NCBI GenBank assembly: GCA_945888525.1
Contig: CAMDAF010000017.1
Coordinates: 1 to 45,468, forward strand
Direction: 5' to 3'
DNA from: Chitinophaga pinensis
GTDB taxonomy: Bacteria > Bacteroidota > Bacteroidia > NS11-12g > UBA955
Length of the DNA stretch: 45,468 nucleotides
Position 1 is the stretch's first letter. Every line of letters begins with the position of its first letter. Position numbers and translations under genes: made by a program. The notes under the pieces were generated by a model. The model was given only the letters and a program-made list of their open reading frames with translations, was not told where the DNA came from and did no database searches. Of the stretch, positions 1 to 45,468 are shown piece by piece.

Positions 1-23
1 TTATTAATTTTCATATTGTGAAA

Positions 24-848
24 TTATAGATTTACCATTAACCCTGTTGAATAACTGTAATAAAATGTTTGTATAGGAACCACCCTGTAAGCGTCTGAAA
101 AATGGTCCCAATGCACAAAAAAACTAAACTTATCTGTTGCCCTGTAATACACATTGGCATCTAAAAACCAGCGCAAGTTTTTGAAATTGGAATTCACGGG
201 CATTTGCAAATAGGATACGATTGAACAATCGACCGACTTTGACAATTTAAAAGACGACTTTAAGTAGGTGTTTAGTCTAAACATTTGCCTTTCTTTTTTG
301 CTCGTATTTTGAGCCAATACATCATCGGCTACACCAGAATAGTTCCAACGTTCATTTTCGTGAAACAAACCAATACCTGCATAAAAATCAGACTTGTTTT
401 TATCAAACAGTTTAAAACGCAGATTACTCCCGTACAGGTAACGGTATTCCATACCCCAAGCCCCATTCCATTGGTACTGGGCATAAAGCTCTGTGCTAAA
501 TTTTCTTTGGTCATTGTCGCGGTAGCGGATATGCAACATACCCTCATTCTGAATCTTACTCATGCCACTGTATACCAAGTCATTTTTAAACATGCCCAGC
601 AATACATGTTTGTTTTTGAAGAAGCGGTCAAATTCCAATGAGGTGTTGAGGTTTAAAATATTTTTCTTCTGCTTGTCTGATGAAAAATTTATACCGCCAC
701 AGAAGTCCCAATTCTTTCGCAATGAATCGGCAGCAAACTCCCTATCGATGTTCAAAATTTGAGCATCTAATTTGTTCCAAATAAAACAAAAACAAAGCAG
801 AAATAAATTGAGTCTATTCACAGGAATCTTAACGAATTTGTAGAACAT
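24..848 (-). CDS. Probable outer-membrane beta-barrel protein (DUF481-like)
   Basis: 274 residues. The N-terminus has a hydrophobic stretch (about residues 13-26, LNLFLLCFCFIW) ending near LDAQ, which reads as a signal peptide. The rest is rich in alternating aromatic/polar segments such as YAQYQWNGAWGMEYRYLYG and ends in a short hydrophobic strand, as in small outer-membrane barrels. The pattern resembles DUF481 (YdiY-like) proteins, which are of unknown function. The ATG at 848 was kept because it gives the signal peptide. No strong ribosome site is visible, and the start lies inside a possible 40-codon ORF (818-940), so translation may be coupled. Family assignment is by eye and tentative; outer-membrane location is inferred. 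Confidence 0.6.
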   Translation of the reverse strand: MFYKFVKIPVNRLNLFLLCFCFIWNKLDAQILNIDREFAADSLRKNWDFCGGINFSSDKQKKNILNLNTSLEFDRFFKNKHVLLGMFKNDLVYSGMSKIQNEGMLHIRYRDNDQRKFSTELYAQYQWNGAWGMEYRYLYGSNLRFKLFDKNKSDFYAGIGLFHENERWNYSGVADDVLAQNTSKKERQMFRLNTYLKSSFKLSKSVDCSIVSYLQMPVNSNFKNLRWFLDANVYYRATDKFSFFVHWDHFSDAYRVVPIQTFYYSYSTGLMVNL

Positions 849-940
849 CTGGATAAGGAATTAAAGCGGTAAAGAACAAACAATGAACCGATGCCGATAA
901 CAAAGGTCAAAACGACTTGAATTATAATAATTAATTTCAT
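818..940 (-). CDS. Possible small single-helix membrane peptide (40 aa)
   Basis: An ATG ORF of 40 codons begins MKLIIIIQVVLTFVIGIGSL and ends RFL. The first 24 residues form one clear hydrophobic helix followed by a basic tail (YRF..R). It lies between the 149-residue membrane protein (ending at 990) and the DUF481-like gene, and its 3' end overlaps the latter's start by 31 bases. The overlap and position suggest a coupled small gene, but 40 codons can occur by chance and no strong ribosome site is seen. Function unknown. Confidence 0.35.
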   Translation of the reverse strand: MKLIIIIQVVLTFVIGIGSLFVLYRFNSLSRCSTNSLRFL

Positions 941-989
941 GATTTAAGGTTGATAATATAATGCGGTGGTTTCCCATCTTCATTCAAAA

Positions 990-1439
990 TCACTTTCTCA
1001 ATTCTGATGGAGAAATTTGCAAGTACTCTCCCTTTTTCGTGCGGACGACATACTTAATGCTATAGTCCGTGGCATTACCAGCAATGCTAAGGGAATTAAT
1101 CACAACGGGTGTGCTATCTGGCATTACCATAGCTGATTCACCAAATTTAAAAGGCAGCAGAGAATAAATCGAATCCCTAAGCGATGCAGAACGAATAACA
1201 GCCTTATAGGGCAAATATTCTCCAAGCTCTTTTTGGGTATTATTGAGCTGCATCTGCAACTTATTTTGAGCTTCGTTTTGCTTCGCTATTTGGCTTTGCA
1301 ATTGAGATAGTTCACTTGTATGGCCATTTTTAGCCTCGCGCAATTGAACGAATAAATAGATAGTTAAACCAATAAGTATAACATAAATGCTTATGGTTTT
1401 CCAACTGTATTTTGAAGGATTGGTAGTGTCTGTTGTCAT
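990..1439 (-). CDS. Hypothetical membrane-anchored coiled-coil protein
   Basis: 149 residues. A short polar N-terminus is followed by one transmembrane helix (about residues 14-32, ISIYVILIGLTIYLFV). Next comes a Gln/Leu-rich heptad stretch (about 40-75, SELSQLQSQIAKQNEAQNKL) that should form a coiled coil, then a small C-terminal domain of about 70 residues. Topology suggests a cytoplasmic N-terminus and an outer soluble part. I do not recognise a family. It is read in the same direction as the DUF481-like gene and the genes around 1.5-2.4 kb, but gaps of 50-95 bases do not prove an operon. Confidence 0.65.
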   Translation of the reverse strand: MTTDTTNPSKYSWKTISIYVILIGLTIYLFVQLREAKNGHTSELSQLQSQIAKQNEAQNKLQMQLNNTQKELGEYLPYKAVIRSASLRDSIYSLLPFKFGESAMVMPDSTPVVINSLSIAGNATDYSIKYVVRTKKGEYLQISPSELRK

Positions 1440-1534
1440 GATTGTCTATATTTTAATTTGGGTCGAAATTATGAACTGGATGTAGATTAACGAGTTAAAT
1501 TTTTCTTTTTAATTAATGCTAAAAAGTATACCTC

Positions 1535-1903
1535 TTAGCGATGATACCAAGAATGAGAGCCTTTATTGGCACCGCAGCATGTTGATGCACTTGGGGAACT
1601 TCCTGCTAAGTATACCTCAGCATCACAATTACGACAAGTATAATTGTAATCCCCAGCTTTGCCACAAAACCAATAATTATGCATACCACTAGACGCTTTC
1701 TTGCAGCCATTTTCCCAAGGCGCTGTTGTGGCTTTTTTTGTTTTGCAACAATTGACGCAAATGTACCATGCCTCATCAGCGAAAGCAGACTTCGTGCTTG
1801 CCATTTCAGCATGAGAATTACTGTTTACTTTTATTGTATATGTAAATGCAAATAAAACAGAAATAGCAATAACTAAAAGGCTAATTAGAATCGGTTTTTT
1901 CAT
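1535..1903 (-). CDS. Secreted protein with two zinc-ribbon-like Cys/His modules
   Basis: 122 residues from the ATG at 1903. A longer reading to 1972 adds 23 residues in front of the signal peptide and is unlikely. Residues 1-20 (MKKPILISLLVIAISVLFAF) form a signal peptide or anchor. The mature part carries two similar modules: CVNC followed by GCKKASSGMHNYW, then CRNC followed by TCCGANKGSHSWY. Each has a CxxC pair, a later Cys and an H-x-W ending, a pattern that suggests zinc or disulfide binding. Similar short CxxC...HxW proteins occur as uncharacterised proteins in many bacteria. The role is unknown. An exported location with so many cysteines leaves disulfides as an alternative to metal. 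Confidence 0.65.
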   Translation of the reverse strand: MKKPILISLLVIAISVLFAFTYTIKVNSNSHAEMASTKSAFADEAWYICVNCCKTKKATTAPWENGCKKASSGMHNYWFCGKAGDYNYTCRNCDAEVYLAGSSPSASTCCGANKGSHSWYHR

Positions 1904-1968
1904 TTGATTTTTTTTATTAATTTGACATAACGAATATAGAACAAATTTAATAAAATGCAATCTATTAA

Positions 1969-2418
1969 TCAAAAAATAAGGCCTGACAAGAGATAAACAT
2001 TCCCCTGGTAATTGTAATTCAAAGGGTTGTAGTCTTTGGTAATGAAATTATTGCGTTTTATAATTTGCTTCACAAAGCGACCCTTCTCATTTGTAAAGGT
2101 GATTGTATAGGCTTTATAAAAATAATCGTAGGCGATTGTTGCATTCTTAGCAAAAAGAAGACCATTCTTATACACATAGAACTTAGGCACTAAATTGCCA
2201 TTTTCTCTTAATTCACGAGATTGAATAAGGCCCACTTGCATCATGCCTTGGAAAGCCAAGTCAGGTTCATTTGGCGTTAAAGCAAGCAAATCATCTTTAA
2301 CCAAGGAATTACTGGAATCAGTTGTTTCGGTGCTTTCAACAAGCCGATTGACAATGTTTTGGTCTATACCCCTTTCGATACAGTGAGTCCATTTGGTCTG
2401 AACGAAGGGGGGGGGCAA
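1969..2418 (-). CDS. Hypothetical protein, probably missing its true 5' end
   Basis: The open frame encodes 149 residues only if a TTG at 2418 is used. An in-frame TAA lies a few codons upstream, and the first in-frame ATG is deep inside the protein. The start falls on a run of nine G on the plus strand (nine C in the mRNA, 2407-2415). An ATG at 2438-2436 reads into the run in another frame and would join this frame with a one-base change in the run. The C-terminal part (FYVYKNGLLFAKNATIAYDY onward) looks like an ordinary folded domain, but I recognise no family. The gene is therefore truncated, slippage-controlled or affected by a homopolymer sequencing error. Confidence 0.45.
   Translation of the reverse strand: MPPPFVQTKWTHCIERGIDQNIVNRLVESTETTDSSNSLVKDDLLALTPNEPDLAFQGMMQVGLIQSRELRENGNLVPKFYVYKNGLLFAKNATIAYDYFYKAYTITFTNEKGRFVKQIIKRNNFITKDYNPLNYNYQGNVYLLSGLIF
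2407..2415. repeat. Nine-base G homopolymer at a gene start
   Basis: Nine consecutive G (C on the coding strand) lie at the very start of the minus-strand ORF ending at 1969. A run of this length is unusual in such AT-rich DNA and is prone to slippage both in cells and in sequencing. It separates two reading frames (see the gene entry). Confidence 0.9.
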
Positions 2419-2438
2419 TTTGACCGGATTTTACGCAT

Positions 2439-3071
2439 TTAGCAACAGATTAATAGATTATCTACATTCACCTAAATAAAGTATTTTGAAACCTTTTTAG
2501 ATGTGAACTTAAGCCTTTAATTTTAGTATAAAATCAAACACTTTAAGTTTTAAAATTTATAAAAAGAGACGATAAAATTATCTTTGTTTTAATATTAAAC
2601 CCAACTTAGGGGTTAGGTTTGATATCCTACTTATTTTTTGATTAGATATTTAAGCAAACAGAAAAAGTGGCATTGCTTTGAGAATATGCAGCATTGCTTA
2701 ATGAAAAAAACAGCCAAAACAAAACGCCAAACAAGAAGCTTGATTGAGGTGGTGTGTTTTTATGCTTGCTCAAAATTATGGAATACAACAAATTTACGTT
2801 ATGGTAACAAGCCCTCAAGGTTTTAAAGCAAACCAAAAGTGTTACAAAAGCGTTACAAAAAATGAAGAATGAGAGGGGAAGGGAAGTTATAGTGTTTGGA
2901 TTGAAAACAAAACGAAATTTAATAAAAACTTGTACTTTTATTCAGACCCAATCCACATTAAAACATAAAATTAGGCACTTTTAATACGAACGTAACCTTT
3001 AATTACTATTTTTTAATTAATTTTGAATTTTGGTATTCTTTTACTAAAATAAAGAAATCGATAAGAACAAT
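2439..3071. other. Intergenic region, 633 bases, with possible gene debris
   Basis: No convincing intact gene. On the minus strand 2642-2836 encodes 64 residues ending in a signal-peptide-like stretch (FLFGVLFWLFFSLSNAAYSQ) and then stops 11 residues later. This could be the detached 5' end of a secreted-protein gene, perhaps of the headless gene at 1969-2418, but that is speculative. A TATCTTTG (2579-2586, plus) fits the TAnnTTTG -7 consensus, without a clear -33 element. An imperfect inverted repeat (about 2599-2622, AAACCCAAC with GTTAGGTTT) follows. The last 70 bases before 3072 are very AT-rich and probably hold the promoter of the DUF805 gene. Confidence 0.5.
2835..2856. promoter_or_regulatory. 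Tandem 11-bp repeat, operator-like
   Basis: Two adjacent units, AAAAGTGTTAC and AAAAGCGTTAC, differ at one base. The 11-base period, about one helical turn, is what a dimeric regulator bound on one face of DNA would need. The unit lies about 215 bases before the DUF805 gene. A related GCGTTACAAAAG occurs on the minus strand in the degP/sigma divergent region near 32.08 kb. No known regulator motif is recognised. Confidence 0.25.
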
Positions 3072-3444
3072 ATGAAATATTACAGTCTCGCAATTCAAAA
3101 CTACCACAACATAAAGGGAAGAACACGTCGCAGTGAGTATTGGTTATTTTTTATCTATAATTTTATGTTTATGGTTCTTTCAATTATACTCAATAGTATC
3201 ATTGGAACAAGTTTTTTTGGTGCCGGTTTCGGATATATTTCCCTAGTTTATTATCTATGGATATTAATCACTGTTTTCACTATTTCAGCAAGAAGAATAC
3301 ATGACACAGCTTCAAGCGGCCGTTATCAATTAATGGGTTCCCCCTTGCCGGCGGGATTTAATGTCCATAAAACTGTTTACTGAAAGCCAATTTGGTAAAT
3401 ATCAATATGGTAAAAACCCAAAGCAAAATCTTTATAATTATTGA
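3072..3444 (+). pseudogene. DUF805 membrane protein, frameshifted
   Basis: The first 85 or so codons match DUF805, a small inner-membrane family of unknown function. They show GRTRRSEYW near residue 17, two hydrophobic helices (about 26-45 and 51-72) and the hallmark ARRIHDTASSG. After that the frame runs to an early stop at residue 103. The family's usual end, TESQFGKYQYGKNPK, is present in another frame and stops at 3444. The middle (PLAGG, then LMSIKLF) can be recovered by two shifts, near the CCCCC at about 3342 and near GGCGGGATT at about 3352. A repaired protein would be about 124 residues, the usual family length. Either a recent pseudogene or two homopolymer errors in the sequence. 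Confidence 0.75.
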
Positions 3445-3500
3445 TATTATACACTCAACTAAAAAAATTAATATATACCCAAATTTAACAACACAATTTT

Positions 3501-4145
3501 ATGAAAGGATTCAAAAAATGCGACATAGGTCACTTCTTTAAAGACGACCTTGAATTTTGCCCTTATTGTCCTGGTAACAATGCCAATAATGCGACGCAAA
3601 TCAACAACCCAATAAGCGATAAAACACAAATAAGTGGAGGGGATAGCAGCGCAAGCGATAAAACTCAGATTATCGGTGGTGGAGGTGAAATTAATCAATC
3701 CACTCAAATTTTTGGCGGTGGCAGCAACAATCCCCAAAGCCCTAAAAGGGATCTAAACAGAACCTTTATCCAAGGGATAGAAATCAATGATGAAGGTAAA
3801 AATGTTGTAATGGAAACGGCCAGACAATCACGTAAAATTGTAGGATGGATAATTTCTTATTCGCTGGATGCTATGGGGCTTGACTTCAGAATATACGAAG
3901 GGAATAATACCATTGGACGTGATCCTGAAAATACAATAACTGTAGCCAATGACTCGGCAATTTCTGGCAAACACGTCACTATTTTATTTAGAATGAACAA
4001 ATTCTACATTAAAGATGAAATGGCTGTCAATGGAACTTTCATTAACGAAGAACTTATCGAGATAGGTAAACCATACGAATTAAATGATGGTGATACCATT
4101 CGATTAGGTGGCACATCCTTGTTTAAATTCAAATCTGCATTATAA
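3501..4145 (+). CDS. Zinc-ribbon and FHA-domain protein with TQI repeats
   Basis: 214 residues and first gene of the phospho-signalling operon. The N-terminus has a small Cys cluster (C7, H11, C20, C23: KKCDIGHFF...FCPYC) like a zinc ribbon. Residues 39-77 are three 13-residue repeats, each with TQI followed by Gly (T42, T55, T68), plus a leading TQI at T32. Residues about 127-212 are an FHA domain, a phosphothreonine-peptide reader, with the expected G139-R140, S155 and H158, and N177-G178. There is no signal peptide or membrane helix, so it is cytoplasmic. By analogy with GarA/Fha proteins the Thr-rich linker may be phosphorylated by the operon's kinases and bound by FHA domains; this is inference. 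The next gene starts after 5 bases. No clear TAnnTTTG promoter is visible in 3445-3500. Confidence 0.88.
   Translation: MKGFKKCDIGHFFKDDLEFCPYCPGNNANNATQINNPISDKTQISGGDSSASDKTQIIGGGGEINQSTQIFGGGSNNPQSPKRDLNRTFIQGIEINDEGKNVVMETARQSRKIVGWIISYSLDAMGLDFRIYEGNNTIGRDPENTITVANDSAISGKHVTILFRMNKFYIKDEMAVNGTFINEELIEIGKPYELNDGDTIRLGGTSLFKFKSAL
3615..3731 (+). repeat. Three coding repeats of 39 bases (13 residues, TQI core)
   Basis: Residues 39-51, 52-64 and 65-77 of the first FHA protein align as (S/N)(D/Q)(K/S)TQI(S/I/F)GG plus four variable residues. Thr spacing is exactly 13. Gly after the TQI core makes the linker flexible and exposed, as suits a phosphoacceptor or short peptide ligand. Confidence 0.8.
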
Positions 4146-4150
4146 ATTCT

Positions 4151-5725
4151 ATGACTAAGTTTTCTTCAAAACTGTTAATTGCTTTTTTTACGTTAACATT
4201 TGCAATTAATGGAATTTCTCAGAAACTATTAAAACCTTCAACGCCAGTTGCAGATTCATTTCCAGTTGTAACTGGTGAATTATGGTACCGTGGATCTGGG
4301 AACACGGCTTTAACAAAAGACCAGTTAAGCATTTCAGAAAACGGCAAAAAAGTTGAATATACGCTTGCGCTAAAAGAATTCAAATCAGCTGCACCCAAAA
4401 ACAAAAGAATTGTTTTTCTAATAGAGAACCATTGGCTACCTATTGGAGTTGCAGAAAGGAAGTTCTTTAATGAAGTTATTTCAAGGGGAATTCGCAATTC
4501 AATAAACCCCGGCGACCAGGTAATGGTTGCAAGTTTTGATTGGTACAGAGATGGGAAATATATGTACCAGGAAACCAATGGGTATACCGATGACATTTCT
4601 GAAATTTTAAGCGCAGTAAGCTCTATTAAGGCCAAATCAAAACGAAATCAGCCTCAAACAGGTTCAGACATCAATCAATCTTTGATGGAAACACTTCGTT
4701 TCATGAATCAATCAAACGATTCCATACTCTCTGCAATTTTTCTTTTCTCTGACGAAATGGATAACATAGTTGGAAAGATTCAGTCCATTGATGTAAAAAT
4801 CGAGTCCATCAAGAGTAATATACCAATTTATGCACTATCCTATTATAACGCCAGCCGCTATGGTCAAATCATTAAAAATGAAATATGCGAACCCAGTTAT
4901 GGCGATTATTATGCAAGCAAATCAAACAATGTAGATTCAAGCGCTGTAAAACTTTCAATGTTTTTGGATGATATGATAGAAAAAAACAGAGGCAGTTTAT
5001 ACACATACACCTATACATCGCAATTAAATAAAGATAAACAATCTGCTGAATTGAGTTTTGAAGTTAAATCGCTTCCAAATGCAGAAAAAGTCACTTTGCT
5101 TATTCCTACTAAATCGTTAACAGAATGGGTTATTGACAATAAAATTGCATCAATAGCCTGTGCTCTTGGTTTCATCCTGCTTATTATCTTGATTGTATTT
5201 TACATTAAGCAATCAAAGAAAAAACTTTTGCAACAAAAGGAAGAATTACAAAAAACACAAGCAGAATTGCAAAATCAAGCCATTAAAGCAGATAGTGAGA
5301 AAAAAGAAACCGATGCCCGTTTATTAAAAATACAACAGGAACAAATTGAAAAAGAGAATGAAATAGAACGCGCCAAAGCTTCTGAAACAGCAAAAAAAGA
5401 AGAAGAAAGATTAACTAAGCTCATGCTTTTAAAAGGTGCTTTCCCGAAATTAAACTATTCTTATCAAGGAAACAATGGGAGCATAGAGGTGAACTGCCCT
5501 GTTTTTACAATAGGTCGAGAAACCACTAACATGTTTTACATTCAATTGAATACCGTATCTAAAAAACATGCTGTTATTAAATTTCATGAGAATGGCACTT
5601 ATAGTATTACGGATACGGGCAGCTCAAACGGCACCATGGTGAATGGTGCAAAAATTTCAGAAACCACATTAAAAAGTGGAGACTTCATACAAATTGGCGA
5701 TATAGGTATTACATTCCAAAATTAA
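4151..5725 (+). CDS. Membrane protein: exported vWA-like domain, coiled coil, cytoplasmic FHA
   Basis: 524 residues. Order: signal peptide (1-24, ending GISQ); an exported domain (about 35-315) whose centre (about 85-270) has the alternating strands and helices of a von Willebrand A fold (IVFLIENH, QVMVASFDW, SAIFLFSDEMDN, IPIYALSYY); one membrane helix (about 332-352); a charged coiled coil (about 353-425, KKLLQQKEELQKTQAELQ); and an FHA domain (about 440-524) with G-R-E near 453, SKKHA and SSNGTMVNG. The usual vWA metal motif DxSxS is replaced by IENHW, so metal binding is probably lost. Topology puts vWA outside and FHA inside, fitting a receptor that links an outside partner to phosphoproteins. 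Five bases after the previous stop, three before the next start. Confidence 0.85.
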   Translation: MTKFSSKLLIAFFTLTFAINGISQKLLKPSTPVADSFPVVTGELWYRGSGNTALTKDQLSISENGKKVEYTLALKEFKSAAPKNKRIVFLIENHWLPIGVAERKFFNEVISRGIRNSINPGDQVMVASFDWYRDGKYMYQETNGYTDDISEILSAVSSIKAKSKRNQPQTGSDINQSLMETLRFMNQSNDSILSAIFLFSDEMDNIVGKIQSIDVKIESIKSNIPIYALSYYNASRYGQIIKNEICEPSYGDYYASKSNNVDSSAVKLSMFLDDMIEKNRGSLYTYTYTSQLNKDKQSAELSFEVKSLPNAEKVTLLIPTKSLTEWVIDNKIASIACALGFILLIILIVFYIKQSKKKLLQQKEELQKTQAELQNQAIKADSEKKETDARLLKIQQEQIEKENEIERAKASETAKKEEERLTKLMLLKGAFPKLNYSYQGNNGSIEVNCPVFTIGRETTNMFYIQLNTVSKKHAVIKFHENGTYSITDTGSSNGTMVNGAKISETTLKSGDFIQIGDIGITFQN

Positions 5726-5728
5726 AAA

Positions 5729-7144
5729 ATGACATTAATTAAAATTGAACAAACAGGCCTAACCGACATAGGCAATGTAAGAAAAGCAAACGAAGACAAT
5801 TTCGGTTTTATCGAAGGGAAATTAGGGCCCATTTTTACCGTTTGCGATGGTATGGGAGGCCATGTCGGCGGCGCAACAGCTTCTCAAATTGCGGTTAAAT
5901 GCATTTTAGAATACCTTGCATCATCCGATTTGAGAGTTCCTGCAGTAGAAATCAACAATGCAATTGTACTGGCCAATCAAGAAATCCTTGAAACTGCCGC
6001 AGCCAACCCTGAATTAAAGGGAATGGGAACTACTTGCACGGTCATGTTGGTGATCAATGATAGCATCCATATTGGACATGTTGGTGATAGTAGAATTTAT
6101 TTGCTCAGCGACAACAAACTTCATAGAATAACCAAAGACCATTCTTTTGTTCAAAACCTTGTCGATTCAGGTGCAATTAGCGACAGTGAAGCTGAAAGCC
6201 ATCCCCGCAAAAACGAACTTACCAGGGCATTAGGGGTTAGAAATTTGGTTGAACCAACCACCAACTCTAATCCAATTTATCCAAAGCAAGGAGATGTATT
6301 CATGCTTTGTTCAGATGGCTTATGCGGTCTGGTTAATGACAGCGAAATGCAAAACATACTGAACCAAAACCCGCAATTAGATTTAGCTGCACAAGCACTG
6401 ATAATGGCGGCCAAACAAGCTGGAGGGCATGACAATATCACAGTTCAAGTTGCGAAGATTACAGAAAGCCCTTACAAAGTATCCACATTCCCTGATTTTT
6501 CTCCTAAAGAAAATCTTAGCAAAACATTCTATCAAGTACCTTATGAGCCAGAGGTAAAAATCAAAGCAAAATTCCCTAAGAATATAAGCAAAACACATTG
6601 GCTTGTTTATTGCCTAATCGTTCTTTCTTTAACTTCGGGAATTTATCTTTATAAAATATGGAAAGATAAACAAATTGAGATGGCGGATGCTGATGGAGGC
6701 TCCAATCCGAAAGACCCTAAGGATGGCAAAGGCAATGATAAAGTTAATGATAAAGAAGGCGAACGTGATGAAGGAGAGACAACAGTTTTCTATGAAGATA
6801 ATGATTTATTGTCTTGTGACTCTACTTTAAGTGACGGTTCTTTGGTGCACTTGGTGGCTAAGGATGAGGTCTATGGTAAAGTACTCAACAAGCACGAAGC
6901 ACATTACGAAAACGATTATATTTTTACGGAGGTTATATATGAAGACAAAACTAAAGTAAATAAAAATAATATAACGAGAGACAAAAAGCTCAAATGGAAA
7001 AAGAATAAAAAAGCTGAAACTGTGGTTGAGAAAACAACTGAAGAAAGGAAAGCTAAGGCCCCTTTAAAAGCTAGAGCTACGAGAGACTCGCTTAACCAAG
7101 TTAAAAGAGATACAACAAAAAATTCCAAAACGCCCAATGTTTAA
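5729..7144 (+). CDS. PP2C-family Ser/Thr phosphatase with membrane helix and C-terminal tail
   Basis: 471 residues. Residues about 8-242 are a bacterial PP2C (Stp/PrpC) domain. GNVRKANEDNF, CDGMGGHVGG (D40, G41), GMGTTC, GHVGDSRIYLL, the DHS motif, CSDGLCGLV (D196) and GGHDNITV (D235) supply the metal-binding and structural motifs. The enzyme removes phosphate from phospho-Ser/Thr proteins and is the natural counterpart of the neighbouring kinases. A hydrophobic helix follows (about 290-311). After it come an acidic/Lys-rich linker, a small module (about 350-415) that could be SH3-like, and a very basic tail. Most stand-alone bacterial PP2Cs are about 240-260 residues, so the anchored C-terminal half is extra. 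With the phosphatase domain inside, the C-terminal module lies outside. Confidence 0.93.
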   Translation: MTLIKIEQTGLTDIGNVRKANEDNFGFIEGKLGPIFTVCDGMGGHVGGATASQIAVKCILEYLASSDLRVPAVEINNAIVLANQEILETAAANPELKGMGTTCTVMLVINDSIHIGHVGDSRIYLLSDNKLHRITKDHSFVQNLVDSGAISDSEAESHPRKNELTRALGVRNLVEPTTNSNPIYPKQGDVFMLCSDGLCGLVNDSEMQNILNQNPQLDLAAQALIMAAKQAGGHDNITVQVAKITESPYKVSTFPDFSPKENLSKTFYQVPYEPEVKIKAKFPKNISKTHWLVYCLIVLSLTSGIYLYKIWKDKQIEMADADGGSNPKDPKDGKGNDKVNDKEGERDEGETTVFYEDNDLLSCDSTLSDGSLVHLVAKDEVYGKVLNKHEAHYENDYIFTEVIYEDKTKVNKNNITRDKKLKWKKNKKAETVVEKTTEERKAKAPLKARATRDSLNQVKRDTTKNSKTPNV

Positions 7145-7151
7145 TTAAACA

Positions 7152-7955
7152 ATGACTCCAAAACGCATCAACCATATAGAAATCATTGATGAAATAGGCT
7201 CTGGAGGCACCGCAAGTGTGCTAAAAGGGGTCGACTTAAACAATGGTCGTCTTGTGGCTGTAAAAGTTTTGTGGAGCAATTTGTTTAAAAGTGATGAAAT
7301 AAAAAAGCGCTTTATTTTTGAAGCCAACCAGTATCTTTACCTTAACCATCCCGGAATTGTTGCCCTTAAAGATTTTATTATCAAGGACGACGCCTATTAT
7401 TTGGTAATGGAATATATTGAAGGGCAAAACCTAGATGAATACATCAATAAAGTTACTGGTCCAATGCCTGAAAAAAAAGCCGTTTCGATTATGCTCGAAA
7501 TCTTAGATGCTGTTGGTTATGCCCACAAGAACAATGTGCTGCATTTAGACATTAAGCCAGCCAATATTATGATTGATGGCAACAGCAAAATAAAGTTGCT
7601 TGATTTTGGCATCTCGAGTGAAGGTCAGCAAGACACCAATGGTCAGATTATGGGCAGCCCCTTGTATATGAGTCCAGAACAGATAACTGGAAAAAACATA
7701 GACAAACCATCTGATATCTATTCATTGGGTATCACATTTTTTCAGATGCTTACTGGCAATACGCCATACAGTGGAAATATGTCTAGAGAAGAATTGTTTG
7801 CCAAAATACAAGAAGGCAATTTGCCAAAAGCTAAATCAATTTATCCATTTGTTTCCGATAAAATCCAAAGCATTATAGACAATGCAACACAAACAGACAG
7901 AAATAAAAGATTTCAATCAACAGAGGAATTTTCATCACAACTAAAAGCCATATGA
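7152..7955 (+). CDS. Soluble Hanks-type Ser/Thr kinase, non-RD
   Basis: 267 residues, just a kinase domain with no membrane helix. Gly-rich loop GSGGTASVLKG (16-26), ATP-anchoring K38 in VAVK, helix-C Glu in FIFEANQYL, catalytic loop HLDIKPANI (H131, D133), DFG at 151-153 and MSPEQ closing the activation segment are all present. The Arg before the catalytic Asp is Leu (HLD rather than HRD), and the segment before GSPLYMSPE has few Thr, unlike the three later kinases. Such non-RD kinases usually do not depend on activation-loop phosphorylation, so this one may be constitutive or differently gated. Its stop overlaps the next start (ATGA at 7952), implying translational coupling with the FHA/lipocalin-like protein. 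Confidence 0.92.
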   Translation: MTPKRINHIEIIDEIGSGGTASVLKGVDLNNGRLVAVKVLWSNLFKSDEIKKRFIFEANQYLYLNHPGIVALKDFIIKDDAYYLVMEYIEGQNLDEYINKVTGPMPEKKAVSIMLEILDAVGYAHKNNVLHLDIKPANIMIDGNSKIKLLDFGISSEGQQDTNGQIMGSPLYMSPEQITGKNIDKPSDIYSLGITFFQMLTGNTPYSGNMSREELFAKIQEGNLPKAKSIYPFVSDKIQSIIDNATQTDRNKRFQSTEEFSSQLKAI

Positions 7956-8674
7956 AACAATTATCAATAGGTAGGTCAAAAGAATGTCAGATTTTAATCG
8001 ATGATATTTCCGTATCAAGACTGCATGCTACGCTTATTATCTCGGAAGGTACTTACCAAATCATTGACAACAATTCAACCAATGGTACTTACGTTAACGG
8101 AAGTAAAATACAGGGTTCAAGGGCACTACAGCACAATGATATACTAAAAGTAGGGAATGTTATTATTCCATGGAGAAATTACATCAATGACAGCAATAGG
8201 CCAAATATGGAAAGAGGGGGAACAAAACCGCTTCCTATCCAAACGCCTACCCCTATGATTATACCCAAAAGAAAGAGCCAAACGCCTACAATCATTTTAA
8301 GTATTATCATAGCAGTGGTAATTATTGGTAGCGGCCTCTTCTTTTTCAAGAAACAAAATTCAGACAGTAAAAAAATCATTGGTAAATGGAGATGCATTGC
8401 CAATTGCGGTGAGATTACTGAAATAATATTTGATGATGACCATAAAGAAAATACCGTAGAATATAAATTAGATGGCATAGAATCTATCAGAGTCAAAGGT
8501 AAATGGAGAATTATTGAATCAAGAAAGCGTCTGGTTATCACCATAAAAAGTGGAGAAGAATACAGTGAAAACGATGAGGAAAAATACGACTATTTTTTCA
8601 GAGACGACATACTTGTTCTTGAAAAAGCAGATGAAAGTGGCGCTAAAGCAACGGAGTTATTAAGGGATAAATAA
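7952..8674 (+). CDS. FHA domain - membrane helix - lipocalin-like outer domain
   Basis: 240 residues. The FHA domain occupies about residues 1-72 with IGRSKEC, SRLHATL and NNSTNGTYVNG, all the phosphothreonine-binding residues in place. A Pro-rich linker (about 85-108) leads to a membrane helix (about 110-131, IILSIIIAVVIIGSGLFFF). The outer part (about 140-235) has two GKW motifs (IIGKWRC, VKGKWRI) and beta-rich sequence like small bacterial lipocalin-like domains; this last call is tentative. The N-terminus faces the cytoplasm. Translationally coupled to the non-RD kinase, suggesting the two proteins are made in fixed ratio and may work together. Confidence 0.85.
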   Translation: MKQLSIGRSKECQILIDDISVSRLHATLIISEGTYQIIDNNSTNGTYVNGSKIQGSRALQHNDILKVGNVIIPWRNYINDSNRPNMERGGTKPLPIQTPTPMIIPKRKSQTPTIILSIIIAVVIIGSGLFFFKKQNSDSKKIIGKWRCIANCGEITEIIFDDDHKENTVEYKLDGIESIRVKGKWRIIESRKRLVITIKSGEEYSENDEEKYDYFFRDDILVLEKADESGAKATELLRDK

Positions 8675-8678
8675 ATCA

Positions 8679-9887
8679 ATGGCTAAAATTCTAAATATTG
8701 GACGAAGCGCAAATAATGATATCATTATTAATGAAAATTATATATCAGCACAACATGCACAATTGATGTCTGATGATGATATGGTAATTTACATCAATGA
8801 TTTGGGTTCTGTTAACGGCACCTTTGTTAATGGAATGAGGGTATATGGCAGCCAAAGGATACAATTCGGAGATACCATATTGCTTGGCAGTAGCAAGTTA
8901 AATTGGGAATCCTATTTTCCTGGTCTTCAGAATAGCACTAAAATTCCTGCACAAATGAGCAGCCTCAAAACCTATGGATTGAGTGCATTAGCTGCTTTAA
9001 TTTTTGTGTTTGCTATATTTGGCATTAACGAAATTGTAAGTTCTTCGGTTGAGCATGAAAAATCAGATACAACAAAAAATGGTAAAACGCAAAAAGGCGG
9101 CGACAAGACTTCAGATGAAGAAAACGGGCAGGTTCCAAAAGAAATTACCTATGATTTTTCATGCGTAGTAAGTGAACAAAATCGCGAGGCCAGCGAAGCC
9201 ACAGATGTCTTAGACGAAATGAGATCCGGAGTTATAGACGCCGCGGGGGTCGAAGTTTCTGTGCAGGAAGAAATGGAGTTTGGTGACCAGAACCATAATG
9301 AATTGCTCAAAGGCAGCACTATTGTATATGATGATAGAAGCGACAAACTCGAGCAAATACTTAAAGAGCTTGTATCTAACATAGATGCACCCAAAGGTTT
9401 CAATTATAAAATATTCTTAATACAATCTGATGAAATCAATGCTTGGACCTGCGGTGGAAGAATTTACTTTACAACAACCATGTATGCCTTTACTGAGACC
9501 AATGATGAGATGGCAGGAATTATAGGCCATGAGATTTACCATAATGAATTGGGACATATCAATAAAATGCTCAAAGTACAAAAGATCAGCGAACAAACCT
9601 ATGGCCCTGATTTCGGAGGAATTGCTTCAACAATTGATGGAATATTAAGAAGTCCCTTTGGCAAAAAAGATGAGGCCCACTGTGATTTTAAAGGAGCCGA
9701 TTTGTGCATCAAAACCAATTATGAAAGCTGTGATATTGTTGAACTATGGGAAAGAATGTCGCAAAATGAAGGAGAGTCTGATGCCCTCACTGAGTTTTTA
9801 AGCAGCCACCCACTTTCTTCCCAAAGAAGAGATTGCCTCAAAAACCACATAAGAAACAATTATCAAATTAATTGCGAAAACAAATAA
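8679..9887 (+). CDS. FHA domain - membrane helix - M48-type metallopeptidase
   Basis: 402 residues. FHA domain at about 1-75 (IGRSANND, SAQHAQL, GSVNGTFVNG), membrane helix about 98-119, then an acidic linker and a peptidase domain. The zinc motif is HEIYH (H284, E285, H288) followed by NELGH. About 45 residues on, EAHCD (E332, D336) matches the family's E-x-x-A-D third-ligand motif with Cys for Ala. SSHPLSSQRRDCL near the end matches the usual M48 C-terminal HP..xxR. M48 enzymes cut proteins at or near membranes (HtpX, BepA, Ste24). Here the peptidase should face the periplasm and the FHA domain the cytoplasm. The direct link of a phosphopeptide reader to a metallopeptidase is the most unusual architecture in the operon. 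Gaps: 4 bases before, 8 after. Confidence 0.88.
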   Translation: MAKILNIGRSANNDIIINENYISAQHAQLMSDDDMVIYINDLGSVNGTFVNGMRVYGSQRIQFGDTILLGSSKLNWESYFPGLQNSTKIPAQMSSLKTYGLSALAALIFVFAIFGINEIVSSSVEHEKSDTTKNGKTQKGGDKTSDEENGQVPKEITYDFSCVVSEQNREASEATDVLDEMRSGVIDAAGVEVSVQEEMEFGDQNHNELLKGSTIVYDDRSDKLEQILKELVSNIDAPKGFNYKIFLIQSDEINAWTCGGRIYFTTTMYAFTETNDEMAGIIGHEIYHNELGHINKMLKVQKISEQTYGPDFGGIASTIDGILRSPFGKKDEAHCDFKGADLCIKTNYESCDIVELWERMSQNEGESDALTEFLSSHPLSSQRRDCLKNHIRNNYQINCENK

Positions 9888-9895
9888 CAAACCCA

Positions 9896-10783
9896 ATGAA
9901 AAGAATCAATATTAAGAAAATACTTTTATTCACATTTATAAATGCATTAGTGCTTTTTAGTGTGGCAGGTATATTTTCAGGGAAACCTCGACTGGTTAAA
10001 TTTAACAACCTAGAATTCTTGAAAAAGAAAGGCGATTCAATTGCGGTCTTAATGACCATAACAATTGAAAATCCTAACTTTTTTTCAATCACTGGCAAAA
10101 ATGTTGAAGTCATATCCTCCAACACTTTAGGTTTTATTGGAAAAGGCACTATGGAACCTTTTACAATAAAAGCGCATTCTTCAGATTCCTTAAAAGTTCT
10201 TATGATGCTGAAGGCAGATAAAATGATGGCTGCATATACCACCAATGGGGATAATTTTGAAAGTACAATCACCATCAATGGGAATTTCTCTCCATTATTT
10301 TTTATTCACTCGGTGACCATAGAATCAAAGGTTCCTAAAAAAGAAATAAATGGCCTTATCCTAACATCTTTTATGGCAGACAACAACATTTCATTTGACT
10401 CGCTCAATTACCGTCCATTGAGTCCTGTTGAATCTGTTATGAACTTTAACGTTAAGCTTAAGAATAATTTCGATTTTGACTTTAAAATTGAAAAAGTAGA
10501 AATTGAGCTATACCCTTCCGAAAAAAGTCAAATATTATTAGGGAATTGGACATTAAACAAAGCCGTTGCGATGACTCCAAAATCAGAAATGAGTTTCCCT
10601 GGAACGCTCCATGTGCATCACATTGCGATGATGATGGCTGGTATAGAAAAAGCAGGGAAAGATCTAAATAAGGCGTATTTAAGAGGATATGCAAGCATAC
10701 TTATCGATTCTGAAGTTATAAGAGTGCCATTTAGTTTTGCTGTTTCAACCGATATGTCAAAACTTAAAATTCAGACTCAGTAA
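9896..10783 (+). CDS. LEA14/WHy-like envelope protein
   Basis: 295 residues from ATG 9896. An upstream TTG at 9872 would overlap the previous gene and put eight polar residues before the signal anchor, so I reject it. Residues about 6-24 form a hydrophobic anchor or signal. The first module (about 30-130) carries the WHy/LEA_2 hallmark ITIENPNFF with alternating polar/hydrophobic strands. A second, similar module (about 165-290) contains VKLKNNFDFDFKIEKVEIELY. Such domains are found in bacterial periplasmic proteins of unclear, possibly protective or lipid-related, function. It is one of the operon's two non-FHA, non-catalytic members if the vWA protein is set aside, and may be the envelope partner. 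Next gene 5 bases on. Confidence 0.75.
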   Translation: MKRINIKKILLFTFINALVLFSVAGIFSGKPRLVKFNNLEFLKKKGDSIAVLMTITIENPNFFSITGKNVEVISSNTLGFIGKGTMEPFTIKAHSSDSLKVLMMLKADKMMAAYTTNGDNFESTITINGNFSPLFFIHSVTIESKVPKKEINGLILTSFMADNNISFDSLNYRPLSPVESVMNFNVKLKNNFDFDFKIEKVEIELYPSEKSQILLGNWTLNKAVAMTPKSEMSFPGTLHVHHIAMMMAGIEKAGKDLNKAYLRGYASILIDSEVIRVPFSFAVSTDMSKLKIQTQ

Positions 10784-10788
10784 TTAAC

Positions 10789-13110
10789 ATGGAACCTTTA
10801 AAATTTCAATTTTTTCAAGATGGTCAATTAATCAAAAAGATTGTTTTTGCTGGTCATCAGCAAGTTTCCTTGTCAATTGGCAAAACCGACACAGATATCG
10901 TCTATAATGTTGCAGATGTTTCAAGAATGCATGCCCAAATAGTTTATGATGGGAACAGGGTATATATTCAAGACTGCAACAGCACCAATGGAACCTATAT
11001 CAATGGTGTTAAAATTTCTAGCGGGCAACTTATTCAAGTAAAAGCGGAAGATGAAATATCTTTTTCTCAGTCAAAATCCGCTACCTTAATTGTAGGAGAA
11101 AAAGTCGCTGAAAATATTTCACAGAATAAAAAACCTTCCAATTCAGCTGAAGGAGTAAAATCACTTTTACAATACCTTTCGGGAAAAGACGAAATAAAAA
11201 TCGGTCGTTCTCCAGAATGTGATGTGGTTCTTGAGCACACCTCAGTTAGCCGTGTGCATGCCACTGTGAGAAAAACATCCTCTGGGAAATACCTCATTAC
11301 TGACTTAGGTTCTCTCAACGGCACTTTTGTTAACAATAGGAAAGTCACCTCGGCTGAAGTGAGCGCTAAGGATAAAATATTTATTGGCCGTTTCCTATTA
11401 AATCTTGAATCTAGTGGAAGAAATTTAAGCAATGAATCTGCAGTCAGAGCTACAAATATTTGCAAACAATATAATAATGGATTTTTAGCACTAAAAAGCA
11501 CATCATTTGATATACCTTCAGGTGGATTAATTGCAATCATGGGGCCTTCGGGATGTGGTAAGTCTACTCTGCTAAAAGTACTTAATGGAGACTCCCCTGC
11601 CTCAGCCGGAGAAGTTTATATCAATGGTCTTGAATTAATAAGCAATTATGGTTATTTAAAAACCCAAATTGGTTATGTCCCCCAAGATGATATCGTTCAC
11701 AGAGAATTAACGGTAGAACAATCTTTATTCTATGCTGCACATATCCGATTGGATGGGGTAAGCGATGAGTTTGCTCAAGCTAAAATAGAGCAGCTCTTAA
11801 ACGAATTAAACATCAATGAAATAAGACATAGCCTTGTGTCAGCAATTAGTGGTGGTCAGCGTAAAAGGGTATCTATTGCAGTAGAATTACTCTCCGATCC
11901 AGCTGTCCTATTTCTTGATGAACCAACCTCTCCACTTGACCCTCAAACAATTGAGGAATTTATGGGCATCCTGAGAAATTTATCAGAAAAAGGCACAACG
12001 GTTATTTTGGTTACCCATAAACCCGACGATCTTGCCCATATGGATTCGGTTATGTTTATGGCAGAAGGTGGTTATCTAATTTTTTATGGGCGTTCAAACG
12101 AATACAAAGACTATTTCAAAGTAAATTCACCGGTAGAGGTATACGCCAATATAGCTGGCGAAAAAGCAAAATATTGGATCAATAAAACCTCAAATCCAGG
12201 AAATTCATTACAAATATCCCAAAATTCAGTGCGGAAAATTGACGATGATGTCAATCCATTGAGACAATTTTATTGGTTGTTAAGTCGCTATTTTAAAATC
12301 AAAACAAACGACCGTTTAAATTCGGCCATCATGCTTTTACAAGCGCCCATTATTGCAGTACTCATTTGTTTTATTTTTCAAGAAATTCGAGGGGCAGTTC
12401 CCTTTTTAATGGCAGTATCTGCTATTTGGTTTGGTGTCAATAACGCCGCAAGAGAAATAGTTGCAGAAGCGCCTATTTACAAGCGGGAAAGAATGTTTAA
12501 TGTCTTAATTGCTCCTTATATTTTTTCTAAAGTATTTGTCCTTGGAATATTTGCATTAATTCAAGCATTGCTCTTCAATAGTATTATTTGGGTTTGGTAT
12601 AGCAATAGCACTATTGGTTGGCAAGACCCGCTATCGGCTGCAGGATGGATGTTTTTCCTAACGGTTATTTCCTCTTTATTTGGATTGTTAATTTCCGCTA
12701 TTTCCAACAGCACAGAGAAGGTGATGTCGATTGTTCCAATTGCAGTTATCCCTCAAATTATGCTTGCTGGGATAATCGCAAAAATACCAAATGTTACGGT
12801 TGAATTTTTTAGTTATTTAACTTTCTCAAGATGGGGCACAGAAGGGTTTGACCATATCCAAAAAGAAATTGTTGAGCCAATGCCTAAAATTGACCCTTCA
12901 CAAAACCCTGAGGAAGTGCCAAAAATCGTTCAAGAAGATTCGGTAATTGATGCCTATGAGCAACTTGAAACGAATTTTCACAGCAGCTATGATTCGAATT
13001 TTGGCGATCTGGCGGGTACATTAACTTTAGACTTTTTAGTCATTTTAATCTTGGGCTTTATCTGTTTACTCGGCATTTGGTGGTCGCTAAAGAAAAAAGA
13101 TTCTATCTAA
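10789..13110 (+). CDS. ABC exporter with two N-terminal FHA domains (Rv1747-like architecture)
   Basis: 773 residues. FHA1 (about 25-95: SIGKTD, SRMHAQ, NSTNGTYING) and FHA2 (about 135-205: IGRSPEC, SRVHATV, GSLNGTFVN) precede an ABCG-type ATPase (about 220-440). The ATPase shows Walker A GPSGCGKST (K258), signature SGGQRKR, Walker B VLFLDEPTSPLD and an H-loop His in VTHKPDD. The last third has about six membrane helices of the ABC2 type. Mycobacterium Rv1747 has the same order (two FHA, ATPase, permease) and is regulated by a Ser/Thr kinase. By analogy this exporter should be gated by kinases of the operon. The substrate is unknown; lipids or glycolipids are plausible for this family. Five bases after the previous gene. 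Confidence 0.93.
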   Translation: MEPLKFQFFQDGQLIKKIVFAGHQQVSLSIGKTDTDIVYNVADVSRMHAQIVYDGNRVYIQDCNSTNGTYINGVKISSGQLIQVKAEDEISFSQSKSATLIVGEKVAENISQNKKPSNSAEGVKSLLQYLSGKDEIKIGRSPECDVVLEHTSVSRVHATVRKTSSGKYLITDLGSLNGTFVNNRKVTSAEVSAKDKIFIGRFLLNLESSGRNLSNESAVRATNICKQYNNGFLALKSTSFDIPSGGLIAIMGPSGCGKSTLLKVLNGDSPASAGEVYINGLELISNYGYLKTQIGYVPQDDIVHRELTVEQSLFYAAHIRLDGVSDEFAQAKIEQLLNELNINEIRHSLVSAISGGQRKRVSIAVELLSDPAVLFLDEPTSPLDPQTIEEFMGILRNLSEKGTTVILVTHKPDDLAHMDSVMFMAEGGYLIFYGRSNEYKDYFKVNSPVEVYANIAGEKAKYWINKTSNPGNSLQISQNSVRKIDDDVNPLRQFYWLLSRYFKIKTNDRLNSAIMLLQAPIIAVLICFIFQEIRGAVPFLMAVSAIWFGVNNAAREIVAEAPIYKRERMFNVLIAPYIFSKVFVLGIFALIQALLFNSIIWVWYSNSTIGWQDPLSAAGWMFFLTVISSLFGLLISAISNSTEKVMSIVPIAVIPQIMLAGIIAKIPNVTVEFFSYLTFSRWGTEGFDHIQKEIVEPMPKIDPSQNPEEVPKIVQEDSVIDAYEQLETNFHSSYDSNFGDLAGTLTLDFLVILILGFICLLGIWWSLKKKDSI

Positions 13111-13120
13111 AATACTCCAA

Positions 13121-14275
13121 ATGATCGGCCGTAAAATACTTAACTATGAAATAAAATCGCTCCTCGGCGAGGGTGGCATGGGCAATGTGTATTTGGCAGA
13201 ACACACGCATTTAGGCAGAAAGGTTGCCATTAAAAGTCTGCACCAGCAACTGGTCAAAAACGAGGGTTTGCGTGCCCGATTTAAAAAAGAAGCTTCAACC
13301 ATGGAGCTCCTAAAACATCCTAAAATAGTAGATTTACATGACTTTGTAGAAGAAGCCAATGGACTTTATTTGGTAATGGAATATGTAGAAGGCTTGACTT
13401 TAGATGAATATATAAGAAAAAAGAGCGGACCTATCCCTTATGAAATTGCCATACCAATGGTGTTACAAATATTGGATGCCTTTTCTTATGCCCATTCAAA
13501 AGGCATTGTACACCGAGACATAAAACCTTCTAATATTTTAATCACAAACAATGGAGATGTCAAAATCCTTGATTTTGGCATTGCCAAGATTCTGAATGAA
13601 GAGGCAAGCCCATTAACCAGAACCGGAATCCAGATGGGTACCGTTTATTATATGAGTCCTGAACAGGTGCAAGTCAAAGAAATAGACATTAGATCAGATA
13701 TATATTCATTGGGCGTAACCCTGCATCAAATGCTGACAGGATCCAGGCCATATGATGGCATTGTGAGTGAATATGAGGTTTATTCCAAAATAATCAATGA
13801 ACCTTTGCCTGCTGCCAGTAAATTGTACCATGGTGTTCCCGATTTTCTTGACAAGGTGATTCTGAAGGCAACACATAAGAACAAAGCAGATAGGTTTCAG
13901 AGCTGTGAGGAATTTTCAAAATATTTATCTGAGGAAAAACCGCCTGTTATTGAAAACAAAACCATAGATAATCCAATAAGTAAAACAAACCCTCTAGTAA
14001 CAGAATCAGGTATAGTTGAAATTAATGAAACAAGTAAATTAAAAAACATTCTAGTTATCGTATGGGTGGTTGTAGTATTTACAATCATATTGCTTTTTAA
14101 TTACGTTTCTGCAGAGTCGGCTAGTCGTTACGATTCGGGTCCAATTATATCCCATGAAGATTCGGCTAAAGCTGGCTTGATAACTGACCCTGAATATTAT
14201 TACGAAGAGACTGCACCAGCTGAAGATTCGATTAATGCTGGATTATCAGTCCACCCTGAATACAATTATAACTAA
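13121..14275 (+). CDS. Membrane Hanks-type Ser/Thr kinase A, short repeated tail
   Basis: 384 residues. The kinase domain (about 9-270) has GEGGMGNVYL, K38, HRDIKPSN (H131, D133), DFG (151) and GTVYYMSPEQ: a PknB-like active RD kinase with Thr in the activation segment (TRTGIQMGT). A membrane helix follows (about 309-331). The outer tail is only about 50 residues and contains two copies of EDS..AGL....PEY.Y (EDS at 346 and 368). The kinase domain is nearly the same as those of the next two genes, so the three arose by tandem duplication. It starts 10 bases after the ABC gene. The tail is too short for a typical sensor and may be a docking peptide. Confidence 0.93.
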   Translation: MIGRKILNYEIKSLLGEGGMGNVYLAEHTHLGRKVAIKSLHQQLVKNEGLRARFKKEASTMELLKHPKIVDLHDFVEEANGLYLVMEYVEGLTLDEYIRKKSGPIPYEIAIPMVLQILDAFSYAHSKGIVHRDIKPSNILITNNGDVKILDFGIAKILNEEASPLTRTGIQMGTVYYMSPEQVQVKEIDIRSDIYSLGVTLHQMLTGSRPYDGIVSEYEVYSKIINEPLPAASKLYHGVPDFLDKVILKATHKNKADRFQSCEEFSKYLSEEKPPVIENKTIDNPISKTNPLVTESGIVEINETSKLKNILVIVWVVVVFTIILLFNYVSAESASRYDSGPIISHEDSAKAGLITDPEYYYEETAPAEDSINAGLSVHPEYNYN

Positions 14276-14317
14276 CCGTAACAAAAAAAAACTAACCACA
14301 CAAATACAGACATCACC

Positions 14318-15820
14318 ATGATAGGCAAAAATATCCTTAACTACGAAATAAAAAAGCTACTTGGCGAAGGTGGCATGGGCAATGTGTATTTGGCAGAACA
14401 TGCGCAGATAGGCAGAAAAGTTGCCATTAAAAGTCTGCATCAGCAATTGGTAAAGAACGAAGGCTTGCGTGCCCGATTTAAAAACGAAGCCTCCACCATG
14501 GCCCACCTTCAACATCCTAAAATTGTTACGTTGTATGATTATGTAGAAGAAGCCGATGGCCTTTATTTGGTTATGGAATATGTAGAGGGCTTACCTTTGG
14601 ATGAATACATCAAAGAAAAAAGCGGACCTATTCCCTCTGAAAAAGCCATTCCAATGATGATACAGATTTTGGATGCGTTTTCTTATGCCCATTCAAAAGG
14701 AATTGTGCACCGAGACATTAAACCATCTAATATTCTAATCAGCAGCAATGGTGACATCAAAATTCTTGATTTTGGTATTGCAAAAATGATGATTGAGGCA
14801 GGCAACAAACTCACCAAGACAGGTACGCAAATGGGCACTGTCTTTTATATGAGCCCTGAACAGGTGCAAGGAAAAGACATCGATATTAGAAGCGATATTT
14901 ATTCGCTTGGCGTTACATTTTATCAAATGCTAACCGGCATCAGTCCATATGATGGAATGACTACCGAATATGAAATCTATTCAAAAATTTTAGCTGAGCC
15001 CCTACCCGCTGCCAGAAGTTTATACCCTGGTGTGCCCGATTTTCTTGATAAAGTTATTCTGAAGGCAACTGCAAAAAACAAGGAAGACAGATTCCAAAAT
15101 TGCGAGGAATTTTCCGCCTTTTTATTAAAACGAGAAAGTCCAGTTATTGAAAATAAAACGCTTGTTCATACAATTGACCCAGTAAAACATAAAACTCAAG
15201 AATCAGAAAAACCACAAGGTGAAAAAAGCAAGGCAAAGCTTATCTTTATGATCCTAATTGTGCTATTGGGTTCAATTTTAATTATTGTATTGGTTAATGG
15301 TATGAACAACAAATCGACGTATAATTTACCCGGCGATTCTGCATTTATAGAACCAGACCCCATTAATGAAGTTGCTGCCCCAGAAATGACTGATGTAGAA
15401 TTAGCGCCCGCAACTGAATCGGATGCAGCTCCCGCCTCAAATTATATTTCATACAATGATGCACAGACGCTTTATGAGCGTTTTGCCAATGCCATCATCG
15501 CTCAAAATGATTATGAAATATCGGCTTGTTTGGCTCCTACACTTAGCATTTGGCATAATAGTCAAAACAAAGACAGAGATCAAATCATTACAAATTATCA
15601 CAATAGGTATTTTAACAAATGGACAGTTATTGAAGACGAACTCATGGAATTAATAGAGCAAGCCAATCCAGGAGAATTTAGATATAAAAAAAGATATACG
15701 ATTATATCAACCAGCGATTCTGATAATAAAAAAGAATATGAAATCTCTGGATATTTTGTAGTCAATTCAGATGGCCAATTTATTGAAATGAAAGACCAAG
15801 AAACCACTCAAGTAAATTAA
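14318..15820 (+). CDS. Membrane Hanks-type Ser/Thr kinase B, NTF2-like outer domain
   Basis: 500 residues. The kinase domain (about 9-270) has the full motif set: GEGGMGNVYL, K38, HRDIKPSN, DFG and an activation segment TKTGTQMGTVFYMSPEQ. Membrane helix about 307-329, then an acidic Pro/Ala linker. The outer domain (about 375-495) contains AQTLYERFANAIIAQNDYEI, NYHNRYFNKW and a beta-rich end, which looks like an NTF2/SnoaL-type fold (tentative). Such a pocket could bind a small ligand and make this a receptor kinase. The 42-base gap before it is the largest between operon members but contains no terminator. Closest relative in the window is kinase C. Confidence 0.93.
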   Translation: MIGKNILNYEIKKLLGEGGMGNVYLAEHAQIGRKVAIKSLHQQLVKNEGLRARFKNEASTMAHLQHPKIVTLYDYVEEADGLYLVMEYVEGLPLDEYIKEKSGPIPSEKAIPMMIQILDAFSYAHSKGIVHRDIKPSNILISSNGDIKILDFGIAKMMIEAGNKLTKTGTQMGTVFYMSPEQVQGKDIDIRSDIYSLGVTFYQMLTGISPYDGMTTEYEIYSKILAEPLPAARSLYPGVPDFLDKVILKATAKNKEDRFQNCEEFSAFLLKRESPVIENKTLVHTIDPVKHKTQESEKPQGEKSKAKLIFMILIVLLGSILIIVLVNGMNNKSTYNLPGDSAFIEPDPINEVAAPEMTDVELAPATESDAAPASNYISYNDAQTLYERFANAIIAQNDYEISACLAPTLSIWHNSQNKDRDQIITNYHNRYFNKWTVIEDELMELIEQANPGEFRYKKRYTIISTSDSDNKKEYEISGYFVVNSDGQFIEMKDQETTQVN

Positions 15821-15838
15821 AAACAGATAAAAAATAAT

Positions 15839-17326
15839 ATGATCGGTAAAAAAATACTTAATTACGAAATAAAGTCATTACTCGGCGAGGGTGGCATGGG
15901 CAATGTTTATTTAGCAGAGCACACGCAACTAGGCAGAAAAGTTGCAGTAAAAAGCCTGCACCAACAATTGGTAAAAAACGAAGGTTTGCGCGCTCGATTC
16001 AAAAATGAAGCTTCAACCATGGCCCACCTACAACATCCTAAAATTGTAGCTTTGTATGATTATGTGGAAGAAGCCGATGGACTTTATTTGGTTATGGAAT
16101 ATGTAGAGGGCCTGCCCTTGGATGAATACATAAGGGAAAAAAGTGGACCAATTCCATCCGAAACCGCTATTCCAATGATGATGCAAATTTTGGATGCATT
16201 TTCTTATGCCCACTCAAAAGGTATTGTGCACCGTGACATAAAACCTTCTAATATTTTAATCACTAAAAGTGGAGAAATTAAAATATTGGATTTTGGTATT
16301 GCAAAAATGATGAGTGAGGCAGGAAACAAACTCACCAAAACTGGCACGCAAATGGGTACTGTCTTTTATATGAGCCCTGAACAGGTGCAAGGAAAAGACA
16401 TCGACATTAGAAGCGATATTTATTCTTTAGGTGTAACTTTTTATCAGATGTTAACGGGTATTAGTCCTTATGATGGCATGACCACGGAGTTTGAAGTGTA
16501 TTCAAAAATTGTGGCAGATCCCCTCCCAAATGCAAGCAGTTTATACCCTGGGGTACCCGTTTTTCTTGACAAAGTTATTCTGAAAGCAACTGCGAAAAAA
16601 AAGGAAGAAAGATTCCAAAACTGCGATGAGTTTTCTGGTTATTTATCCAAACGAGAAACGCCAATTACTGAAAGCAAAACAGTTGTTGAAACAAAAAACC
16701 CTGTAAAAGATCAAGTCCCAATCATTCAAAAGTCTGTAAAAACACCACTGATTGGATTGCTTATTATTATAGTTATAGTTGTATTAATAAAATTAGGTGT
16801 AGGAGGAATTAACAACTCATCGTCTTCTGATGATGGCTATATTGATTCAGACACTGAGGCTCCAACTCCCGAAGAGGCACCGGCGACAGAGACGGCACCT
16901 TATTACCCTTATGCTACAGATTCTGTTGAAGTAGCACCCGCTACAACTGAGGCGCCAGCAGAGAATAAAATTGTCGAATTTAAAAACAATTATGGATATA
17001 CTATGTATCTGGCTTACGCCTATTATGACAACGCATGGAAAACAAAAGGATGGAAAAGAATTGCCCCAGGAGAATGGGCAACGATAACTTTACCAAATAC
17101 TTTCAATTCAAATGAGATTTATTGGTATGCATCAGATTTAGATGGATTCAATCTCGAAGGGAATGATGATGGCACCAATATTAATAGATTTTGTATCTAT
17201 ACTGCAGATGACTTCTTTTTTGACAGTTATGATGCTAATTGTAACCAAAGCAAATTATTTACCAAATTGTCTGTTATTGATAATTACAGTTATGAATACA
17301 TTGGCGCTGAATTTTCTGCGCACTAA
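15839..17326 (+). CDS. Membrane Hanks-type Ser/Thr kinase C, DUF1036-like outer domain
   Basis: 495 residues. The kinase domain is almost identical to B in its first 270 residues, including K38, HRDIKPSN, DFG and TKTGTQMGTVFYMSPEQ. Membrane helix about 302-322, followed by a Thr/Pro/Glu-rich linker (about 335-375). The outer domain (about 378-495) has NNYGYTMYLAYAYYDNAWKT, then GWKRIAPGEWATI and IYWYASD. This matches the pattern of DUF1036 (N.T...V.VA.aY.....W...GW..l.PGeC), a small domain of unknown function. The PG-Cys of the family is PG-Glu-Trp here. It is the last gene of the tight operon; the next gene has its own promoter-like sequence after 213 bases. Confidence 0.92.
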   Translation: MIGKKILNYEIKSLLGEGGMGNVYLAEHTQLGRKVAVKSLHQQLVKNEGLRARFKNEASTMAHLQHPKIVALYDYVEEADGLYLVMEYVEGLPLDEYIREKSGPIPSETAIPMMMQILDAFSYAHSKGIVHRDIKPSNILITKSGEIKILDFGIAKMMSEAGNKLTKTGTQMGTVFYMSPEQVQGKDIDIRSDIYSLGVTFYQMLTGISPYDGMTTEFEVYSKIVADPLPNASSLYPGVPVFLDKVILKATAKKKEERFQNCDEFSGYLSKRETPITESKTVVETKNPVKDQVPIIQKSVKTPLIGLLIIIVIVVLIKLGVGGINNSSSSDDGYIDSDTEAPTPEEAPATETAPYYPYATDSVEVAPATTEAPAENKIVEFKNNYGYTMYLAYAYYDNAWKTKGWKRIAPGEWATITLPNTFNSNEIYWYASDLDGFNLEGNDDGTNINRFCIYTADDFFFDSYDANCNQSKLFTKLSVIDNYSYEYIGAEFSAH

Positions 17327-17503
17327 ATCTATTAGCATTTAAAAATTAATAAAATTTCATTCGACGCAAAAACATATTTTATTCATCGAATCAAAAAACT
17401 TTTAATTTATTTAAAACAATTAAAATTCAACTTAAAAATCTACACCAACTCAAATTCAGGTATTTAATAATAAAGAAGTGATTCAAAAACAATCTTTTTT
17501 TAC

Positions 17504-17511
17504 TATTTTCG
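17504..17511 (+). promoter_or_regulatory. Probable -7 element TATTTTCG
   Basis: TATTTTCG matches the Bacteroidota -7 consensus TAnnTTTG at all but one fixed position. It stands 28 bases before the ATG at 17540 after a T-rich stretch. The same octamer precedes secDF and recA in this window. No good -33 TTTG is seen. Confidence 0.45.
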
Positions 17512-17539
17512 CAAACTTAAGATTATTATCAATAAAAAT

Positions 17540-19477
17540 ATGGAAAAAAAACAATCAAAATTAAAGATAATTGGAATTATTGTTCTGGTTTTAGCTTTAA
17601 TAACCGCAGCATTTTTTATTTTTAGATTCCTCAAACAATCTAAGGATATCAGCATCACCCATATTCCTATTCGAATAAAAGAAGATGGAAATTGGAGTCT
17701 TTTAGACATCAAAAACGGTAAAATTCTTTTTGAAGGAGAATTTAAGAAAAAACCGTCTATCGTTACTGAAGGCGTATTCATTACCAGCAATGAAGATGGT
17801 AAAATATTTTACAACAAATTGGTTGACGATAAAAAATACAACCAAATTGCGGGTCCTTTTAAAAAGGGAGAAAACTTTACGGAAGGCATCGCTATTGTAT
17901 GCAAAGAAGATGATTACGTTTCTGCCATAAACATTAAAGGCGAAGAAATTTTTAAACTTAAACCACAAAGCGGCACTGAATTTCTTAATGTTGGACAATG
18001 CTTTAACGGAATGATCAGGTTCCAAGACCAAAATGGTTTTTATGGATTCCTAGACAAGGAAGGCAAAATAGCCATTCGAGCTCAGTTTGATTATGCAGAT
18101 GACTTTAATAAAGAATATGCCCGTGTAGCAAAAAACATCAAAGACAAAGATAAAGTACAAATTATCGATAAAGCAGGTAAAACAATTTCTGAATTAGACC
18201 AATCATTGATAGGGAATCTTGATGGTGACCTTATCGCCTACTCAAACTCTGACGATGAATTTGGTGTAATGGAAATAAAAGATGATAAAGATAAAATAAT
18301 TTCAGCTAGCAGTAAATATGAGAGGATCTTATTAGACCGCAACGATATTTTTTATTCATCAGATGACGAATGGGGTTTGTTGGACAACAAAGGAGAAATT
18401 AAAATCAGAGCCAAGTATGCGCTATTGTCAAAATTAACTGAAGACAAATACCTTGGTGTAAAGATTGATGGCAAAAATGGTAAAGATGTTAAATATGAAA
18501 TATTAAACAAAGATGGCGACGTACTTAAGTCTGAAGATGTAGACTATGCTTTAAGCTTACACAATGGCAATATGCTGGTAACCGATGGGAAAGACATTGA
18601 AATAAAAAATGAAAATGGGGAAACCGTGGGCGACGCAGTATTTAAAAAATTAGATGGATATGATGATGTTGAAAGAATTCTGCTAGGTAAATCTAATTTT
18701 ACTGAATCAGAATATTTTGATTGGGACAAAATCACTTCATCTTTAAAAGAAATAACCTCACAATCAATGTTTGGTATTCCGATGTCAGCAAATTGCACAA
18801 CCGTTGATTCCAAACTAAAGAACCTATCTAATAACAACACATCATCTGAGGAGAAAACCGTCTCTAAAGGACTTGCCCATTATGGCGTTTCAATCGGAAT
18901 GGTCTATGATGAACAATTGTATATTGGATCAGGGTATAAAGATGATAGAAAAAAATCAAGCGAAGAAGCAACTTCGACTGATGCTAATAATACAAGTGAT
19001 TACGATAATTCCGCTGCCGCTGTTAATGAACCTGCAGTTTCAGACATTTCAGACAATGCTAAAGATTGGACCACATACCAAACGGTGTTATCCGAATCCA
19101 TAGCTGCAGGTAAAAACAGCAACATCAATGTGGCATTTACATTTGATGATTACATTAAAAAGTCTATCACCGAGCAAGTCTCCGTTACCAGCTATGGATA
19201 TACCTATTATGATACTAAAGTTGTTGGCTATGAAAAAAACAACCAAGCAAAAATATCTTATGTGCAAATTACTTTTTCTGTGGATAGCGAAAAGCAAGAA
19301 AAATTACAAGAGTATTTAGAAGACTTTTTCAAAAAAGGCAGTTTTAGACCAAATGACAATCAAAATGGATACAACACCTCATCTTATGGACGAGTATTCA
19401 CAGATAGTGAAAATAATTATTGGGCCTTTAAAGACAATACCATCACTTTCCAATCAGATCTAATGTCTGCATATTAA
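17540..19477 (+). CDS. Membrane-anchored WG-repeat protein
   Basis: 645 residues. N-terminal basic residues and a membrane helix (about 10-31) are followed by a long outer part with degenerate WG (KWG/'WG beta') repeats. Examples are GNWSLLDIKNGKILFEGEF, GFYGFLDKEGKIAIRAQFDY, EFGVMEIKDD and EWGLLDNKGEIKIRAKYALL, each about 40-50 residues (roughly 45-400). The rest (about 430-645) is unrecognised and begins with a Ser/Asn/Asp-rich linker. WG repeats form beta-propeller-like or solenoid structures for binding. Position after the kinases suggests it could be an outer ligand or substrate partner; this is guilt by association. It has its own promoter-like sequence and ends at a strong terminator. 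Confidence 0.82.
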   Translation: MEKKQSKLKIIGIIVLVLALITAAFFIFRFLKQSKDISITHIPIRIKEDGNWSLLDIKNGKILFEGEFKKKPSIVTEGVFITSNEDGKIFYNKLVDDKKYNQIAGPFKKGENFTEGIAIVCKEDDYVSAINIKGEEIFKLKPQSGTEFLNVGQCFNGMIRFQDQNGFYGFLDKEGKIAIRAQFDYADDFNKEYARVAKNIKDKDKVQIIDKAGKTISELDQSLIGNLDGDLIAYSNSDDEFGVMEIKDDKDKIISASSKYERILLDRNDIFYSSDDEWGLLDNKGEIKIRAKYALLSKLTEDKYLGVKIDGKNGKDVKYEILNKDGDVLKSEDVDYALSLHNGNMLVTDGKDIEIKNENGETVGDAVFKKLDGYDDVERILLGKSNFTESEYFDWDKITSSLKEITSQSMFGIPMSANCTTVDSKLKNLSNNNTSSEEKTVSKGLAHYGVSIGMVYDEQLYIGSGYKDDRKKSSEEATSTDANNTSDYDNSAAAVNEPAVSDISDNAKDWTTYQTVLSESIAAGKNSNINVAFTFDDYIKKSITEQVSVTSYGYTYYDTKVVGYEKNNQAKISYVQITFSVDSEKQEKLQEYLEDFFKKGSFRPNDNQNGYNTSSYGRVFTDSENNYWAFKDNTITFQSDLMSAY

Positions 19478-19505
19478 ATTAAATAGCTACAAACTCAAAC
19501 TTATC

Positions 19506-19549
19506 AAACAACAAATGCGTATAATGTGCATTTGTTGTTTTTGTTTTTT
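19506..19549 (+). terminator. Intrinsic terminator after the WG-repeat gene
   Basis: A perfect 13-base stem (19506-19518 with 19528-19540; AAACAACAAATGC and its complement) with a 9-base loop is followed by TTGTTTTTT. It lies directly before the ATG at 19550, so it also rules out the GTG at 19526, which falls within the loop and stem, as the start of the next gene. Confidence 0.85.
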
Positions 19550-21772
19550 ATGAAACATAACGGCAAAATAAAACTAATCCTAATGGTGGTGTTTGTATTT
19601 TTACATACAAATATCTACGCACAGGCATCAATAAACTTAGAAACTTTAATTGGATTTAAAAACAGAGGCAGAGATTACACCAATCTTAGTTTAACTAAAA
19701 CATACTCATGGCCTTCCGTTATTGGCCCATATTCTGGCTACCAACAATTTGGAAATATTGGTTACCAAAATAATACCTATAATTCCTGGCAGATCCGATT
19801 TCAGGTTAAAACCAATAATGGGCCTGCTGAAATTGTTCAAAAAATAGTTTTGTATGAATTGCCAAATAAGCAAATCATATTACAATATTCTACCAATAGC
19901 GAAAATGCTTACCAGCAAAAAGTTGCTAATCTAAATCCAAATAATATTGTCGTAAATCCAAGTGAGGACTTATTTAACCTAGGGGTAACCTACAATTTAC
20001 CCGGCCGTATTTCGGTAAATACGAATGAGAGAAAAGACCAATATTATGAAAGCAACAATGAATTTTTAATCACAATTTATTCAACCGGCATTGTAAGCAA
20101 CTACAACGCAAAATTGGCTTGGAATGAATTGGAACGAAATGGCTATGCCGAAGATGATTTGAGAGATTATATTAAAAATTACCCTTATGCAGACAACATA
20201 CAAGAAGCTAAAAAGAAATTAGAAGAAACCGTATATCTTTCTGCAGTTTATCAAAATACAATAGAGTCGTATGATGCGTTTATCAATGAATTTAAATCAT
20301 CAAAATACTTTGATGATGTTGTTAGGCGAAAAAAAGAAATTGAATTTGAGCGGTTATTAAATTCCAACGATTTGAATGAACTGAATTTAGCCTATTCTAA
20401 TGAAAGCAACCAAAGCCGCAAGCAGTTGCTATTTAATGCAATACATAAGATAAAGTATAACTTATTAAATGATAGCTTATCACAACTGAATCAAATAAAT
20501 GATAAAATATCTCTAATTAAAAAACGCATAAATGCATTTAATGGAAGTGAATATTTTGAAATATTCCAAGAAAAAATAAACCAATATGAATTTGAAAAAC
20601 TGCCTGCAAGCAGTGAACTTAAATGTCAAGAATATGATTATTATTTAAAAGAGTATCCTAAATCTAAATACATAAATGTAGTCAAAAACAAGTTGCTGGA
20701 ATGCAATACACTAAAAACAAATAGAGTTTTAGTAGATTCATTAAAAATCTTGTTAAATACTGCAGTATTAAAAAATCAATACCAAGAAATTATTAGATTG
20801 GGAAACGCCGTAATCAAAGTGTCGAAATTGAATGAGAAGGAAACCACGATACTTGTTGAAAAGACCTCAGAATTATTGAAATTTATTATTGAAAGACGCA
20901 GCAAGAATTATGATGTTGCAGCAATTGATCCGAACTACTATACTTCACAAAAAATTCAATTAAAAGACCTTGTATTCAAAGAATCTAGCAATTTGAGAAA
21001 TCTGAATATTAGTTCTAATATTGAAGTGCAGTATGATACATTTGGAAAAGTATCAACATATTTTTTGAATAATTCAAGCAAGGATTTAGAACGAAAAATA
21101 ACTAAACCCTTAAATGCAATGTGGAATCATGAAGTTTTTCAGAAAAACAATTATCCAATAATGGCTAAATCTGATTTATCTTTTAATTATTCAAACTCCT
21201 ATACTGAATTTAAAGTCAAAAAACTTAAAAATGGAACATTTGAATTAACAGAAAACATTGGTCTAAATCCGGTTCAAAGAAGAGCCCTGAATGATTTAAT
21301 TCAATCTGCATCAAATTACAAACCTGGCATTTACAAAATTGGGTTAGATCAAACAAAATTTAATTTAGAAAACAAGAATGCTTATACCATTGCAAATTAC
21401 AAGTCATTCGGTGGTGTGCTATCTGCTGTCCCAAGTATTTTAATTCCAGGTTTAGGAACAAAACTCGTTACAGGTAAAAAAGGGAAAGCATGGATTAGTG
21501 TTTTAAGTTATGGATTAGTTGGTGCAGGCATCTATTATTATAGTCAATACAAAACCACCTATGATTTATATCTCTCTGCGACAAGTCAAAGCGAAAAAGA
21601 CAAACTGTACGAGCAAGCAAACACTGAATATCAGAGCAGTTTGAGTTCATTTGCAATTGGTCTTGGCATATATACAGTTAATTTAACCTATGTCATATTC
21701 AAAGGCACAAGCAATACATTAAGGACAATTAAACTTAATAAAAAATATCAGAAAGTTAATGTCGAAATTTAA
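19550..21772 (+). CDS. Secreted protein with TPR-like stretches and DUF5683-like end
   Basis: 740 residues from ATG 19550; a GTG at 19526 lies inside the terminator hairpin. The signal peptide (about 1-25) ends NIYAQ. A beta-rich N-terminal part (about 26-180) is followed by repeats of the kind found in periplasmic TPR-like proteins: DLRDYIKNYPYADNIQEAKK, YDAFINEFKSSKYFDD and YDYYLKEYPKSKYINV. Near the C-terminus are AVPSILIPGLGTKLVTGKKG and two hydrophobic helices, similar to the PGLG...KxW motif of DUF5683 envelope proteins (tentative). The exact role is unknown. Expression needs a promoter inside or downstream of the terminator, or read-through. Confidence 0.7.
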   Translation: MKHNGKIKLILMVVFVFLHTNIYAQASINLETLIGFKNRGRDYTNLSLTKTYSWPSVIGPYSGYQQFGNIGYQNNTYNSWQIRFQVKTNNGPAEIVQKIVLYELPNKQIILQYSTNSENAYQQKVANLNPNNIVVNPSEDLFNLGVTYNLPGRISVNTNERKDQYYESNNEFLITIYSTGIVSNYNAKLAWNELERNGYAEDDLRDYIKNYPYADNIQEAKKKLEETVYLSAVYQNTIESYDAFINEFKSSKYFDDVVRRKKEIEFERLLNSNDLNELNLAYSNESNQSRKQLLFNAIHKIKYNLLNDSLSQLNQINDKISLIKKRINAFNGSEYFEIFQEKINQYEFEKLPASSELKCQEYDYYLKEYPKSKYINVVKNKLLECNTLKTNRVLVDSLKILLNTAVLKNQYQEIIRLGNAVIKVSKLNEKETTILVEKTSELLKFIIERRSKNYDVAAIDPNYYTSQKIQLKDLVFKESSNLRNLNISSNIEVQYDTFGKVSTYFLNNSSKDLERKITKPLNAMWNHEVFQKNNYPIMAKSDLSFNYSNSYTEFKVKKLKNGTFELTENIGLNPVQRRALNDLIQSASNYKPGIYKIGLDQTKFNLENKNAYTIANYKSFGGVLSAVPSILIPGLGTKLVTGKKGKAWISVLSYGLVGAGIYYYSQYKTTYDLYLSATSQSEKDKLYEQANTEYQSSLSSFAIGLGIYTVNLTYVIFKGTSNTLRTIKLNKKYQKVNVEI

Positions 21773-21803
21773 GAATCATAAATCGAAAAACTAGATAGCT
21801 ATA

Positions 21804-23249
21804 ATGAAAAAAACAACCCTCGTATTCACTTTTATTGTCTTGTTATTTGCTTGTAAAAAAGAGTTCCCAAAATGGAACTTAAAAAAGAACATTTCAACAC
21901 CTAAAATTAGTACAAATAATGTTATACAAATAACTAATATTTCTGCTCAAATTGAATATGAAATTATTTCAAACGGAGATGCCAACATAACCAAGTGTGG
22001 AATTTGTTGGAGTTTGTCGGCAAATCCAAGCACATCTGATGGCCATACAACAGAGATCAATGAAGTTGGCAAATACATAAGCACAATTATAAATTTGGTT
22101 CCAAATACTACATATTATGCTCGTGCCTACGCAACCAATAGTGTAGGAACAGCATACGGAAATCAAATCAATTTCACGACGACAAATAGCAGCAATTCGA
22201 TACCAACTTTATCGACTTCCAATATCAGTGGTGTTACTTATAATAGCGGTATCAGCGGCGGTAATATAATATCCGATGGAGGTTCAAATATCTCAAAACG
22301 CGGTATTTGTTGGAGTACAACTCAAAATCCAACTACTTCAGATTACACCACCGATGATGGATCTGGAATAGGTTCATTTTCTAGCGTACTTACTGGTCTT
22401 GATCCCAATACAACGTATTTTGTTAAGGCATATGCAACAAATAACATGGGTACATCTTACGGCAATCAAATCAGTTTTACGACATCCAATGTAAGCAATT
22501 CTGTTCCTACTATTTTTACCACAAGTGCTAGCAGTATTAGCAGTAATAGCGGTGTAAGTGGTGGTCTCATAACATCCGATGGCGGTGCAACAGTTTCCCA
22601 ACGCGGCGTATGTTGGAGTACCATTCAAAATCCTACAATTTTTGACAACACAAGCAATAATGGAACAGGAACAGGCTCTTTTACAAGTTCACTAACAAGT
22701 CTTAATTCTAATACGACTTATTATGTTAGAGCTTATGCTACTAACAGCATAGGCACATCATATGGCAGTCAAATTAGTTTTACCACATCAATGCCTGCCG
22801 CTACCTTTGTTGGGAGTAATAACTGTTCTTCACTTAGTGGTGTAAGTTCTTCATTCCGCTATTGGAATGGCACATCATACACTTATGCCCCATGGAGTAT
22901 TTCAAATTCAGGTTATTCAGGGTCATGTTGGGTTGCTCCTGACCCAAATAAAACATCAACAGCAAATGGTACCCATTACGTTCAATTCAATAGAACCTTC
23001 TCAAAAAATGGTTATATAGAATTCTGGGTTAATACCTCTAACCCTGGATATAACAATCTAACACCAAACATTTATATAGATGGTATAGCTCAATCTAGCC
23101 CAAGCATGGTTGGTGGACAAACATCTTCTTTCTATTTTATGCAAGTTAAATCATCCAATATATCTGCTGGAACCCATTCAATTAAAATTGAATTCAATGG
23201 TGCCAATTATGTATTTAAAATTGATGAAATAGCTTTTTTTGAAAATTAA
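21804..23249 (+). CDS. Lipoprotein with three Fn3-like repeats
   Basis: 481 residues. The signal ends in a lipobox, VLLFAC (C17), followed by KKEF, an acidic/basic pattern like the Bacteroidota surface-export signal. Three repeats of about 95-100 residues (about 32-132, 137-230, 235-330) share GxxISxGG, GICWS...NPT, GSFxSxL, then L.PNTTYYVRAYATNS and GTSYGNQISFTT. These are Fn3/Ig-like beta sandwiches. The C-terminal part (about 335-481) has aromatic and Ser-rich sequence ending IEFNGANYVFKIDEIAFFEN, which resembles a carbohydrate-binding jelly roll, though I cannot assign a family. Probable cell-surface adhesin or binding protein. Starts 31 bases after the previous gene and may be co-transcribed with it. 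Confidence 0.8.
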   Translation: MKKTTLVFTFIVLLFACKKEFPKWNLKKNISTPKISTNNVIQITNISAQIEYEIISNGDANITKCGICWSLSANPSTSDGHTTEINEVGKYISTIINLVPNTTYYARAYATNSVGTAYGNQINFTTTNSSNSIPTLSTSNISGVTYNSGISGGNIISDGGSNISKRGICWSTTQNPTTSDYTTDDGSGIGSFSSVLTGLDPNTTYFVKAYATNNMGTSYGNQISFTTSNVSNSVPTIFTTSASSISSNSGVSGGLITSDGGATVSQRGVCWSTIQNPTIFDNTSNNGTGTGSFTSSLTSLNSNTTYYVRAYATNSIGTSYGSQISFTTSMPAATFVGSNNCSSLSGVSSSFRYWNGTSYTYAPWSISNSGYSGSCWVAPDPNKTSTANGTHYVQFNRTFSKNGYIEFWVNTSNPGYNNLTPNIYIDGIAQSSPSMVGGQTSSFYFMQVKSSNISAGTHSIKIEFNGANYVFKIDEIAFFEN

Positions 23250-23672
23250 TGGTTGTTGTAGAATTTTTATTTATTAACAAACGTCAAAAGCTTTAAAATC
23301 CATTCAAGCGCTAAAAAAATACTACCATTGGATTTTCTGATGATTCCGTTAAAATAGAACTTTATAATTTCATGAATTAACTTTTACCAACTATTTTAAA
23401 AAAAAGGTCATTTTTAATTGATTACCATTCAATAAAATTTAACTAATAAAACAATATTCAGAAAAGTAATTTTAAAAAACCATGATCATTCAAAATTAAA
23501 ACTAGATTAAGCCGATATAGAATAAATCATGAAATCAGAAAAAACAATTCATTTACAATAATTTTAGTGTAGGCCATTATAATAAGCTGCATGCAAAATA
23601 ATTCAAAGGAAAAATTATCCGATAAGAACAATTCTTTGACTGATAGTATCGGATGTTATAAAATTATTCAAA
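23250..23672. other. AT-rich intergenic region between convergent genes
   Basis: 423 bases with no intact gene and stop codons in all frames. No strong terminator hairpin was found for either flanking gene. The last 145 bases hold the possible lipoprotein remnant described separately. Confidence 0.6.
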
Positions 23673-23683
23673 CTAATTCTTAA
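23529..23683 (+). pseudogene. Possible remnant of a small lipoprotein gene
   Basis: ATG 23529 opens MKSEKTIHLQ then stops. In a second frame from 23558 the sequence reads IILV, a TAG, then AIIISCMQNNSKEKLSDKNN and on to a TAA at 23681. Joined, it would be a typical short lipoprotein signal with Cys after IIIS. One frameshift and one nonsense codon would have to be repaired. Its end overlaps the 3' end of the convergent permease gene. This could be chance. Confidence 0.25.
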
Positions 23684-24887
23684 GCGGCAATGCCAACTTA
23701 AATATTTGACGATAAACAGCTATTATCTGAAAGCTCCAAATAATCAGCAATATTAGGAAACTGCTCAATAAAACATAAACATTTAGAACTTTAGGTGCCT
23801 CGAATCCAAAAGTTTCAATCAAAGCATTTGTTTGAGATTTTATAAATACAAGCACAATGACATTTATGGCATAAACAAGAGCTAATACAAATGCAATTTT
23901 ATAAGCATACCATTGAATTATTTTATGGTGAGAAAATCCTAATTTTAATAGTGTTTCAATTTCAAATTTTGATCTAGTAATTGACAATTGAATATACAAT
24001 ATCAATGAACTAACAGATATGACAATCATGATTGCGCCAAAAAATGCAATTATTGATAATATGGCCTGTAATAAGTTGGCGATTTTACCATTTTTGAGCA
24101 ACTCGCTATTTGCCTCATACCCCTTTTTTTCAATATAATTTTGGACATTTGAGAGCTCATTGTTTTTAGCTTCAACAATCAAACGCAATGATTCATTATT
24201 GTATTGACTCAGTCCATAAATTTTATTTGCATATTCCATAAAAGTATAGGGAACAAGAACAGAAGTAATTCTATTTGAAAAACCTACAATTTTACCTTTA
24301 TAAACAGAATTGCCTCCGATTCCTCTTATTTCAATTTTGAAATTAGCCAATTTAATGGTGCTTTTAGAAATTTGAGGTAAACCTCTACCAGGCGCGTAGT
24401 TAAAATTATATAAGTTGATAAAATCATTCGGAAGAATTATAGGAATTTCATCCACTTTAGTATTCCAGTGCCAATCTTTGGGCTTAATGTCAAGAAAATC
24501 ATCATCAACGCTTTCTAAAAACAAGTCAGTTCTTATTTCCGTATAGGTATTTTCAATTGGAAATTGAATTGATGCCTGGGCTTCAAATTTATTGGTTGTA
24601 AACTTGCCAACCTTTTTAAAACATGGATTAGATTCAATCTCCTCAATCTCGCTTTCAGTAAATGAGCTATTACCAATATTGAAGGTATTAAGTAAGGAAA
24701 TCTTTTTATTGATAACTAAAAATTGACTGCCAATGGCTTGTTCAGAACCCTGAATTATATTTTTAAAATCTGTAAATAATTGAGATGAGGTTAATATTAA
24801 CAAAAAACCCAAGAAAACTCCAAAAATCGCACTTATCAATTGACTGATTTTTTGAGTTTTATAGAGAATTTTAGAAATTAGGTTCAT
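23673..24887 (-). CDS. FtsX/MacB-like ABC transporter permease
   Basis: 404 residues. Membrane helix near the N-terminus (about 16-36), a large outer domain (about 40-270), and three more helices (about 275-300, 330-352, 370-395). This is the layout of the FtsX/LolE/MacB permease family, which works mechanically with a LolD-like ATPase on lipoproteins or peptides rather than transporting through a channel. The motif ITRSKFEIETLLKLGFSHHK between helices 2 and 3 is typical of the family's coupling region. It starts one base after the stop of the ATPase gene, so the two form one unit with the DUF4836 gene upstream. Substrate unknown. Confidence 0.85.
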   Translation of the reverse strand: MNLISKILYKTQKISQLISAIFGVFLGFLLILTSSQLFTDFKNIIQGSEQAIGSQFLVINKKISLLNTFNIGNSSFTESEIEEIESNPCFKKVGKFTTNKFEAQASIQFPIENTYTEIRTDLFLESVDDDFLDIKPKDWHWNTKVDEIPIILPNDFINLYNFNYAPGRGLPQISKSTIKLANFKIEIRGIGGNSVYKGKIVGFSNRITSVLVPYTFMEYANKIYGLSQYNNESLRLIVEAKNNELSNVQNYIEKKGYEANSELLKNGKIANLLQAILSIIAFFGAIMIVISVSSLILYIQLSITRSKFEIETLLKLGFSHHKIIQWYAYKIAFVLALVYAINVIVLVFIKSQTNALIETFGFEAPKVLNVYVLLSSFLILLIIWSFQIIAVYRQIFKLALPLKN

Positions 24888-24888
24888 G

Positions 24889-25584
24889 CTAAATTGTAAT
24901 TAGTTCAAAACCAGACATCAGATCCTTACTATTTAATGAAGTCATTATAATACCTGCATTTTGGGATTTCGCTTCATTGATAATTAAATCGATAGCTACA
25001 GAGGTATTTACTTCATCTAAATGACTAAAGGGTTCATCCATTACCAACCATTTAAACTTTCGATTCAAAGCTCTTAAAATAGCCACCCTTTGCATCTGGC
25101 CATGTGATAATTTGAAAATAGGCTGGTCCAATTTGTTTAAAATACCAAGTTTTTCTGCCCATTCTTTTACTTTATTTTTATTTAACTCGATTTCACTTTT
25201 TGATATTTTTTTTGTTGAACCTTGATTTTGAATTTCTAAGGGCAAAAAAATATTTTCAAATCCACTCAATTGAGGAAACAATAGTAGGTCTTGAAACACA
25301 GCGCTGCATCCATATGAACGCCATTCACTCCATTGCTTATACTTAAATTTAGCAGCATTAATTTCTCCGATAAATAAGTCCCCATTGAAATCACCACGGG
25401 TTCCAGTTATGATGCCAACAACTGTTGATTTTCCTTTTCCAGAGGGCGCAATAAGCTGATACCAATTACCACATTCAAAAGCAAAATCACTTTTAAATAT
25501 ACTCTTCTCCAAATGAACCTCAATTAAAGGTTTTGGAATAATGTTAGCAAATCTAATAGAGGGTTCTTTAGCGCTATTTAGCAT
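24889..25584 (-). CDS. ABC transporter ATP-binding protein (LolD/FtsE type), no H-loop His
   Basis: 231 residues. Walker A APSGKGKST (K52), Q-loop in AVFQDLLLFPQLS, signature LSHGQMQRVAILRAL, Walker B WLVMDEPFSHLD and D-loop are all present. Where the switch His normally stands (as in VTHD), the sequence reads IIMTSLNSKDL, so the H-loop His is missing and ATP hydrolysis may be weak or differently controlled. The gene start overlaps the end of the DUF4836 gene by 11 bases and its stop is followed at once by the permease, indicating a coupled three-gene operon. Likely partner: the FtsX-like permease. Confidence 0.88.
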   Translation of the reverse strand: MLNSAKEPSIRFANIIPKPLIEVHLEKSIFKSDFAFECGNWYQLIAPSGKGKSTVVGIITGTRGDFNGDLFIGEINAAKFKYKQWSEWRSYGCSAVFQDLLLFPQLSGFENIFLPLEIQNQGSTKKISKSEIELNKNKVKEWAEKLGILNKLDQPIFKLSHGQMQRVAILRALNRKFKWLVMDEPFSHLDEVNTSVAIDLIINEAKSQNAGIIMTSLNSKDLMSGFELITI

Positions 25585-27247
25585 CTGAGACTAATTCATC
25601 AATAGCTAAAATCATTCTCATGAGACTATTTTGATCATTCTCTTTTTTCATATGTAAACCTATTCTAGTCGATTTGAGACTGCCGTCAAATGAAAAAGAA
25701 GAAAAATTATCCATGAATTTTTTTGCCATTTTGTACTCTTTATCTGATTCTCCGTTATTGCCAAAGAGAGATTGAATTGGTTTGCTGCCATAATTATCAA
25801 AATCTAAACTAACATAACATGCAATTGGATTTTCTGAAAACAATTTTTGAAGATCCGGATTTATTGAATTAGACCATTTATTGTTCTGTTCAATCTCCTT
25901 AGCTGCAGCTTCGTCATTGGTAATTATTAGTCTATCATTTATATGCAAGCAATGAATGTCTCCGTATTCGGTGTTTGTAGGCACTACTATTTTGTTCCCA
26001 ACCGGTGTAATTTTGCCTTCACTCAATTCGGATATCTTTGCAATCATCTTATCATAAACATTTGATTCTTTGATACCAATTTGAATACAATAAGTTGGAA
26101 CAGGCTTTGATACCATGCGAGTTAGAAGGTCATAATCATCAATGTATTCGTTATATTCATAAGTTGTTTCCTCAACGTCTTTCATTTTAATTTCAGTAAT
26201 GGCCATTGAAATATTTCCATTTAAAAGATTTTTAATTTCTGACTCGCTTAATCCAATATTTCGTTCTAATTCTGATATACTTTCATCGTATTTTGGAATG
26301 GTTTTTAATATATTGAAGACTTCTTTCATGTTAATAACTGCTGTTATTCCCATTAATAATTTACCATTCGAAGATATATAGTCGATTGCTTTGCTATCCA
26401 GTCCTTTTTCTCCTAGTATATTGAATTCCTCAGTCTTGCTCTCATCTTTAAAAAACTGCATACCATCTATACTTATGTGATTTGTATTGAAATTAAGCAC
26501 AAAAGTTGATCCTTCTATATTGTTAGAGAAATCTTTGATTTTTTTAGGGTAAATGTTATCTAAATTTTGATTTTCAATCTCTTTTTCAATTAATTTATTA
26601 ATGTTTTTGTAGTTAATATAAAGACTTGCATCGCCTCCTTTATCCTCTGATTTTACGTAAGACTCATTTGACAAAATAGATTCTTCACTTTCTTGATTTA
26701 ACAAACGCTTAGATTTAGATAAAGACGCCTCATTACCGTAATAAATGACACAAGCATCTTCATTCCATACTATTGACATTTTGGTGTTATTGTCTTCCTC
26801 AGAGGTATAAATAAATAAATCATCAGAGGTTTTATATTCTAGGTTCGCATCTGAGGCAACTTTTTCAATAAAATCTTTGAAATTATTTGCATCTGATATT
26901 CCTAAAACCACTCCTACATTAGATTTGTCATCATTTAATTCGGCAAACAAATACATATTGTCTTTGAAGGATATACCTGATTTTAATGGCTCTTTAAACA
27001 ACTTTGCCATGTCTATGCCACCTTCATCCATTTGATCAACCATTTGGCTGTAAGACTTCATGTTTTCAATCTCATCAAAATCTAATTTACCAGCTAAAGA
27101 CATAGGGTTTATTTTAAGAACAGCCATAGCATTTTTAGGGAGATATTTAGATAAATTGGATTTTCTAAACATAAAAAACCATACAGATCCAGCTGTTAAA
27201 AGAACAACCGAAACCACGACGGTTATTATAATATTTCTTTTATTCAT
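25574..27247 (-). CDS. DUF4836-like membrane-anchored envelope protein
   Basis: 557 residues. N-terminal membrane helix (about 6-28, IIITVVVSVVLLTAGSVWFF). The rest is a large outer domain starting KYLPKNAMAVLKINPMSLAGKL, which matches the opening of DUF4836 proteins (P.dA..V..id..sl..K), common in Bacteroidota and of unknown function. Repeating LYINY/VLNF strands and helix pairs are consistent with that family's duplicated fold. First gene of a three-gene minus-strand operon with an ABC ATPase and FtsX-like permease, so it may be the substrate-binding or regulatory partner of that machine. A TACTTTTG element lies 44-52 bases upstream. Confidence 0.75.
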   Translation of the reverse strand: MNKRNIIITVVVSVVLLTAGSVWFFMFRKSNLSKYLPKNAMAVLKINPMSLAGKLDFDEIENMKSYSQMVDQMDEGGIDMAKLFKEPLKSGISFKDNMYLFAELNDDKSNVGVVLGISDANNFKDFIEKVASDANLEYKTSDDLFIYTSEEDNNTKMSIVWNEDACVIYYGNEASLSKSKRLLNQESEESILSNESYVKSEDKGGDASLYINYKNINKLIEKEIENQNLDNIYPKKIKDFSNNIEGSTFVLNFNTNHISIDGMQFFKDESKTEEFNILGEKGLDSKAIDYISSNGKLLMGITAVINMKEVFNILKTIPKYDESISELERNIGLSESEIKNLLNGNISMAITEIKMKDVEETTYEYNEYIDDYDLLTRMVSKPVPTYCIQIGIKESNVYDKMIAKISELSEGKITPVGNKIVVPTNTEYGDIHCLHINDRLIITNDEAAAKEIEQNNKWSNSINPDLQKLFSENPIACYVSLDFDNYGSKPIQSLFGNNGESDKEYKMAKKFMDNFSSFSFDGSLKSTRIGLHMKKENDQNSLMRMILAIDELVSDAK

Positions 27248-27291
27248 AACTTCAAAAATAAGAAATTTATTTGTTACACAAAAAATATGTT

Positions 27292-27299
27292 CAAAAGTA
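27292..27299 (-). promoter_or_regulatory. Probable -7 element of the DUF4836 operon
   Basis: On the minus strand TACTTTTG is a perfect TAnnTTTG match, 44 bases before the ATG at 27247. The predicted transcript would have a leader of about 40 bases. No clear -33 TTTG is present, and the upstream side is the dispersed repeat at 27316. Confidence 0.4.
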
Positions 27300-27315
27300 A
27301 TGGCCCCCCTTTGCG

Positions 27316-27339
27316 AGAGACTCCACTTTGTTGCGTCAC
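27316..27339 (-). repeat. Single arm of the dispersed palindromic repeat family
   Basis: Read on the minus strand, 24 bases from GTGACGCAACAAAG to GGAGTCTCT agree with the core of the third repeat at 42132-42155 except at about three positions. The flanking ATCCC/GGGAT stem of the array copies is absent here. A few tens of bases on, CAGGGCAAAGCGAAA (about 27374) resembles the core of the second array copy. This 430-base gene-free stretch (27248-27684) otherwise shows no gene, only a TGACAGAGT fragment after an A-run (about 27402-27420) like that at the tRNA-Glu terminator. Confidence 0.6.
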
Positions 27340-27684
27340 CCTGTAATAGAAACTTCCTTCATCATTTCCATAACAGGGCAAAGCGAAACAGGGTAAGAGT
27401 GTAAAAAAAATGACAGAGTTGCAACAATGGTTGACCGAACCTCAAGAGAGACCGAGATAATAAAACGAGCGAACATAAAATCCAAGCAAACAAGCACACG
27501 AATAAGAAATAAACTAAGTTTAAGAAATAATTGCAATTAAAACGTGAATTCAGCATGCATGAAGCTTATAGAATCTCACGCGTATCAGCAAAAGCTACAA
27601 AACTTAAAAATGGCGATTTTAAAAAAACCGAAAGTACAAATTTTATACCTTGGAATAAAACGATAAATTGTAATATTGCACTTT

Positions 27685-28158
27685 ATGGATTTAAGTTCAA
27701 AAATCAATTACAAAATTTTTTTCGAAACACTCGCCGCAGGGAGTATTGTGTTTAGTATTATTTGGTCTATACAAGTTCAGAAAAAACAAGACAAGTGGCA
27801 AAAGAATGTTGAGACCTTGCATGCACTTGAAAGCAGAGACCGTTCTCATATGAAGAACATAAGCCCAAAAATTAAAAATATTCAAAACAGCGACAGCCTC
27901 ATCAACTTGATTGTTTCAGATAGTTCGCTTAAACACGAAATCCGTGAACAGCTACTCATCTATGAAGACATCAGTATAGGAGCCAATATTGGCGTATATG
28001 ACGATGAAGTTATAACTCGATTTATGGGTCGTACCTTCATCAATTTCAACCAAAAGATGAAGCCATATATCCAGTACTTAAGAACAAAAAACAATACCCC
28101 AAATACCTATATCGAATATGATATATGTGCAGAAAGATTGAATAAGACAGGCCGTTAA
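27685..28158 (+). CDS. DUF4760-like membrane-anchored protein
   Basis: 157 residues from ATG 27685; a TTG three codons upstream is the longer alternative. An N-terminal hydrophobic helix (about 10-28, FFETLAAGSIVFSIIWSIQ) leads to a helical domain. The LLIYEDISIGANIGVYDDEV and FINFNQKMKPYIQYLR stretches resemble the (Y/F)E.ia.Gvn.giyde motif of DUF4760 proteins. These are uncharacterised and often found in accessory regions. Isolated on the plus strand between a minus-strand operon and a minus-strand HTH gene. Confidence 0.6.
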   Translation: MDLSSKINYKIFFETLAAGSIVFSIIWSIQVQKKQDKWQKNVETLHALESRDRSHMKNISPKIKNIQNSDSLINLIVSDSSLKHEIREQLLIYEDISIGANIGVYDDEVITRFMGRTFINFNQKMKPYIQYLRTKNNTPNTYIEYDICAERLNKTGR

Positions 28159-28249
28159 AGCCTACTTTGAATAACAGCATTCAAAGTGTTATAAAAAATT
28201 TTAACCCTCTTTAAATAAGTCGCAATGGCAATTGGGGCATGAATCTCCA

Positions 28250-28504
28250 CTAGGCTTGCATAACCTCACTCTTTTTAAAAAACACCCTACTCTTAATTTT
28301 ATGCCGCTTAATGATGCCTTCCTTACGCCATTGATTAAGCGTTACTAGAGACACACCAAATAGCTTAGCGACCTCTGTCCGTTTCAACAAAGTGTCTTCT
28401 TCTATTTTATCTTGTTCTTGCGCTGTATTGGCGTCTTTTATGCAATCTTCAATGATTCGCTTTAACTCCTCAATGTCCAATGTTACAATTAGTCTTTTTT
28501 CCAT
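28250..28504 (-). CDS. Excisionase/MerR-type helix-turn-helix protein
   Basis: 84 residues. The C-terminal half is a winged HTH of the HTH_17/excisionase type: LLKRTEVAKLFGVSLVTLNQ, then WRKEGIIKRHKIKSRVFF and KKSEV. The N-terminal helix (IEELKRIIEDCIKDA) may dimerise. Such proteins bind DNA and are common in Bacteroidota mobile or accessory regions. No integrase or recombinase is seen beside it. Its neighbours (DUF4760-like gene, S23 gene, tRNA) make a small-island remnant plausible. Confidence 0.8.
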   Translation of the reverse strand: MEKRLIVTLDIEELKRIIEDCIKDANTAQEQDKIEEDTLLKRTEVAKLFGVSLVTLNQWRKEGIIKRHKIKSRVFFKKSEVMQA

Positions 28505-28625
28505 AAATATTTAATTACAACAAAATTAAGACTGATATTTTTAAAGCATTGCCGACTTTGCCGAACGGCTTCATTTTCCGATTTTTGAAAAAACTGTATC
28601 CAATTTTGTATCCACTTGAGTGAAT

Positions 28626-28639
28626 GTGGGTGTGAAAAA
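28626..28639 (+). repeat. 14-bp direct repeat, left copy
   Basis: GTGGGTGTGAAAAA occurs here and again at 29072-29085, 446 bases apart in the same direction, bracketing the S23 gene. The sequence just before is also related (GAATGT here, TTAATGTGAAG there). Confidence 0.65.
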
Positions 28640-28647
28640 CATCAAAA

Positions 28648-28995
28648 TTAATTCTGCAAATTCTTAATCATTGAATACAAGATTCGTGATAGTTCATCTG
28701 CATTTTTTAATTGCGATTGGTAATAAAGCTCATTGATTTTCTTTTCCTCATGAAGAATATCCAGTATCGCAATACATTCATATAATGAAGCTCTTGCGGT
28801 AGTGTAATAATTTTTTCTGTCAGCTTTCGAAAACTTACCAGATCCTTCCGCAAGATTTAGTGGAACACTAAAAGCGGCTCGTGATAATTGGTCTTTTATG
28901 TAATTATCTAATTTTATGGTATGAATTATTTCTTTTGTATCAATGTAAAATCTCTTAGACTTCTGATACACATCTAATTTTTGAAAATCGAACAT
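28648..28995 (-). CDS. Four-helix-bundle protein of the 23S rRNA-intervening-sequence (S23) family
   Basis: 115 residues, the usual family length. The N-terminus FDFQKLDVYQKSKRF and the core LSRAAFSVPLNLAEGSGKFS, then ARASLYECIAILDI, are hallmarks of the S23/IVP family, found first inside 23S rRNA genes and also free-standing in many chromosomes. The protein forms a four-helix bundle, and its molecular job is not established. Here it lies alone, with a 14-base direct repeat on each side (28626 and 29072), next to the tRNA-Glu terminator, which suggests it moved in as a small unit. Confidence 0.88.
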   Translation of the reverse strand: MFDFQKLDVYQKSKRFYIDTKEIIHTIKLDNYIKDQLSRAAFSVPLNLAEGSGKFSKADRKNYYTTARASLYECIAILDILHEEKKINELYYQSQLKNADELSRILYSMIKNLQN

Positions 28996-29071
28996 AGTAA
29001 TTTAGTTTTAAGTTAAAATTACTGAAAAAACTTGATTTTACAAACAAATAAGAGTGAGAGTTAATGTGAAG

Positions 29072-29085
29072 GTGGGTGTGAAAAA
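29072..29085 (+). repeat. 14-bp direct repeat, right copy
   Basis: Second GTGGGTGTGAAAAA (see 28626-28639). It runs into the A-run that forms the T-tail of the tRNA-Glu terminator on the other strand. Confidence 0.65.
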
Positions 29086-29135
29086 AAAATGACAGAGTAT
29101 GTGTCGCATTCGCTTTCACATTCACTCTGTCATTT
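29081..29135 (-). terminator. Intrinsic terminator of tRNA-Glu
   Basis: A 12-base perfect inverted repeat (AAATGACAGAGT at 29087-29098, its complement at 29124-29135) with an additional inner pairing (ATGTG with CACAT) is followed on the minus strand by nine T. It begins one base after the tRNA 3' end. Confidence 0.85.
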
Positions 29136-29136
29136 G

Positions 29137-29208
29137 TAGTCCGTAGGGGAGTCGAACCCCTCTTGCCAGGATGAAAACCTGAAGTCCTAACCGATAGACG
29201 AACGGACC
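29137..29208 (-). tRNA. tRNA-Glu (anticodon UUC)
   Basis: The minus strand folds as a tRNA: acceptor GGTCCGT paired with ACGGACT (first pair G-U), D arm with GTC/GAC, anticodon stem TCAGG/CCTGG around loop TTTTCAT giving anticodon TTC, and T arm AGGGG/CCCCT around TTCGACT. CCA is not encoded. An intrinsic terminator follows directly. About 130 bases separate it from the divergent gapA. Confidence 0.93.
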
Positions 29209-29299
29209 ATTTGTTTTTAACTAGCAACCCCGTTTTGGGGAGTGCAAAAATAATAAAAAAAATTAAAATACAAATACTTCTTTTAAAAAAAAATAAAAT

Positions 29300-29307
29300 T
29301 ACCTTTG
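29300..29307 (+). promoter_or_regulatory. -7 element of gapA
   Basis: TACCTTTG is a perfect TAnnTTTG match, 31 bases before the gapA ATG. The area where a -33 element should lie (about 29276-29284) is T-rich, CTTCTTTTA. Confidence 0.6.
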
Positions 29308-29338
29308 CAGCCACATTTAATAAACAACAATTTACAAC

Positions 29339-30325
29339 ATGATACGCGTAGCAATTAATGGTTTTGGCCGCATTGGCCGTATGGCATTCAGAGTAATGAG
29401 CCAAAGAAATGACATAGAAGTAGTGGCCATAAATGACCTTACCGACAATAAAACTTTAGCCCACTTACTAAAATTTGACTCAGTACACGGCAAATTTAAT
29501 GGTACGGTTGAATATACTGAGGATGCCCTTATCGTTAATGGCAAGTCTATCGCTGCGCTTGCTGAGCGCAACCCTGCTGCATTGCCTTGGGCTTCAATGA
29601 ATGTTGACGTGGTACTTGAATCTACAGGCCGTTTTACCGACGTTGAATCAGCTGGTCAACACATGACTGCTGGTGCGAAGAAAGTAGTTATCTCTGCGCC
29701 CGCAACAGGTGAGATGAAAACAATTGTTCTAGGAGTTAACGACAATACTTTAGATGGTACTGAAACAATTTTATCTAACGCTTCTTGCACAACCAACTGC
29801 TTGGCGCCAATGGTAAAAATATTAGATGATCTTTGTGGAATCGAAAATGGTTTCATGACCACCATCCACGCGTATACTTCAGACCAAAACTTACAAGACG
29901 CACCTCATAAAGATTTGCGAAGAGCAAGAGCTGCTGCATACAGCATCATCCCTACCAGCACCGGCGCAGCTAAAGCTGTTGGTTTGGTAATGCCACACTT
30001 AAACGGCAAACTTAACGGTAACGCAATGCGTGTGCCTATTCCAGATGGTTCTGTAACCGACTTTACTTGTAATGTTCGCAATCCAAAAACCAAAGATGAA
30101 ATCAATGCTGCATTTAAAGCTGCTGCCAATGGCGCATTAAAAGGCATACTTGAATTCTCAACTGATCCATTGGTATCTATAGACATCGTTGGAAACCCAC
30201 ACTCTTGTGTATTCGACAGCGACCTTACTATGGTTATTGGAAACACCATTAAAGTTGTAGGTTGGTACGACAACGAAGCTGGATACAGCAACCGTATCGT
30301 TGACCTAATGGCGAAGATTGCTTAA
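29339..30325 (+). CDS. gapA: Glyceraldehyde-3-phosphate dehydrogenase, type I
   Basis: 328 residues, normal length. Converts glyceraldehyde 3-phosphate, NAD+ and phosphate to 1,3-bisphosphoglycerate in the cytoplasm (glycolysis). Rossmann start INGFGRIGR, Asp33 in IND (typical of NAD preference), catalytic Cys150 in SNASCTTNC, base His177 in TIHAYT, and [11 protein letters not shown] near the end. Stands alone with a clear -7 element and two terminators after it, as expected for a highly expressed monocistronic gene. Confidence 0.98.
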
Positions 30326-30348
30326 TCCATATATTATTTAAATTTCAT

Positions 30349-30376
30349 AAAAAACGCGGCCTTGGCCGCGTTTTTT
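30349..30376 (+). terminator. Intrinsic terminator of gapA
   Basis: Perfect palindrome: six A, ACGCGGCC-type GC-rich arm (CGCGGCC with GGCCGCG), then six T. Works in either direction, but position fits gapA, 24 bases past its stop. Confidence 0.92.
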
Positions 30377-30399
30377 ATGCGCTGCTTTTTTATCCATAA

Positions 30400-30427
30400 A
30401 AAAAGGAGAGCATTTGCTCTCCTTTTT
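30400..30427. terminator. Second, bidirectional terminator between gapA and degP
   Basis: AAAAAGGAGAGCA and its exact complement flank a TT loop, giving T-tails on both strands. It can stop both gapA (plus) and degP (minus) transcripts. Confidence 0.88.
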
Positions 30428-30475
30428 AATTTATTGGTTATGGGACGAAATCAAGTAGCATTTTTCACATACTAT

Positions 30476-30522
30476 ACCCTAGACGCTAAACCCTAGACCC
30501 TAACAAAATCCCTAGACCCTAA
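30476..30522. repeat. Three tandem 14-bp units, consensus CCCTAGACCCTAA
   Basis: Units at 30476-30489, 30490-30503 and 30509-30522 read ACCCTAGACGCTAA, ACCCTAGACCCTAA and TCCCTAGACCCTAA. The first two are adjacent and the third follows a CAAAA spacer. The array abuts the degP stop codon. Each unit is internally repetitive (CCCTAGA, CCCTAA), so slippage could have produced it. Confidence 0.85.
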
Positions 30523-32010
30523 TTATTCCCCCAACTTCAACCCAATAACAGCATCCGTTCCATCGACATTCTTTCCTTCTATCAGCACAGCGCCATCGGC
30601 TTGAGATAAAATGCTTTTTGCATTTTGTATGCTGTAAATGGCTTGCTTGTCAATTTTAGTAATGACAAAACCGACCTGTAATTTTCCTTTAAACGGCCCC
30701 TCGCCCACTGCCACAACTTTAACGCCATTCTTCAGACCCAGTTGGTCTTTTTCTTCTTTGCTTAAATTTCCAAACTCAACGCCTTTAATGGTGTTCTCAT
30801 CATTTTTATCGGCCATGCTCAAACTTTCTTTTCCATCTAGGCCTTTTAAAGTTACCTGTATGACTTTGGCCTCTCCTTTTCTATTCACTTGAACATTGAT
30901 TTTATCGCCGGGACGGAACTTGCCTATTTCTTCTTGCAAACCAGATACGCTGTTTATTGCAACTCCATTTATCTTTTGAATCACATCTCCTTTTTTAACG
31001 CCAGCTTTTTGTGCTGATCCGCCTTCGCTAACCTCTTGAACCAATACCCCGTTCAAATCTTTTAAGCCTTCTATCTCCGCTATTTCTTGCGTAATTTCTT
31101 GAATGGCAACACCCAAAACTGCACGTTGAACTTTTCCAAATTTCAACAAATCGTCCATTACCTTTTTAACCAAGTTAACTGGAACAGCAAATCCGTATCC
31201 TGTGTATGAACCGGTTTGAGAAGCAATGGCTGTATTAATTCCAATAAGTTCACCTTTTACATTTACCAGCGCCCCCCCACTATTTCCCGGGTTAATGGCC
31301 GCATCTGTTTGAATAAAATTTTCAATCGCATATTGGTTGTCTTCACTTCTTAACAAATCAATGCTTCTGCCTTTTGCACTAATAATACCCGCCGTAACAG
31401 TACTGGTTAAGTTCATTGGATTGCCAACGGCTAATACCCATTGCCCTACTTTGGCTTCATCGCTGTTGCCAAACGACATAAAATTCAAATTCTTTTCATC
31501 TATTTTTATTAAGGCCAAATCGGTGGTCTTATCAACCCCAATAACCTCAGCGATATAGGTGCGTTTGTTGTTTAAAATGACTTCTATTTTACTGGCATTG
31601 TCAACCACGTGGTTGTTGGTTACAATGTAACCGTCTTGGGTAATAATAACACCGCTGCCCGCTGCCATGCCCGGACCTCTTGGCATATCGAAGTCCATGC
31701 CGTGGTCTCTAAAAAATTCGAACGGGTCAATCTGCTGACCATTTCCACCACCATGCGGATTGCTCGACTTTACTTGTTCAAAATGTGATTTAATGTGCAC
31801 CACAGCTGGTGTGCTGACCTCAGATACTTTTACAAAATCAAATCCGTAACCCTTGCCCCCATCTTCTATTAAACTGGCAAATTTGGCATGCTTAGATTGC
31901 ATTTCTTCAAAGCTGCCTGAATCAGAGAATTTGTTAACGACTCCATTAATGCCTAAAGCTACTAGGCCGCCACAAAGGGCAATTGCAAAAATTCCAAATA
32001 CTTTTTTCAT
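30523..32010 (-). CDS. degP: DegP/HtrA-family periplasmic serine protease
   Basis: 495 residues from ATG 32010. The frame stays open to 32145, but those 45 extra residues are basic and precede the signal anchor MKKVFGIFAIALCGGLVALG. Degrades or refolds damaged envelope proteins. Catalytic triad His134 (TNNHVV), Asp164 (TDLALI) and Ser244 (GNSGGA), then PDZ1 (about 285-375; GVLVQEVSEGGSAQKAGVKK) and PDZ2 (about 400-490). A divergent sigma factor gene lies 144 bases away, sharing the upstream region; an envelope-stress link is plausible but not shown. Confidence 0.96.
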   Translation of the reverse strand: MKKVFGIFAIALCGGLVALGINGVVNKFSDSGSFEEMQSKHAKFASLIEDGGKGYGFDFVKVSEVSTPAVVHIKSHFEQVKSSNPHGGGNGQQIDPFEFFRDHGMDFDMPRGPGMAAGSGVIITQDGYIVTNNHVVDNASKIEVILNNKRTYIAEVIGVDKTTDLALIKIDEKNLNFMSFGNSDEAKVGQWVLAVGNPMNLTSTVTAGIISAKGRSIDLLRSEDNQYAIENFIQTDAAINPGNSGGALVNVKGELIGINTAIASQTGSYTGYGFAVPVNLVKKVMDDLLKFGKVQRAVLGVAIQEITQEIAEIEGLKDLNGVLVQEVSEGGSAQKAGVKKGDVIQKINGVAINSVSGLQEEIGKFRPGDKINVQVNRKGEAKVIQVTLKGLDGKESLSMADKNDENTIKGVEFGNLSKEEKDQLGLKNGVKVVAVGEGPFKGKLQVGFVITKIDKQAIYSIQNAKSILSQADGAVLIEGKNVDGTDAVIGLKLGE

Positions 32011-32072
32011 ACTGTTCGTGTAATTGATACGTTTTTTTATTGATTCAAAAGATGTTCCAATCTTTTTTTGAT

Positions 32073-32080
32073 TACTTTTG
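32073..32080 (+). promoter_or_regulatory. Candidate -7 element in the degP/sigma divergent region
   Basis: TACTTTTG is a perfect TAnnTTTG match, pointing at the sigma gene 73 bases on. A weaker TACCTTTC (32114-32121) is closer to the start. A GCGTTACAAAAG on the minus strand overlaps it and resembles the tandem repeat at 2835. Confidence 0.4.
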
Positions 32081-32153
32081 TAACGCAATTTCGCTTTAAA
32101 AAGTTTTTGTCTGTTTACCTTTCTCGACAAAATTGTATTAAACATCCACCAAG

Positions 32154-32720
32154 GTGCTCGGAAGAAATAAATTAAATGATCAGCAACTGGTAGACGCCAT
32201 AAAGAATGGCGATAAAGACGCTATGGTACAATTGTATAAGGACAACGCAAACAGCATTAAAAACCATGTTTTAAAGAACAACGGCAATGCCGATGACGCT
32301 GAGGATGTTTTACAAGATACCTGCATCGCCATTTGGGAAAAAATCAGGAACGACAAGCTAGAACTAAAAGCAAAAATTAGCACCCTTGCTTTCGCTATTG
32401 CCCGCAATCAATGGTTAAAACGTTTGAATAAGCTATCTAAAAATGTTCAAATGGATGTCATAAATACTGAAAAAATGGCAGCAGAATCTGACAGTTTTCA
32501 GTTTGATGACAAGAAAAAAGTGCAAGAGGTATTGGGCATGGTAGGTGAGAAATGCAAAGAGCTGCTGACGTATTTTTATTTTGATGGCTACGACATGAAC
32601 ACCATTGCTGAAAAAATGAATTACAACAATTCGGATACGGTGAAAGCAAAGAAGCATCAATGCTTTAAAAGTTTACAAGAACAGTTTTTGAAAAAATACA
32701 ACAGAGAAGATTTTATATAA
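32154..32720 (+). CDS. ECF-type RNA polymerase sigma factor
   Basis: 188 residues starting at GTG 32154; an in-frame TAA lies four codons upstream and no ATG fits. Region 2 is recognisable (LVDAIKNGDKDAMVQLYKDN, then DDAEDVLQDTCIAIWEKI, about 11-65). Region 4 (about 120-180; CKELLTYFYFDGYDMNTIAE, then SDTVKAKKHQCFKSLQ) carries the helix-turn-helix that reads the -35 element. The length fits small ECF sigma factors. It is followed after one base by a membrane protein that looks like its anti-sigma factor. Divergent from degP, so envelope stress is a possible signal. Confidence 0.9.
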   Translation: MLGRNKLNDQQLVDAIKNGDKDAMVQLYKDNANSIKNHVLKNNGNADDAEDVLQDTCIAIWEKIRNDKLELKAKISTLAFAIARNQWLKRLNKLSKNVQMDVINTEKMAAESDSFQFDDKKKVQEVLGMVGEKCKELLTYFYFDGYDMNTIAEKMNYNNSDTVKAKKHQCFKSLQEQFLKKYNREDFI

Positions 32721-32721
32721 T

Positions 32722-33768
32722 TTGAACCAAGACCATTTATATACCGAAGAAATTGATGCGTACCTGCAAGGCAAAATAAGCCCTGAGGAGATGGCTGCGT
32801 TTGATGAAAAACTAAACACAGATCCTAGTTTTGCTGAGGCATTTAAAAATCAAAAACTTTTAAGTGAACTCATCAAAGAAAATGCGCGTTTAGAATTGAA
32901 GGACTATTTGAAGACCCACGGGCAAACAAAAGTTGTTTCTTCCAAGAATTGGTTACAATCGAAAGTCTTTGCTATTGCAGCAACAGCCATTATTCTTATT
33001 GGGTCATTTGTAGTATTCCAATTTTACAGCAATACCAAACTAGAGCAAAACATAGCCCTTGAAGAAACCGGACCAATTACCGAAACAGAAAAACAAGAAC
33101 CGGTAGTGGTAAGTCCTGAATCGGATCAAAACATGCAATCTGAGTCCTATAATGACAAGGCCATGCTTAATGAAGTGCCGCCGCCGACAATCGAAGAACT
33201 AAAGGTGCTTGAAATGGAAATCGATGATGCACCTCCTCCCATAGATCAGGATTCAGAAGACCTCTACTATAAAAAAGAGTCAGATTACAATGTCGCTCAA
33301 GAAATAAACATTAAGGATACGTTTTTATTTGCAACAAGCTTAACCATGCTCGACCTAAACGGCAGCAATGAGAGCTATGGCTTTGGTAAAAAATCTCAAT
33401 CAAAAAGTGCTCAGTTACCTGAAGCCGCCTCTAATTCTAATCAGGCAAAAGCCTTAGAGGACAAGAAAAAATCATTTGACACCGCGGGGCTTTCAAAATC
33501 AAAAATAGCCAATAAGCAAAACATTAAAACTAAATTCATTGTTGAGTTTTGGACTTCGCCAATAAATTTCAAAGGGTATAAATACGTTAATAATATAATT
33601 CAATTGTTTGGCCTAAACAACTACAATTGCAAATTATACACTGTAAATGGCAGCCTATACCTTAGACACCTTGATAAGGTTTACCAACTTCTACCTTGCA
33701 TAGATGGTTGTGCATACAAACTAGAAGTTGACCCTGATATTATTCAATTTATTTTAAAACAAAACTAA
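32722..33768 (+). CDS. Probable anti-sigma membrane protein
   Basis: 348 residues if TTG 32722 is the start. It is used here because the first in-frame ATG is at residue 24, inside a conserved-looking helical start (YTEEIDAYLQGKISPEEMAAFDEKL) typical of Bacteroidota anti-sigma proteins. The cytoplasmic helices (1-75) would hold the sigma factor. One membrane helix (about 83-103, VFAIAATAIILIGSFVVFQF), an acidic Pro/Glu-rich linker with PPP motifs, and a C-terminal outer domain (about 270-348) with two Cys (CIDGC) follow. One base after the sigma stop, and its TAA overlaps the dapF ATG. Confidence 0.75.
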   Translation: MNQDHLYTEEIDAYLQGKISPEEMAAFDEKLNTDPSFAEAFKNQKLLSELIKENARLELKDYLKTHGQTKVVSSKNWLQSKVFAIAATAIILIGSFVVFQFYSNTKLEQNIALEETGPITETEKQEPVVVSPESDQNMQSESYNDKAMLNEVPPPTIEELKVLEMEIDDAPPPIDQDSEDLYYKKESDYNVAQEINIKDTFLFATSLTMLDLNGSNESYGFGKKSQSKSAQLPEAASNSNQAKALEDKKKSFDTAGLSKSKIANKQNIKTKFIVEFWTSPINFKGYKYVNNIIQLFGLNNYNCKLYTVNGSLYLRHLDKVYQLLPCIDGCAYKLEVDPDIIQFILKQN

Positions 33769-34547
33769 TGCAGATTCCATTTATAAAATACCAAGGCACT
33801 GGCAATGATTTTGTTCTAATAGACAACCGTGCGCGTTTATATGATAATTTGGATGTGGCAGTTCTTTGCCATCCAAAATTTGGAATTGGTGGCGATGGTT
33901 TAATGCTTTTGCAAAACAGTGAAGGCTATGATTTCGAAATGGTTTATTACAACAGCGATGGTCAAATCAGCAGCATGTGCGGCAATGGCGGACGTTGCAT
34001 AGTCGACTTTGCAAAAATGCTCAACGTATTTTCTGGAAACAATTGCCACTTCCTAGCGGTTGATGGTCCGCACAATGCCATATGGAGCCAAGGCATGGTG
34101 GAATTGCAAATGAAAAATGTGGATCAAATCGAAAAACGAGGCAACACCTATATTTTAAATACTGGCTCTCCGCATTTTATCATTTTCCAAAACGATATAA
34201 AAGAATTTGACCTCATTGAGGGAGCCAAATCCATACGCTACAGCGACGAGTTTAAGGCCAAAGGCATCAATGTTAATTTTATTGAAATAATGGGATCTGC
34301 CCACATAGGCGTTAGAACCTATGAGCGTGGCGTTGAAAATGAAACTTTGAGCTGCGGTACGGGCGTTACGGCAGCTTCAATTGCCCTGTCAAAACATTTG
34401 GAATTCGATAATGGCGACTACCAGGTTCAGATTGAAACACCTGGAGGACATTTGATGGTAAAATACCATAAACTTGAAAACCTCTACAGCAATGTGTGGC
34501 TATGCGGACCTGCAAAGAGTGTATTCAGTGGCCAAATAGATTTGTAA
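33768..34547 (+). CDS. dapF: Diaminopimelate epimerase
   Basis: 259 residues, normal length. Interconverts LL- and meso-diaminopimelate for lysine and peptidoglycan. Start QGTGNDFVLID, proton-shuttling Cys71 in MCGNGGRC and Cys196 in LSCGTGVTA. Its ATG overlaps the stop of the anti-sigma-like gene (TAATG), so the three genes from 32154 form one unit. The link of a peptidoglycan precursor enzyme to a sigma/anti-sigma pair may be only positional. Confidence 0.97.
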   Translation: MQIPFIKYQGTGNDFVLIDNRARLYDNLDVAVLCHPKFGIGGDGLMLLQNSEGYDFEMVYYNSDGQISSMCGNGGRCIVDFAKMLNVFSGNNCHFLAVDGPHNAIWSQGMVELQMKNVDQIEKRGNTYILNTGSPHFIIFQNDIKEFDLIEGAKSIRYSDEFKAKGINVNFIEIMGSAHIGVRTYERGVENETLSCGTGVTAASIALSKHLEFDNGDYQVQIETPGGHLMVKYHKLENLYSNVWLCGPAKSVFSGQIDL

Positions 34548-35034
34548 AAATCCTTTTTGACATGCGGCTCCGGTATCGCCAATTTATTCACATAAATTCA
34601 GCAAGGCATAACTAAATACCAAATCTAGCTTTTCAATACCATTGATGCTTACCCACAAAAATCTATTTCTTATTTTATTCTAATAAACAAACAAGTTTTT
34701 GCGTTAAAAAACAAACACCCCTTAGAAAATAGATGATTCTCGAAACCAGATTTAAGTGAAAAGCAATTTACAGATTAAAAAAAAATGCGAATAATTGAAA
34801 ACAATTGGACTTAAATTTCAACTATTGGACATCATAAAAACACTGAAAATTATTTTTTTTACTATGTAGTTTTTTATAGAATCTGCGTATAAGATAAAAA
34901 CCATCAATCAAAAAAACATTTAGATTTGTCCTTGCAAATATTTTGAAGTTACGTTAAAACAAAACTCCATACTATTTCAAACAAATAAATTAGAATCAAT
35001 TAAATAAAACGCAATAAAAAAACAACCATAATAC
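34548..35034. other. AT-rich intergenic region before exbB
   Basis: 487 bases with no ORF of note and no RNA gene I recognise. TAGATTTG (34921-34928) fits the TAnnTTTG -7 consensus and lies 107 bases before exbB. No convincing terminator for dapF was found. Confidence 0.45.
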
Positions 35035-35733
35035 ATGCTATTATCTATTTTATTACAAACAACTGCCTTAACAGATTCAGCTAGCGCTGCGGCGGCGGCA
35101 AGTACCAGTGCAAACATGCCAGGAAACCTTTGGGATATGGCTATTAAAGGAGGAGTCGTGATGATTCCAATTGGAATTTTATTTGTTGCATCGCTCTACA
35201 TTGCAATTGAGCGCTATTTAGCCATTAACAATGCCGCAAAAATTGATGCCAATTTCATGATGAACATCAAAGACATGGTCCTAAACGACAATATTTTGGG
35301 CGCTAAAACACTTTGTAGCAGAACAAATGCGCCAATTGCCCGTATGATAGAAAAAGGGATTTCGCTTATTGGAAAACCAATCAATACCATTGAGTCTTCG
35401 ATTGAAAATGTTGGCATCATGGAAGTATACAAAATCGAAAAAAATGTGGGCTTTTTATCTATGATTGCTGGATTAGCACCAATGTTTGGTTTCCTAGGAA
35501 CAATTTTCGGGGTTATTCAAATGTTCTATAAAATATCTTTAGCCAACACGATTCAAATTGACATCATCTCTGGAGGTTTATATGTTAAAATGGTATCGAG
35601 TGCTGCTGGTTTACTATTAGGTATCATCGCCTTTGCTAGCTACCACTTTTTAATGCTTAAAATCGACCATGTGGCCAATAAGTTTGAATCTAAGAAACTT
35701 GAATTCATCGATATTTTGCAACAGCCAGCATAA
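35035..35733 (+). CDS. exbB: MotA/TolQ/ExbB proton channel protein
   Basis: 232 residues. With ExbD it forms the inner-membrane proton channel that powers TonB-dependent uptake. Three membrane segments: about 37-57 (GGVVMIPIGILFVASLYIAI), about 140-165 (GFLSMIAGLAPMFGFLGTIFG) and about 185-210 (SSAAGLLLGIIAFASYHFL). The second and third carry the family's conserved Gly/Pro and Thr pattern. An unusual Ala/Ser-rich N-terminal stretch (about 16-27) precedes helix one. exbD follows after 18 bases. Confidence 0.92.
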   Translation: MLLSILLQTTALTDSASAAAAASTSANMPGNLWDMAIKGGVVMIPIGILFVASLYIAIERYLAINNAAKIDANFMMNIKDMVLNDNILGAKTLCSRTNAPIARMIEKGISLIGKPINTIESSIENVGIMEVYKIEKNVGFLSMIAGLAPMFGFLGTIFGVIQMFYKISLANTIQIDIISGGLYVKMVSSAAGLLLGIIAFASYHFLMLKIDHVANKFESKKLEFIDILQQPA

Positions 35734-35751
35734 TTTAAAACCCCAATAATT

Positions 35752-36150
35752 ATGGCTATTAGAAAAAGGACAAGATCGAGTGGAGAGTTTGGGTTATCAG
35801 CAATGACCGACATTATCTTTATGTTGCTGATTTTTTTCATACTTACCTCCACTGTATCACCTGAAACAATATTGAAGGTGGTTTTACCAAAAGGGGTTGA
35901 AGACCAACATCTGCCAGTGAAACCAATTCGTGTGTTTTTAAACGCCGAAGGTCAATATGCCGTTAACGAAAATAAAGATGTTACCATCGAAACACTTGAA
36001 TCTGCTATTGAATCTGAATTGAGCAAAAACTTAACTGCGCCAATTAGCATTCATGCAGACAAAACAGTGCGCTACGAGCAGGTAATGGAAATGGTGCGTA
36101 TTGCCAATAAGAAAAGCCGAAAAGTCGTTTTGGCTTTAGAAAAAGAATAA
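35752..36150 (+). CDS. exbD: ExbD/TolR biopolymer transport protein
   Basis: 132 residues. One N-terminal membrane helix (about 17-38) with the proton-carrying Asp20 in AMTDIIFMLLIFFILTS, then a periplasmic domain with KPIRVFLNAEGQY and IHADKTVRYEQVMEMVRIA. Partner of the preceding ExbB. After the stop, a weak hairpin with a T7 tail (about 36173-36196) may end transcription. tonB starts 238 bases further. Confidence 0.94.
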   Translation: MAIRKRTRSSGEFGLSAMTDIIFMLLIFFILTSTVSPETILKVVLPKGVEDQHLPVKPIRVFLNAEGQYAVNENKDVTIETLESAIESELSKNLTAPISIHADKTVRYEQVMEMVRIANKKSRKVVLALEKE

Positions 36151-36388
36151 TTGCTTCACAGTTCTTAAATAAAACGGCACTTGCTGTGTTTTTTTAAAGT
36201 CAAAAAATAACGCTGAATTTGCGCGCATTCTTGCAATTTGGCGTAACAAATACCATTTATTGACGTTGTTAGATAAAATAGTTTAGCACAGCTATAGGCA
36301 CAATCTAATTAAAAACAATAAATTTGCCTTTGGCACAATTGTAGAATACCCATTCAATTAGAGGCCCCATAATTTTAAGTCAAACCAT

Positions 36389-37177
36389 TTGGAACAATTT
36401 CCCCTACCGGACGATACTAACATTGCTGAACATGGCATGGATGATATCGTTTTTGAAGGTCGAAATAAAAAATATGGCGCTTTCATTCTAAGAAAAGCCT
36501 ACCCCAAAAACCTTCGAAATGCAGTTATTATAGCCTTTTGCAGCTTTGTTTTGAGCCTACTAACGCCACAACTGATCAAGAAAATATGGCAGGAGACAGA
36601 AGAAGAACCATTGGAATATGTGCACTACAATGTTACCCTGCTTGACCCTCCTTCCAGCGGCTTTAAATCGAATGTTGCACCCAAACCAAAAACAGAAGAC
36701 CCAGCTGAATCGTCTGAAAACAAAGAAATGGAAGCGTCTAAAAACCCTGTAAACAGCCCCGATCCCAAAGACAAGAAAGACAATAAAAAGGATTTAGGCA
36801 CCGATAAATCTGACAGTACAAATACAGACAATCAAAATAGCGAAAATAATGACAACTATGTTCATACATCAGTAGACCAGGCGCCATACTTCATTGGTGG
36901 TGAAGATGCATTCCAAGATTTCTTAAGCAACAATTTGGTGTACCCAGAAAAGGAAAAGAACAACAACGATCAGGGCGTATGTTCTGTAAGCTTTGTTGTA
37001 ACCAAGGAAGGTCTTGTAGAAAATGTGAAGGTATGGAGAACTTCAGGTTTTCAAAGTTTCAATGAAGAAGCCTTGAGGGTTATTAAATTGTGTAACACCA
37101 AATTTAAACCCGCTTTAAAAAGAGGTAAAGCCGTAAAATCAATTTGCCGAATTGACATTACCTTCAATTTGAGATAA
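36389..37177 (+). CDS. tonB: TonB energy transducer
   Basis: 262 residues if TTG 36389 is used; ATG 36437 would give 246 and cut the first 16. I favour the TTG because related proteins have residues ahead of DDIVFEGRNKKYGAF. Membrane helix about 43-62, a polar Pro/Lys/Asn/Asp-rich spacer (about 90-160), and the TonB C-terminal domain (about 165-262) with YPEKEKNNN, VVTKEGLVENVKVWRTSGF and FNEEALRVIK. Transmits ExbB/ExbD energy to outer-membrane receptors. A TTTGCC-rich stretch 60 bases upstream may be its promoter. Confidence 0.92.
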   Translation: MEQFPLPDDTNIAEHGMDDIVFEGRNKKYGAFILRKAYPKNLRNAVIIAFCSFVLSLLTPQLIKKIWQETEEEPLEYVHYNVTLLDPPSSGFKSNVAPKPKTEDPAESSENKEMEASKNPVNSPDPKDKKDNKKDLGTDKSDSTNTDNQNSENNDNYVHTSVDQAPYFIGGEDAFQDFLSNNLVYPEKEKNNNDQGVCSVSFVVTKEGLVENVKVWRTSGFQSFNEEALRVIKLCNTKFKPALKRGKAVKSICRIDITFNLR

Positions 37178-37178
37178 G

Positions 37179-37211
37179 GACTTAAGAATTTATAATTTAA
37201 ACCCTTAAGTC
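37179..37211 (+). terminator. Weak hairpin after tonB
   Basis: GACTTAAG (37179-37186) and CTTAAGTC (37204-37211) form an 8-base stem just past the tonB stop. There is no real T-tail (TGTTTGAC follows), so termination is uncertain. Confidence 0.35.
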
Positions 37212-37349
37212 TGTTTGACAGCCATATTTTGCCTTAATTAAAATACTTTTATTTAAGGCATATTCTTAAAACAAGTCTCAATTTTTAAAACAAATTAAAA
37301 ATAAAGCGCATGAAAAGTTGATAATGGTCAATTTTCACAAATAAATTAT

Positions 37350-37357
37350 TATTTTCG
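37350..37357 (+). promoter_or_regulatory. Probable -7 element of secDF
   Basis: TATTTTCG followed by CA, the same ten bases as before the WG-repeat gene, 33 bases upstream of the secDF ATG. Confidence 0.45.
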
Positions 37358-37390
37358 CAGGCTAATAAAAGTTTGATATAAAGTAATATA

Positions 37391-40363
37391 ATGAAAAATA
37401 AAGGTTTAATAATTTTTATTGCTATCGTTTTTGCACTTACATGCACTTACCAGCTATCTTTTACCTGGGTGGTAAAACGATTTGAAGCAAAAGCAAAAAC
37501 ATTTGCAACAAAAAATGGTGTTTACGATGGCGATGTGTACCGCAATTACATTGATTCTCTTGGAAGAAAGCCTCTTCTAAACTTGGGTATTATCAAGAAA
37601 GACTATTTCCAATGTAAAGAATCTGAGCTGAAATTAGGTTTGGATTTACAGGGTGGAATGAACGTTGTTCTTGAGGTAAATAAAGGCGAAGTGGTAAAAA
37701 CCTTAGCTGGTCAAAATCAAATAGACAAAGATTTAATTGAAGCTGTTCGCTTATCGGACATCACATACAAAAAGAGTGGAGGCGACTTTATTGATCTTTT
37801 TGCACAGAATTTTAAAACCATTGCCCCGAACAAAACTTTAAGTTCGCTTTTCAGCAACAGAGACAATAAAAGAATTACCTCAGCATCATCTGATGCCGAT
37901 GTGGTGAATTATTTAAAGAATGAATTAAAAGACAAATCGGATAACACCCGTCAAATTATCGAAGCGCGTTTGAATGCTGGTAACATAAGCCAACCAAACG
38001 TTCAACAATTAGATGGTGGAAGAATTTCAGTTGAATTACCTGGCGTCGACAACCCAAGCAGAATAAGAGCTTTATTAGAACAAAGCGCACGTTTGGAGTT
38101 CTGGCAAGTGTATGGCAACAACGCCAAAAACCAATTCATCGGTTTCAAAAAGATTTACGAGCCAATGAATGCTGCTTATGCGGCTAAGCTTAGACTAAGC
38201 AAAGGCTATTCTGAAGAAGACTCTAACAAACTTAAGTCAATTGCCTTAATTACAGATTCTCTAAAAAGAGATACTGCACAAAGAGCATTTATGACAGAGA
38301 AGAACGCTAAAGATTCTTCTAAGTTCCCATTTGCTGAGGCAGGGTTAGTGCCTTTACAAGACCAAAGTGGAAACATTGGCGAAAGCAGTATTTTAGCCAG
38401 AGCGCCAAAAGAAGCCATCAACAAAATCAACAAAATGCTTCAAGACGAATACGTTTTAAAAGCATTGCCAAAAGACGTTAAGTTTGTTTGGAGCGCCAAA
38501 CCAGAATCTGTTTCTGATCAAATATTCGATTTATACGCTTTAAAAGCCAACAAAGATGGCGTGGCTTCAATGGGAAGCGGCGAAGAAAACATTATAGCAG
38601 ACGCATTTGCTACCAACAACCAAAATTCCGGCCAGGTAGAAGTAAGTATGAGCATGACCCAATCCGCTGCACGCGATTGGAAAGAACTTACTAGAATTGC
38701 TGCACAAACCAACGACTTCATAGCCATTGTTCTAGACAATAAAGTATTTTCTGCTCCAAGAGTAAACGAAGAAATCCCAAGTGGTAATTCTTCTATCTCT
38801 GGTGGATTCTCTGTACTTGAGGCAAACGACTTAGCAAATATTTTAAAAGCGGGTAAATTACCAGCTCCAGCTGATATCGTTGCGGAAGATGTGGTAGGAC
38901 CAACTTTAGGTGCTGAATCAATCAAAAAGGGTATGAACTCTTTAATCGTTGGTTTTATCGCTGTATTGGTTTTGATGTTATTCTACTACCAAAGAGGTGG
39001 TATCATTGCAACGATTGCAGTATTCGCAAACGTATTCTTCATTATTAGCATATTGGCTTCTTATGGTGCAGCATTAACCCTTCCAGGTATTGCTGGTATT
39101 GTATTAACCATTGGTATGGCAGTCGACGCAAACGTACTGATATACGAACGTATCAAAGAAGAACTTCGAGAAGGTAAAATATTAAGAAATGCCGTTGCCA
39201 ATGGTTTCGCCATGGCATTCTCTTCAATTATAGATGGTAACTTAACAACATTGATTGCTGCGATCATTATGACCTTCGTTGGTGCTGGTCCTGTTTACGG
39301 TTTCGCTATTATCTTGATCATCGGTATCATTACCTCTTTATTTACTTCAATCTTCATCTCTAGATTATTGATCGAACGTCGTGTCGACAAAGGTTTGGAT
39401 GTTACTTTCTCTAACAAATGGACAGCTAATCTAATGATTAATGCGAGTTATGATTTCATTAGCAGAAGAAAACGTTTCTACTTGTTATCTGCTTCAATCA
39501 TTGTGATTGGATTTAGTGTTTTAATCTACAAAGGCGGTTTGAGTACTGGTATCGACTTTAAAGGTGGTTACGGTTACCAAATGCAATTAAGCTCTGGCCT
39601 GCAAGCTGAGGACATTAAAGCAGCGCTTGACAAAGGACTACCTGAAAGCAGCAACGAGGTAAAGACCATTGGTTCTGAAGGCCGTTACAAAATTGTAACT
39701 ACCTACAAAATCAATACACCAAATGCAAATGCAGATTTAATTGAAGCCGATGTAGTTGCAGCTTTAGCGCCTTTCAAAGCGACCAAAGCAAGCATCTTAA
39801 GTAGTGCTGAGGTTGGACCAACGATTGCATCTAACATTAGAACCAAATCAATGTGGGTTGTCATTGTGTCAATCATAGCAATCTTCATTTACATTTTTAT
39901 ACGATTCAAAAACATTGGTTTTGCGGTTGGTGCGATCATCGCCCTAATACATGACGTGCTAATGGTGTTTGCAATTTTCGCTCTGTTGAGAGACATCGTG
40001 CCTTTCCCATTAGAATTAGACCAAAACTTTATTGGCGCTATTCTGACCATTATAGGTTACTCCATTAATGACACGGTGGTAATTTTTGACAGGATTCGTG
40101 AAAACATGAACGAATACCGTACAGAAAATGACAAAGCAAAAATCATCAATATTGCAATTAACCAAACATTAAGTAGAACCATTATGACTTCGGTAACCGT
40201 TATCGTGGTTATCTTGGTATTGTTCTTATTTGGCGGTGCTGCATTGAAAGGTTTCTCATTGGCATTGTTAATTGGTGTAATTATGGGTAGTTATTCAACC
40301 ATCTTTATTGCCTCTCCTATTGTACTTGACTTGTTCAAGAAAGACAAATCTATTATTAAATAA
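37391..40363 (+). CDS. secDF: Fused SecD-SecF protein translocase subunit
   Basis: 990 residues, the length of a full SecD plus SecF. Uses the proton gradient to finish Sec export. SecD half (about 1-660): first membrane helix about 5-25, D1 motif LGLDLQGGMNVVLEV (about 82-96), GNISQPNVQQLDGGRISVEL with LPGV, then TM block with GIVLTIGMAVDANVLIYERI. SecF half (about 690-990): GIDFKGGYGYQMQL, and TM block with TIIGYSINDTVVIFDRIREN. Twelve membrane helices in all. The SecD/SecF fusion is usual in Bacteroidota. Separate promoter from tonB; an amino acid permease follows after 18 bases. Confidence 0.97.
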   Translation: MKNKGLIIFIAIVFALTCTYQLSFTWVVKRFEAKAKTFATKNGVYDGDVYRNYIDSLGRKPLLNLGIIKKDYFQCKESELKLGLDLQGGMNVVLEVNKGEVVKTLAGQNQIDKDLIEAVRLSDITYKKSGGDFIDLFAQNFKTIAPNKTLSSLFSNRDNKRITSASSDADVVNYLKNELKDKSDNTRQIIEARLNAGNISQPNVQQLDGGRISVELPGVDNPSRIRALLEQSARLEFWQVYGNNAKNQFIGFKKIYEPMNAAYAAKLRLSKGYSEEDSNKLKSIALITDSLKRDTAQRAFMTEKNAKDSSKFPFAEAGLVPLQDQSGNIGESSILARAPKEAINKINKMLQDEYVLKALPKDVKFVWSAKPESVSDQIFDLYALKANKDGVASMGSGEENIIADAFATNNQNSGQVEVSMSMTQSAARDWKELTRIAAQTNDFIAIVLDNKVFSAPRVNEEIPSGNSSISGGFSVLEANDLANILKAGKLPAPADIVAEDVVGPTLGAESIKKGMNSLIVGFIAVLVLMLFYYQRGGIIATIAVFANVFFIISILASYGAALTLPGIAGIVLTIGMAVDANVLIYERIKEELREGKILRNAVANGFAMAFSSIIDGNLTTLIAAIIMTFVGAGPVYGFAIILIIGIITSLFTSIFISRLLIERRVDKGLDVTFSNKWTANLMINASYDFISRRKRFYLLSASIIVIGFSVLIYKGGLSTGIDFKGGYGYQMQLSSGLQAEDIKAALDKGLPESSNEVKTIGSEGRYKIVTTYKINTPNANADLIEADVVAALAPFKATKASILSSAEVGPTIASNIRTKSMWVVIVSIIAIFIYIFIRFKNIGFAVGAIIALIHDVLMVFAIFALLRDIVPFPLELDQNFIGAILTIIGYSINDTVVIFDRIRENMNEYRTENDKAKIINIAINQTLSRTIMTSVTVIVVILVLFLFGGAALKGFSLALLIGVIMGSYSTIFIASPIVLDLFKKDKSIIK

Positions 40364-40381
40364 TTCTAAGCCGATCGCTTT

Positions 40382-41857
40382 ATGTCAGTATGGAGAAGAA
40401 AACCAATAGAGTCCTTTCATTCTGATGCAAAGAAGAGTGAGCTAAACCGTGTTCTAACTAAATGGGGCCTCACTTCCTTAGGAATAGGCGCCATTATTGG
40501 TGGTGGTATATTTACGCTTACAGGTATTGCGGCGCACGAATATGCCGGTCCAGCACTGGCCATATCCTTTATGTTGGCTGGTATCGCTTGTACTTTCGCG
40601 GCCTTGTGTTATGCTGAGTTTTCCTCAATACTTCCAGTAGAAGGATCTGCCTATGCCTACTCATATGGAACAGTAGGTGAATTGTTCGCTTGGTTTATCG
40701 GTTGGAACCTTATACTTGAATACATGATGGGTGCAACTACGGTTGCCGTTAGTTGGTCTGGATACTTTGATAAACTCTTGCATTTGTTCGGAATCAACTT
40801 GCCGCTTTGGTTGGTAAATGACCCAACAACTGCCATTGAAAAAGCCCACGAACTTGGAATAGATCCTCCTGCCTTTGCTTTCAACCTTCCTGCTTTTGTT
40901 ATCACTTGGTTGGTAACTGCAATCTTGGTAAGAGGCATAAAAGAAGCTGCCAAAACCAATAACCTTATTGTTATACTAAAAGTTTCTGTGGTAATTTTTG
41001 TTATTGTAATGGGTGCTTTCTACATCAATGTAGACAACTGGTCGCCATTTATTCCTGAACAATTCATCGATGCAAAAGGTGTTGGTCACTTCGGATGGTC
41101 TGGTATTGGAACTGCCGCTTCAATTGTATTCTTTGCCTATATAGGTTTTGATGCAGTGTCAACCCAAGCGGGTGAAGCCATAAACCCCAAAAAGGATGTT
41201 CCTTTTGCCATCATCATGTCATTGCTTATTTGTACCGTTTTATACATCTTGGTTTCCTTGGTATTAACCGGTATGGTAAAATACGATACCTTAGACATCA
41301 AAGCGCCAGTGGCCTCTGCATTCTCAAGTATTGGACAGCCATGGGCTGTTTATATTATAACCATTGCTGCCGTGGCTGGATTAACCTCAGTTATGATGGT
41401 GATGATGTTGGGACAAACCCGAATATTTTTAGGTATGGCCAAAGATGGCTTATTGCCTAGAAATTTATTTGGCAGTGTGCACCCTAAATTTAAAACGCCG
41501 TTTAAAAGCACCATACTTGTTGGCGCTATTGTTTCAGTAATTGCGGCTTTTACACCAATTGATAAAGTATCTGAAATGTGCAGTATGGGAACCTTACTTG
41601 CCTTCTCTATGGTTTGTTTGGCTGTATGGATTTTGCGTGTAAGAGAGCCTAATTTAGAAAGACCATACAGAACACCCTATTTGCCAGTGATTGCCACACT
41701 TGGTATAGCGGCCAACATCTTGTTGATGTTGCAAGTTAGAGTTGGCACATGGTACACTTTTATAGCATGGGGTATCTTGGGTATTTTGGTGTATTTCTTG
41801 TACAGCAGAAAGAAAAGCAATCTACATCCAGGCAACGAGCACCAATTGGACAAATAA
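40382..41857 (+). CDS. APC-family amino acid permease (cationic amino acid transporter-like)
   Basis: 491 residues with about twelve membrane helices. The first helix has GIGAIIGGGIFTLTG, the substrate-binding unwound helix of the family. CYAEFSSILPVEGSAYAYSY and GFDAVSTQAGEAINPKKDVPFAI are also hallmark stretches of the CAT/YfnA subgroup. Imports amino acids across the inner membrane; the exact substrate cannot be read. Starts 18 bases after secDF and ends at a good terminator, so the two may share a transcript. Confidence 0.92.
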   Translation: MSVWRRKPIESFHSDAKKSELNRVLTKWGLTSLGIGAIIGGGIFTLTGIAAHEYAGPALAISFMLAGIACTFAALCYAEFSSILPVEGSAYAYSYGTVGELFAWFIGWNLILEYMMGATTVAVSWSGYFDKLLHLFGINLPLWLVNDPTTAIEKAHELGIDPPAFAFNLPAFVITWLVTAILVRGIKEAAKTNNLIVILKVSVVIFVIVMGAFYINVDNWSPFIPEQFIDAKGVGHFGWSGIGTAASIVFFAYIGFDAVSTQAGEAINPKKDVPFAIIMSLLICTVLYILVSLVLTGMVKYDTLDIKAPVASAFSSIGQPWAVYIITIAAVAGLTSVMMVMMLGQTRIFLGMAKDGLLPRNLFGSVHPKFKTPFKSTILVGAIVSVIAAFTPIDKVSEMCSMGTLLAFSMVCLAVWILRVREPNLERPYRTPYLPVIATLGIAANILLMLQVRVGTWYTFIAWGILGILVYFLYSRKKSNLHPGNEHQLDK

Positions 41858-41876
41858 AAACAAAACAATATTTAAT

Positions 41877-41907
41877 AAAAAGCCAAGTCATACGATTTGG
41901 CTTTTTT
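41877..41907 (+). terminator. Intrinsic terminator after the permease gene
   Basis: AAAAAGCCAA (41877-41886) and its exact complement (41897-41906) around a 10-base loop, with a run of T, 20 bases past the stop. Confidence 0.88.
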
Positions 41908-41970
41908 ATTGCCCCATTGTATTGAATGCTTATGCTGGCTTAAATATGTATTTGAGATGACATGGATTCT

Positions 41971-42168
41971 TCCATCCCGTGGCGCTTTGCCGCGCTCTTT
42001 AAGGTGTGCAAATAAAATACTAATGAAGATTGGGTCAGACTGGGATCATTTCATCCATCCCGTGGCGTGAATGCAGCGAAGCGAAATTCTCTGCCACTGG
42101 GATCATTCCCTCAATTTATCCATCCCGTACCGTGACGGAACGAAGTGGAGTCTCTGGTACTGGGATCA
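41971..42168. repeat. Array of three palindromic repeats, ends CCATCCCGT / ACTGGGATCA
   Basis: Copies at about 41971-42048, 42055-42104 and 42119-42168. Each starts TCCATCCCGT and ends ACTGGGATCA, so the outer ATCCC/GGGAT stem pairs. In copies 2 and 3 the stem continues (GTGGC with GCCAC, GTACC with GGTAC) with two compensating pair changes. Their cores are alike (GTGA...CGAAG...TCTCT). Copy 1 is longer with a different core. A one-armed relative lies at 27316. Copy 3 supplies the stop codon of the convergent RND gene. REP-like or MITE-like; no transposase is present. Confidence 0.85.
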
Positions 42169-44520
42169 ATCCTCATCGTCTTCCGGATCTATCTCAATAA
42201 GCGTAGTTCCCAATTCGGATTTGGCATTGATGTGCTTTTCTAAAGACAATAAGATGCTAGGCAATAGAATTAAGTTCATAAACATGCCAAATATTAAAGC
42301 CAATGAAGTTAATATACCCAAGGCCACTGTGCCCCCAAAATTAGATGCTGCGAAGATGATAAACCCACCAAACAAGGCAACTGCGGTGTAAATGATACTC
42401 GGACCAGCATCGGTAACACTCTCGGTTATTGCTATGCGCATGTCCCAGTTGTGTTTCTTTAATGAATGTCTGTATTTCGCTAAGTAGTGTATGGTAAAAT
42501 CAACAACAATGCCATATGCAATACTAAAAATAATAATGGTGGATGGCTTTAATCGGATGCCAAAAAAGCCCATAATTCCAAAAGTCATAATCAAAGGAAT
42601 GAGGTTTGGAATAAGAGAGATAAGCACCATTCTCCAACTAAAGAATAAGAATGCCATCATTACTGATATAATTAACAATGCGGCAATCATACTTTGGATA
42701 AGATTCTCAATTAGGTAGTCATTGCCCTTTAAAAATATGGCACTGGTACCTGTTATCTTTACTTTATAATCTTCCTTAGGAAATATCGAATCTATTTTCG
42801 TTTGAACAATCTTGGTGAAGACTTTCATTTTCTGAGAGCCAATATCAGCCATTTGCACGCTTATTCTCGCTACTTGGTAATTGCTGTCAACCATCGACTT
42901 AATTAAGCTTTTGCTGTATTCTTGCTTAGGCAAGTAGTCGACGATATTTGAAATATCGATGACATTCGGAACCATGAAATAACGCTCATCACCGTCGTGC
43001 ATGCCTTGGTTTGCAAATTTCAGCACATCAACAACAGACATCGGTTTTGAGAACTCAGGTATTTTGTACAATTCCTTTTCAAGTCTGTTTATTTTCTGAA
43101 GGGTTACATAGTCTTTAACCCCATCTTTTGTCTTCGTATCAATGCTTATTTCAAAAGGCAAAGTGCCTTTAAGGTTGCGTTCAAAGAACTTAAGATCCAT
43201 AAATACCGGATCGGTTTCAGGAAGATCGTCAACCACATAACCCAAATTTTTGACTCTGAAAGAGCCAATTAGCGACACAACAACAAGTACAATGGTAACA
43301 ATATAAATACTTTTTCGCTTGTTGTAAATTAAAAAATTACAGTAGTCCAATACCTTGTTTAAGCGCTTTGCATCAAGGTGTTTGGTGTGTTTGTTTTTTG
43401 GCGGCGGCAAGTAACTGTAAACAATTGGAATAAACACCAGAGAAACCACGTACACCAGCATAATAATAATACCCGACACCACAGAGAATTGGTCAAGCAT
43501 TGCACTACCCGAAAAGCTAAACACCATAAAACCAACAGCAGTGGTTACATTGGTAAGGAATAAAGGCAAGCCGTTCTTGGATATCAAACGGGTTAATGCT
43601 TTCATCTTGTTGCCGTGCAAAGTGTATTCCTGGTGGTATACATTGAGCAGGTAAATACAATTCTGGACCCCAATAATTACCATTAAAGGTGGCAGTATAC
43701 CCGTTAACATGGTAATTTTGTAGTCGAGCATTGCCAAGCAACCCAAGGTCGCAACAACGCCAACCGTCACCACAACAAGCGACAAGAGCACAGCGCTAAG
43801 GAATCTGAAAAATATAAAGATAAAAATAGCGGTGATTAAAATCGATAAAAACGTAAAAATCTTAATCTCGTCGGCCACCTTAGAACTCATGATGGTTCTT
43901 ACATAAGGCAAGCCCGAAAAGTGCATTTTGGTGTTGTACTTTTTGCCAAACGCATTGGCTCTGGTTTCTATGTCGTTAACCAAAGGAATGCGGGCCTTGC
44001 TGTCCAATTCCTTTTTCTTTAAAGTAACGGCTATAAGGGTAACATTGCTATCGGCATTGTACAATAGGCCATCGTAAATTTTCAAAGACCTTAAGAAGGT
44101 TTGAAACGAATCTGCCTCCGCTTGATTGGCCAATGGCTTTGTTAAAACTGGCTTAATTTGCAATGCCTTTAACGAATCGTTTCTAAAAAGTGTATACGTA
44201 TTGGTAATCGACACCACCTTCTCAACCCCAGGTCTTGATTCTAATTCTTTGCTTAATTTATACCAATCGTTTAAAAAATCTAATTTGAAAAGATCTTCAC
44301 TTTTAACACCTATCACTAGAATATTGCCATCTTCGCCAAAGGTTTCTTTGAATTTGATGTACTCTACAAAATCAGGATCGTCTTTTGGAATTACTTTAGC
44401 ATAATCATAAGTCATTTTAACTTTTGTTGCATAAAATCCAAAAACTACCGTAATAATTCCTAGGGCTATTAAGAGCCAGAATCTATTCCTAAGACAAAAA
44501 GTTGCTATAGCACTCCACAT
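42166..44520 (-). CDS. MMPL/RND-superfamily membrane transporter
   Basis: 784 residues from ATG 44520; a TTG three codons upstream is possible but weaker. Two similar halves, each with one helix, an outer loop domain (about 35-215 and 435-600) and five or so helices. Stretches such as GILPPLMVIIGVQNCIYLLN and IIIFSIAYGIVVDFTIHYLAKYR (containing the membrane Asp) match the MMPL/HpnN-type subgroup of RND transporters, which move lipids or hydrophobic compounds to the outer envelope. The substrate is unknown. The acidic C-terminus (IDPEDDED) ends inside the palindromic repeat at 42168. Convergent with the permease and divergent from recA. Confidence 0.9.
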   Translation of the reverse strand: MWSAIATFCLRNRFWLLIALGIITVVFGFYATKVKMTYDYAKVIPKDDPDFVEYIKFKETFGEDGNILVIGVKSEDLFKLDFLNDWYKLSKELESRPGVEKVVSITNTYTLFRNDSLKALQIKPVLTKPLANQAEADSFQTFLRSLKIYDGLLYNADSNVTLIAVTLKKKELDSKARIPLVNDIETRANAFGKKYNTKMHFSGLPYVRTIMSSKVADEIKIFTFLSILITAIFIFIFFRFLSAVLLSLVVVTVGVVATLGCLAMLDYKITMLTGILPPLMVIIGVQNCIYLLNVYHQEYTLHGNKMKALTRLISKNGLPLFLTNVTTAVGFMVFSFSGSAMLDQFSVVSGIIIMLVYVVSLVFIPIVYSYLPPPKNKHTKHLDAKRLNKVLDYCNFLIYNKRKSIYIVTIVLVVVSLIGSFRVKNLGYVVDDLPETDPVFMDLKFFERNLKGTLPFEISIDTKTKDGVKDYVTLQKINRLEKELYKIPEFSKPMSVVDVLKFANQGMHDGDERYFMVPNVIDISNIVDYLPKQEYSKSLIKSMVDSNYQVARISVQMADIGSQKMKVFTKIVQTKIDSIFPKEDYKVKITGTSAIFLKGNDYLIENLIQSMIAALLIISVMMAFLFFSWRMVLISLIPNLIPLIMTFGIMGFFGIRLKPSTIIIFSIAYGIVVDFTIHYLAKYRHSLKKHNWDMRIAITESVTDAGPSIIYTAVALFGGFIIFAASNFGGTVALGILTSLALIFGMFMNLILLPSILLSLEKHINAKSELGTTLIEIDPEDDED

Positions 44521-44855
44521 TTTCTGCAAAAATAAGCAAAATAATGGTGTTCGTATATTAAATATAATGGATTTTAGAACTTAGTAAAATAATACTTTAA
44601 CCAAGCAAAAACCTTTACAAACCCTTGTTTTACAAGAGTTAAAAAACATGGATCTATTTTCTTCGCTAACACAGCAATTCCATTTACTGTCGAAATCATA
44701 GATTGACATCCATTTATACGCAACATAAGCGAGATCCTACCCTATATAAGTTAATGAAAAAACCTGAAACTTTACACCCAAAATCTTTGTGTATATCTTA
44801 ACTTTATTGTGAATAAGCCCCAAACTTTTTTTGGCTATTTTCGTACTATAAAGTT
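44521..44855. promoter_or_regulatory. Divergent promoter region, RND transporter / recA
   Basis: 335 bases without a gene. On the plus strand TATTTTCG (44836-44843) stands 12 bases before the recA ATG. It is the same octamer as before secDF and the WG-repeat gene and is a likely -7 element, giving a very short leader. I saw no recognisable SOS operator, but operators in this phylum are poorly known to me. Confidence 0.45.
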
Positions 44856-45468
44856 ATGGCAGAATCAAATGCAGAAAAATTAAAAGCGTTAAAGCTTACC
44901 ATTGACAAACTTGAAAAAAGTTATGGCAAAGGGGTTGTTATGAAAATGGATGATAAGAATGTAGTGCCTGTTGAGGTTATTTCTACTGGTTCATTCGGGT
45001 TGGATATGGCTCTTGGTGTAGGAGGTTTTCCTAAAGGAAGGGTTGTTGAAATTTACGGACCTGAAAGCAGTGGTAAAACAACTTTGGCGATTAGCTGCAT
45101 TGCAGAAGCTCAAAAGAAAGGTGGTATTTGCGCATTTATTGACGCAGAGCACGCCTTCGATCAGTTCTATGCACAAAGACTTGGCGTCAACATCTCTGAC
45201 CTTCTAATTTCTCAACCGGATGACGGAGAGCAAGCATTAGAAATAGCAGACAATTTAATTCGCTCAGGTGCAATTGATGTTATCGTTATTGACTCGGTAG
45301 CGGCTTTGGTGCCTCGTGCGGAAATTGAAGGCGATATGGGTGACAGCAAAATGGGCTTGCACGCGCGTTTGATGTCTCAGGCTTTGCGTAAACTAACTGG
45401 CACAATCAACAAAACTGGTTGTATCTGTATTTTCATTAACCAATTGAGAGAAAAAATTGGTGTGATGT
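44856..45468 (+). CDS. recA: Recombinase RecA, 3' end beyond the window
   Basis: The first 204 residues are visible, and the reading frame is open to the window edge (full protein about 340). ATP-dependent strand-exchange protein for recombination and repair, also a co-regulator of SOS genes. Start [20 protein letters not shown], Walker [10 protein letters not shown] (about 68-76, K74), [17 protein letters not shown], Walker [13 protein letters not shown] and [12 protein letters not shown] are all family hallmarks. Confidence 0.97.

Follow-up and report, generated by a model that had tools for sequence, protein, structure and literature searches.

An eleven-gene Bacteroidota operon of Hanks kinases, a PP2C phosphatase and FHA-domain proteins as a candidate envelope-control system

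We analyzed a window of 45,468 nt, meaning the whole stretch of DNA at its full length, which is contig CAMDAF010000017.1 of assembly GCA_945888525.1 from Chitinophaga pinensis (GTDB Bacteroidota; Bacteroidia; NS11-12g; UBA955). Between positions 3501 and 17326, eleven co-directional open reading frames, all on the plus strand (Table 1), encode four Hanks kinases, one PP2C phosphatase, six FHA domains across five proteins including an FHA-FHA-ABC exporter, and an LEA_2 protein. Pfam bears out most of the composition given in the original prediction, with FHA E-values of 1e-16 to 1e-38 across the five proteins, of which the ABC protein has two copies, and Pkinase E-values of 1e-57 to 1e-60 across the four kinases. 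The G-R..S..H..N-G pattern is kept by five of the six FHA domains, the first FHA domain of the ABC protein having G-K. Gene order and strands also hold, and the predicted gaps of -4 to 42 bases are recovered when the LEA gene begins at ATG 9899 (5, 3, 7, -4, 4, 11, 5, 10, 42 and 18 bases); its start in the list of reading frames, TTG 9872, would give a 16-base overlap with its neighbor. The next downstream gene, 213 bases beyond the last operon gene, encodes a WG-repeat membrane protein whose residues 1-403 match a WG-bearing kinase of another cluster (L041; 24% identity, E 9e-12), the sole match among the compared cluster loci. This protein is possibly an extra sensor, and its operon membership is uncertain.

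Table 1. Genes of the operon and the downstream neighbor, with their main domain evidence (TM, predicted transmembrane segment, in residues)
Gene product	Coordinates	Strand	Evidence
ZnR-FHA, small, without TM; knuckle, ~84-residue linker with DKTQI/NRTFI, C-terminal FHA	3501..4145	+	FHA 2.3e-16
vWA-FHA, signal-peptide-like N-terminus, vWA fold, TM 332-350, coiled coil, FHA	4151..5725	+	FHA 3.7e-18
PP2C Ser/Thr phosphatase, TM 292-310, C-terminal tail	5729..7144	+	PP2C_2 6.7e-17; genome's only PP2C_2 match
K1, Hanks kinase without TM, HLD replacing HRD	7152..7955	+	Pkinase 1.6e-57
FHA-TM-lipocalin-like protein	7952..8674	+	FHA 3.9e-20; weak C-terminal call
FHA-TM-M48: FHA, TM 102-120, LoiP/BepA-like zinc peptidase domain	8679..9887	+	Peptidase_M48 8.5e-19; FHA 1.1e-16
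LEA_2 protein: N-terminal TM, two LEA_2/TMEM106B-like beta domains, predicted periplasmic	9899..10783	+	LEA_2 4.2e-6
FHA-FHA-ABC half transporter, ATPase before ABC-2 membrane domain (ABCG-type order)	10789..13110	+	FHA x2; ABC_tran 7.9e-32; ABC2_membrane 7e-18
K2, Hanks kinase, TM 310-328, short outer tail	13121..14275	+	Pkinase 3.4e-57; NKTI at residue 279
K3, Hanks kinase, TM 308-326, ~170-residue outer domain	14318..15820	+	Pkinase 4e-60; NKTLV at residue 279
K4, Hanks kinase, TM 304-322, DUF1036-like outer domain	15839..17326	+	Pkinase 4e-59; DUF1036 7.5e-5; SKTVV at residue 279
WG-repeat membrane protein	17540..19477	+	WG_beta_rep 1.4e-10; downstream, 213-base gap

The FHA, above-cutoff kinase and PP2C_2 matches found in this organism are confined to the operon. 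Across the 2.42 Mb genome, where the kinase and phosphatase search covered the Pkinase and PP2C_2 families, all six FHA matches, all four kinases above cut-off and the single PP2C_2 match fall within it. An FHA match occurs in none of 16 other genomes of the same genus; consequently, the partners of the FHA readers are likely encoded within the operon itself. The phosphatase scores above the NCBIfam cut-off for Stp1 (254.7 versus 230, E 7.6e-76). The HLD motif of K1 is found in all seven K1-type kinases compared, while 25 of the remaining 26 kinases carry HRD and one has no motif match. The three membrane kinases share 65-79% mutual identity over their aligned spans; their kinase domains are much alike and their outer tails differ. 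At residues 279-281 each carries a [DNS]KT motif like that of the ZnR-FHA linker. The motif recurs in two further kinases, making 5 among 22 membrane kinases, and three of the five are duplicates of one another.

Three of the FHA proteins bear labels from the original prediction that survive in part. The FHA domain of ZnR-FHA is secure, but its 'zinc ribbon' has no zinc-ribbon match in Pfam; what the sequence itself shows is a C-x3-H-x8-C-x2-C knuckle. Its linker is otherwise divergent: K41-T42, T88 and G99 are the sole invariant columns of 104 across nine of nine aligned sequences, and none of 20,000 composition shuffles, a control that ignores ancestry, reached four invariant columns or two invariant threonines. 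T42 and T88 are thus candidate phosphosites, and ZnR-FHA a candidate phospho-hub. For vWA-FHA, the Pfam vWA match lies below cut-off (0.036), but the vWA fold is clear in a predicted model (mean pLDDT 78) at about residues 79-281 (VIA-align Z 18-19), one of the structural matches being Bacteroides thetaiotaomicron BatB (3ibs; Z 18.4, rmsd 2.5, 174 aligned). The vWA metal-site motif, DxSxS (MIDAS), is absent from the nine of ten aligned sequences that span its position, the tenth (L045) being cut. By hydropathy, the N-terminus of the protein is signal-peptide-like and stays below the 19-residue TM cut-off, and the vWA part is predicted to lie in the periplasm. For the FHA-lipocalin-like protein the FHA assignment holds, and the lipocalin half of the label rests on C-terminal matches under the Pfam curated cut-off (GH43_C 2.9e-4, Lipocalin_4 0.0068).

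The peptidase domain scores 68.5 bits against a Pfam Peptidase_M48 cut-off of 20.3, and its zinc motif is intact (HEIYH, E..CD, SHP....R). HExxH is present in all 27 M48 domains compared and E..[CA]D in 26, with E..SD in the other (L050). The nearest named models, LoiP and BepA, give 51 and 52 bits against NCBIfam cut-offs of 365 and 570. According to hydropathy, each of the 16 untruncated fusions has a hydrophobic segment separating FHA from M48, and all ten stand-alone M48 relatives from the clusters have signal-peptide-like N-termini. The M48 domain is therefore predicted, from hydropathy alone, to be periplasmic, outside the inner membrane. It had been proposed that the FHA domain recruits the peptidase; this needs correcting, as an FHA domain on the other side of the membrane would tether or switch the peptidase across it, rather than deliver it to a cytosolic substrate. 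The FHA domain on the M48 protein has been gained or lost at least three times.

The LEA_2 profile matches residues 62-151 of its protein slightly over cut-off (27.6 versus 25.4 bits). In a predicted model of middling confidence (mean pLDDT 74), the C-terminal domain resembles TMEM106B (Z 11.8, rmsd 3.5, 122 aligned, 8% identity) and At1g01470 (Z 11.3). GH2 enzymes, however, contain Ig-like domains that score equally high against the model (Z 11.6). The exporter carries two FHA domains N-terminal to its ATPase and ABC-2 membrane domain in a single chain of 773 aa, with ABCA4 and ABCG2 as its PDB profile matches.

Co-occurrence of the neighbors in related genomes had been set beforehand as the check on the operon, and the neighbors are indeed kept together. 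We compared 21 other Bacteroidota loci (16 from MAGs and five from further genomes), all retrieved with M48 or ABC queries. The M48 peptidase and FHA-ABC genes form the most constant pair, lying close together in 20 loci, with the one miss at a contig end; a kinase is found in 16, PP2C and LEA_2 in 13 each, and ZnR-FHA and vWA-FHA in 11 each. Most misses among the 16 MAG loci come from contigs under 6 kb. Among draws across the phylum, 6 of 395 genomes matched the M48 profile. The ABC profile matched 5 of 296, each of them also one of the six M48-positive genomes, with the two genes 0.9-1.5 kb apart. The cluster is very patchy, appearing in 3 of 117 relatives. In one further genome (G043), all five FHA matches and all three above-cutoff kinases sit in its cluster. 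For five families, the distances between pairs of loci are correlated (r 0.37-0.71), a value reached by 0-40 of 2000 permutations. Hence the FHA, kinase and PP2C matches gathered in one operon, together with clusters recurring in scattered relatives, look like a real signaling-and-envelope system and not a chance row of genes. The proposal that the genes form one set is upheld to that extent, but the eleven-gene set is not fixed, as FHA-lipocalin occurs in one of the 21 loci (L040) and LEA_2 in 13. LEA_2 is missing from L043, and the contigs of L050, L053 and L054 show none; accordingly, the data do not establish an export-plus-carrier machine of fixed make-up. In two distant loci (G300 and G489), M48, LEA_2 and FHA-ABC stand beside no recognized kinase, phosphatase or other FHA gene, with the kinases placed elsewhere in the genome, so the switch genes are not obligatory neighbors.

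We propose, with a probability of about one half, that the operon is a self-contained, patchily distributed envelope-control system in which kinases, PP2C and FHA readers govern an exporter and a peptidase; we infer the phosphorylation, docking, topology and substrate. Judging from domain content, the writers would be K1, without a TM, and the membrane kinases K2-K4, the eraser the TM-bearing PP2C, and the readers the FHA domains fused to membrane or outer parts. The ABC exporter and the M48 zinc peptidase, an FHA-tagged pair, would be the most constant output, frequently accompanied by the membrane-anchored tandem LEA_2 protein. FHA domains bind phosphothreonine. The outer kinase tails may sense envelope conditions and set kinase activity, and the kinases would phosphorylate the invariant threonines of the ZnR-FHA linker and their own juxtamembrane threonines. 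The FHA domains of the exporter, vWA protein and peptidase could then dock on these phosphothreonines, so that the parts cluster and export and periplasmic proteolysis are switched jointly, until PP2C brings the system back to rest. What the exporter carries is the weakest step of the explanation; most likely it is an envelope lipid or lipid-linked molecule. A bolder version, tentative and rather unlikely, describes a mobile closed Ser/Thr phospho-circuit in which phosphothreonine inside the cell acts through FHA-TM-M48 on proteolysis outside, in a complex with FHA-ABC and the tandem TMEM106B-like protein passing lipid across the periplasm, the FHA being repeatedly added to and removed from the peptidase. 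Such repeated addition and removal would make phosphothreonine docking a plug for new outer parts.

Several other readings account for part of these data. The LoiP/BepA-like M48 domain, the differing outer tails of the kinases and the position of the G300 and G489 genes (M48, LEA_2 and ABC follow a co-directional apolipoprotein N-acyltransferase-like gene, by Pfam on G300 only) would suit an envelope stress response, with the peptidase and LEA_2 in outer-membrane protein or lipoprotein quality control, a task that BepA and LoiP perform, the kinases reporting damage and the ABC protein moving lipid or lipoprotein. We consider this somewhat unlikely, because presence in 3 of 117 relatives argues against a housekeeping role and the eleven genes include no chaperone, sigma factor or BAM gene. 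It is also unlikely that the operon is an enlarged PknF-Rv1747 pair serving export only, with FHA-M48, vWA-FHA and ZnR-FHA as accessory regulators of exporter turnover or assembly. ABC genes on a Brasilonema plasmid and a Rhodococcus plasmid do align across both regions, FHA and ABC, and have a Ser/Thr kinase annotated in their vicinity, yet no M48, LEA_2, PP2C or vWA is named around the two plasmid genes (an incomplete annotation, several products being 'hypothetical'), and in Bacteroidota the peptidase equals the exporter in constancy (20 of 21, in loci found by these two queries), even without an adjoining kinase.

The remaining readings are far less probable. Patchy presence would also befit an anti-phage or conflict system of the kinase-phosphatase-vWA type (TerY-P, KKP or PD-T4-6 like), KKP being a kinase-phosphatase defense module in the accessible text of its report (PMC11341870). 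A PADLOC scan of nine proteins (K1 and K3 being the two kinases included; E <= 0.001) gave PD-T4-6 matches for K1 and K3 and a candidate-defense match, PDC-M21C, for PP2C (E 2e-9). However, the kinase matches cover the generic kinase domain and those of the ABC protein generic ATPase parts; ZnR-FHA, vWA-FHA, FHA-M48, FHA-lipocalin and LEA_2 have no match at this threshold; and the eleven genes, most of whose parts are membrane or outer ones, hold no nuclease or other killing effector, making a defense role quite improbable. Varying content, with single members absent from some loci, could reflect independent genes brought together by dense packing or common transfer. This is very improbable, as composition and order recur in distant Bacteroidota with correlated divergence and the genome's FHA, Hanks-kinase and PP2C_2 matches share one operon. 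Most improbable is the regulatory half of a type VI-like machine with structural genes elsewhere, even though the T6SS threonine-phosphorylation pathway also unites kinase, phosphatase and FHA, as far as the accessible text describes it (PMC12607579). As originally predicted, type VI genes are lacking: no T6SS structural family occurs among the window reading frames scanned with Pfam, the FHA regions match TagH only partly (best TIGR03354 score 42 versus an NCBIfam cut-off of 120), and the conserved partners are an exporter and a peptidase.

Hanks-kinase networks in bacteria are usually hard to resolve, as the kinases cross-talk and their targets are scattered. With all Hanks-kinase, PP2C_2 and FHA matches in eleven genes and no FHA match in the 16 same-genus genomes, the circuit could be transferred whole to a laboratory strain and its reader-target pairs completely mapped. 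If the reading of FHA-M48 is true, cytosolic phosphorylation would control envelope proteolysis, a form of control not found in the accessible parts of the open-access literature. If that of LEA_2 is true, the operon offers a bacterial setting for testing lipid transfer by this family.

A cluster of this composition was likewise not found in the accessible open-access literature, in agreement with the original prediction, and the individual parts resemble known systems. Like GarA and OdhI, whose phosphoacceptor motif is ETT, ZnR-FHA is a small FHA protein with N-terminal phosphoacceptor candidates, but it has DKTQI/NRTFI and a Cys/His knuckle and matches the OdhI model far below cut-off. LoiP and BepA, built as a lipoprotein or with TPR, share with FHA-M48 an intact zinc motif as its closest named models, whereas FHA-M48 scores far below their cut-offs and has an N-terminal FHA and TM. 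The LEA_2 family, to which lipid transfer is attributed, includes TMEM106B and plant LEA14; the operon protein shares the Pfam LEA_2 match, an N-terminal TM and a second domain matching TMEM106B, and differs in its two tandem domains and linkage to an ABC exporter. PppA is a PP2C phosphatase, and PpkA-PppA-Fha likewise joins a membrane kinase to an FHA protein. In the accessible account of type VI secretion, PpkA phosphorylates Fha, an FHA scaffold that controls a membrane machine (PMC12607579), whereas here it is an exporter and a peptidase that are conserved as partners, with no T6SS family in the scanned window reading frames. The exporter shares 29% identity over 88% of its length with the Rhodococcus jostii plasmid relative, its likeness to Rv1747 itself being by description. 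As in Rv1747 of Mycobacterium tuberculosis, two N-terminal FHA domains stand on an ABCG-type half transporter whose gene is linked to Ser/Thr kinase genes; PknF-Rv1747, a pair of kinase and FHA-FHA-ABC exporter for which phosphothreonine docking has been demonstrated according to the accessible parts of the reports (PMC3908365, PMC5549992), is a two-gene operon, in contrast to the eleven genes here, which include PP2C, four kinases, vWA-FHA, ZnR-FHA, FHA-M48 and LEA_2.

The eleven open reading frames of the operon follow one another on the plus strand with gaps of 5, 3, 7, -4, 4, 11, 5, 10, 42 and 18 bases, taking ATG 9899 as the start of the LEA gene. Pfam assigns six FHA domains across five proteins, a Hanks kinase domain to four, and PP2C, M48, LEA_2 and an ABC with an ABC-2 membrane domain to one protein each. 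ORF order, gaps and Pfam matches confirm the gene content and layout of the original prediction. Two of its labels are less secure: the fold of a predicted model agrees with the vWA label, but the metal site is absent in the nine aligned sequences that cover it, and the lipocalin-like label stays weak by Pfam. Hydropathy gives one transmembrane helix each to the vWA-FHA, PP2C, FHA-lipocalin, FHA-M48 and LEA_2 proteins and to the kinases K2-K4, five to the exporter (FHA-FHA-ABC), and zero to the small Cys/His-knuckle FHA protein (ZnR-FHA) and the kinase K1. In the exporter, the first FHA domain carries G-K instead of the G-R of the operon's other five and, judging from this motif, may bind phosphopeptides more weakly.

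All six FHA matches of the 2.42 Mb assembly (98% complete) fall inside the operon, as do its four above-cutoff Pkinase matches (a fifth, outside, is below the cut-off) and its sole PP2C_2 match, where the genome-wide count of kinases and phosphatases covers the Pkinase and PP2C_2 families only. Among 117 relatives, FHA matches occur in seven and an FHA-ABC gene in three; the 16 other same-genus genomes have no FHA match. In the relative G043, all five FHA matches and all three above-cutoff kinases lie within its own cluster. Because these families concentrate in the operon, FHA and kinases likewise in the cluster of G043, and most relatives lack FHA matches, the operon is an accessory network, closed as far as FHA, Pkinase and PP2C_2 go. 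Full-length FHA-M48 was rejected as a genus marker, since only G037 and G043 carry it among the 116 other relatives. A plasmid search for FHA-M48 found no full-length relative (0/213 matching records reach 80% coverage). Across 390 genomes of the phylum, full-length vWA-FHA matches occur only in G000 and G231, with an FHA-only stretch in G256, a search that the divergent copy of G296 escaped.

Sequence comparison indicates that the cluster is real and conserved. Scanning genome contigs by FHA-M48 alignment gave 17 loci; a related neighbourhood surrounds 16 of these, all in Bacteroidota MAGs, and the count is a pattern-limited lower bound. A Deltaproteobacterium locus (L056) with M48 only and no shared neighbours is left out of the counts. 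Two MAG loci are the same records as compared genomes (L043 and G043, L051 and G037). The 16 loci contain FHA-ABC (15), kinases (13), PP2C (10), vWA-FHA (9, leaving out a 132-aa FHA protein of L047 that matched the profile but has no vWA part), ZnR-FHA (8), LEA_2 (8) and FHA-lipocalin (1). The contig of the sole locus without FHA-ABC, L042, stops 60 bases past FHA-M48, and those of L044, L047, L049, L051, L052 and L055 are below 6 kb. In L040 the first eight genes stand in the same order and are joined by a kinase, at 42-78% identity. In L054, the stretch upstream of the ABC gene, which holds PP2C in L053, codes for a TacA-like antitoxin and a GNAT protein.

Adding five loci from phylum draws brings the totals over 21 other loci to 20 for M48 with ABC, 16 for kinase, 13 each for LEA_2 and PP2C, and 11 each for ZnR-FHA and vWA-FHA, including a weak LEA_2 and the divergent vWA-FHA of G296. 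Since every locus came from an M48 or ABC query, these counts favour M48 and ABC by design, and the fairer test of the pair is the phylum draws, where each profile was sought on its own. There, 6/395 genomes match the M48 profile at E <= 1e-30 and 5/296 match that of ABC at E <= 1e-120; all five of the latter are among the former six, with M48 and ABC spaced 0.9-1.5 kb apart. The gene order in G231 is ZnR-FHA, vWA-FHA, PP2C, small FHA protein, K1, M48, LEA_2 and ABC, and G256 and G296 hold divergent versions of the cluster. G300 and G489 have only M48, LEA_2 and ABC, on the same strand and downstream of an apolipoprotein N-acyltransferase-like gene (by Pfam in G300 only). In the five best-sampled families, distances between pairs of loci are correlated from one family to another.

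A constant triad of M48, LEA_2 and ABC was also considered and rejected, as the counts leave only M48 with ABC as a constant core. L043 lacks LEA_2, and the contigs of L050, L053 and L054 show none; L049, L051 and L052 are too short, and L042 breaks off too early, for its presence to be judged. In contig loci L061 and L062, a minimal set of M48, LEA_2 and FHA-ABC lies downstream of a gene resembling apolipoprotein N-acyltransferase, and an uncharacterised 132-aa protein is encoded in between. An FHA-trypsin fusion in the cluster of G296 is a second peptidase kind joined to FHA.

The HExxH motif is kept in 27/27 M48 copies compared. All five distant loci have M48 in stand-alone form only, and 5/16 MAG loci have a stand-alone copy in addition. 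The M48 domain probably lies outside the inner membrane, because all ten stand-alone copies begin with a signal-peptide-like hydrophobic stretch and a hydrophobic segment separates FHA from M48 in all 16 untruncated fusions. A single origin of the fusion was rejected, as the starred branches of the M48 tree (L047 labelled fused, the truncated L055 row left out and the long-branch L060 row kept) force at least three changes; the tree thus indicates at least three gains or losses of FHA on M48.

We now turn to the kinases and their candidate target. Across nine sequences, the 104-column ZnR-FHA linker is invariant at only four columns (K41-T42, T88 and G99), a number reached in 0/20,000 composition shuffles, a control that ignores ancestry. 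Because the remaining linker is divergent, both threonines, T42 and T88, look to be under selection. The DKTQI of ZnR-FHA resembles a [DNS]KT motif that directly follows the kinase domain in K2-K4 and in the L042 and L059 kinases, a motif present in 5/22 membrane kinases. Motif counts of 18 in 2,571 aa of ZnR-FHA versus 4 in 123 background proteins totalling 41,454 aa serve as illustration only, as the motif was picked after the sequences were read and the homologues are not independent. HLD replaces HRD in 7/7 K1-type kinases (in the window, L040, L044, L045, L046, L048 and L057); HRD stands in 25 of the remaining 26, the last having no motif match. This clade mark may reflect regulation without activation-loop phosphorylation. 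K2-K4 are 65-79% identical over aligned spans and differ in their outer tails. One L041 kinase ends in a WG-repeat-like tail, which gene D1 downstream of the operon matches as well. Sensors that can be swapped would be expected to show this.

Of the two beta domains in the LEA_2 protein, the first passes Pfam LEA_2. For the second, VIA-align of the predicted model places TMEM106B best (Z 11.8), with GH2 Ig-like domains at 11.6, a tie, and LEA14 at 11.3; Foldseek alone had returned low-TM Ig-like matches before VIA-align ranked TMEM106B first. A PDB-sequence profile search is led by TMEM106B and LEA14 at weak E values of 0.04-0.05, and the same search with the exporter returns ABCA4 and ABCG2 first. 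LEA_2 proteins may transfer lipids, on which our literature search found nothing of use. The ABCA4 and ABCG2 matches, the LEA_2 neighbour and the acyltransferase adjacency in G300 and G489 suggest a lipid-type export substrate, the weakest step of the proposal.

Composition, linkage and motif conservation are observed directly; in the scheme that we consider most likely, phosphorylation, docking, topology and export substrate are inferred. The outer tails would sense the envelope and set the kinases to act; active kinases would phosphorylate the ZnR-FHA linker; the FHA domains would then gather the exporter, the vWA protein and the peptidase; and PP2C would reset the system.

Positions of features in the window and in two kinds of related cluster
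Feature	Position	Strand	Basis or remark
Eleven-gene operon	3501-17326	+	ORFs, Pfam
K1 kinase (HLD)	7152-7955	+	
Exporter FHA 1 (G-K)	10789-11064	+	
WG-repeat membrane protein (D1)	17540-19477, first of three genes within 17540-23249	+	tail match to L041 kinase only
748-aa protein (D2)	within 17540-23249	+	no Pfam match
fn3-repeat protein, lipoprotein-like N-terminus (D3)	within 17540-23249	+	sequence
FtsX-like permease, ABC ATPase, DUF4836 protein	23673-27247	-	Pfam
Protein gene of the 23S rRNA-intervening-sequence type (PF05635), with short repeats	28648-29135		beside tRNA-Glu
tRNA-Glu	29136-29208		
tRNA-Glu/GAPDH junction	29136-30325		
FHA-trypsin fusion, G296 cluster	L060:7201-8430	-	
Minimal M48, LEA_2, FHA-ABC sets	L061:9526-15581 and L062:9313-15253 (-)		

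None of the cluster loci compared holds a relative of D2, of D3 or of the upstream DUF805 gene. The DUF4836 protein is found in 4/59 genomes (E <= 1e-20) and is 85% identical in G016, on a contig (C58) that also carries the tRNA-Glu/GAPDH block of that genome; the PF05635 gene and short repeats have more copies elsewhere in the genome. The tRNA-Glu/GAPDH junction is conserved in the nine same-genus genomes examined, and the side of tRNA-Glu opposite GAPDH, on which the operon sits, varies. Beside tRNA-Glu in these nine relatives, none of the left-side window proteins was found except for a weak generic ABC match, two of the stretches there being shorter than 1 kb. A search of the left 29 kb of the window turned up no duplicate of the tRNA 3' end. 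Integration at tRNA-Glu was accordingly set aside in favour of a plain variable site.

Parts of this arrangement are known elsewhere. Rv1747 forms a two-gene operon with the kinase PknF, its FHA I domain binds a phosphothreonine of Rv2623, and its mutant has less PIM lipid (PMC3908365, PMC5549992). In type VI secretion, Fha is phosphorylated by PpkA, both forming condensates that recruit membrane parts (PMC12607579). Brasilonema and Rhodococcus plasmids carry ABC genes close to a kinase gene whose alignment spans both the FHA and the ABC portions; their listed annotation does not name the other families of the operon. The eLife 2020 conflict-system survey mentions a theme in which kinase, PP2C and vWA are linked, and does not use the phrase 'ABC transporter' (PMC7159879). 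No cluster of this composition was found in the open-access literature searched, and the operon counts as undescribed to that extent. Within the same literature, none of the described systems found has a peptidase arm. The operon is a variant of kinase-controlled FHA-exporter systems, and the variant itself is new.
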